Source of the DNA: Sorangiineae bacterium NIC37A_2
Lineage (GTDB): Bacteria; Myxococcota_A; Polyangia; Polyangiales; Polyangiaceae
DNA length: 34,626 bases
Reading direction: 5' to 3'
Assembly (NCBI GenBank): GCA_002085155.1
Contig: NASX01000047.1
Location: 1-34,626, forward strand
Position numbers and translations under genes: made by a program. The notes beneath the pieces were generated by a model, which ran no database searches, was not told the origin of the DNA, and worked only from the letters and a program-made list of their open reading frames with translations. Below are positions 1 through 34,626 of the stretch, piece by piece. Every line of letters begins with the position of its first letter. The stretch's first letter is position 1.

Positions 1-42
1 GGCGAGGGCGATCGCCACGAGAAATCCCATCAGGTTCTTCAT
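1..42 (-). CDS. 5' end of an exported protein gene (partial, runs off left edge)
   Basis: Only the first 14 codons are present, reading MKNLMGFLVAIALA on the minus strand from an ATG at 42. A lysine near the N-terminus followed by a hydrophobic run is how a Sec signal peptide begins. A purine-rich AAAGGCGAG stretch lies just upstream as a ribosome binding site. The gene is downstream of and co-directional with the Tad genes and their lipoprotein, so it may be the last part of that operon. Its function cannot be told from this fragment. The 142 bp between it and the lipoprotein gene hold nothing I recognise. Confidence 0.55.
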   Translation of the reverse strand, partial: MKNLMGFLVAIALA

Positions 43-184
43 GGCTCGCCTTTCGGACGAAGGGAGCGACCGTTGCGCACCCGGACCCAAAAACTCGCTA
101 GTACGCGGCCCATCACCGAAACGTTCCTCGAAAGCCAAGGGCCACCGCCGAGGGCATGGCCCCAGCTCCCCCTCCCCGCCCAGC

Positions 185-706
185 TCAACGCTCCGCAACC
201 AAGGCCACGTCAATCCGCCGCACCCTCTGGTCGGCCCGCGCAGCATCTTCCGGCAAGAGGGGGCGCACCATCTCGCTCAGCTCACTGAGAAGTCGGCGCT
301 CCCTCGCCATGTCGCCCAAGCTCCTCGCGCGCGATGCTCCGAGGACATTCCCCGCGACCCGACTCCGAAAGGCCCCATAGGCGAGCTCTGCTTCGGGCTT
401 CAGCTCGGGGAGGTTCTTGCACTCGGCCAGCTGATGCAGGTTCACCGCTGCTCGATAAGCGGCGACGACGTCGACCTTCCCCCTCAAGGCTTCGATGCGC
501 GAAAGTTCGAGGCGAGCCTCTACGTTCTTCTCCGACTCCCGCTCGAGCCCCGGAGGACAAGGGAGGCTATAAAACGCCTCATCCAAGCGGGTGATGAGCG
601 ATTGATTCTTGACGGACGCCTCGTCCTCGTCAGGAGCACACCCCATCACAATACCCGCTGCAACAAGGAGAGGGACCAGCTGAGCGAAAAGCACTTTTGA
701 GAACAT
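185..706 (-). CDS. Tad-operon lipoprotein of unknown function
   Basis: This 173-residue protein has an N-terminal hydrophobic segment ending in GIVMGC. That is a usable lipobox, so Cys23 would be lipidated and the protein anchored in the periplasm. The rest is soluble, charged and apparently helical (LELSRIEALRGKVDVVAAYRA and similar), with three further cysteines or so and no motif I recognise. It starts 15 bases after the tadC stop, with an AGGA ribosome binding site, so it is probably translated from the tad transcript. TadD, a TPR lipoprotein, often sits in this position in tad loci, but I see no clear TPR motif and do not call it TadD. The gene is real on coding grounds; its role is unknown. 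Confidence 0.7.
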   Translation of the reverse strand: MFSKVLFAQLVPLLVAAGIVMGCAPDEDEASVKNQSLITRLDEAFYSLPCPPGLERESEKNVEARLELSRIEALRGKVDVVAAYRAAVNLHQLAECKNLPELKPEAELAYGAFRSRVAGNVLGASRARSLGDMARERRLLSELSEMVRPLLPEDAARADQRVRRIDVALVAER

Positions 707-721
707 GTTCCTGAGCCTGTT

Positions 722-1613
722 TCAAATTTGAGGATTAGCGAGGAGAGGTCCGACGATCAGAAGCAACACGCACACCACGAGCATCATGATCGGCAGCGTC
801 AGCAGGACTCCCGCCCGCGCGGCCAACTCTTCGGCCCGAACGCTCCGGCGTTGCCGACTCATGGTCGCTTGGTTCAAGAGCGCATCGCGGACAGAGGCTC
901 CCTTGGCCTCGGCCTGAATGACGGCGCGGGGTGAAGTCACCGACCTCGAGCGCAGGGAGGTTTTCGGAAAATTCCTGCAGCGCCGCGCGCCGGGTCTGAC
1001 CCATTTCGAGGGCAGCCAAAAGGTAGCGGAGCTCATCCGCCACGACGCCCTTGTCTCCCTTGCTCACCTCTTTGAGCCCGCTGACCAGGTCCATCCCTGC
1101 GCTCATGCACAAGCTCAACAGGTCCATCGTTCGAGGCACCTCCCGAGCCGCCGCTCGCACGCGCGCGCCGCGCAGCCCCTGAATGCGGAAAATGGGAAGC
1201 GCGAGCCCCACCAAAAGCACGCTGATCGAAGCGACCGTCGAGGAGCCTAAGGCGGACACAAACGCGCCGCTCAAGAGCCCCGTCATGAGACACAACACAG
1301 GCACCTCACGCGGCGAGAGCCCCATGGGAAAACCTGCCAAGCGCAGCTGATGCTCTTGCCAGTTCAGGTACCGCACGGGCAGCCCCTTCAGCGGTACGAC
1401 GGACCAGAGCGCCGCAGAGAACGCTTGAAGCACGACGAGTAAACCCGCCGCCCAAGCTCCCTCGGCCCTGAACCTGTCGCGCTCCTTCTGAAATCGACCG
1501 ACCTTCGGCAGAGGCGCCGGTGGCGCCGACGCCACCAAACGTCCGACACTCATCCCGAGCATCCCGAAGCCAAGAGCGCTCGTCCAAATCCATCCGTCCA
1601 GCGCCAAGGTCAT
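722..1613 (-). CDS. tadC: TadC-like type II secretion F-family membrane protein, apparently frameshifted
   Basis: This is an inner-membrane platform protein of the Tad pilus machine, the partner of TadB. The start ATG at 1613 overlaps the tadB stop (ATGA). Reading from there gives an N-terminal membrane segment, a second hydrophobic pair, then the F-domain (REVPRTMDLLSLCMSAGMDL, GVVADELRYLLAALEMGQTR) up to LEVGDF. It then runs into low-quality sequence that stays open to 735. The family's C-terminal half (AVIQAEAKGASVRDALLNQA, RSVRAEELAARAGVLLTLPI, then a final membrane segment ending NPQI) continues in another frame, from about 930 to a stop at 722. The span is 892 bases. Removing one base from the four-C run on the coding strand (GGGG at 928-931) gives 296 residues, a normal length. 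It is either a sequencing error or a real frameshift. Confidence 0.85.
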
Positions 1614-2455
1614 AGATCCACCGCCAAGATCTGACGAGCCGCAAAGAGCGCCCCCACCCAAAGTCCCACGCTCGCCAGAGTGATCATGTTGCCCGAAACT
1701 GTGTTTTCGAGCGGCGCGAAAAAGCCTGGCATCATCGAGTCCAAGATCCCGACGAGCGCGATCGGCACGACGGCGATCACCACGGTCTGCGCCTTTCCTT
1801 CCGCGGTCTTCGTACGCAAGACCCCCTCGAGTCGCTCCATCTCTCGCATCGTTTGCGCCGTCGACTCAAGAATGCTCGCGAGTTTACCGCCGCTCTTTTG
1901 TCCCAGCTTCAACGTCAGAACTGCGACGCGCAGTTTCTCGCTCTTCACGCGCTCGCTCAAATGAGTCAAAGCCAAGTCGAGGTTCGTTCCGAGATGAAAC
2001 TCTTCGAGAGTCTCTTTGATTTCATCCGAGAGTGGGGCCTCGATCACCGTGGCGGCGCTCGCGAGCGCTTCGCCGAGGCTGGGCGCCGCCACAAGGGCGC
2101 GCGCGATCGCTCCCAGCATCGGCTCGACCTGTGCATCAAGTTTCTTTGCACGCTCAGCCGTCGCGCGCGCGAGGAGAACGTGAGGAAGAAGCGCGCCGAG
2201 GAGCAGGGCAGAGGCCAAGAGAGCCCGCCCGAGGCCGAAGTAGACCACCGGGGCGAACCCCAGACAGACCACTTGAGCGATCACAATCTGCCGCGGGCGC
2301 AGCCCGCTCCGGATGAAGCGGAGACTTCGATCGACATTTCGCTCGTAGGCCAGAAAGCGCGGACGGAGCGCCTCCCACACTTCACGGCGCGTCCCGAGCC
2401 CCACGAGACTCAGGAGCGCGAGCGTTGCGCAGAAAACAAAACCTAAATCTAACAA
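1610..2455 (-). CDS. tadB: TadB-like type II secretion F-family membrane protein
   Basis: This 281-residue inner-membrane protein is paired with TadC to form the platform on which the TadA ATPase acts. It has an N-terminal membrane helix, a central hydrophobic pair (about residues 58-95) and a cytoplasmic F-domain with the typical pattern EPMLGAIARALVAAPSLGEAL ... DLALTHLSERVKSEKLRVAV ... GKLASILESTAQTMREMERL. Two C-terminal membrane segments follow, around VVIAVVPIALVGIL and ITLASVGLWVGALF. The start is TTG at 2455, overlapping the tadA stop by seven bases. I find no better ATG, so translational coupling to tadA is likely. It ends by overlapping the tadC start in ATGA. Assignment as TadB rather than TadC rests on gene order. 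Confidence 0.9.
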   Translation of the reverse strand: MLDLGFVFCATLALLSLVGLGTRREVWEALRPRFLAYERNVDRSLRFIRSGLRPRQIVIAQVVCLGFAPVVYFGLGRALLASALLLGALLPHVLLARATAERAKKLDAQVEPMLGAIARALVAAPSLGEALASAATVIEAPLSDEIKETLEEFHLGTNLDLALTHLSERVKSEKLRVAVLTLKLGQKSGGKLASILESTAQTMREMERLEGVLRTKTAEGKAQTVVIAVVPIALVGILDSMMPGFFAPLENTVSGNMITLASVGLWVGALFAARQILAVDL

Positions 2456-4026
2456 GCGTCACCCACTTTCTCGAGTTCCACAAGAAAACTCGGCAAGTAC
2501 CCGGTCGCAATGAACTTTCCGACGATGCGCCCATCGGGGCCCGTGCCTTCGACTTGGTAGGAGTAGAGCTCTCGCACCACGACCTCTCCGCGCTCGTCCA
2601 CTTCGACCACCTCCGCGATGCTCGTGACCTTACGTGACCCGTCCGCGAGACGGGATTGTTGGACGATGAGGTGAACGCTCCCGGCAATCTGGCGACGGAT
2701 GGCCACCAGGGGGAGCTCGACGCCGCTCATCAAGCAGAGCGTCTCGAGGCGCCCGACGGCCTCCCGCGGCGAATTCGCATGGGTTGTCGTCATCGAACCT
2801 TCGTGCCCCGTGTTCATGGCTTGGAGCATGTCGAGCGCCTCTCCGCCGCGGCACTCTCCGACCACGATGCGATCCGGACGCATGCGGAGCGCATTTTTCA
2901 CCAAGTCGCGGATCGTATATTCGCCCTTTCCCTCGAGGTTCGGCGGGCGTGATTCAAGGGAGACCACGTGGCTCTGCTTGAGCGACAGTTCAGCGGCGTC
3001 TTCGATCGTGACGATCCGTTCTCCGCGAGGGATCGCCGCGGAGAGGATGTTCAAGAGCGTCGTCTTGCCGCTCCCGGTCCCGCCACTGATCACAATGTTC
3101 TTCCTCACGCGGACGGCCGCTTCGAGGAAGCGCGCCATGTCGCGAGAAAGCGACTCTCTCTCGATCAAATCTTTGAGCTCGAGCGCGCCTGCCCGGAACT
3201 TTCGAATCGTGATGCAGGGGCCGCGCAGGGCGAGCGGTGGGATCACCGCGTTCACTCGGCTCCCGTCGGGGAGGCGCGCATCCACAAGCGGGGACGCTTC
3301 ATCGATACGACGACCGAGCGGCGTGACAATGCGCTCAATCACCGCCCGCACCGCGTCCGCATCCGAAAAGGACCTTCCCGTGAGCTCGAGGCGTCCGTCC
3401 CGTTCGACGTAAATGACGTTCGGATCGACGACCATGATCTCGCTCACGTTCGGGTCACTGAGCAGGGTCTCGAGAGGCCCGAGGCCAAGCGCCTCATCCG
3501 CCACATCCCGAACGATCTTCGCCCGCAAGTGCAGCGGAACGCGCTCCTCCAGGACGAGCTGTTCGAGGACATCGAGCACATCCTTCCGGAGCTCGTCGGT
3601 GACCTGCTGTCCCCGGGGCGTGCGCGCCAGATCGAGCCTTTCGATGAGCTTCTGGTGAATGGCGCGGCGAATATCTGGGGCGCCGTGCTCGCGCTCTTCA
3701 ACGCGGCAATCGAGTTGATAGCCGCCGATGTGGAGCTCGAGTGAGTTCGTTTGAAACAGGGCCGTCACCCCGCGCACGAGCTCCGACCCCACTCGGGTGC
3801 CCTGGGAAGAGGACTCGACAAGCTCGAGTCCCTGTTCTGAGAGAGTGAGCGTCGCGTGGCAACGCGAGACCGCCAAGATCGGCAAGCAAATGTGGCAATC
3901 ATTGAGCCGACCGATGCGGACAGGGAAACCGACGGGGAACGAGCGCCGGAGCGTCGTTTTCCCCTTCGCCTTCACGGAAATCACAAGTCGACGTTCGAGA
4001 TCGACCTCAGGCAGGATTTGTTTCAT
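2449..4026 (-). CDS. tadA: TadA/CpaF-type pilus assembly ATPase with N-terminal FHA domain
   Basis: This 525-residue cytoplasmic motor ATPase powers Tad/Flp pilus assembly. Residues about 15-110 form a forkhead-associated domain: the GR of VRIGR at 39-40 and the SRxHA-type signature S54, R55, H57. FHA domains bind phosphothreonine. The rest is a standard CpaF ATPase: N-terminal helical domain from about 120, Walker A GGTGSGKT at 315-322, Asp box IEDAAEL at 341-347, Walker B region GECRGGEALDM at 390-400 and His box GHEGSMTTTHAN at 407-418. All catalytic signatures look intact. The ATG at 4026 overlaps the secretin stop (ATGA) and the stop overlaps tadB, so the gene is inside a coupled operon. 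The FHA domain suggests control by a Ser/Thr kinase; that is inference. Confidence 0.95.
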   Translation of the reverse strand: MKQILPEVDLERRLVISVKAKGKTTLRRSFPVGFPVRIGRLNDCHICLPILAVSRCHATLTLSEQGLELVESSSQGTRVGSELVRGVTALFQTNSLELHIGGYQLDCRVEEREHGAPDIRRAIHQKLIERLDLARTPRGQQVTDELRKDVLDVLEQLVLEERVPLHLRAKIVRDVADEALGLGPLETLLSDPNVSEIMVVDPNVIYVERDGRLELTGRSFSDADAVRAVIERIVTPLGRRIDEASPLVDARLPDGSRVNAVIPPLALRGPCITIRKFRAGALELKDLIERESLSRDMARFLEAAVRVRKNIVISGGTGSGKTTLLNILSAAIPRGERIVTIEDAAELSLKQSHVVSLESRPPNLEGKGEYTIRDLVKNALRMRPDRIVVGECRGGEALDMLQAMNTGHEGSMTTTHANSPREAVGRLETLCLMSGVELPLVAIRRQIAGSVHLIVQQSRLADGSRKVTSIAEVVEVDERGEVVVRELYSYQVEGTGPDGRIVGKFIATGYLPSFLVELEKVGDAC

Positions 4027-5159
4027 GGTGCCCCCACAACCGGGAAGTAGGCCTTGTCCTGTCGCTTGCCTTTGTAGCTTCCGTAGACGCGCAGGGCTTC
4101 GTCGAGAGCGATGCGCGCTTCGGGACCAGGCATGTCGACTACGGACGGAACGATGAAGATGATGTTTTCGATTTGCCTCGATTCGGAACGATGAGTCCCG
4201 AAGAGATGTCCGAGGATCGGGATCTGAGAGAGGAACGGGAGTCCCCCTTGGCTACTGAGTTCGGACTTCGCGCTCAGGCCCGCGAGGACGATCGTCTGGC
4301 CAAGCTCGAGGTTCACGACAGTCTTGAGATCCGATCGAATGCGCCCGGGAACGCCAGAGCCGCGATCGTCGGAGAGGTCAGAAACGTCCGCAGAAATTTG
4401 AAGCTCGAGACGACCCGTCGAAGAGTCGTAACGCGGGAGCACGTCGATGGTGCTTCCGTACTGAATCGCGTGGATGCCCGTGCCGAGGCCGTTTTGAACG
4501 GGAATGTTGACCTCGCCGCCCCCGGAGAAGGTAGCCGCCTGACCGTTCTCCGTGATGACCGCGGCCTTCCGCTGCAGCTTCGCCCAACCCTTCGCCTGGG
4601 CCACATCGAGCCGAAGCAACGCCTGATCGGCGACGACTGCAGTGGCGCTGTTGAGCGAGCGGCTCAGAAAATCGAACTCCGCGGAGAACGTGCCCGCGGT
4701 CACGCTCGAGGGATAAGCGGGGCCGATCTGGTGCATGTAACCACGGTCGACCTGCACGAAATAGAAATCGAGCCGGATGTTCTCGGCTTGCTGAACGACA
4801 ATGCCCCCTTCAGTTTGGGCAATCGGAGCTTCGACGGTGACCTTGATGTGTTCCTCGCGCCCGTCGGTCATCAGAAAGAGCACAGTCGTCGTCCCCGGCT
4901 GCAGCGCGACGAGCACGAATTGTTTCGCGTCCCGCGTCAGGCGGACTTCGACGACTCCACGTTTTCCTTCCGAGTAGCTGCGCACCCCTTCCGCCGAGAG
5001 CACGCGCTGCTCGCCAATTTGCAGCGTCAACTCTCGCGTTTCAGCGATATTCAGCTGCACCGACTCTTGGGACTGAGCTCTCGCTTGCCCGAGGGAGACG
5101 GAGGGCACAAGCCCCAGCGCCAGACACAAGATGGCCCTTGTCAAACGATTAGCGCACAT
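4023..5159 (-). CDS. cpaC: CpaC/RcpA-type secretin, outer-membrane pore of the Tad pilus
   Basis: This 378-residue protein is predicted to form the outer-membrane channel through which the Flp pilus exits. The chosen start (ATG at 5159) gives MCANRLTRAILCLALGLVPS, a normal signal peptide with cleavage near QARA. An upstream in-frame extension to 5261 lies inside cpaB and is rejected. After the signal come the pilus-secretin N-terminal domain (IAETRELTLQIGEQRVLSAE; FVLVALQPGTTTVLFLM) and a conserved secretin core (VNIPVQNGLGTG; STIDVLPRYD; LKTVVNLELGQTIVLAGLSA; GGLPFLSQIPILGHLFG). The last block is the canonical secretin signature VPFLSxIPILGxLF. The gene begins inside the end of cpaB (11-base overlap) and ends overlapping tadA. 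No separate BON domain was noticed. Confidence 0.93.
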   Translation of the reverse strand: MCANRLTRAILCLALGLVPSVSLGQARAQSQESVQLNIAETRELTLQIGEQRVLSAEGVRSYSEGKRGVVEVRLTRDAKQFVLVALQPGTTTVLFLMTDGREEHIKVTVEAPIAQTEGGIVVQQAENIRLDFYFVQVDRGYMHQIGPAYPSSVTAGTFSAEFDFLSRSLNSATAVVADQALLRLDVAQAKGWAKLQRKAAVITENGQAATFSGGGEVNIPVQNGLGTGIHAIQYGSTIDVLPRYDSSTGRLELQISADVSDLSDDRGSGVPGRIRSDLKTVVNLELGQTIVLAGLSAKSELSSQGGLPFLSQIPILGHLFGTHRSESRQIENIIFIVPSVVDMPGPEARIALDEALRVYGSYKGKRQDKAYFPVVGAP

Positions 5160-5886
5160 GTTCAATCTCCCGAGTCTTCGTGGGGACAAGAGCCTTCGTG
5201 GTGCCCTCTTTCGGCGGTTCGGGGGCTGCCCGGAGCGCGATGTCGTCAGAACCACGCACAACGATCCGAAGCTGACAGTTTCGCTCCGCCTTCATCAGCG
5301 TCTCCGCCTCCTCAGGCAGCAGACTGAGCGAGAGCCCCGAGGTCGTCCGGAAGCCGCTGCTCTTCTTGGTCTGAGTTTCCTCTTCGTTCTTCAGGCGATC
5401 TCCGACGGCGAGCACAAGCGCTCGCTCAAGGACAGTCTTCGCTCCGTCGGCGCGCCCACACAGCACATCCACCCGGTTCCCCACGCGAACCAGCGCACCA
5501 AACGGATTCGCCTCGGGGCCTAGCTGGTAAGCGCGACGCCCGGACGCGACCAAGGAAGAAAGGTCAGCACGGGAGCTATCTCCGCCCGCCACATCTCCCC
5601 AATAGAGCCCTTCGCCGGCGCGCACCGTTGTCACGAGCGGCACACCCACGAGCTGTCCCCGCTCTTTCGCAGGGATGCGTCGAGGATCGAGATACGCCTC
5701 CGGCACCCAGGTTGTCTCGAGGGCCGCATCGTCCACGACGTCGCCAGCGTTCATGTCCCGGGTCAGGACCAGCACGGCCTGTTGAGGTCCGCCGGCGAGC
5801 TCCTGCTTGACCTTCTGAAGATATTGGTGCGCTCCCAAAGACCCCACACAAAGACCGAGCGCCGCGATCAAAACCTGCTTATTCAA
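5149..5886 (-). CDS. cpaB: CpaB/RcpC-type Flp pilus assembly protein
   Basis: This 245-residue periplasmic or inner-membrane protein stabilises or modulates the secretin in Tad systems. It starts MNKQVLIAALGLCVGSLGAH, a membrane anchor typical of CpaB, followed by an SAF-like domain (VLVLTRDMNAGDVVDDAALE; RGQLVGVPLVTTVRAGEGLY) and the RcpC domain (ANPFGALVRVGNRVDVLCGR; RALVLAVGD; SLSLLPEEAETLMKAE). I chose TTG at 5886 because a GGAGG ribosome binding site sits five bases before it. GTG codons at 5898 and further upstream are possible but lack a site. The frame stays open far upstream, antisense to the DUF1993 gene, but that stretch is not coding. It is the first gene of the minus-strand tad operon. 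Confidence 0.9.
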   Translation of the reverse strand: MNKQVLIAALGLCVGSLGAHQYLQKVKQELAGGPQQAVLVLTRDMNAGDVVDDAALETTWVPEAYLDPRRIPAKERGQLVGVPLVTTVRAGEGLYWGDVAGGDSSRADLSSLVASGRRAYQLGPEANPFGALVRVGNRVDVLCGRADGAKTVLERALVLAVGDRLKNEEETQTKKSSGFRTTSGLSLSLLPEEAETLMKAERNCQLRIVVRGSDDIALRAAPEPPKEGTTKALVPTKTREIEHVR

Positions 5887-5914
5887 GGTAGCCTCCACAC
5901 GCGAGTTCACTCGG

Positions 5915-5931
5915 ACGCTTCCGGGAAGCGT
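5915..5931. promoter_or_regulatory. Inverted repeat upstream of the minus-strand tad operon
   Basis: A perfect 7-3-7 inverted repeat (ACGCTTC, CGG, GAAGCGT) lies about 30-45 bases upstream of the cpaB start. A TTGACG hexamer resembling a -35 element lies on the minus strand at 5934-5939, but the matching -10 position is poor. The repeat could be an operator or an mRNA leader hairpin. There is no direct evidence for either. Confidence 0.3.
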
Positions 5932-6084
5932 TGCGTCAAAAGACCCAAAACTCTCTTGCCCGACGGCCAGAAAGCGCCCCCCAGCCGCGGGCGCCGACAA
6001 GCCGCTCGTGGCCCGAAAAGCCCCGCGTCGAGGCGGCACGCGGAGGCCCTTGACGACCTCGGGGCACGCTGCCAGAGCGAGGGC

Positions 6085-6600
6085 ATGTCGATGTACACCG
6101 CGACCGTTCCCCAGCTCTGTAAGATGCTCCGCAACATGGAAGGCTGGCTCGACAAGGCCGAAGCCCATGCGGCGGCGCGCAAGTTCGACGTCAACGTCCT
6201 CCTGAGCACCCGCCTGGCGCCCGACATGTTCCCCTTGGTGCGCCAGTTTCAGTCGGCTTGCGACACCGCGAAGTTCCTCGCGGCTCGCCTCGCAGGCAAA
6301 GAAGCTCCGAGCGATCCAGACACCGAGACGACCTTCGCCGAGATCCGCGCGCGCATTCAGAAAACCGCTGCCTTCGTCGCAACGATCGAGGAAGCGGACT
6401 TCAAGGATGCTCAGACCCGTCTCGTGAAGATCGGCTATCTTCCCCCGAACAAGCGCGTTGTCGGCAGCGTTTACCTGAACGAGCAGGCGCTCCCGAACTT
6501 CTACTTCCATGCCGCCATGGCCTACGCGATCTTGCGACACAACGGCGTGGACGTCGGAAAGGCCGATTTTCTCGGGTCTTATCCTCTCGTCGACGTCTAA
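6085..6600 (+). CDS. DUF1993 family protein
   Basis: This 171-residue soluble protein matches the DUF1993 family along its length. It has an N-terminal helix MSMYTATVPQLCKMLRNMEG, then FDVNVLLSTRLAPDMFPLVR, QFQSACDTAKFLAARLAG, and the C-terminal block LPNFYFHAAMAYAILRHNGV followed by ADFLG. The family is predicted to adopt a DinB-like four-helix bundle, and no enzymatic role is established that I know of. The start at 6085 is preceded by GCGAGGG; ATG at 6091 is an alternative. The frame is open upstream to 5782, but that part is antisense to cpaB and not coding. It stands alone between the two tad arms, is divergent from cpaB and is closed by its own hairpin, so I doubt it belongs to the pilus system. 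Confidence 0.88.
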   Translation: MSMYTATVPQLCKMLRNMEGWLDKAEAHAAARKFDVNVLLSTRLAPDMFPLVRQFQSACDTAKFLAARLAGKEAPSDPDTETTFAEIRARIQKTAAFVATIEEADFKDAQTRLVKIGYLPPNKRVVGSVYLNEQALPNFYFHAAMAYAILRHNGVDVGKADFLGSYPLVDV

Positions 6601-6624
6601 TTCCGTCGCCCTCGCGAGGCGCAT

Positions 6625-6655
6625 CGGGCGGGCTCTCCTTCGGGAGACCCGCCCG
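6625..6655 (+). terminator. Strong UUCG-capped hairpin after the DUF1993 gene
   Basis: CGGGCGGG, a bulged C, then TCTCC pair with GGAGA and CCCGCCCG around a TTCG loop closed by C-G. The stem is 13 bp with an exceptionally stable tetraloop, 25 bases after the DUF1993 stop. No T-run follows, so it may be a terminator of the non-U-tract kind or an mRNA stabiliser. It could also serve the convergent pilin-like gene ending at 6709. Confidence 0.6.
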
Positions 6656-6708
6656 CAAGCCCTGAGGAACTCAAGGGCGACCCACCTCGTTCCTCCCAGC
6701 GTTCACTT

Positions 6709-6984
6709 TCAAGGCACCGGCAGACCCAGCACCGCCACTTGCCATTCGAAGGAGCGAATGAGCGTCGGCCCGAGGCCCGCCAAGATCAGCGCAGCGCCCA
6801 GCGTCACGGCAGCGAAGATCACCACGTACTCGACGCTCGCGAGCCCACGCTCGTCCGAAGCCAGCCGAGCCAGCTGACCTCGTAGCGCCACGCGCCGCCC
6901 AATCCCCCGCTCCGCGGCGCCTCCCTCACCCGCGCCCAAGAGCCGCGAGAGATCCCAGCGAAAGCCCGGTTTCCTGCCTGCCAT
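6709..6984 (-). CDS. Flp-type pilin-like protein with long leader
   Basis: This 91-residue protein has a type IVb prepilin site, ERG followed by LASVEYVV and a hydrophobic helix (IFAAVTLGAALILAGLG). In the Flp family the peptidase cuts after this glycine, and the Glu-Tyr pair at +5/+6 is the hallmark. The leader is about 46 residues and Arg-rich, much longer than the 10-26 usual for Flp. The mature part is only about 45 residues, ending WQVAVLGLPVP. The ATG at 6984 has an AAAAGG ribosome binding site. It is on the opposite strand to the flp gene at 7731 and is probably a second or minor pilin processed by the same CpaA-like peptidase. A downstream start would shorten the leader, but I see no candidate with a better site. 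Confidence 0.72.
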   Translation of the reverse strand: MAGRKPGFRWDLSRLLGAGEGGAAERGIGRRVALRGQLARLASDERGLASVEYVVIFAAVTLGAALILAGLGPTLIRSFEWQVAVLGLPVP

Positions 6985-7090
6985 GGCCGCCTTTTCGGCC
7001 TGAGCTCGACGCCGTTGCGTCCAAAACGTCGCTCCGAAGGTCCGTCCTCCGAACGCTCTTCCCTCGCGCTCACCCGACGCGTCGATTCGC

Positions 7091-7290
7091 CCTTGCCGCC
7101 ATCCGCTCGAACGCTCTCACCGTTCGCTGCCCTTGCCGCCATCCGCTCGGACGCTCTCGCCGTTCGCTGCCCTTGCCGCCATCCACTCGAACGCTCTCGC
7201 CGCTCGCTGCCCTTGCCGCCATCCGCTCGGACGCTCTCGCCGTTCGCTGCCCTTGCCGCCATCCGCTCGAACGCGCTCGCCGCTCGCTGC
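7091..7290. repeat. Five tandem 40-bp repeats (minisatellite)
   Basis: Five units of exactly 40 bp run head to tail (7091-7130, 7131-7170, 7171-7210, 7211-7250, 7251-7290). Each begins CCTTGCCGCCATCC and ends CGCTCGCTGC or CGTTCGCTGC. Units 2-3 and 4-5 form nearly identical 80-bp blocks differing at about two positions, so the array probably grew by duplication of a dimer. Because 40 is not a multiple of three, successive units shift frame, which argues against a protein repeat. Unit 1 contains a GAACG/CGTTC inverted pair that could form a small hairpin; other units carry mismatches or wobble pairs. Confidence 0.95.
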
Positions 7291-7688
7291 CCTCGGCCGT
7301 CACTCCCGCGACGCTCCGCGTTCACTTGCGACCGCTCCGTCCCGTCCGAACGCCTCTTTTCTCTCTGTTGCTTTTGGCCCCGGCCCATCACCTCCGCCTC
7401 AGCCCAACCGAGCCTTCGCCTGGCCGCTCCTTCTCCTCTGCCCTCGAACGCTCGCTGCGCTCGCCAACTGGCCTCCATACGCGCACCGAGCACGCGTTTG
7501 TCCGTGAACCCCGGGCGAGCTCAACCGAACTGGAGCTCTCCCCGAACCACCGAAAACGACGCCGCCGCGCATTTTTTCGGCAACGGCTCCCGCGCCGGTC
7601 CGACACACCCCCCAGCACGAGAGCTCCTTCGCCCGGACCCCGAAGACCGCGGTCCTGCCCCGGAGCACTCGCATCACATCAAACTCGA

Positions 7689-7703
7689 CGCGCACAGTGC
7701 GCG
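7689..7703. promoter_or_regulatory. Inverted repeat just upstream of flp
   Basis: CGCGCA, CAG, TGCGCG form a perfect 6-3-6 inverted repeat ending 27 bases before the flp ATG. It could be an operator or a leader hairpin in the flp mRNA, which would suit a gene that must be expressed at high level. In DNA this rich in GC, a repeat this short may also be chance. Confidence 0.25.
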
Positions 7704-7730
7704 CCCCTGAACCAAGAAGGAACTCACGAT

Positions 7731-7937
7731 ATGGCATTCATCACGAAGAACACGAAGTCCTCCCGAAACCTCCTCGGCGACGAACGGGGCCTCTCGACGA
7801 TCGAATACGTCATCCTCATGGCCATCGTCGTCATCGGCGCCGTCGGTACCTGGAACGAGATTGGCGCCAAGTTCAAGGGGACGCTCGGCGAGTCGAGGGA
7901 CGACGTGAACAAGATCGGCGGGGCCGAGGACGAATAG
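7731..7937 (+). CDS. flp: Flp-type major pilin
   Basis: This 68-residue prepilin of the Tad system has a leader of about 20 residues ending DERG. It continues LSTIEYVILMAIVVIGAVG, the classic Flp N-terminus with Glu-Tyr at +5/+6 after the processed glycine, and a short hydrophilic tail ending GGAEDE. The length matches Flp pilins. The ATG at 7731 has an AAGAAGGAA ribosome binding site. Upstream in-frame extension to 7173 is C-rich spacer and is not coding. The prepilin peptidase gene starts nine bases after the stop, so the pilin and its processing enzyme share an operon. This is probably the major pilin; the gene at 6709-6984 is a diverged relative. Confidence 0.93.
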   Translation: MAFITKNTKSSRNLLGDERGLSTIEYVILMAIVVIGAVGTWNEIGAKFKGTLGESRDDVNKIGGAEDE

Positions 7938-7946
7938 GCGGGTCAC

Positions 7947-8450
7947 ATGCTCTCCCTCTTCGCCCTCGTCCTCGCGCTCGTGGCGGGTGTCCTCGACGCC
8001 CGCGGCGGCAAGATCCCGAACTGGCTGACGCTGGGAGGACTCGCGGTCGCCTTGGCTCTCTCCCCTCTCGGAGGGAGCCAAGGCGCCGCCTTGAGCTTCG
8101 CGGGCATGATTTTCGTGGGGTTTGTCCCCTGCCTGCTCTTCTTCCTCACGCGGGGCGCTGCCATTGGCGGGGGAGACGTGAAGCTCTGGGCGGCGCTCGG
8201 AGCGTGCCTCGGGCCTGATCTCGGCCTCGCCGCGCTGCTCTGGTCCCTCGCGATTCTTCTCCTCTACGCGCTGTTTCGCGCCGCCGCGCGCGGCTCCCTG
8301 TTCCGCCTCCTCGCCCAAACCGCGCGCCACACGATCGGACGCGGCGACCCCGCTTCGGTGACGACCCTTCGTTTCGGTCCCGCGATCGCCCTCGGAACGT
8401 GTCTCGTGCTGCTGGTCGAGAAGTTCCCCGCTCTTCCGCTCCTGTTCTGA
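7947..8450 (+). CDS. cpaA: CpaA/TadV-type prepilin peptidase (A24 aspartic protease)
   Basis: This 167-residue integral membrane aspartic peptidase is predicted to cleave the Flp and TadE/G-like prepilins after the leader glycine. The two catalytic aspartates of the A24 family are visible. One is in VLDARGGKIPNWLT (D17, the DxRxxxIPNxLT motif) and one in AIGGGDVKLWAALGA (the GxGDxK motif, near residue 75). About five or six hydrophobic helices flank them. As in other TadV/CpaA proteins there is no N-methyltransferase domain. The ATG at 7947 follows flp by nine bases with an AGGCGGG-like site. The gene lies between the pilin and the pseudopilin genes, all on the plus strand. Confidence 0.92.
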   Translation: MLSLFALVLALVAGVLDARGGKIPNWLTLGGLAVALALSPLGGSQGAALSFAGMIFVGFVPCLLFFLTRGAAIGGGDVKLWAALGACLGPDLGLAALLWSLAILLLYALFRAAARGSLFRLLAQTARHTIGRGDPASVTTLRFGPAIALGTCLVLLVEKFPALPLLF

Positions 8451-8478
8451 TTCACGCTGCCACCGCTCAGGATTCCCC

Positions 8479-9231
8479 ATGGCTCGCCCGTCACCGTCCT
8501 CCGCCCGTTTCCGCCGAGCTCTCCGCGCTCGGCGCGTCCGCGGCACGACCTCGATCGAGATGGTCATGGTGTTTCCGCTCATGATCGCCGCTTGGTTCGG
8601 ATTGACGCAGCTCGGCCTCGTCGTCGTCGGGAAGTTCGTCGTACAACACGCGGCGCACCGCGCCGCACGCGCGGCGGTGGTCGTCCTCGACGACGACCCT
8701 AAGGAATACGGAGCCGACGGCCTGAAGCGAAATCGCTTGGAGGGAGAGGACGATCCGCGCTTCGTCGCCATCAAACGCGCCGCCTCCGCGCCGCTGACGG
8801 TCCTCGCGCCCTCGGAGGAAGCTCTGAACTTCGAAAAACTTCTGAACCGGGAAGTCCCCGTCTCTTCGACGTTCCGCGACTCTATCACCTCGGGCCTGGG
8901 TCAGGCCCTCTTAGGTGTCGTCGGGTACAACGGCGTGAGCGTCGTGCTCTCTATCACAAACGAGAGTGAGAGTGACCAGTTTGGTCTCAAGGACCCCGTG
9001 ACGGCCCGGGTCGACTACCTGTTTCCTTGTCGGGTCCCCTTCGGAGCTCTGCTCATTTGCAAGAGCTACAAAGATCTCATGTCCGACGACGAGACGAAAG
9101 AGATCCTCGAGAGGGTGGAGAACCCGAACCTCCAGAAGCTCCTCGAAGTCACGCCCTTCCGCTTCCTCGTGCTCTCCGCCGAGGAAACCCTCCCCAATCA
9201 AGGCGCCGATTACCATGGAAAGTACGAGTAA
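8479..9231 (+). CDS. tadE: TadE-like pseudopilin
   Basis: This 250-residue protein has a basic leader (SARFRRALRARRVRG) and a prepilin-type segment, G then TTSIEMVMVFPLMIAAWFGL, with Glu at +5. That is the TadE-like signature for minor pilins processed by the TadV peptidase. After the helix comes VVQHAAHRAARAAVVVLDDD, matching TadE-family proteins, then a large extracytoplasmic domain with two cysteines (FPCRVPFGALLICKSYKD) that could form a disulfide. The length exceeds simple TadE proteins, so the C-terminal half is probably a lineage-specific addition. It starts 28 bases after cpaA with an AGGA site and overlaps the next gene by 17 bases. Confidence 0.85.
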   Translation: MARPSPSSARFRRALRARRVRGTTSIEMVMVFPLMIAAWFGLTQLGLVVVGKFVVQHAAHRAARAAVVVLDDDPKEYGADGLKRNRLEGEDDPRFVAIKRAASAPLTVLAPSEEALNFEKLLNREVPVSSTFRDSITSGLGQALLGVVGYNGVSVVLSITNESESDQFGLKDPVTARVDYLFPCRVPFGALLICKSYKDLMSDDETKEILERVENPNLQKLLEVTPFRFLVLSAEETLPNQGADYHGKYE

Positions 9232-11068
9232 GACAGCTCCCCGCCGCCTCTCTATCCGGGCCGCGCTCCTTCACTCGGAGCGCGGCGCCATCAGCATCCT
9301 CGGGTTGATCCTCGCGATGCTGCTCATCGCGCTGACCTTCTACGCGCTCGGCATCGGCCGCACCATTTTGGCGCAAGAGGCGATGCAAGACGCCGCCGAC
9401 GCCGCCGGCTTCGCCTCCGCGGTCATTCATGCGCGCGGCATGAATCTCATCGTCTACATCAACTGGGTGATGGCAGCGCTCCTCGCCATTTTGATCGCGC
9501 TCCGACTCCTGCAGGCCCTCTTCACCATCGGGGCCATCGTGTTTGCAGCGCTCGCCACCCCAACCTTCGGGGCCACGCTTCCGATGGCTGGATTCTGCAC
9601 CAACGCCGCCCATGGCTTTGAAAGGGCCTATAACGCTGCCAAACCGCCGGTGGAGGCTGGACTCCGGCTCGCCCATTTCGCTGAAAAAGGCGTCTCGGTG
9701 ATCGTGCCCGCCGTGGCCACGCTGGGCGCGCTCGGAGAAGCAGCCGAGTCCCATTATCCGGCGACCGGCGCCTTCGCGCTCCCTTCGCGGATCCGCTTAC
9801 CTGTCGAGTCGGATGAGTTTTCGGTGCTCTGCGAGCGCGGAGGGCGAGAGGTCGGCAAGATCGTCCTCGCCCCGCTCGGAGAGGGCATGCGAGATCAATT
9901 TGGCGACGTGATCGGCGACCTCACCAAGAGCATGAGCGAGTACTTCTGCGGTGGCGGCAAGGGAGCTCCTCCCTCGTACAGCCGGACCATCGAGAAGACT
10001 TATCCAGAGCTCGAAGGCGCAGACTGCAAGTCAGAAGAAGACTGCACTTTGGCGGGGCTCCGGAACATGGAGGCCAAACCGAACGTCCATGCGGACGATC
10101 CTTGTCCTCCCTACAGCGCCTGCGAAAAGAGAGCCCTCCAAGCCCGCGCCTACTGTGACCCGAGCTCTGGACGCACTCCAAAGTCTTACACCTACCTGAA
10201 GCAAGACCTCGAGATCGTCTACCGCCATCATCCCGACGGCAGCGTCGTCGAAGAGTCAAGAAAGGTCCTGAGCCAGTCCGAGGAAAAACTCGGGCGCAGT
10301 CCCTGTGACTACACGCCCGGGTTCGATCTTCCCTGGTCTCCCTGGGAGAGCCGGGCTCGTCCGAACGGAGAGAAACGCCCGCTTCCCGTCTGCAAGAGGA
10401 CCCTGAATCACGTAGGCCCCCCTGGCGACAATGGCCTCTCTCCGCCTCGCCACGAGCTCCATATCTCACACATCCTCAGCTGCACCTTCGAGGAGAAGAT
10501 CGAAGAGCCGCTCACGGAAGAAGGCGAGACCATGAACGGCGACGACAGCATGACTCCGATGCGCGTCGAGACGGACCTCAAGCTCGGCGGTGGTGCATTC
10601 CAGATCCGTACGGTGGCGTTCGGAGACGGCGTCGGTCCCGGATACTTCAAGGACGGAGTGAATGTCGTGATTACGGCTCCCGCTGCCGAGGAAGAGGGTG
10701 CCCTGCCTGAGCTAGCGCAAACGATCGAAGGTTTGTCGGCCGACGCCATGACGTTTCTAGGGAAAGTGTCGATCGCCCAGGCTGAGTATTACTTCGCCGA
10801 CGTCGACGGCGAAGCGTCTCGCGAGGACTGGATGTGGCGACCCGCTTGGACCGCTCGATTGCGGCGCTTCCGTCTCCCTTCAAAGGAAGAGGAAGACAGC
10901 GAGCGAAGCCGCATGGAAGCGACAGCTGCGCGGGATGACGCAGACAGCGCCGAGTTCGGAGGATTGAAACGAGAAGGAAGTCCGGAAGGCTCCTGCCAAA
11001 AGGCGATGGGGAATTGTGGTGGGTTCTGGGAGGCGCTGCTTTCCCTCGACGAGATGGTGATTCACTGA
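9215..11068 (+). CDS. tadG: Large TadG-like protein
   Basis: This 617-residue protein has an N-terminal basic segment and SERGAISILGLILAMLLIAL, like the TadG or Tad-Flp N-terminal domain. It continues ILAQEAMQDAADAAGFASAV, the typical TadG motif after the helix. Two more hydrophobic stretches follow near residues 80-125 (VYINWVMAALLAILIALRLL and a neighbour). The remainder is a long extracytoplasmic region with a cysteine-rich part around residues 245-420. I see no von Willebrand MIDAS motif (DxSxS), which many TadG proteins carry. The Glu at +5 of true pseudopilins is missing, so it may not be processed. The ATG at 9215 lies inside the end of tadE with AAGG upstream, and the stop overlaps the next start (TGATG). 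Confidence 0.8.
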   Translation: MESTSKTAPRRLSIRAALLHSERGAISILGLILAMLLIALTFYALGIGRTILAQEAMQDAADAAGFASAVIHARGMNLIVYINWVMAALLAILIALRLLQALFTIGAIVFAALATPTFGATLPMAGFCTNAAHGFERAYNAAKPPVEAGLRLAHFAEKGVSVIVPAVATLGALGEAAESHYPATGAFALPSRIRLPVESDEFSVLCERGGREVGKIVLAPLGEGMRDQFGDVIGDLTKSMSEYFCGGGKGAPPSYSRTIEKTYPELEGADCKSEEDCTLAGLRNMEAKPNVHADDPCPPYSACEKRALQARAYCDPSSGRTPKSYTYLKQDLEIVYRHHPDGSVVEESRKVLSQSEEKLGRSPCDYTPGFDLPWSPWESRARPNGEKRPLPVCKRTLNHVGPPGDNGLSPPRHELHISHILSCTFEEKIEEPLTEEGETMNGDDSMTPMRVETDLKLGGGAFQIRTVAFGDGVGPGYFKDGVNVVITAPAAEEEGALPELAQTIEGLSADAMTFLGKVSIAQAEYYFADVDGEASREDWMWRPAWTARLRRFRLPSKEEEDSERSRMEATAARDDADSAEFGGLKREGSPEGSCQKAMGNCGGFWEALLSLDEMVIH

Positions 11069-11724
11069 TGAAAGCGATGAAACGTTCTCCCTCTTTCCGC
11101 CCTTTTGCCCTCTGCGGAAGGCGCGCGCTTCCCCACTCCTATGGCGTTCCCTCGATCCATCGACGGGTCCGTCGCGTTCGAGTGCGCGGCATCGCGTCGG
11201 TCGAAGCGGCCATCATGTTGCCGCTCTTGTGCCTGGTGTTCGCGGGGGTTCTCTACGTGAACAAGCTGGTCACCAGCACTCAGCTCGCGGCGAGCACCGT
11301 GCGGCGCTGCGCTTGGCAGATCGCGGCGAGCGGCTGCGGCAAGGTTCCGGAGGACTGTCCGGAGGCCAACCGGGAAGAGGACCCTGCCTTGAAGAACCGC
11401 ATGGACGAGGCAGGAGTCACAACCTCGCTCGCCCCCGAACGCCTCGAAAGCGAGGGAGGCCCGGTTCCCGAGGGCTCCGGAGTTTATGAAGCGTTCAAGG
11501 ACATCAGCGTGAAGTTGAACGAGCTCTTGCTCGACCGATTCGAGATCTCTGACGAGGAGGAGTTCGAGCGCCAGGAGCTCCTCGGAGGAGAAACGGTCAC
11601 CGTGGGGCGATCCTTCTCACTTCCATGCAACGTCGAGCCCGATTCGGCCGAAGGAATCGCCGACAAGCTCTTCTCCGGGTTTGGCCCGGAGACAAAGCCG
11701 GAACCCAAGCGCCTCGACGAATAA
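11068..11724 (+). CDS. Second TadE-like pseudopilin
   Basis: This 218-residue protein has an Arg-rich leader of about 40 residues, then RG followed by IASVEAAIMLPLLCLVFAGV. That is a TadE-like prepilin segment with Glu at +5 after glycine. The sequence continues YVNKLVTSTQLAASTVRRCAW, as in TadE proteins, with a CGKVPEDC pair that might form a disulfide. A charged C-terminal domain ends in a Lys/Glu-rich stretch. The start at 11068 overlaps the tadG stop (TGATG); an upstream in-frame start at 11014 lies within tadG and is rejected. The stop is two bases before the next ATG. It is probably a minor pilin acting with the 8479-9231 product. Confidence 0.83.
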   Translation: MKAMKRSPSFRPFALCGRRALPHSYGVPSIHRRVRRVRVRGIASVEAAIMLPLLCLVFAGVLYVNKLVTSTQLAASTVRRCAWQIAASGCGKVPEDCPEANREEDPALKNRMDEAGVTTSLAPERLESEGGPVPEGSGVYEAFKDISVKLNELLLDRFEISDEEEFERQELLGGETVTVGRSFSLPCNVEPDSAEGIADKLFSGFGPETKPEPKRLDE

Positions 11725-11726
11725 AC

Positions 11727-12629
11727 ATGACCACGAAATCCGCTCCCCCTCGTCCCCCCTCCGAGCGAGCCCGCCTCCTCCGCGCCTTTCTGGAGCTCTC
11801 GCTCCTCACGGCCTTGGTCCTTGCTGGAACTTTCTTCGTTCTCCTCCGCACAGCCCAGGCGCGCCTCGAGGGTGCCGCACAAGGACTCTTCCCGACCTTG
11901 CTCGAGGGAGAGGGCTCCAGTTCCTCCACCCACTTGTCCCGGGGAACTCTTCACCTGAACGGTATCCAGTTCGAAGTCGAAAGTAGAAGTCTGCCTGGCT
12001 CGCCCGAAGAGCAGAGCGCCCGCCTTCGAGAGAGTTGTCCCGGGTTCTCCATGGAAGGAGAAGGAAGAACCGCGTTCGGTCGGTCCGTCATCTGCCTTCG
12101 AACCCCCAAGGGCAAAGATGGGAGCCTCGTCAGCAGCCTGAAGCGCTGGGCTGAAACGGAGGACCTCAGAGAGCTCGGTGCGCCGGAGGTGAGTTTCCTC
12201 CGCTCGACTGAGCTCGCGGGCGCGCCCGCGACGCACCTCCTGCACCTCCGCACGCGTTCCTTGGCGATGCACTCCGCCTTTCCTCAAGAAGGAGACGCTC
12301 CCGGTCTCGACCCGAGCTTTGCTCCGCGACCAGAAGGGCGCCGCATTCTCAGCGCCCACTACCAGAGCGCCGCCGACCGGAATCGGTCCACACGCCCGCG
12401 AGAGGTTCTCTTCGCTTATGAGAGCGCAAAGCCACCAGCGATTATGCTCAAGGACTACGAGCAAACTCTGCTGGAGAAGGGCTTCCGACGACTCCCGACA
12501 GGCGAAACTGGTCCCCATGGCGCCGCGTTCTCCTCCAACAAGGACACCTTCATCGTGATCGCCGGCGAACACGGCTCGGGTTCTTGGCTCTCTCTCGCCC
12601 TCTTGCCGAAGACCGGGTCAAGGACGTGA
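11727..12629 (+). CDS. Membrane-anchored protein of unknown function, last gene of the plus-strand tad arm
   Basis: I do not recognise this 300-residue protein. It has a basic N-terminus, one membrane helix at about 19-40 (AFLELSLLTALVLAGTFFVL) and a soluble, presumably periplasmic, domain with two cysteines. The C-terminal third (IMLKDYEQTLLEKGFRRLPT, then DTFIVIAGEHGSGSWLSLAL) looks like a compact alpha/beta module. The start at 11727 is two bases after the pseudopilin stop, so it is surely co-transcribed and coupled. Position and topology suggest an accessory pilus-assembly protein, but nothing more specific can be supported. Codon use matches its neighbours. Confidence 0.75.
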   Translation: MTTKSAPPRPPSERARLLRAFLELSLLTALVLAGTFFVLLRTAQARLEGAAQGLFPTLLEGEGSSSSTHLSRGTLHLNGIQFEVESRSLPGSPEEQSARLRESCPGFSMEGEGRTAFGRSVICLRTPKGKDGSLVSSLKRWAETEDLRELGAPEVSFLRSTELAGAPATHLLHLRTRSLAMHSAFPQEGDAPGLDPSFAPRPEGRRILSAHYQSAADRNRSTRPREVLFAYESAKPPAIMLKDYEQTLLEKGFRRLPTGETGPHGAAFSSNKDTFIVIAGEHGSGSWLSLALLPKTGSRT

Positions 12630-12644
12630 ACACCGCAAATACAA

Positions 12645-12675
12645 GCAGTCCCCGAGCCGCTCGTTCGGGGACTGC
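12645..12675 (-). terminator. Perfect 11-bp-stem hairpin between convergent operons
   Basis: GCAGTCCCCGA pairs perfectly with TCGGGGACTGC around a nine-base loop. On the minus strand it is followed by TTGTATTTGCGG, a T-rich tail. It therefore looks like the intrinsic terminator of the DUF4340/Gld operon and may also stop the tad arm coming from the left. Confidence 0.8.
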
Positions 12676-12693
12676 CACTTCGAATCAGCGGGA

Positions 12694-12759
12694 AAGCTGC
12701 GGAGCTCGGTCAGCCCTCAAGAGATGGGAAGCTGCGGAGCTCGGTCAGCCCTCAAGAGA
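12694..12759. repeat. Two direct copies of a 31-bp sequence, 35 bp apart
   Basis: Copies at 12694-12724 and 12729-12759 are identical (beginning AAGCTGCGGAGCTCGG and ending CCTCAAGAGA), separated by TGGG. They fill the gap between the terminator hairpin and the DUF4340 stop codon. No insertion-sequence remnant is seen nearby. Confidence 0.9.
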
Positions 12760-12782
12760 GTCGAACCGAGGACGGATGAACC

Positions 12783-13847
12783 TCAGTCCTCTCCAGAGTC
12801 CTTCTTCTTCTGGAACTTGGACTCTTCCGCGAAGGCCCAGTCTGAGGCCCAGCTGCTGATCGTGTAGATCTCGCTGCCCTCAGGGAGCTTCGCGTAGCGG
12901 CTCGAGCCTTCGGCGTTCGAACCGAACAGGACCTGAGTTTTGGCGTCGCCGATGGTGATCGTGAGCTCAGCCAGGGGCTTGTCGAGACCCGTATCGCTGA
13001 GGCTCTTCCCATCTCCGAAGCCCGTCGCGTTCAGGGACTTGTAAGCGCGGAGGAGGTCGTCGACCTTGCTCGACTCGAAGTCTTTGATCGCCGAAAGAGC
13101 GCCGGCCTTACCCTTCTTGAAGCGGCCCGACCACTTGTCGCCTTCTTTCTTGAACTCGAAGGCGCCGTTTTCGTTCACGACGTCGACGCGGGTGACTTTT
13201 TCGGTCTCGAACTTCAAGACGCTCGTGTCCCGCCAGCCCTTGGTGTCTCGGGAGAACAGGTAGCTCGAGTAGCCGTCGATGACGAAGACGCCTTCTTGGC
13301 CAGGGAGGCGAGCCGTCTGGCCCCGGCCGCCGCTCTTGCCCGCAAAGAGCTCAAGCGCAACCTTGTCTCCTTCGAAGACGGTGATGTGGGTCGCTTTGTC
13401 GTCGCTGAGGTCGTACTGAGCGTAGCTTTCCGCCGAGCTCGAGATCTGCTCCTTGATCTTCAGCTTGGGCAAGCTGGACAGGAGGCTCTCGACGTTCGTC
13501 TGGTTGGCGAGGGCGCTGAGGGGCTCGGAGAGTTTCCACTCCGCCCCTTCTTTGACCAGGGTGTGGCGCTCGGGAGGTGCGATGGCGGCGCCTTCGGCTG
13601 CGTCGGAGGGGCGCTCGATCACGATCTTCGTCGCGTTGTCCTTAATGGACTCGGCGACCGACAAGGTCGGGAGAGTCGCCGCGGCGACCTCTCCCGAGAG
13701 GCTCTTGATCTCGGCCTTCTTCCCTTCCGTCTGGAGGTAGAGAGCGCCGCCCAACAGGGCGAGGACGCCAAGCGCGATGTAGAGACGCCTTTCACTCCCC
13801 GTCGCCGAGCTAGCGACCGGTTTGTTTTCAGTTGAAGATTCCGTCAT
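12783..13847 (-). CDS. DUF4340 protein of a Gld-type ABC cassette
   Basis: This 354-residue protein has one N-terminal membrane helix (about 22-38, LYIALGVLALLGGALYLQ) and a large periplasmic region with the repeated beta-rich DUF4340 pattern. Examples are KIVIERPSDAAEGAA, LVKEGAEWKLSEPLSALAN, VTRVDVVNENGAFEFKKEGD and LAELTITIGDAKTQVLFGSN followed by YTISSWASDWAF. DUF4340 genes are commonly found directly after GldG-type genes, as here, and the protein is thought to work with the transporter; its exact role is unknown. The start is ATG at 13847 with an AGGAGA site, 33 bases after gldG. It is last in the operon and followed by the 12645-12675 hairpin. Confidence 0.9.
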   Translation of the reverse strand: MTESSTENKPVASSATGSERRLYIALGVLALLGGALYLQTEGKKAEIKSLSGEVAAATLPTLSVAESIKDNATKIVIERPSDAAEGAAIAPPERHTLVKEGAEWKLSEPLSALANQTNVESLLSSLPKLKIKEQISSSAESYAQYDLSDDKATHITVFEGDKVALELFAGKSGGRGQTARLPGQEGVFVIDGYSSYLFSRDTKGWRDTSVLKFETEKVTRVDVVNENGAFEFKKEGDKWSGRFKKGKAGALSAIKDFESSKVDDLLRAYKSLNATGFGDGKSLSDTGLDKPLAELTITIGDAKTQVLFGSNAEGSSRYAKLPEGSEIYTISSWASDWAFAEESKFQKKKDSGED

Positions 13848-13880
13848 GGGAAAGATCTCCTGGGGCTAGGGTGTGATTCG

Positions 13881-15725
13881 TTAGGCGGCCTTCTGGGCGC
13901 GCTTCGCCTCGCGGCTCCGCCACCTGAAGAAACCAACTCCACCGAACGCCAAGGGAACTCCGAGCGTCAGCGTCCACTGAACTCGCTTCTGCAAGTCCTT
14001 ACGCGCCGTACGATACTCTTCGTCCTTCTTGCGAATCTCTTCTTCCGAGTCGTCGACCTTGAACTCAGGCTTCTTGACGCTCGAGTAGGTCAGGTTCGCC
14101 TCGCCGAGGATCTTGGCGCTGGCCGCGATGAGATCGGTGTCCCCGCTCATCCAGTCCAGCGTGTTCTTCAGGCTGAGGATGGTCTGGGTCAGGTACTTCT
14201 GGGCGTAGGGGCCAGCAAACTGGAGGAGCTCCTTGTTGCCGCCGAGCGCTCCGAACATCGCCATTTGGCCGTGCTGCTCAGGTCCGTTGCCCGCGTAGGC
14301 AAAGGGGTTCGTGAGGAACTGGCTCGACGAGATGACAAGAACGCGAGACGGCTTGGCCGCGACCTCGGGAGCGGTGATCCCTTCCCCGGGGTTCCCAGCA
14401 AAAGCGCTCTTCAGCTTTCCTTCGGCGCTCGCCGCGATGATGCGCTGCTCGAAGGGAGGCTTCGGATCCCAGCGGTCACGCAGCGACATGTCGACGGTGT
14501 CCGCGACGATCACGTTCGCTGCGGGGGTCGTGCGAGCCACCGCCTTGAGCGTCACGTCTGCGGGCTGCTTGTCGCGATGGAGCACAAGGGAGCTCGGATA
14601 GGGGAACATGATCTCGTCCATCCGGAAGAAAGCCGGGAACGAGGTGTCGAGGAGTCTCTCGTTGTCAGCGAACCGAGGATCGTTGACGACGTGAGCGATG
14701 CCCGGGTGACGGATCCAGGCCATCGTACCCATGCCGACCATGACCGGGATGCGGAACTGGGCGCCGTGGTCGAGGACGGCGTCCTTCTGCATCTCGATGC
14801 CATAACCGCTGAGCAGGGGTCCGAGTCCGTGCAGGGTCAGCTCAGCGCTCATGGCCGAATCGTTCGGCTTCATGGAGACGGCCGAGGCGATCACGACAAG
14901 CGACTTCTCTCCGAGCATCAAAAACTCGTCGATGCGGCGGAGCTCCTTGTCGGTGTAGTCGGCGCCCGGCTGAGTGATCATCAGGCCAACGAAGGACGGA
15001 TCGATCGCCGAGTCCCCGCCTGCGAGGTCGACAGTCTCGATCTCATAGAACGGGAAGTTCTGCTTGATGATCTGCTCAAGCGTCGGAGAGCCGCCCTGAC
15101 CACGGGGGATCAGGTTCGTATCGGTGAGCTTGAGTTCGTCTTTGCCGGTGATGACGCCGATCTTGTGCTTGATGTTGTCGTTCTTATCCCGGATCTCGCG
15201 GATCTTGTTGGTGATGAAGAACTCGAGACCATCGCCCCGTGCGGGGTGGAGCGCGGGGATGACCGCGGTCTCACTGCCGTACTTGAAGACAAGGCCGAGG
15301 AAGCCCTGGGTGATGGCGGCGCTCTCGTCGCCCGTCGCGCTGGCTTCGCCGAACGGCTGCTCCGTCACGCCAGCCTCGCGAGCCTTCTCCCGCGCTTCGT
15401 CCGTCTTCGGCTCGATGATGCTGAACTTAAACTTGCCTCCGCCTTGACGCTCGTACTCCTTGAGCAGGTCGGTCAGGTCACGCACGAACGCGTCGAGCTG
15501 AGCCAGGCCGGTCTTCACGTAAGCGTCGACCTGCACGGGCTCTTTCAAGCTCCGCACCAGACGACCTGAACCCTGGCTGAGGGTGAAGCGCTCCGTGGCG
15601 GTGGTGTCGATACGTTTATAGGCGCCCGCCGAGAGGAGGTTCGCCACCACAACGATGGCCACGATCACTACGAGGTAGAGACCGGTTTGCGCTGCTGCTT
15701 TCCGTTTTTGATCTTGGGTCGCCAT
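13881..15725 (-). CDS. gldG: GldG-type ABC transporter auxiliary protein
   Basis: This 614-residue protein has an N-terminal membrane helix (about 15-35, GLYLVVIVAIVVVANLLSAG) and a C-terminal one (LTLGVPLAFGGVGFFRW), with a long periplasmic domain between. The domain starts with ERFTLSQGSGRLVRSLKEPV and VQVDAYVKTGLAQLDAFVRD. It continues with the conserved GldG/IFT52-like core (HKIGVITGKDELKLTDTN; YEIETVDLAG; DKELRRIDEFLMLGEKSLVV). It sits three bases after the permease gene and before the DUF4340 gene. In Bacteroidetes GldG works with GldA and GldF in gliding. In other phyla this cassette is widespread without gliding, and its substrate is unknown. ATG at 15725 is the only sensible start. 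Confidence 0.9.
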   Translation of the reverse strand: MATQDQKRKAAAQTGLYLVVIVAIVVVANLLSAGAYKRIDTTATERFTLSQGSGRLVRSLKEPVQVDAYVKTGLAQLDAFVRDLTDLLKEYERQGGGKFKFSIIEPKTDEAREKAREAGVTEQPFGEASATGDESAAITQGFLGLVFKYGSETAVIPALHPARGDGLEFFITNKIREIRDKNDNIKHKIGVITGKDELKLTDTNLIPRGQGGSPTLEQIIKQNFPFYEIETVDLAGGDSAIDPSFVGLMITQPGADYTDKELRRIDEFLMLGEKSLVVIASAVSMKPNDSAMSAELTLHGLGPLLSGYGIEMQKDAVLDHGAQFRIPVMVGMGTMAWIRHPGIAHVVNDPRFADNERLLDTSFPAFFRMDEIMFPYPSSLVLHRDKQPADVTLKAVARTTPAANVIVADTVDMSLRDRWDPKPPFEQRIIAASAEGKLKSAFAGNPGEGITAPEVAAKPSRVLVISSSQFLTNPFAYAGNGPEQHGQMAMFGALGGNKELLQFAGPYAQKYLTQTILSLKNTLDWMSGDTDLIAASAKILGEANLTYSSVKKPEFKVDDSEEEIRKKDEEYRTARKDLQKRVQWTLTLGVPLAFGGVGFFRWRSREAKRAQKAA

Positions 15726-15728
15726 ATC

Positions 15729-16463
15729 TCAAGCCCACTTGCGGCGTTCGAGCGCGCGGAACGAAATCACGAGGCAGAGTGCCGTGATCGAAAGGAAGAA
15801 CACGACATCCCGAGTGTCGATGAGGCCCCGCATGAAACCGCTCATGCGAGTCTGGAAGCTGATGTAGTGCAGGAAGTTCGCCACTGCGCCGGTCATCTGG
15901 TCGGCCATCGAGCCCGAGAACCAGAAGGCTCCGAGCAAGAAGAGCGTGACGAAGAAGCTGATTGCCTGGCTCTCGGTCAAAGAGCTCACGAGCAGACCCA
16001 CCGAAACACTCGCGGCTGCGTAGAGCAGAAGCCCGACGTAACCGCTCAGGATCGGGCCGCTGTCGAGCGGACCGAGGTTCCAGGGGAACTTGAACATGAA
16101 GAGCGGGTAGGTCACCGAACCGAGCACAACGATCAGCACCAGGCCGAGCGCGCCCAGGTACTTGCCGAGGATGACGTCGCTGTCCTTCACGGGCAGCGTG
16201 ATCAGCATCTCGAGGGTTCCGGACCGACGCTCTTCGGCCATCAGGCGCATCGTCACGACCGGCACCACCACCATCGCGAGCCCTGCGGGCAGGTACTCGA
16301 AGAGCGGCTGCATCGTCGCGCGATCCAGCTGCCAGAAGCCGCCGCGGAAATTGAAGAACAGGAGCCCGAGTCCGAAAAAGCTCAGGCAAATCACGACATA
16401 GGCGAGCGGCGAGTCGAAATACGACCGGAACTCGCGCTTCGCGATAGAAAGCACCGCGTCCAT
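15729..16463 (-). CDS. gldF: GldF-type ABC-2 permease
   Basis: This 244-residue inner-membrane permease has six hydrophobic helices and the ABC-2 family motif between helices two and three: MRLMAEERRSGTLEMLITLP, where EERRSGTLE is the signature. The N-terminal SIAKREFRSYFDSPLAYVVI resembles GldF closely. It begins immediately after the ATPase stop (TAA then ATG) and ends three bases before gldG, so the three genes are one translational unit. Together with the ATPase it should form the exporter core. Confidence 0.92.
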   Translation of the reverse strand: MDAVLSIAKREFRSYFDSPLAYVVICLSFFGLGLLFFNFRGGFWQLDRATMQPLFEYLPAGLAMVVVPVVTMRLMAEERRSGTLEMLITLPVKDSDVILGKYLGALGLVLIVVLGSVTYPLFMFKFPWNLGPLDSGPILSGYVGLLLYAAASVSVGLLVSSLTESQAISFFVTLFLLGAFWFSGSMADQMTGAVANFLHYISFQTRMSGFMRGLIDTRDVVFFLSITALCLVISFRALERRKWA

Positions 16464-17543
16464 TTAAGCTTTCTCCTTTTCTGATTCCTCTTCGTCGGCC
16501 CCATCGTCCTGGTCGTCGTCCTCGTCCTCATCGTCGTCGAACGATTCGGTGCGACCGCGGTCGAGCGCCTCGTCGCCCCGCGTCAGGTCGCGGAACACTG
16601 CGTCGAGGCTCTGAGCGTCACGATGAAGCTCGAGCAGGAGCCATCCCTTATCAACTGCGAGACGGAAGATCTCCGCGCGAACGTCGGAGTCCTTCGCCCC
16701 TGAAAGCTCGAAGCGGTGCGCCGACTCGTCGTTCGGCAGCTCTCGGACCTTGCGCACGCCAGCCAAAGCAGCGAGCGCATCCTCGATCTCCCGGACGCTC
16801 GGCGCGGCAGCGTCAGCCCGCAGCGCCTTGTCGTCGACGGTGACAACGTAACGAACTGCGCCGGTCTTGGCGCGAATTTCGTCGAGCTGTCCGTCGGCAA
16901 CGACGCGTCCCTTCGAGACGATGATCGCGCGGGCGCAGGCCTGCTCAACTTCGCTCAAGTTGTGGGTCGAGAGCAGGACCGTACGGTCTTTTCCAATGTC
17001 CTGGATGTAGCGGATCACCTCGGCCTTCTCGTTCGGATCGAGGTCAGCGGTCGGCTCATCGAGGATCAGGATCTGCGGATCGTGGAGCAGCGCCTGGCCG
17101 AGACCGACGCGCTGACGATAACCATGGGACAGCGTTCCGATGTCCTTGTGGAGCGCCTGGGCAAGGCCGCACACCTCCACAACCCGGCCGAGCGCCTTCT
17201 TGAACTGATCGGCCTTGAGGCCACGGATCTCTGAGACGAACGTGAGATAGTCGATCACGCTCATATCCGTGTAGAGGGGCGCTCGCTGCGGCAGGTACCC
17301 GATAGCGCGACGCACAGCGAGCGGATCATCGAACACGTCGATCCCGCTCACCTTCGCCGTGCCGCTCGAGGGCGCGAGGAAGCACGTGAGAATTCGCATG
17401 GTGGTCGACTTTCCAGCGCCGTTTGGCCCCAGAAACCCGACTACCTCACCTTTTTTCACTTCAAAGCTAACCTTATCGAGCGCTCGGACTCCTCCGAAAC
17501 GCTTCGAAAGCTCGCTCGCGTGAATCATGACATCCGTGGACAA
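16464..17543 (-). CDS. gldA: GldA-type ABC transporter ATPase with acidic C-terminal tail
   Basis: This 359-residue cytoplasmic ATPase has Walker A GPNGAGKST at 39-47, ABC signature LSHGYRQR at 138-145, Walker B ILILDEP at 158-164, then the D-loop and the H-loop in LLSTHNLSEVEQA. All catalytic motifs are intact. A C-terminal domain of about 120 residues ends in a roughly 27-residue tail made almost entirely of Asp and Glu. I chose TTG at 17543 because an AGAGG ribosome binding site lies eight bases before it. The in-frame ATG at 17528 would leave that site too far away. It is the first gene of the cassette and likely carries the operon promoter in 17544-17649. Confidence 0.93.
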   Translation of the reverse strand: MSTDVMIHASELSKRFGGVRALDKVSFEVKKGEVVGFLGPNGAGKSTTMRILTCFLAPSSGTAKVSGIDVFDDPLAVRRAIGYLPQRAPLYTDMSVIDYLTFVSEIRGLKADQFKKALGRVVEVCGLAQALHKDIGTLSHGYRQRVGLGQALLHDPQILILDEPTADLDPNEKAEVIRYIQDIGKDRTVLLSTHNLSEVEQACARAIIVSKGRVVADGQLDEIRAKTGAVRYVVTVDDKALRADAAAPSVREIEDALAALAGVRKVRELPNDESAHRFELSGAKDSDVRAEIFRLAVDKGWLLLELHRDAQSLDAVFRDLTRGDEALDRGRTESFDDDEDEDDDQDDGADEEESEKEKA

Positions 17544-17649
17544 GAGTCGTACCTCTTTCGTTTCTGAGATTGCGCGCCCGAGTGAGCTCGCGGGGCGGCG
17601 ATGCTAACCAAGGCCCCTAGGCTGTCAAATCGGAAACGTCAGCGATTTC

Positions 17650-17672
17650 CCCTTTTTGGAAGCCAAAAAGGG
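17650..17672. terminator. Perfect 10-bp hairpin between two minus-strand operons
   Basis: CCCTTTTTGG pairs with CCAAAAAGGG around a three-base AAG loop. It lies downstream of the dprE2-like gene (ending at 17776) and upstream of the ABC ATPase gene. The T-tract is inside the stem rather than after it. It is probably the terminator of the dprE operon. The rest of 17544-17775 shows no gene; a tRNA-like TTCGAA stretch at about 17749 does not fold. Confidence 0.55.
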
Positions 17673-17775
17673 TCTCATTCACTGCCCAAGAGGGGCACAA
17701 CTGGTAAGTTCCCCCGAATATTCCGCCCGAGGGGCTCGAATTCGAACTCAAGGCCTGGCTCTGTACTCAGAGAAC

Positions 17776-18516
17776 TCAGAACCCCACTTTTCTCATGATG
17801 AAGCGCGGCAGGGCCCGAATCACGAACATCACAAGGGCCCAAGCGCGGGGCGCGTAGACCACTGGGGTCCCTTTGTCGATCGCCCGGACCACCAAGGCGG
17901 CCACCTGATCCGGTTCGCCGGCAAAGGGCGGCGGCTTCAAGCCGGCCGTCATTTGCGTCTTCACGAAACCGGGCTTCACACAAACCGTGACGAGCCCTTC
18001 AGAACGGAAGCGATGATCCAAGCCTTCGAGGTAGGTACTCAGGCCTGCCTTGCTCGCGCCGTAAATGAAGACAGGCTTGCGGCCCCGATCGCCGGCTACG
18101 GAGCTGAACACACAGAGCGTCCCGCCCCCTCGCGAAAGCAATCGCTTCCGAGCCAGTTCACAGAAAGCTATCGTGTTCGCGAAGTTCGCGACCAAGAGAC
18201 GATGAGCGAAGACGGTGTCCTCCTCGAGACGCTCCCCGGTTCCAAACAGAGCCGCCGTCACGATCACCGTGTCGAAACCGCCTAGGTGAGCGTCGGCGAG
18301 CGACAGAGCTTGTTCGAAGCATGCCGGGTCCTCCAGGTCACACTCTGCGAACCCCACCGGGTCTCGGTCTTTGCCGCGCAGCGTCAGGTCGGCGGCGCTC
18401 CGCTCGAGCTCCTTCGCGTCAATTCCCAACAAAAAAAGGCGATCGCCGCGCTCTGCCAGCCTCCTGCTGACGGCCCGGCCCATCCCGCCCGTAGCGCCCA
18501 GTACGACAACCTTCAC
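17776..18516 (-). CDS. dprE2: DprE2-like short-chain dehydrogenase/reductase
   Basis: This 246-residue NAD(P)-dependent reductase has the nucleotide-binding motif GATGGMG at 8-14 and the catalytic Ser-Tyr-Lys set in VFSSVAGDRGRKPVFIYGAS followed by KAGL. The tail VYAPRAWALVMFVIRALPRF then IMRKVGF closely follows the end of mycobacterial DprE2 (APxAFxxVMxVLRxIPRxIFRK). DprE2 reduces the 2'-keto sugar made by DprE1, completing conversion of decaprenylphosphoryl-ribose to the arabinose form. Being 17 bases downstream of a DprE1-like gene makes the pairing convincing. The lipid carrier and true sugar in this organism are not known. ATG at 18516 is at the right distance from the Rossmann motif. 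Confidence 0.85.
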   Translation of the reverse strand: MKVVVLGATGGMGRAVSRRLAERGDRLFLLGIDAKELERSAADLTLRGKDRDPVGFAECDLEDPACFEQALSLADAHLGGFDTVIVTAALFGTGERLEEDTVFAHRLLVANFANTIAFCELARKRLLSRGGGTLCVFSSVAGDRGRKPVFIYGASKAGLSTYLEGLDHRFRSEGLVTVCVKPGFVKTQMTAGLKPPPFAGEPDQVAALVVRAIDKGTPVVYAPRAWALVMFVIRALPRFIMRKVGF

Positions 18517-18533
18517 AATGAACTCCTCACCGC

Positions 18534-19877
18534 TTACCCGCCGATCCCGAAAAGGCGAGCGCTCTGTGCGCTCCGAAACTCGAAATCAGGATCCCAACGC
18601 CTCTTCACTTCCAAGAAGGCGTCGATTCGATCGTCCATCTTCCTGAAGTCTTCCGGCGTCGTCATCCCATCCTTGGTCAGGTAGATGCGCCCGCTGTGGC
18701 GGAGGACGATCTCGTTCAGCTCGTGGATCATCTCCTTTGAGCGGTCGAGCATCGGCACGTCGAGCGCTAGAGAAATCCCCGGCTTCGGGAAGCTCAAGAG
18801 GCCCTCTCCCTGTTCGCCGCAGTCCTTGATCACAGTCAAAAACGACGCCGCACCGAACTTCTCGAGCACGCCCATCATCTCGAGCAGCGCTTCACGGCCG
18901 GTCGCTTTATTTACGACGGATTGGTGCTGGGTCACGCCGCGTGAACCATACGCCCGATTCCAATTTCGCACCCAATCGAGGGGATAAAAGACCTGATCGG
19001 GAGAAACGACCTTTCGGCGCGTCTTGCCGAAGTGGGACCGATAGACGAGCTCATTGAACACCCGAATCGTGAAGCGATTCAGGAGGCCGGAGGGCAAGTC
19101 GAACGGCATCGGGATCGAGAGGCCCCCCTTCGAGACTTCGGGGGGAGCTTCGTGCGGTTCGGCCCAACGACCGAGGAAGAGAATGCCGCGGCCGCGCCCT
19201 TTTCCGCGCGTCACAGTGTCAGCCCAAGCCGCCGTGTACGGCCAGGTCTTTCCCTTCTCATCCAAGAGGGCCAAAAGTTCGTCGAGGCTCTCGACGCGGT
19301 GCGTCTCAGACACCATCCAGGTCGAAGGAATTCGAACCATCCGCACGCTCACCTCGAGGATGTGACCGGTGAGGCCCATGCCGCCGAGGGTCGCGAAGAA
19401 GAGATCCGGGTGCTCCGTGCGGCTGCACTCGACCACCACCCCCCGTCCCGTTCGGACCAAGAGCGATTCGACGTGACGACCAAAGGTCCCGCTCACATGA
19501 TGGTTCTTGCCGTGAACATCCGACGCGACCATGCCGCCGAGGGTCACGAACTTCGTTCCGGGGGTCACCGGCGTGAACCAAAGGCGCGGGAGAAAGAGCC
19601 GGTTGAGCTCGGCGAGACACAAGCCTGCCTCGGCGCGGAGAAGGCCCGTTGACTCGTCGAAACTCAGCAACCGATCCGCCAGCGTCGTGTTCACCGCTAC
19701 AGCGTCGGGGCTCGCGAGGAGCGAAGCGTCTCCGTAGGATCGCCCGAGCCCACGTGAAAGGGGTCGTCCTTCGGAGAGCCGAGCCAAATTCTCTCCGCGG
19801 ATCTCAGCGCCCGGCAAATGGGTCCGGCCCCAGCCGCAAAGGCCCGGCGGTTGCGTCGATCGAGTGAGAGGAGCCAT
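18534..19877 (-). CDS. dprE1: DprE1-like FAD-dependent polyprenylphosphoryl-sugar oxidase
   Basis: This 447-residue protein is of the FAD-binding-4/ALO family. Its FAD domain has SRGLGRSYGD (41-50), VTPGTKFVTLGGMVASDVHG and HGKNHH (122-127), matching mycobacterial DprE1, whose H132 corresponds to H122. The substrate domain keeps DQVFYPLDWVRNWNRAYG, SFPKPG and GRIYLTKDGMTT. K402 matches DprE1 K418, which binds substrate. The residue matching Cys387, the benzothiazinone attachment site, is Ala371 here, judged by ungapped alignment of the surrounding block. The predicted reaction is FAD-dependent oxidation of the ribose 2'-hydroxyl on a lipid phosphate. It lies 26 bases after ppnP and 17 before the reductase gene. 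Alignment was by eye from memory. Confidence 0.88.
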   Translation of the reverse strand: MAPLTRSTQPPGLCGWGRTHLPGAEIRGENLARLSEGRPLSRGLGRSYGDASLLASPDAVAVNTTLADRLLSFDESTGLLRAEAGLCLAELNRLFLPRLWFTPVTPGTKFVTLGGMVASDVHGKNHHVSGTFGRHVESLLVRTGRGVVVECSRTEHPDLFFATLGGMGLTGHILEVSVRMVRIPSTWMVSETHRVESLDELLALLDEKGKTWPYTAAWADTVTRGKGRGRGILFLGRWAEPHEAPPEVSKGGLSIPMPFDLPSGLLNRFTIRVFNELVYRSHFGKTRRKVVSPDQVFYPLDWVRNWNRAYGSRGVTQHQSVVNKATGREALLEMMGVLEKFGAASFLTVIKDCGEQGEGLLSFPKPGISLALDVPMLDRSKEMIHELNEIVLRHSGRIYLTKDGMTTPEDFRKMDDRIDAFLEVKRRWDPDFEFRSAQSARLFGIGG

Positions 19878-19903
19878 GGCGACCTTCGGTGAGCGAGCTT
19901 CCC

Positions 19904-20233
19904 TCAGAGGTAGCTACAAACGTATTGGGCCGGCTCACCGGACACCGCGATCGTGAAGACGGCGTCACCAGGGACGTCGAAGAAAGTACCGGCGGGGTAG
20001 GTCCGGCGCTCGGCGCCAGGCAGCTCGACCTCCAGCGCTCCCGCGGTCACCTCCATCCGCTCCGGGGCCTTGGTGTCAAAGGAGTAGGTTCCCGGGAACA
20101 CGATGCCCAGGGTCTTCTTCGAACCATCGGCAAACAGGACAGTGTGGCTCACAACTCCACCGCCAAAGTAAACATTCGCACGAGCGAGAACTGAAACCTG
20201 ATCGAATCTCTCGGGGGAGGCCGTTTGGGACAT
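19904..20233 (-). CDS. ppnP: Pyrimidine/purine nucleoside phosphorylase PpnP (DUF1255)
   Basis: This 109-residue cupin-fold protein matches E. coli PpnP along its length: FDQVSVLARANVYFGGGVVS, GTYSFDTKAPERMEVTAGAL, EVELPG, AGTFFDVPGD and the terminal YVCSYL. PpnP splits nucleosides with phosphate into base and ribose-1-phosphate and accepts both purine and pyrimidine nucleosides. The start ATG at 20233 gives a family-typical N-terminus; the open frame up to 20410 has no family match and overlaps the cysB-like gene. It lies 73 bases after cysB and 26 before dprE1 on the same strand, so an operon is plausible. Its product, ribose-1-phosphate, gives a possible thread to the ribose-lipid genes downstream, but that link is speculative. 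Confidence 0.92.
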   Translation of the reverse strand: MSQTASPERFDQVSVLARANVYFGGGVVSHTVLFADGSKKTLGIVFPGTYSFDTKAPERMEVTAGALEVELPGAERRTYPAGTFFDVPGDAVFTIAVSGEPAQYVCSYL

Positions 20234-20306
20234 CGGGCCGGCTTTGTAGCACAGCGTTTCGTGATCCGGAGACCCTGGCCCCGAAAAAGGAGGCTCATTT
20301 TTGGCG

Positions 20307-21272
20307 TCAGGCCTCGTCGAAGCTCCGCGGGAGCGCCGAGCTAGGGCTCGCCTCTGAGAAAATTGCGGCATCGACCACACTCCTCGTGAGAGCCGGAGAC
20401 GTGAGCTCAATGAATCGATAAGTGTAGCCCTTGAGGTAGGCCCCCCGCCTCAGCGCGACCCCCGTCGTCGAAGGCGGGAACAGGTGGCTTGCATCACGAG
20501 CTTCGAGCCCAGCATCTGCCTCCTCGGAGAAAGCCATGGTGGCCACAATGCCAACTCCAAGCCCAAGGCGCACGTAGGTCTTGATGATGTCAGCGTCGAT
20601 TGCGGAAAGGACGACGTTCGGGGAGAGACCCGCAGCGACGAAGGCCGCGTTGATTTGTGAGCGTCCCGTGACTGAAGAGGCGTAAGTCACGATCGGGTAA
20701 CGGGCGAGCTCCTGGAGCGTCAGCTGCTTCGTCGAAAGGATCGGATGACCTGTGGGTGCGATAACAGACCGATTCCACTCGTAACAAGGGAGCACGGCGA
20801 GTTCCGGATAGTCGTAGAGAGCCTCGGTCGCGATCGCGAGATCTGCCTTCCCTTCGAGCACCTCCTCGGCCACCTGGTAGGGGCTGCCTTGATGCAAGAC
20901 CAGGTGCACGTCGGGATAGGTCTCACGAAACTCCTGGACGACCTTCGGCAACGCGTAACGCGCCTGGGTGTGGGTGGTCGCGAGCACTAACGTGCCCCGC
21001 TCAGCGTTTCGATAGCCGACGGCGACCTGACGCAAAGCGTCGGCATCTGCCAACATACGTGCGGCGAGCCGGTGCACCTCCTGGCCCGGTCCAGTCAGCC
21101 CAGCCAGGCGCTTTCCCTTCCGTACGAACAAGGGTGCGCCGATTTCACTTTCGAGAATGGCGAGCTGACGGCTCAAGCCGGGCTGCGACTGACGCAACTC
21201 TTGCGCCGCCCGCGAAACGTTGAAGTCGTTCCGGATCACAGCGCGAAAGATCTCGAGCCGCTGCAGGTTCAT
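20307..21272 (-). CDS. cysB: CysB-like LysR-family transcriptional regulator
   Basis: This 321-residue LysR-type regulator has its winged HTH at residues 1-60 (MNLQRLEIFRAVIRNDFNVS, AAQELRQSQPGLSRQLAILE). Its sensor domain matches CysB strongly: ATTHTQARYALPKVVQEF, LHQGSPYQVAEEVLEGKADL then AIATEAL, YPIVTYASSVTGRSQINAAF and IDADIIKTYVRLGLGVGIVA. The threonines of TTHTQ and VTGRS that bind sulfate or acetylserine in CysB are present. CysB activates sulfur assimilation genes and represses itself. The start at 21272 is fixed by homology; the open frame continuing to 22718 is antisense to the kinase gene and not coding. It is divergent from the kinase gene with 171 bases between. Confidence 0.9.
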   Translation of the reverse strand: MNLQRLEIFRAVIRNDFNVSRAAQELRQSQPGLSRQLAILESEIGAPLFVRKGKRLAGLTGPGQEVHRLAARMLADADALRQVAVGYRNAERGTLVLATTHTQARYALPKVVQEFRETYPDVHLVLHQGSPYQVAEEVLEGKADLAIATEALYDYPELAVLPCYEWNRSVIAPTGHPILSTKQLTLQELARYPIVTYASSVTGRSQINAAFVAAGLSPNVVLSAIDADIIKTYVRLGLGVGIVATMAFSEEADAGLEARDASHLFPPSTTGVALRRGAYLKGYTYRFIELTSPALTRSVVDAAIFSEASPSSALPRSFDEA

Positions 21273-21443
21273 CGGACTCGACCATACTCGATGGGGCCGG
21301 CTGTCCCGAATGGGAAAGGTCGAAGGGTCGGAGAGCGTATCCAATGGATTGGGCCCTCGGCCGCCCCCTAAGAGGAGCGCCCCGGTCCGGAACCCACTGT
21401 CCGACTGGGTCTCACTCGCGGTCCCGAGTCGCAGGATTTCTCT

Positions 21444-24400
21444 ATGGATTTGGACGGGATACACGCCGAAACTGAACCCATGGCGCGAGACGCTCTCGAC
21501 CCAGCCTCTGACAGCGCTCTCCTCGTGCCGAGCGCCTCTCTCTACCGACGAGGGGGTCGTCCGATCCCGCGCAGCCTCGGCGGGGGGCGCTTCCAGATCG
21601 AACGTGAGCTCGGGAGCGGAGGTGAAGGCATCGTCCTGCTCGCGCACGACAAGGTGAGGCGAGGGCGCGTCGCGCTCAAGATGCTCCACACGAGCGAGTT
21701 CATGTCCGTCGGCGCTCTCAAGCGCGAGTTTCGTTTTCTGCGCGGACTGATTCACCCGAACCTGGCCCAGCTCTACGAGCTGCACATTGAGCACGATGAG
21801 GCCTTCTTCACGATGGCCTACATCGAGGGACAACACTTCCTTCACGCGGCCGCTCGGACTCACCCTCTTCGCCCCCTGCTCGCCCAGCTCATGCAGGTCC
21901 TCGCGTTCCTCCACGCGCGAGGGCTCGTCCACCGGGACCTCAAACCTCAAAATATCCTTGTCCAAAACAACGGCAGGGTTGTGCTCGTCGACTTCGGCGC
22001 CGGACTGCGCCTCGAAAGGGATGCACTGCAAGCCCGCGCCGTCCTCGGAACGCCGGAGTACATCGCGCCCGAGCTCCTTCAAGGAGCCTCCCCTTCGCCG
22101 AAGTCCGATTCCTACTCTCTCGGGCTCGTCCTCTTCGAAGCCCTCACACAAGAGAAGTACCCAGGAGGCGGAACGCGCCCGAGCGATCTCGCGCCCGAGC
22201 TCCCCAAGGACCTCGATGAGCTTTGTATTCGGCTTCTCGATCCCGATCCTGAGCACCGCCTCTCGATCGCAGAAGCGCTCACCACTGTTGTCGAGCCAGG
22301 GACACCAGTGCACGACAGCCTTGTCCCTTCGCTCGATCGACACCGCTTCGCCGGTCGCTCCGAGGAGCTTCTCAAGCTCGACACGGCCTTCGTGCGCATG
22401 CTCGAAGGAGACGAACCCGTGCTCGCCTTCCTCTCCGGAGAGAGCGGCGTCGGCAAAACGGCGCTCCTCGAGCGCTTCCGCTCCCGACGCCGTGACGCTC
22501 TCGTTCTCTTCGGCCTCTGCTCCGAGAACGAGTACATCCGTCACAAAGCGTTCGACGGCGTGATCGGGAGCCTTCTCGACTATCTCCGCAGTCCAAAGGC
22601 ACCAGAAAACGACCTCACCCGCTCCTTGTCCAAGGAGGATCGCGCCGCCCTGGCTCAACTCTTCCCTGAACTTCGAGAGCTCCTGGCCTTCCGGAGCGCG
22701 GAGATGCGCCCGGATCATGGGCTCGAACCCCGCGCCGCGCGCCGCGCCGGCTATCGCGCGCTCGCTCGTTTCCTCACCGCGCTCACCCGAGAGATCCCGG
22801 TCGTGATCGCCATCGACGATCTGCAGTGGGGAGACGTGGACTCCGCTCGCCTCATCTTTGAGGTCTTCTCAGGGCCCCAGGCGCCCCCGTGCCTCCTCAT
22901 TCTCTCCTACCGCTCCGATCTGAAAGGGGAGAGTCCCTGTCTCCTTGCGTTGCGTCAGGGCGCCGAGTGCCTCGAGGACGAGCTACCCTGCCTTGATCTT
23001 CGGCTCGGTCCCCTCGGGATGGATGAATCGAAGGAGCTCTGTGAGACGCTCGCTGAAGGGGAGCTCTCGGACGGCCTGATGGAGCGACTCGCCTACCGAT
23101 CGCAGGGCAATCCCTTCTTGATCACCGAGCTCGTCAATTACTTTAGACAGCTTGTCCGCAGCGACCGAGCCGACGAAGATATCGAGTATCCACAAATCAT
23201 CGCGGAGAAGGTTTCTGCCCTGTCTCCCGCGGCGCGGGATCTATTTGCGCTGTGTTGTCTCGGTGGGCAGCTCCCCGTTCCACGCGTTCGAGAGCTCCTC
23301 GGCAAAGATCCGCGCGGCCCTATGGATGAGCTCATCTCGGCGCGGCTCTGCTCGACGCGCGCCGGGAGCATGAGCATTGGACCTTTGCACGATCAGGTCC
23401 GCCGGGCCTTCGTCACGCTTGGCTTCCGCGGGGATCGCGACCTGCACTTGCGCCTGGCTCGCGCCTTCCTCGTCGAGCCCAGCGATCAAGGCAAAGCCGC
23501 GCTCCATTTCTTCAGCGCTGGCGAAAAAGAGCTGGCCGGTGGACACGCGGAAGAAGCGGCGATGGAGGCTGAGAGCCGTCTTGCCCTGGATCAAGCCGTC
23601 GAGCTGTTCCAACTCGCCCTCGACTGCCTCGGCCCCGGAGCGAGCGCAGACCACCTCTTCCGCCTGGAAGAGCGAAAGGCACTCGCGCTCGCGAATGCAG
23701 GTCGCGCCGCCGAGGCCGCCCCCGTGTTCGCGCGCCTCGCAGAGACCGCGTCGCCTCCGCTGGCTCACGAATACCGCCGCCGCGCGGCTGAACAGTGGCT
23801 CTGCAGCGGCGCCATTGCCCAAGGGGTCGCGCTCCTCGAGCGCGTTCACCGCGAAGTGGGACTCACCTGGCCCAATTCACCCAAGCGGGCCCTGATCGCG
23901 ACGGCCATCGGACGCGCGCGGCTCGCATTCCGCTCAACTCCGAAGTCGCCTCAGAGCACACCCCCCAAGGGCCGTCTCGCGCTCCGACTCGAGACCTGCC
24001 GCACGGCTTGGTCGATCGGACATATCAGCTCCGTGCACGGCGCGGCCAACAGCGCTCGTCAGCTCCGCTTCGCTCTCGACTCAAACTCCGCCGAACCGAT
24101 CGCCTTTGCCATCGGCATGGAAGCGTGTTTTCGGGCGATGCGGGGCACGAAAGCGCGAGGGCTCGTCGAAGAATATCGCGCCACCGCCGAGAGGCTCATG
24201 CCGACACCTCGCTCGCATTATGGAGAAGCGTTCCTCGCGTTCATTCACGCGATGTCGCTTTACTTCCTGAGTGATCAGCGCGAGGCCTATTCCTACTTCG
24301 AGCGCGCTGAACGATTGCTCTTTGAGAGGTGTCGCGCGGTGTCGTGGGAGCTTTCGACGACGCGCATGTTTTGGGCCTCGAACATGATCTTCCTCGGACG

Positions 24401-25127
24401 ACATCGCGAGCTGGATCGGAGGATGCGCGTCTGGCTGCGCGATGCGCGACAGCGGAGCGACTTGAACGCACTCACGGGTCTTCAGATTTGGCAGGCGCGC
24501 CGCATCGGGCTTCGCGACGGCGACGGCGAGGAAGCGATCGCGCTGATCGAGTCGGCCACCGCAGGCTGGACCTCTCCCTATCTCGGGACTCATGCAGCGA
24601 GCGCGCGTCTCGTCGCCTCCTACTCCGAGCTGCTCCGCGGTCAGCCAGAACGCGCTCTCCGGGAGCTCGACAAGCTCGAAGAGGAGGTCGGCAAGACAAT
24701 GGTCGCGCGGGTCCAGGTACTTCGGACGTCAGTGCTGAACACTCGCGGCGTCGCTGAGCTCACCTGCGCTCTCGAGAGCTCTGGCTCTGCGCGAACTGCC
24801 CACTTGGCTCAAGTCGACAAAGTGGTACTCGCGCTCGATCGGGAAGGGACAGCGCTCAGTCGCGCTGCCACGCTCCACCTGCGCAATTCGGTGCTCTGGC
24901 TGCGGGAGCGCTCCGAGGCCGCCATCAGCGGTTTGCGCGAAGCCGCGCAGAAGTATCGTGCCGTCGGCTATGAGCTGAACGCTGCTTGCATCGAGCTCGT
25001 GCTCGGAGAGCTCCTGCAGGGAGCCGAAGGTGAGTCTCTGCAGAAAGAAGCGTTCGGGGCGCTCAGCCGGTCAGACGTCGACACTCAAGGCCGCGCCGCT
25101 CGCGCCTACGCGCCGAAGCTCATCTGA
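21444..25127 (+). CDS. Serine/threonine protein kinase fused to an AAA-type ATPase and long helical tail
   Basis: This 1227-residue cytoplasmic protein has a Hanks-type kinase domain at about 50-285: glycine loop GSGGEG 57-62, K79 in VALK, HRD at 163-165 within HRDLKPQN, DFG 183-185, APE 208-210. All catalytic residues are present. From about 300 comes an AAA_16-like ATPase, RFAGRSEELLKL, with Walker A GESGVGKT at 332-339 and Walker B VVIAIDDLQWGD further on. From about 650 to the end is a helical repeat-rich region, probably TPR-like (KALALANAGRAAEAAPVFAR and similar). No membrane helix or HTH was seen. This architecture is common in Myxococcota. The ATG at 21444 has a weak AGGA site; ATG at 21480 is possible. 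The partner and target are unknown. Confidence 0.92.
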   Translation: MDLDGIHAETEPMARDALDPASDSALLVPSASLYRRGGRPIPRSLGGGRFQIERELGSGGEGIVLLAHDKVRRGRVALKMLHTSEFMSVGALKREFRFLRGLIHPNLAQLYELHIEHDEAFFTMAYIEGQHFLHAAARTHPLRPLLAQLMQVLAFLHARGLVHRDLKPQNILVQNNGRVVLVDFGAGLRLERDALQARAVLGTPEYIAPELLQGASPSPKSDSYSLGLVLFEALTQEKYPGGGTRPSDLAPELPKDLDELCIRLLDPDPEHRLSIAEALTTVVEPGTPVHDSLVPSLDRHRFAGRSEELLKLDTAFVRMLEGDEPVLAFLSGESGVGKTALLERFRSRRRDALVLFGLCSENEYIRHKAFDGVIGSLLDYLRSPKAPENDLTRSLSKEDRAALAQLFPELRELLAFRSAEMRPDHGLEPRAARRAGYRALARFLTALTREIPVVIAIDDLQWGDVDSARLIFEVFSGPQAPPCLLILSYRSDLKGESPCLLALRQGAECLEDELPCLDLRLGPLGMDESKELCETLAEGELSDGLMERLAYRSQGNPFLITELVNYFRQLVRSDRADEDIEYPQIIAEKVSALSPAARDLFALCCLGGQLPVPRVRELLGKDPRGPMDELISARLCSTRAGSMSIGPLHDQVRRAFVTLGFRGDRDLHLRLARAFLVEPSDQGKAALHFFSAGEKELAGGHAEEAAMEAESRLALDQAVELFQLALDCLGPGASADHLFRLEERKALALANAGRAAEAAPVFARLAETASPPLAHEYRRRAAEQWLCSGAIAQGVALLERVHREVGLTWPNSPKRALIATAIGRARLAFRSTPKSPQSTPPKGRLALRLETCRTAWSIGHISSVHGAANSARQLRFALDSNSAEPIAFAIGMEACFRAMRGTKARGLVEEYRATAERLMPTPRSHYGEAFLAFIHAMSLYFLSDQREAYSYFERAERLLFERCRAVSWELSTTRMFWASNMIFLGRHRELDRRMRVWLRDARQRSDLNALTGLQIWQARRIGLRDGDGEEAIALIESATAGWTSPYLGTHAASARLVASYSELLRGQPERALRELDKLEEEVGKTMVARVQVLRTSVLNTRGVAELTCALESSGSARTAHLAQVDKVVLALDREGTALSRAATLHLRNSVLWLRERSEAAISGLREAAQKYRAVGYELNAACIELVLGELLQGAEGESLQKEAFGALSRSDVDTQGRAARAYAPKLI

Positions 25128-25174
25128 CGAGCTCGCTCTCCAGAACTCGTCTCGCATCGAGAGGTGGCCGCGCC

Positions 25175-25507
25175 TTAGTTCGAGCGATTCCGCGCCGCAC
25201 GAAACTCAGCGACCGAGTACTGTCCCACCACGTTGCGCAGGACCTGAAGGAAGTTGGGATCGAACTCCCCGCTCAAGCGGAGCGTCGGGCGACCGTCACG
25301 CACGAACGCCTTGATCCTCGCTTTCCTGACACTCGCCCGCGCGACCACGTCCCTGATCTCATCGAGCACCCGCGGCGGAATGCGCCCGCGCACGTGCGTG
25401 AGGCGCCCTTCCTTGACGCGCACGACGAAGAGTGTCGTCTCGCGATCAACAGCCCAAAGCCAAACGCCAATGGAAAGGACGAGGAGAAGAAGGATGATGT
25501 TGCGCAC
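25175..25507 (-). CDS. DUF3634 family small membrane-anchored protein
   Basis: This 110-residue protein has an N-terminal membrane helix (IILLLLVLSIGVWLWAV) and a basic soluble part. The soluble part reads LFVVRVKEGRLTHVRGRIPP, VLDEIRDVVARASVRKARIK, then RLSGEFDPNFLQVLRNVVGQ. The pattern fits what I remember of DUF3634. No function is known. The start is GTG at 25507. It is divergent from priA, with only 17 bases between the listed start codons, and convergent with the kinase gene, whose stop is 47 bases away. I see no terminator in that short gap. Confidence 0.8.
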   Translation of the reverse strand: MRNIILLLLVLSIGVWLWAVDRETTLFVVRVKEGRLTHVRGRIPPRVLDEIRDVVARASVRKARIKAFVRDGRPTLRLSGEFDPNFLQVLRNVVGQYSVAEFRAARNRSN

Positions 25508-25524
25508 GTTTCAGCAAATGTTAC

Positions 25525-27846
25525 GTGAAAAGCGCCGCCTTGGCCCGAACTCCGAGAGATCGCCCCGCTGAACCTGCGTTGCCCGGGTTCGAGGAGCCCG
25601 AGCGAGCCGTGCGGTTCGTCCGCGTGGCGCTGCCGGTGCCGCTCGGCAGAGCTTTCTCATATACCCTGAGCGAAGAGCGCTCGGTCTTGCCAGGCGCTCG
25701 CGTCGTTGTCGAGCTCGGGCGCCAGAAGTGCATCGGCGTGGCTTTGGAGACAACGGACGCTCCCCCGCCGGACATCCCGCCCGCGAAATGGAAGCCGATC
25801 CTCGAGATTCTGGACGAGGAGCCGATCTTGCCCCGGGAGCTCATGGAGTTCTTGCGCGAGCTGGCCCGGTATTACCTGGTCCCGATCGGCGAGGTGATGC
25901 GCCTGGCTCTCCCGGTTCTCGAACGCAAACACGCCGCTCAAATCGAGAAGGCCCATGGCAAGAGGCTCCGCGCTGCGGGCCGCCTCGTCCAAACGGCCCG
26001 AGCGCGCGACGTACCCGACAAGGAGCTTCCTCGCCTGAGTCCCCAAGCCCGAGCGCTGCTCACTCAACTCCGTGAGCGAGGGCTGACCCCGGTCAAGAAC
26101 CTGCAGGAGACGTTCAAGAGCGCCCGCAGTATCGTCAAGCGCCTCGCGCAACTTGAGCTCGTCGAGCTCTCAGAAACGGCCCTTGAAGAAGAGGATCGCT
26201 TCTTCGCTGAAGAAGTCCCGAAGGACGAACCGAAAGTCTTGAACGACGGCCAAGCTGCCGCCAAGCGCGCGATCACAGGCGCGCTCGAGGCACACCAGCC
26301 GGCCGCATTCCTCCTCGACGGAGTCACGGCCAGCGGCAAGACTGAGGTCTACCTGCAAGCCGCGAGTCGCGCTCTCGAACTCGGACGCGGCGTTCTCATC
26401 TTAGTTCCAGAAATTGCGCTCACGCCCCAGCTCATCGCGCGATTCCGTGCCCGCTTGGGCGACGATATCGCCGCCGTCCACAGCGAGCTCACCGACAAGG
26501 CCAAGCTCTCTATGTGGCGCGGGATTCGCCAAGGAAGGCTGCGCGTCGTGGTCGGAGCGCGCAGCGCGATCTTCGCGCCGATCCGCGACTTAGGCCTGGT
26601 GTGCGTCGATGAGGAACATGACCCCTCCTACAAACAGGAGGAACGCGTTCGTTACCACGCGCGCGACATGGCCCTGCTGAGAGCGCGTAAGGCGAACGCC
26701 GTATGCGTGCTCGGCTCAGCCACGCCTTCTCTGGCGAGTGAAGCCCTCGTCACGAGGCGAAAGCTGGTTCGGCTCGTTCTCCCAGAGCGAGCGCATTCGG
26801 GCGCCGAACTGCCACAAATCGAGCTCATCGATCTCAAGCGCTTCGGCCCCGGGCCCACTCAGAGTCCCCTGATATCGTTGCCCCTCCATCGAGCGATCGA
26901 ACAAACGCTGAGTGAAGGCGGACAGACGATCCTGTTTCTGAACCGGCGGGGATTTGCGCCAAGTTACATCTGCGAGAGCTGCGGCGCGATCGCGACCTGT
27001 CCCGACTGCTCCGTGGCGCTCACTCTGCATCGCGCAAGCGGCGAAAGGCTCACCTGCCATTACTGCGGGTTTACTCGAACGAGCCTCAAGGTCTGCGAAG
27101 AATGTGGGCACTCGACGTTTCTCCTCGAAGGCGCTGGCACGGAGCAAATCGAGTCGATCATCGCCGAGTCATTTCCCACGGCGCGCGTCGCTCGACTGGA
27201 CCGCGACGTCGCAGGCGGGACCAAGAGCGGTCCCGTACTCGACCGGATGCGGAAGGGTGAAGTCGATATTTTGGTGGGGACGCAGATGGTCACCAAAGGG
27301 CATGATCTTCCTCGCGTGACGTTGGTCGGTGTCTTGAACGCCGACACTGCTCTCAGCATGCCGGACTTTCGCGCCGCTGAGCGAACCTTTCAGCTCCTCG
27401 TGCAGGTCGCAGGCCGCGCGGGTCGCCATGACAGACCCGGAAAGGTGCTCATCCAGACCCGAACTCCGGATCATCCCGCGCTCCTCGCTGCAAAAAATCA
27501 CGACGTCCGCGCTTTTGTGCGCACAGAACTCGATTCGAGGCTCGAAGCGAACTTTCCTCCCTTCGCGCAGCTCGCTCTGGTCCGCTTTGAAGGCGTCGAC
27601 GAAGTGAAGGTGCGCGATGAATCCCTTCGGATGGCCCGTGTCGCAAAGGCTCAGAGTCCGCTCGTCGAGATTATGGGGCCCGCCCCCGCGCCGATCTCAC
27701 GCATTCAGAATCGGTATCGTTATCGCTTCATGATTCGCTCCGCCGAGCGCGCGCCCCTCCGAGAAGCTCTCCTCAGCGTTGTGCGGACTCCTGTCGTGTC
27801 GCAGGTGCGCATGTCCGTCGACATCGACCCCCAAAACTTACTCTGA
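25525..27846 (+). CDS. priA: Primosomal protein N' (replication restart helicase PriA)
   Basis: This protein of up to 773 residues is a 3'-to-5' superfamily 2 helicase that reloads the replisome at stalled forks. The N-terminal DNA-binding domain starts VRVALPVPLGRAFSYTL. Walker A is GVTASGKT at 266-273, the DEEH box is at 362-365 followed by the aromatic-rich DPSYKQEERVRYHARD. Eight zinc-binding cysteines sit at 483, 486, 492, 495, 511, 514, 524 and 527. Helicase motifs V and VI follow (VGTQMVTKGHD; QVAGRAGRHDRPGKVLIQT). GTG at 25525 gives a roughly 30-residue extension before the conserved N-terminus; GTG at 25609 would start exactly at MRFVRVALP and leave room for a promoter. Neither has a strong ribosome binding site. 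Confidence 0.95.
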   Translation: MKSAALARTPRDRPAEPALPGFEEPERAVRFVRVALPVPLGRAFSYTLSEERSVLPGARVVVELGRQKCIGVALETTDAPPPDIPPAKWKPILEILDEEPILPRELMEFLRELARYYLVPIGEVMRLALPVLERKHAAQIEKAHGKRLRAAGRLVQTARARDVPDKELPRLSPQARALLTQLRERGLTPVKNLQETFKSARSIVKRLAQLELVELSETALEEEDRFFAEEVPKDEPKVLNDGQAAAKRAITGALEAHQPAAFLLDGVTASGKTEVYLQAASRALELGRGVLILVPEIALTPQLIARFRARLGDDIAAVHSELTDKAKLSMWRGIRQGRLRVVVGARSAIFAPIRDLGLVCVDEEHDPSYKQEERVRYHARDMALLRARKANAVCVLGSATPSLASEALVTRRKLVRLVLPERAHSGAELPQIELIDLKRFGPGPTQSPLISLPLHRAIEQTLSEGGQTILFLNRRGFAPSYICESCGAIATCPDCSVALTLHRASGERLTCHYCGFTRTSLKVCEECGHSTFLLEGAGTEQIESIIAESFPTARVARLDRDVAGGTKSGPVLDRMRKGEVDILVGTQMVTKGHDLPRVTLVGVLNADTALSMPDFRAAERTFQLLVQVAGRAGRHDRPGKVLIQTRTPDHPALLAAKNHDVRAFVRTELDSRLEANFPPFAQLALVRFEGVDEVKVRDESLRMARVAKAQSPLVEIMGPAPAPISRIQNRYRYRFMIRSAERAPLREALLSVVRTPVVSQVRMSVDIDPQNLL

Positions 27847-27947
27847 AGAGCGAGCGTCCTCACCTCAGGAAAAGTTCAACGGGAGCGCCCCCGAGCAGAC
27901 ATTCTGCCAGAAAAGTTCACGCTCCCCCCGATCGTGTTACGCTAGAG

Positions 27948-30236
27948 ATGGTGCTCTTTTTTCGGCAGATCCATGCCTCCCTCCTCGTTCTCTCGTCCCT
28001 CGCGAGCTGTGGCCGACAGGACCTCGACCCGGCGCGTTCCGAGCGGCCCAAGCCTACGCTCGGGATCCCCGAGGCACGCGCCCTGCCTGACCATAGCCAA
28101 GACGAAAAGGACGCGCCCGCGCGGCGCACTGAACAGCCGCTGTCGGAGGTTCGGAGCGCCATCCTCGCCCAAGACTATGCAAAGACCGAGACCCTGCTCC
28201 GAGCTCTGCCTGAAGATCTCGCGGCGCTGCCCGAGGTTCAGCTCGCCCGAGCGCTCGCCGAGTTTGAGCTCAAGAAGTTTTACGTAGCTTTCGAGACCCT
28301 CGACGCCCTTTCGTCGCGAGATCTCACGTTCGTGAAGGAAGTCCGCGAGCTCCGGGAAAAGATCGTCCTCGGGAGCCGAGATGCGCGCCTCGCTCGACTC
28401 CATTTTGGTGATCGGAGTGACCTGTTGGCGCTCGTCAGGAGGGCTCAGTTCGAACAAGAGGCCGGGCACCACGAAGAAGCAGAGAGGCTCGTCGAGCTCG
28501 CCCTCAAGCAGCACCAAAAAGCGCAGAAGGGCCAGGCGCTCCTCGCTGAGGCCTATCTCCTCAGGGCTTCACTCCGAATGGCTCGAGGTCGCTCGCGGGA
28601 GGCCCTCGCCGACTATCGAGAAGTCCTCGTTCGCTTCCCGCTCACGAAAGGCGCCGAAGCTGGACAAGAGGCGCTCGCTGCCGCACCGGCCAAAGAGAAG
28701 CTCAAGCTCAGCGACTACGAAGAGCGAGCTGATTTTTTCGGCAAACGCGGGCTCCCGGCGAAGATTGAACAAGACCTCGCGGTCATGAAGAAAGATCTCG
28801 GTATCAAGAGCCCCCCGCTCAGATTCCAGATCGCGCTCGCCTTCGCCCGCTTCAACTCCCGCCGCGATCAACGCCAGGCCGCGGCCGAGTTCCAGCGTCT
28901 CGCCCTCCGCGGAGACGATCGGTCCGGCGAATACCTTTATTACCGCGCCCGCGCGCTCGCGCGAGCCTACGAGATTGACGCCGCGGTCGACGCTTACGAC
29001 AAGGCGTCCCGCAAAAAGGGTCCTTTCGCCGAGAAAGCTCTCTATCAGGCCGCGCGTCTGCTCGCGATCGACGGACGACCCGCAGAGGCCACAGAGCGCT
29101 ACCGGCGTTACCTTGCGAGGCACGGAAAGAAGGCCGCTTCAGGCAAAGAGGCTACCTTTGGTGCAGCCCTCACGTCGCTCGCGCTCGGCGCGAGCGACGC
29201 CGCCATCAAACACCTGAGCAAGCTCGAGCGCGAAACCAAAGATCCCCGCGGCAAAGCCCTGCTCCTTGAGCTCACGGGCATTGCTCACAGTAGCAAGGAG
29301 CGCAAACAGGAGGCTGCGATCGCTTTCTCCACAGCGATCCAGCTCGAACCCTTCTCCCTCCCGGCCAGCTTCGCCCGAACCCGCCTGGCGCTCCTTGGCG
29401 AGCCAGGCTCGGAGCTCCCCAGGGGTCCCGCGCCTCCTCGCTCGGATGAGAGCTTCGTCTTCGAGCTTCCGAGCCGCGCCGCGCGACTTCAAAAGCTCGG
29501 GCTCAATACGTGGGCGGAAGGTGCGCTCAGGGAGAGCGAGGCCGAAGTGCGACGAACCTACGGAGCTCGGGGCGACGAAGCCTTGTGCGCGATGTACGGC
29601 TCACTGGGAACCGCCGAACGCCGATATCAAGTCGCTCAGACAGCGGCAAAATCGGAGGTCCTTCACCGCCTACCGACGGAAAGTGAAGTCTGGCAGTGGC
29701 ATTGCGCGTTCCCTCGGCCCTACGAGGCGGATGTCGAGCGAGCCTCCAAGGTGCACAAGACGCCGAAAGCGCTCATCTACGCCGTCATGCGCCAGGAGAG
29801 CGCCTTTCGGCCCGCCGTCGTCTCTCCCGCAGGCGCAGTCGGACTCATGCAGCTCATGCCCGAGACCGCCCGCCAGATCGGAAAACATCTCGGACGCCCG
29901 GACCCCTCCCTTGCCCTCCGTCTCCCCAGCGAGAACATCTCCTACGGGGCCTATTACCTGAGCCACCTGCTCGACCACTTCAGCGGAAACCTCGTGTTCG
30001 CCGTCGCCGCCTACAACGCAGGACCGAACGCTGTGAAGAGCTGGCTCACGACCAAGAAGAAGCCACCGCTCGACATCTTCGCGGCCCAAATCCCCTTCGA
30101 AGAAACGCGCAACTACGTCTATCGCGTCCTCGCCAACTTCGCCCGCTACAGCTACCTCGAGACGGGCGATCCCGGCGCGCTTCAGCTCGCCCTCGAGATT
30201 GACATCGACGCCGAGACTTTGCCCTCGACGTATTGA
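27948..30236 (+). CDS. Lipoprotein soluble-lytic-transglycosylase family (SLT domain, TPR-like body)
   Basis: This 762-residue periplasmic murein-cleaving enzyme has a signal peptide ending in LASC, a good lipobox (Cys21). Residues about 50-560 are helical repeats with TPR-like content (EFQRLALRGDDRSGEYLYYR; KALYQAARLLAIDGRPAEAT), as in Slt70 proteins. The catalytic SLT domain is at about 600-720: YAVMRQESAFRPAVVSPAGA, with catalytic Glu617 in the ES motif, GLMQLMPETARQIG and AVAAYNAGPNAVKSWL. It cleaves the glycan strand with 1,6-anhydro product formation. It is 101 bases after priA, and those bases hold a nine-base direct repeat (AAAAGTTCA) but no clear promoter. Confidence 0.93.
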   Translation: MVLFFRQIHASLLVLSSLASCGRQDLDPARSERPKPTLGIPEARALPDHSQDEKDAPARRTEQPLSEVRSAILAQDYAKTETLLRALPEDLAALPEVQLARALAEFELKKFYVAFETLDALSSRDLTFVKEVRELREKIVLGSRDARLARLHFGDRSDLLALVRRAQFEQEAGHHEEAERLVELALKQHQKAQKGQALLAEAYLLRASLRMARGRSREALADYREVLVRFPLTKGAEAGQEALAAAPAKEKLKLSDYEERADFFGKRGLPAKIEQDLAVMKKDLGIKSPPLRFQIALAFARFNSRRDQRQAAAEFQRLALRGDDRSGEYLYYRARALARAYEIDAAVDAYDKASRKKGPFAEKALYQAARLLAIDGRPAEATERYRRYLARHGKKAASGKEATFGAALTSLALGASDAAIKHLSKLERETKDPRGKALLLELTGIAHSSKERKQEAAIAFSTAIQLEPFSLPASFARTRLALLGEPGSELPRGPAPPRSDESFVFELPSRAARLQKLGLNTWAEGALRESEAEVRRTYGARGDEALCAMYGSLGTAERRYQVAQTAAKSEVLHRLPTESEVWQWHCAFPRPYEADVERASKVHKTPKALIYAVMRQESAFRPAVVSPAGAVGLMQLMPETARQIGKHLGRPDPSLALRLPSENISYGAYYLSHLLDHFSGNLVFAVAAYNAGPNAVKSWLTTKKKPPLDIFAAQIPFEETRNYVYRVLANFARYSYLETGDPGALQLALEIDIDAETLPSTY

Positions 30237-30348
30237 TCCGTTCGCCGGAGCCCCCCAAATCCCCGAAGCGCCGGCAGAAGTCGCCTCGTTCAAGACCAGC
30301 TCGCGCCCCTCGCACGGGGCCTCTATAAGTCGGTGCGAACCGCGAGCC

Positions 30349-30591
30349 ATGTCCGATGAACAACCCCGAAATCCCCTGCACGGCGTGACCTTAAAGGCGC
30401 TCGTCGAGGACCTGGTCGACCACTATGGGTTCGAAGAACTCGGCAAGCGCGTCAAGATTCGCGCCTTTCAATATGATCCGAGTGTGAGCTCGGCCCTCAA
30501 GTTTCTTCGTCGCACCCCTTGGGCCCGCGCTGAGGTCGAAGCGCTCTACCTCGGCCTGCTCAAGGAGCGAAAGAGCGGCAATAGCACTTGA
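30349..30591 (+). CDS. VF530-family small DNA-binding protein
   Basis: This 80-residue protein matches the VF530 (DUF2132) family over nearly all its length: NPLHGVTLKALVEDLVDHYG, FEELGKRVKIRAF, DPSVSSALKFLRRTPWARAE then VEALYL. The Vibrio fischeri VF530 structure showed a DNA-binding helical fold; the physiological role is not settled. ATG at 30349 is fixed by the family N-terminus. The open frame back to 30199 overlaps the transglycosylase gene and has no match. It is probably co-transcribed with that gene and is followed by a strong terminator 15 bases after the stop. Confidence 0.9.
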   Translation: MSDEQPRNPLHGVTLKALVEDLVDHYGFEELGKRVKIRAFQYDPSVSSALKFLRRTPWARAEVEALYLGLLKERKSGNST

Positions 30592-30606
30592 ACCGCACAA
30601 AGAACG

Positions 30607-30636
30607 AAGGAGCTCAGGTGCGCGCCTGAGCTCCTT
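30607..30636 (+). terminator. 12-bp-stem terminator after the VF530 gene
   Basis: AAGGAGCTCAGG pairs perfectly with CCTGAGCTCCTT around TGCGCG. A moderately T-rich stretch (GCATGTTTCTCT) follows. It closes the transglycosylase-VF530 transcription unit. Confidence 0.85.
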
Positions 30637-30662
30637 GCATGTTTCTCTAACGTCTTGCGGTG

Positions 30663-30714
30663 AAAAAAGCGGAGACGCCCCGGGGACCAGGGTCCCCGAG
30701 AGGGATCAGGGCGT
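30663..30714 (-). terminator. Nested hairpin with T6 run, terminator of the outer-membrane protein gene
   Basis: On the minus strand an inner stem (CGGGGACC with GGTCCCCG, two-base loop, 30681-30698) is enclosed by an outer ACGCCC/GGGCGT pairing (30675-30680 with 30709-30714). Six T residues (30668-30663) follow shortly after. The outer arm overlaps the stop codon of the upstream gene, so translation may influence folding. Confidence 0.75.
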
Positions 30715-31773
30715 TCGGAAGCCGATGTACGGGCCGATGAAGACCTGGGTCCCACGGAAGAGCGTGATGTCTTCGAGCACCGTGCCGATCTCGGGCGGAA
30801 TTCCCAAGCTGCTCAGGTCCGGACGAATCGTCACGTCCGGCGCAAACTCGACCCAGCCGTACACGCCGAGCTGGATGAACTTGAGGAGGGAGAGCGCGAG
30901 ATCGAACCGGATCATCGACGCGAAGTACTGCTCGAAGGAGCCATCCGCGAGGTTCAGATTCGTGAAGATACCGCGGCCGATCACGCCCACGCCGACGGCG
31001 CCGGTGACTCCGATGTTCCCCGGGTCATAAAAGCCGCGAATGCTCGCGCCAGCGCCAGCGCCAGCGCGCCCGATCTGGGTTCCGTCGCCAAATTTCGGTA
31101 GCTCGATGAGATCACCAAAGCTGAGCCTCGCGTAGGAGTAATCGGCAGCTCCGAACAGGAACCCTTCCGCACCGATGTACTTGCCACGGATACCGAGCTG
31201 GCCCTCGAGGGCACCACCGATCGGACTTTGCACCGTGCATTCAGCAGCCACCGTCTCCCCGGCGAAAGACGCGCTCGGACAAGTTGCAGCCCATTGGTGA
31301 GTGGTGGAGGTTCCGAGCGCGAACACGCCAGCGCCGCCCACGTAGAGACGCACAACACTCTCCTGGCGCTCTCGCCTCTTCCTTGGGGGCAGCACAGCCT
31401 CCGGAGGGAGCGCCGGCGCAGGACCCGGCTCCTCGACTACGGGAGGCGGAGGCGGAGGCGCTTCGACCTCTGCGGGGGCCTCAGCCGGAGCCTCGGGCGG
31501 CGCTTCCGCAGGCGTCTCCTCAGTGGCTTCACCGGTAGCTTCGCCAGGTTCGCCCGCTGGCGCCGCATCTCCAGAAGGCTGTTCGACGTCGGGGAACGCA
31601 GCGACCGCCGGCGGCCCATCTGCAGGCGGCGCGGACGCGCTCGGTTCTGGCGTCGCCGCAACCGGAGGAGGGGGAGGGACTTGCGATTCCTGTGCGAACG
31701 CACTTCCGTAGGTCGAGAGCGTCAGTCCGAGGACCGGCACGAACCAAGAGCGTCGCGATCGAACGATAGCCAT
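30706..31773 (-). CDS. Exported Pro/Ala/Glu-rich outer-membrane beta-barrel-like protein
   Basis: This protein of about 355 residues has a signal peptide (MAIVRSRRSWFVPVLGLTLS, cleavage after AFA). A linker of roughly 110 residues, rich in Pro, Ala and Glu (PAEAPPEAPAEAPAEV; polyproline runs), follows. The C-terminal domain of about 220 residues alternates glycine and aromatic residues in barrel-like strands (VVRLYVGGAGVFALG; LGIRGKYIGAEGFLFGAADY; FIGPYIGFRTP). It contains two cysteines that might pair. I infer surface or outer-membrane location with a periplasmic or wall-spanning linker. ATG at 31785 is equally possible as start; the frame open to 32037 overlaps the divergent promoter region and is rejected. 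No specific family was recognised. Confidence 0.75.
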   Translation of the reverse strand: MAIVRSRRSWFVPVLGLTLSTYGSAFAQESQVPPPPPVAATPEPSASAPPADGPPAVAAFPDVEQPSGDAAPAGEPGEATGEATEETPAEAPPEAPAEAPAEVEAPPPPPPVVEEPGPAPALPPEAVLPPRKRRERQESVVRLYVGGAGVFALGTSTTHQWAATCPSASFAGETVAAECTVQSPIGGALEGQLGIRGKYIGAEGFLFGAADYSYARLSFGDLIELPKFGDGTQIGRAGAGAGASIRGFYDPGNIGVTGAVGVGVIGRGIFTNLNLADGSFEQYFASMIRFDLALSLLKFIQLGVYGWVEFAPDVTIRPDLSSLGIPPEIGTVLEDITLFRGTQVFIGPYIGFRTP

Positions 31774-31979
31774 AAGGGCACCCATAACCCGGTACAACGT
31801 CCGGTAAAACTGCCGATTAACCTTTTCGCGGGCGGCGCTGGTCGTCCGGCCGACAGATATGGAAGTGCGAGCAGATTCAGAGTGTCGCTCATCCTTCGGG
31901 TCAGCGCTCCCCATCGGGTCAGCGCCCCATCGGGCCAGCCCCAGAGCGCGCGTGCATAGTAGAATCGCCTGGGAGTTCC

Positions 31980-32010
31980 TTGACAGAAGGTCCGCTGCGT
32001 CCGATTTGTA
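31980..32010 (+). promoter_or_regulatory. Possible promoter of the Bax inhibitor-1 family gene
   Basis: A perfect TTGACA (31980-31985) is followed after 17 bases by GATTTG, a weak -10. The gene starts at 32070. This is the best -35-like hexamer I noticed in an intergenic region here, but the poor -10 keeps confidence low. The divergent promoter for the outer-membrane protein must lie in the same 296-bp gap. Confidence 0.3.
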
Positions 32011-32069
32011 GAAGTTTTGTGACGGAATTCCTTGCACCGCGGGGGGAGCCGGGCTTCGCTTCCCAAGTA

Positions 32070-32762
32070 ATGGCTACAGCGATTGAAGACGCATACCGGA
32101 CAGTCAGTGCGGCAGACGCGCGTGCGCAATTTTTGACGCGCACCTATAATACCCTGTTCCTCGCGATCTGCGGGTTCGCGGGCATCGAGATCGCTCTGTT
32201 CCAGACGGGCCTCGCGGAGACAATCGCCCGCGTCCTGCTCGGAGGCAGCTGGCTGATCGTGCTCGGCGGCTTCATGCTCGTCAGCTGGTTCGGCTCACGG
32301 GTTGCGGCTCAGAGCGAGAGCACTGCGGCTCAAGTGGCCGCTCTGTCGGTTTACGTGCTCGCCCAGGCGATCATCTTCGTCCCCCTTCTCTATATCGCTG
32401 ATGCCTATGCACCGGGCGCGATCCAGAGCGCGGCGCTCGTGACTCTCCTGGCGTTCGCTGGGCTCACAGCCATCGCCTGGAAGACGAAGAAGGACTTCTC
32501 ATTCCTCGGAGGCATTCTTCGCTTCGCTGGCGTCTTGGCCATCGTGCTCATCGTGGCCTCGCTGATCTTCGGCTTCCACCTCGGCACCTTCTTCAGCGTC
32601 GCCATGGTCGGCTTCGCCGGAGCCGCGATCCTCTACGACACGTCGAACATCCTGCGCACTTACCCTGAAGATCGGCACATCTCGGCCGCGCTCCAGCTCT
32701 TCGCGTCGGTCGCGCTCATGTTCTGGTACGTGCTGCGCCTCTTCATGGGCGAGCGCCGCTAA
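32070..32762 (+). CDS. Bax inhibitor-1 (BI-1/YccA) family membrane protein
   Basis: This 230-residue protein has seven hydrophobic helices and BI-1 family features. It opens with an N-terminal FLTRTYNTLFLAICGFAGIE (the family's early RTY..L pattern), then LVSWFGSRVAA and YVLAQAIIFVPLLYIA. The C-terminal FVALDTQ-like region is represented by GFAGAAILYDTSNILRTYPE, with the conserved Asp, and a final helix ALQLFASVALMFWYVLRLFM. Bacterial members act as pH-sensitive calcium leak channels or proteolysis modulators (YetJ, YccA). I chose ATG at 32070; the frame upstream to 31980 runs through the predicted promoter. No operon partner is evident. Confidence 0.9.
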   Translation: MATAIEDAYRTVSAADARAQFLTRTYNTLFLAICGFAGIEIALFQTGLAETIARVLLGGSWLIVLGGFMLVSWFGSRVAAQSESTAAQVAALSVYVLAQAIIFVPLLYIADAYAPGAIQSAALVTLLAFAGLTAIAWKTKKDFSFLGGILRFAGVLAIVLIVASLIFGFHLGTFFSVAMVGFAGAAILYDTSNILRTYPEDRHISAALQLFASVALMFWYVLRLFMGERR

Positions 32763-33094
32763 GCGTCCAAGATCCAGCTTCAAAGAGAGCGCTCGGCGGG
32801 CGTTCTATGGTCAGTTCCTTGTATCGACAGACGAGAGATTGAGCCATTGTCTCGAGCTGTCCTCGTTCGTGCGAACCGCCCTGACGCTCACTCCGAGAAG
32901 CAGAAGAAAGAGCATCAGCGTGCAGCGCCGAACCACAGGGCGCATCCCAATAGAAAAAAATACCGCAGAAGCCACTCGAACATCAAGGAATTGACCATGG
33001 CATCGAGCCTTGTGGTTCGCCTAAGCTGATCGCTGCCTGGAGGTGCAGTGGGGGTTTTGTTCGCGAGGCTCCTTCCCGAAAAAGCTTCGGATGG
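32763..33094. other. Intergenic region upstream of the LuxR-type gene
   Basis: This gap of about 330 bp has no convincing gene. A 60-codon TTG-started frame at 32847-33029 has no recognisable content and no good ribosome binding site. A 5-2-5 inverted repeat GTTCG-TG-CGAAC is at 32865-32876 and could be an operator. A run of seven A residues near 32950 breaks the otherwise GC-rich sequence. Confidence 0.5.
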
Positions 33095-34363
33095 GTGAGG
33101 ATGGATCGTCGAGCGTCAAAGAGAAATCCCAAGCTCGTAGCCGCCGACGCTGTTTCGAGCATCTATGACCTCACCCTCGACACGAGCACCTGGTTCTCAG
33201 AAGTAGTATCGATGGTCCGAAGCGTGTCGGATCGGGGTTATGGAGTTCTCGGAACGATCATCGAGAGCGGAACCTACAGGGTTGTTCACCAGCGACTCGA
33301 CGGCGCGCATCCCAAGATGGACGAAATGGCCCATATTGGTAGTCACCTCGGTGACGCTGCGTGGTCGATCGTCGGTAGGGCTGCCTGCGCCGACAGTCGA
33401 TTTGTACTGCACCGTGCGAGCTCTATCTTCAGCCCCGAGTTCTGGACGACCATCGCGCCCTTCCGCCGCGAAACGGCTATTGCAGACAGCCTATCTTTCG
33501 TGGGAACGGATGGAGCAGGAACCGCCATTGGATTCGGAGCGCCATCCCGCCTCGAGCGCCCCGCGCTCATGCCGCCAGATCGTTATCTCACACAATGCGT
33601 CTTGCCACATGTCGGTATCGCGTTCCGAATCCGGCGCGCTCTGAACGGACAAGCGCTCGATACGGAATACGCTGAAGCAATCTTCAGCGGCGAAAGTCGC
33701 TGCCTGCACGCACAGGGAATGGCTCATGAGGGCGCGACACGATCGCTCCTCCGCGCCGCTGTCCGGGAGCACCTTCGCGAGCGGTGCGGTTCGCGAGCAA
33801 CGCCCGATCGGAATCCCCGCGATATGCTTCTTGCAGGGCGCTGGTCGCTCATCGACCGATACGAAGAGAACGGGCGCCGCTACGTCGTTGCCTATCGAAA
33901 TCCGGCTGGAGTCCTCGATCCTCGTCGCCTCTCAGAGCGAGAGCGAGACGTCGTTGCCCGCGTGGCATTAGGGATGAGTCAGAAGCTCGTGGCGGCAGAG
34001 CTCGGGATTAAAGAGTCGACGATCGCAACCATCGCTCATAAGGTCGTTCGAAAGTTGGGGCTCAGGTCAACACGAGAGCTCCCGCTCTTTTGGCGAGATC
34101 TGGACGGAACGCCGACATCGCTCAATTTCGCGAATCTGTCCGTCTTTTCTCAGATCAACGGAAACACCGCTCCGGCTCACCTCACTCAAGCCGAACGTGA
34201 CGTCCTGAAACATGTGATAGCTGGCCAAAGCAACCGCCAAATTGCGGAGCACCGCGGCTCGAGCGAACGCACCGTCGCCAACCAAATCGCGGCGCTTCTC
34301 CGTAAGCTAGGAGCATCATCGCGGGTCGACTGCGCAGCACGCGCTGCCCTAGCGAGATGGTGA
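33095..34363 (+). CDS. LuxR-type regulator with two tandem C-terminal HTH domains
   Basis: This 422-residue protein has an N-terminal part of about 270 residues that I do not recognise (DAVSSIYDLTLDTSTWFSEV; VSDRGYGVLGTII); it may be a ligand-sensing domain. It carries two LuxR/GerE HTH modules. The first is at about 277-335 (LSERERDVVARVALGMSQKL, VAAELGIKESTIATIAHKVV then RKLGLRS). The second is at about 361-422 (LTQAERDVLKHVIAGQSNRQ, IAEHRGSSERTVANQIAALL then RKLGASS). Both keep the recognition-helix residues of the family. The start is GTG at 33095 or ATG at 33101; GGGTGAGG lies directly before the ATG. Codon use looks less GC-biased at third positions than in most of the window, which may point to transfer. 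Confidence 0.85.
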   Translation: MRMDRRASKRNPKLVAADAVSSIYDLTLDTSTWFSEVVSMVRSVSDRGYGVLGTIIESGTYRVVHQRLDGAHPKMDEMAHIGSHLGDAAWSIVGRAACADSRFVLHRASSIFSPEFWTTIAPFRRETAIADSLSFVGTDGAGTAIGFGAPSRLERPALMPPDRYLTQCVLPHVGIAFRIRRALNGQALDTEYAEAIFSGESRCLHAQGMAHEGATRSLLRAAVREHLRERCGSRATPDRNPRDMLLAGRWSLIDRYEENGRRYVVAYRNPAGVLDPRRLSERERDVVARVALGMSQKLVAAELGIKESTIATIAHKVVRKLGLRSTRELPLFWRDLDGTPTSLNFANLSVFSQINGNTAPAHLTQAERDVLKHVIAGQSNRQIAEHRGSSERTVANQIAALLRKLGASSRVDCAARAALARW

Positions 34364-34371
34364 TTGAAACT

Positions 34372-34422
34372 AGAGCACGTTTTGCTCTGTTGAAAAGTCC
34401 GGCATGGGCGCAGAGCATGCCG
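34372..34422 (+). terminator. Two small hairpins after the LuxR-type gene
   Basis: AGAGCA/TGCTCT (34372-34388, loop CGTTT) and CGGCATG/CATGCCG (34400-34422, nine-base loop) follow the stop closely. Neither has a T-run. They could act as weak terminators or be chance. Confidence 0.35.
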
Positions 34423-34583
34423 TTGTAGGTGAGGACCCGAATAACCATCTCAGCTTGCTGAGCGAGCCAGGTACGAGCGCGTAAAGCGGTTCCGAGCAGC
34501 GCTCGCCCCTTTTGGGCCCACCTTGCGTACATCCTCGCCGATGCCCGTCTTGTGATGAGGGCAGGTGATCTGAGGATCGGCGC

Positions 34584-34626
34584 GTGGCGGAGCCGAATCT
34601 CGAGAAGCTGAAGGCGGAAATTTTGA
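34584..34626 (+). CDS. Possible 5' end of a gene running off the right edge
   Basis: A GTG at 34584 with a GAGG ribosome binding site eight bases upstream opens a frame reading MAEPNLEKLKAEIL to the window end, and a stop lies just before it in frame. The start of an amphipathic helix is plausible but 14 codons prove little. The overlapping minus-strand frame across 34182-34532 is antisense to the LuxR-type gene in half its length and is not supported. Confidence 0.3.
   Translation, partial: MAEPNLEKLKAEIL

Follow-up and report, generated by a model that had tools for sequence, protein, structure and literature searches.

Two adjacent genes in the genome of Sorangiineae bacterium NIC37A_2 raise the question of whether a myxobacterium possesses the oxidase-reductase pair DprE1/DprE2 and, if so, which lipid-linked sugar this pair would make. 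The window, that is, the whole stretch of 34,626 nucleotides analysed here, corresponds to the entire contig C58 of a genome of 150 contigs and 5.0 Mb, and the myxobacterial nature of its host, proposed in an earlier note from the sequence alone, is confirmed (Myxococcota). On the reverse strand, an open reading frame with an ATG start (18534-19877) encodes a DprE1-like FAD oxidase of 447 residues, a predicted polyprenylphosphoryl-β-D-ribose 2′-oxidase. It is followed by a second frame with a GTG start (17776-18516), which encodes a DprE2-like short-chain reductase (SDR) of 246 residues, predicted to reduce the 2-keto intermediate. The intergenic gap on the same strand, as read from the sequence, spans 17 nt (18517-18533) and a GAGGAG motif sits six bases upstream of the GTG start of the SDR; the two genes probably form one message for translation.

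Identity of the oxidase and the reductase

The oxidase is matched by the NCBIfam DprE1 model (NF053785) with 350.6 bits (E 1.7e-104), the next-best NCBIfam model, TIGR01679, reaching 50.8 bits only. The nine top sequences of a protein data bank (PDB) search are all DprE1 (E 3e-75 to 2.1e-70) and the tenth is a cytokinin dehydrogenase (E 1.2e-8). An AlphaFold2 model built from 28 sequences (pLDDT 91.2) gives the same picture when compared with the PDB using Foldseek: DprE1 is the protein named in 45 of the best 49 rows, and the remaining four belong to 4pfa and 4pfd, which we take to be DprE1 structures as well. Sequence identity over these 49 alignments is 31-36%, and rank 50 is occupied by a cytokinin dehydrogenase with 15% identity. 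With the aldonolactone and alditol oxidases of the VAO/PCMH family the protein shares its FAD-binding domain, detected by Pfam as FAD_binding_4. It differs from them in the far lower scores of their models, and folds of the wider family rank below every DprE1 entry. No Pfam ALO domain is found in the oxidase at E<=0.001, and the cut-offs of the ALO models are missed (50.8 versus 292 bits for TIGR01679; 37.8 versus 397 bits for TIGR01678).

The reductase scores 211.9 bits with PRK07102 and 154.9 bits with DprE2, missing the cut-offs of both models (267 bits for PRK07102; 250 bits for DprE2, NF053786). Its top PDB chain is DprE2 (E 2.3e-29), the runner-up standing at 8.7e-14, and its Ser-Tyr-Lys triad is intact (S139, Y152 and K156), as it is in all 43 SDRs from the clade described below and in all 49 others. 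Thus NCBIfam, PDB and fold matches agree that the DprE1/DprE2-like pair is real, with both open reading frames where the earlier note had placed them. The possibility raised there that the pair might fall among other ALO or SDR subfamilies is not borne out, the DprE1 scores standing apart from those of other ALO oxidases. The oxidase nevertheless lies below the equivalog cut-off of NF053785 (350.6 versus 500 bits), and for this reason we call it 'DprE1-like'. Two other non-actinobacterial, operon-borne relatives (L085 and L088) also stay under the DprE1 cut-off, with 405.3 and 434.2 bits, and their pairs are under both NCBIfam cut-offs (500 bits for DprE1 and 250 bits for DprE2); PRK07102 is the best model for the SDRs of these two operons and of the window alike. 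A second DprE2-like SDR is encoded elsewhere in the genome (L076, 33% identity to the window SDR), on contig C21; it was rejected as a partner, that contig being without a DprE1 match.

Active-site residues

Residues were compared on an alignment of 109 DprE1 rows, numbered against the Mtb enzyme. As the earlier note had proposed, H122 corresponds to Mtb H132 and K402 to Mtb K418. Further equivalences are Y48 (Y60), K124 (K134), W218 (W230), Q317 (Q334), K351 (K367), D373 (D389) and Y399 (Y415). All 48 clade rows agree with Mtb at these nine positions (Y60, H132, K134, W230, Q334, K367, D389, Y415 and K418), which we take to line the pocket. Near the pocket, three positions depart from Mtb: Y314 becomes F297 (F in 42 of 48 clade rows), N385 becomes S369 (S in 43 of 48) and F369 becomes C353 (C in 41 of 48). 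Passages of one published study name Y60, W230, K418 and Y314 among the DprE1 residues (PMC6153800).

The replacement of the cysteine targeted by benzothiazinones also holds on the alignment, where A371 faces Mtb C387. Alanine occupies this position in 46 of 48 clade rows, the other two having Cys, and the 52 other rows have it in 46 cases, with Thr in five and Ser in one; in a group of four rows labelled actinobacterial, both non-mycobacterial members have Ala. Alanine being the usual state outside mycobacteria, Ala371 is ordinary and indicates no special adaptation. The natural benzothiazinone resistance of M. avium has been ascribed to Ala at this position (PMC3206020), and it can fairly be inferred that the window enzyme would be insensitive to covalent DprE1 inhibitors. 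Most of the non-mycobacterial rows compared have Ala where benzothiazinones attack, and covalent DprE1 drugs would thus be expected to leave the majority of such bacteria unharmed.

Phylogeny and distribution of the pair

A tree of the 109 DprE1 rows, computed by a quick method, places the window oxidase within a DprE1-like clade of its own (48 rows, SH-aLRT 100, stem of 0.68 changes per column), separate both from the references of mycobacterial origin and from the enzymes of UbiA-DprE1-DprE2 operons in other bacteria. The tree and the residue counts leave out the partial L119 and L134, L017 and L020 as duplicates of L097 and L039, and L143, a Bradyrhizobiaceae locus near a contig end. Record titles in the clade name Myxococcota, Acidobacteriota, Planctomycetota and Binatota, with Myxococcota accounting for 13 of the 29 named rows. 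In 43 of the 48 clade rows the gene directly downstream of DprE1, on its strand, encodes an SDR; three rows lack it and two are at contig ends. Together with the PDB and NCBIfam E-values, this conserved arrangement excludes a chance resemblance. The SDR partners mirror the DprE1 tree, with a median identity to the window SDR of 64% for 42 clade rows versus 34% for 49 others.

The pair is no rarity confined to actinobacteria and this genome. Of 140 genomes sampled from the phylum, 64 have a DprE1 match (E<=1e-60), 29 of the 64 carrying the window's kind (identity of at least 47%), and the DprE1 search is empty for 56 of the 140. UbiA-DprE1-SDR clusters also occur in Pseudomonadota, Bacteroidota and cyanobacterial records, and plasmids with clusters of UbiA, FAD oxidoreductase and SDR genes are found in Rhizobium, Cereibacter, Azospirillum, Burkholderia, Salipiger and a Flammeovirgaceae bacterium; the window oxidase is 37-44% identical to seven such plasmid-borne rows. 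A phage collection gave no DprE1 match. A recent study of the polyprenyl-phosphoribose systems of Gram-negative bacteria reports DprE1/E2 homologues in those whose glycans contain Araf (Kelly et al. 2024, PMC11127046). One open-access library, searched by titles and abstract openings, yielded no paper describing such a pair from Myxococcota, Acidobacteriota or Planctomycetota, and the clade of the window pair seems to be an uncharacterised branch of a known enzyme kind.

A candidate source of the ribosyl lipid

The window contig has no UbiA or GtrA match. Four UbiA proteins are encoded in the genome, two of which look like CtaB and MenA. A third, of the DPPRS type, is encoded on a contig other than that of the pair (G000:C105:56255-57292). 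It exceeds the cut-offs of two NCBIfam DPPRS models (NF008977, 237.2 versus 234 bits; NF008978, 235.6 versus 207 bits) and stays under that of a third (NF008976, 170.4 versus 474 bits), and it matches the solved DPPRS structure 8j8j (E 3.9e-37). The objection that the genome might lack any enzyme making a ribosyl lipid phosphate therefore fails. The gene adjoins ligA and cinA, both of which recur near its counterpart in three relatives. A second DPPRS-like UbiA of the same genome (L003, contig C106) is strongly diverged, sits on a long branch and has a best non-self match among 59 genomes of 84 bits versus 738 for itself; it was for this reason not chosen as the main partner.

Within the order, some match to the C105 UbiA is found in 57 of 59 genomes, its own included, and in six of them (G040, G045, G046, G049, G051 and G057) the best match is of another type and only 28-36% identical. 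Among order genomes without this first UbiA type but with a clade DprE1, G051 carries a second type and G040 and G049 carry HAD-fused proteins. DPPRS-like genes are thus nearly universal in the order, even without DprE1. They are therefore bound to serve some further purpose, and co-occurrence there weighs little. Across the phylum, a DPPRS match (E<=1e-15) is present in 131 of 140 genomes, 60 of the 131 being over the model cut-off. All 64 genomes with DprE1 have one, versus 67 of the 76 without (one-sided Fisher p 0.003, uncorrected for relatedness), and the nine genomes lacking a match all lie outside the 64.

Physical linkage is seen in part of the clade. Four of the 48 clade rows (L110, L111, L113 and L129) have a DPPRS-like UbiA near the pair, 10 of the 48 loci being shorter than 8 kb, which limits the sight of neighbours. 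So do five more phylum loci (L222-L226), picked because their DprE1 and DPPRS matches are close on one contig. Such closeness is found in 5 of the 29 genomes whose DprE1 is at least 47% identical. Of 12 regions compared, six have no UbiA near the pair and one has it 15 kb off; L229 and L231 are without an SDR next to DprE1, and L225 has its SDR on the upstream side. A second UbiA tree, computed without L003, L120, L128, L133 and L153, with 30 own-type rows thinned to 12 and with the addition of four relatives' rows, four second-type rows, one fused row and six neighbours of the pair, groups the UbiA of L222 and L223, from the same class, with the C105 type (support 99/97). Those of L224-L226, L110, L111, L113 and L129 form the second type (support 100/100).

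Proposed function and alternatives

The homology of the pair, the myxobacterial genome and the DPPRS-like gene in it make a polyprenyl-linked 2-epimeric pentose, as the earlier note had suggested, the best reading. On the evidence of sequence and predicted fold, the pair is likely to be the two-step 2′-epimerase of polyprenyl-phosphoryl-ribose, giving an arabinofuranose donor. The DPPRS-like C105 UbiA would join PRPP to polyprenyl phosphate, the lipid probably being undecaprenyl, and a phosphatase would remove the 5-phosphate. The DprE1-like flavoenzyme would oxidise C2 of polyprenyl-phosphoryl-β-D-ribofuranose to the 2-keto sugar, which the DprE2-like SDR, using NAD(P)H, would reduce from the opposite face to yield polyprenyl-phosphoryl-D-arabinofuranose. 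This donor would be flipped and then used by a membrane glycosyltransferase, for which two AftB-like proteins encoded on contig C75 are candidates; the order of the steps and the acceptor are likewise proposed.

The link to a transferase is weak. The two C75 proteins are mutual homologues (51% identical) that, by our own reading, are GT-C-like candidate transferases. They are homologous to proteins adjoining DprE1 and UbiA in L142, L153 and L160. The AftB model matches one of them at 1.9e-4 and leaves the other without a match; it matches the L142 protein at 1.5e-10 and that of L178, a locus with a HAD-fused UbiA, at 1.8e-17, and gives no match for the L153 and L160 proteins. Pfam finds nothing in the one C75 protein scanned, and a PDB search with a C75 protein gives no match of weight. 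In L142, from P. indica, a relative of P. aeruginosa, UbiA, GtrA and DprE1 are encoded near the AftB-like protein. Two GtrA-type domains are present in the genome, one of them fused to a GT2 domain. A phosphatase search with the HAD part of one fused PPPRS, run with no positive control, returned nothing in the genome, which has two generic PAP2 proteins.

Compared with mycobacterial DprE1/DprE2, the window system shares the predicted fold, the nine pocket residues, the association of oxidase with reductase and a DPPRS-like gene in the genome. It differs in the alanine replacing Cys387, in the low identity over the fold alignments, in its separate clade, in its scores under the NCBIfam cut-offs and in its lipid, presumably undecaprenyl. 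With the UbiA(-HAD)-(GtrA)-DprE1-DprE2 operons of Pseudomonadota and others it has in common the enzyme pair and a DPPRS-like gene in the genome. In the three-component pentofuranose systems (Kelly 2024, PMC11127046), synthase, flippase and GT-C are encoded together, whereas the pair and the DPPRS-like gene lie here on different contigs.

Instead of going into an envelope glycan, the donor might serve to glycosylate pili, other proteins or a secreted product, an alternative that is unlikely but carries real weight. One review (PMC4902002) enters a phenazine α-D-arabinofuranoside under Nannocystis, a member of the Myxococcota, and a myxobacterial D-arabinofuranoside is thus on record. For P. 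aeruginosa, an ortholog of DPPRS with an expected undecaprenyl carrier, a situation resembling that of the window genome, has been proposed to act in pilin arabinosylation (PMC11127046). The window itself holds tad/Flp-type pilus genes (735-6624), though 11 kb from the pair. Against this, no pilus or metabolite gene recurs by the pair in 18 clustered relatives' loci. Moreover, extracytoplasmic membrane transferases usually act on envelope glycans or exported proteins.

It is less probable still that the same chemistry acts on another substrate, be it another pentose, a hexofuranose or 5-phosphorylated ribose, or that epimerisation takes place at another carbon. The long, fully supported stem of the clade, the lower DprE1 score of the window oxidase relative to the two operon-borne relatives and the near-pocket differences at Mtb Y314, N385 and F369 would all fit such a shift; the constancy of the nine pocket residues throughout the clade and the DPPRS-like homology of the linked UbiA genes argue for the ribosyl lipid. 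Mere adjacency of a generic SDR and an unrelated enzyme of the aldonolactone-oxidase type can hardly be the explanation, for although both FAD_binding_4 and adh_short have a great many members, sugar-lactone-oxidase models reach 38-51 bits versus 350.6 for DprE1, the fold search puts DprE1 far above the rest and the SDR pairing is kept in nearly all clade rows.

Read as a polyprenyl-phosphoryl-ribose 2′-epimerase, the pair offers an origin for myxobacterial D-arabinofuranose that can be put to the test. It also points to a lipid-linked pentose pathway running through the phylum, with a glycan product that none of the titles and abstract openings searched names. The kind of pathway is already known and nothing is overturned. 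Tentatively, and with less than even confidence, we suggest that Myxococcota share, as a core trait, the making of a lipid-linked pentofuranose and that DprE1/DprE2 is an optional switch from ribose to D-arabinose, feeding an undescribed arabinofuranose glycan or the myxobacterial D-arabinofuranosides, with the 48-row clade as the dedicated epimerase of that pathway. A paper on M. xanthus EPS (PMC7484181) was set aside, eight passages of it treating arabinose as an inducer.

Genomic neighbourhood

GldA-like ABC genes start 232 nt past the SDR, on its downstream side; clustering of 18 relatives' loci shows no conserved adjacency to the pair, and they were rejected as part of the system. A deoxyhypusine-synthase-like gene adjoining DprE1, found in three loci only, was likewise rejected, as was the PpnP nucleoside phosphorylase gene just upstream of DprE1 in the window, whose adjacency is absent in the 18 clustered loci. 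In the relative locus L027, PpnP lies 7 kb from the pair.

DPPRS-like UbiA genes elsewhere in the genome

The predicted lipid substrate of the epimerase pair calls for a phosphoribosyltransferase of the UbiA type (DPPRS), and the genome carries two DPPRS-like UbiA proteins on separate contigs. The first, at 56255-57292 of contig C105 in the window's own genome, G000 (sequences L004 and L045), has housekeeping genes as neighbours both here and in three relatives. DPPRS-like UbiA proteins are nearly universal across the Myxococcota sample, genomes without DprE1 included, with a match in 131 of the 140 genomes, 60 of them above the model cut-off. The second (L003; G000, contig C106, 29257-30246) is strongly diverged, its top non-self match reaching 84 bits in a search of 59 genomes of the order. 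It forms a divergent pair with an LPG_synthase_TM gene, a neighbour likewise found beside the UbiA genes of loci L113 and L174.

Genes adjoining the pair

In the window, the gene for a PpnP nucleoside phosphorylase (19904-20410, minus strand) ends 26 nt ahead of the start of DprE1 on the same strand, and its product could be a source of ribose-1-phosphate; this adjacency was not found in the clustered loci of 18 relatives. On the other side of the pair lie consecutive genes for DUF4340, ABC_transp_aux and GldA-like ABC ATPase proteins (12783-17543), which resemble gliding-associated ABC systems. Three members of the family to which the window belongs have, immediately next to the DprE1 of the window protein's clade, a gene from a single cluster (L035, 10578-11753; L036, 10730-11809; L037, 7941-8975), and the two of these that were scanned both match deoxyhypusine synthase.

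Other DprE1-like proteins

Four DprE1-like proteins (L041, L042, L044 and L146) form a group of their own, in which the pocket residue Trp230 (M. tuberculosis DprE1 numbering) is replaced by Thr or Ile, and their substrate may possibly differ. No SDR or UbiA match was found within 8 kb of these genes in the stretches examined; in genome G046, a UbiA gene lies 11 kb from the DprE1-like gene of this group, on the same contig. A highly divergent DprE1-like protein from the window's genus (L043, genome G001), with about 34% identity to the window protein, is encoded beside an SDR and a LysR-like gene.

Further genes of the window

Genes for a Tad/Flp-type pilus occupy positions 735-6624 and encode T2SSF, FHA-T2SSE ATPase, secretin and RcpC/CpaB proteins. 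The gene at 21444-25127 codes for a 1227-residue protein in which Ser/Thr kinase and AAA_16 domains are combined, and the start of this gene is overlapped by a long minus-strand open reading frame (20307-22718) whose predicted product reads like a LysR regulator in its final part only.
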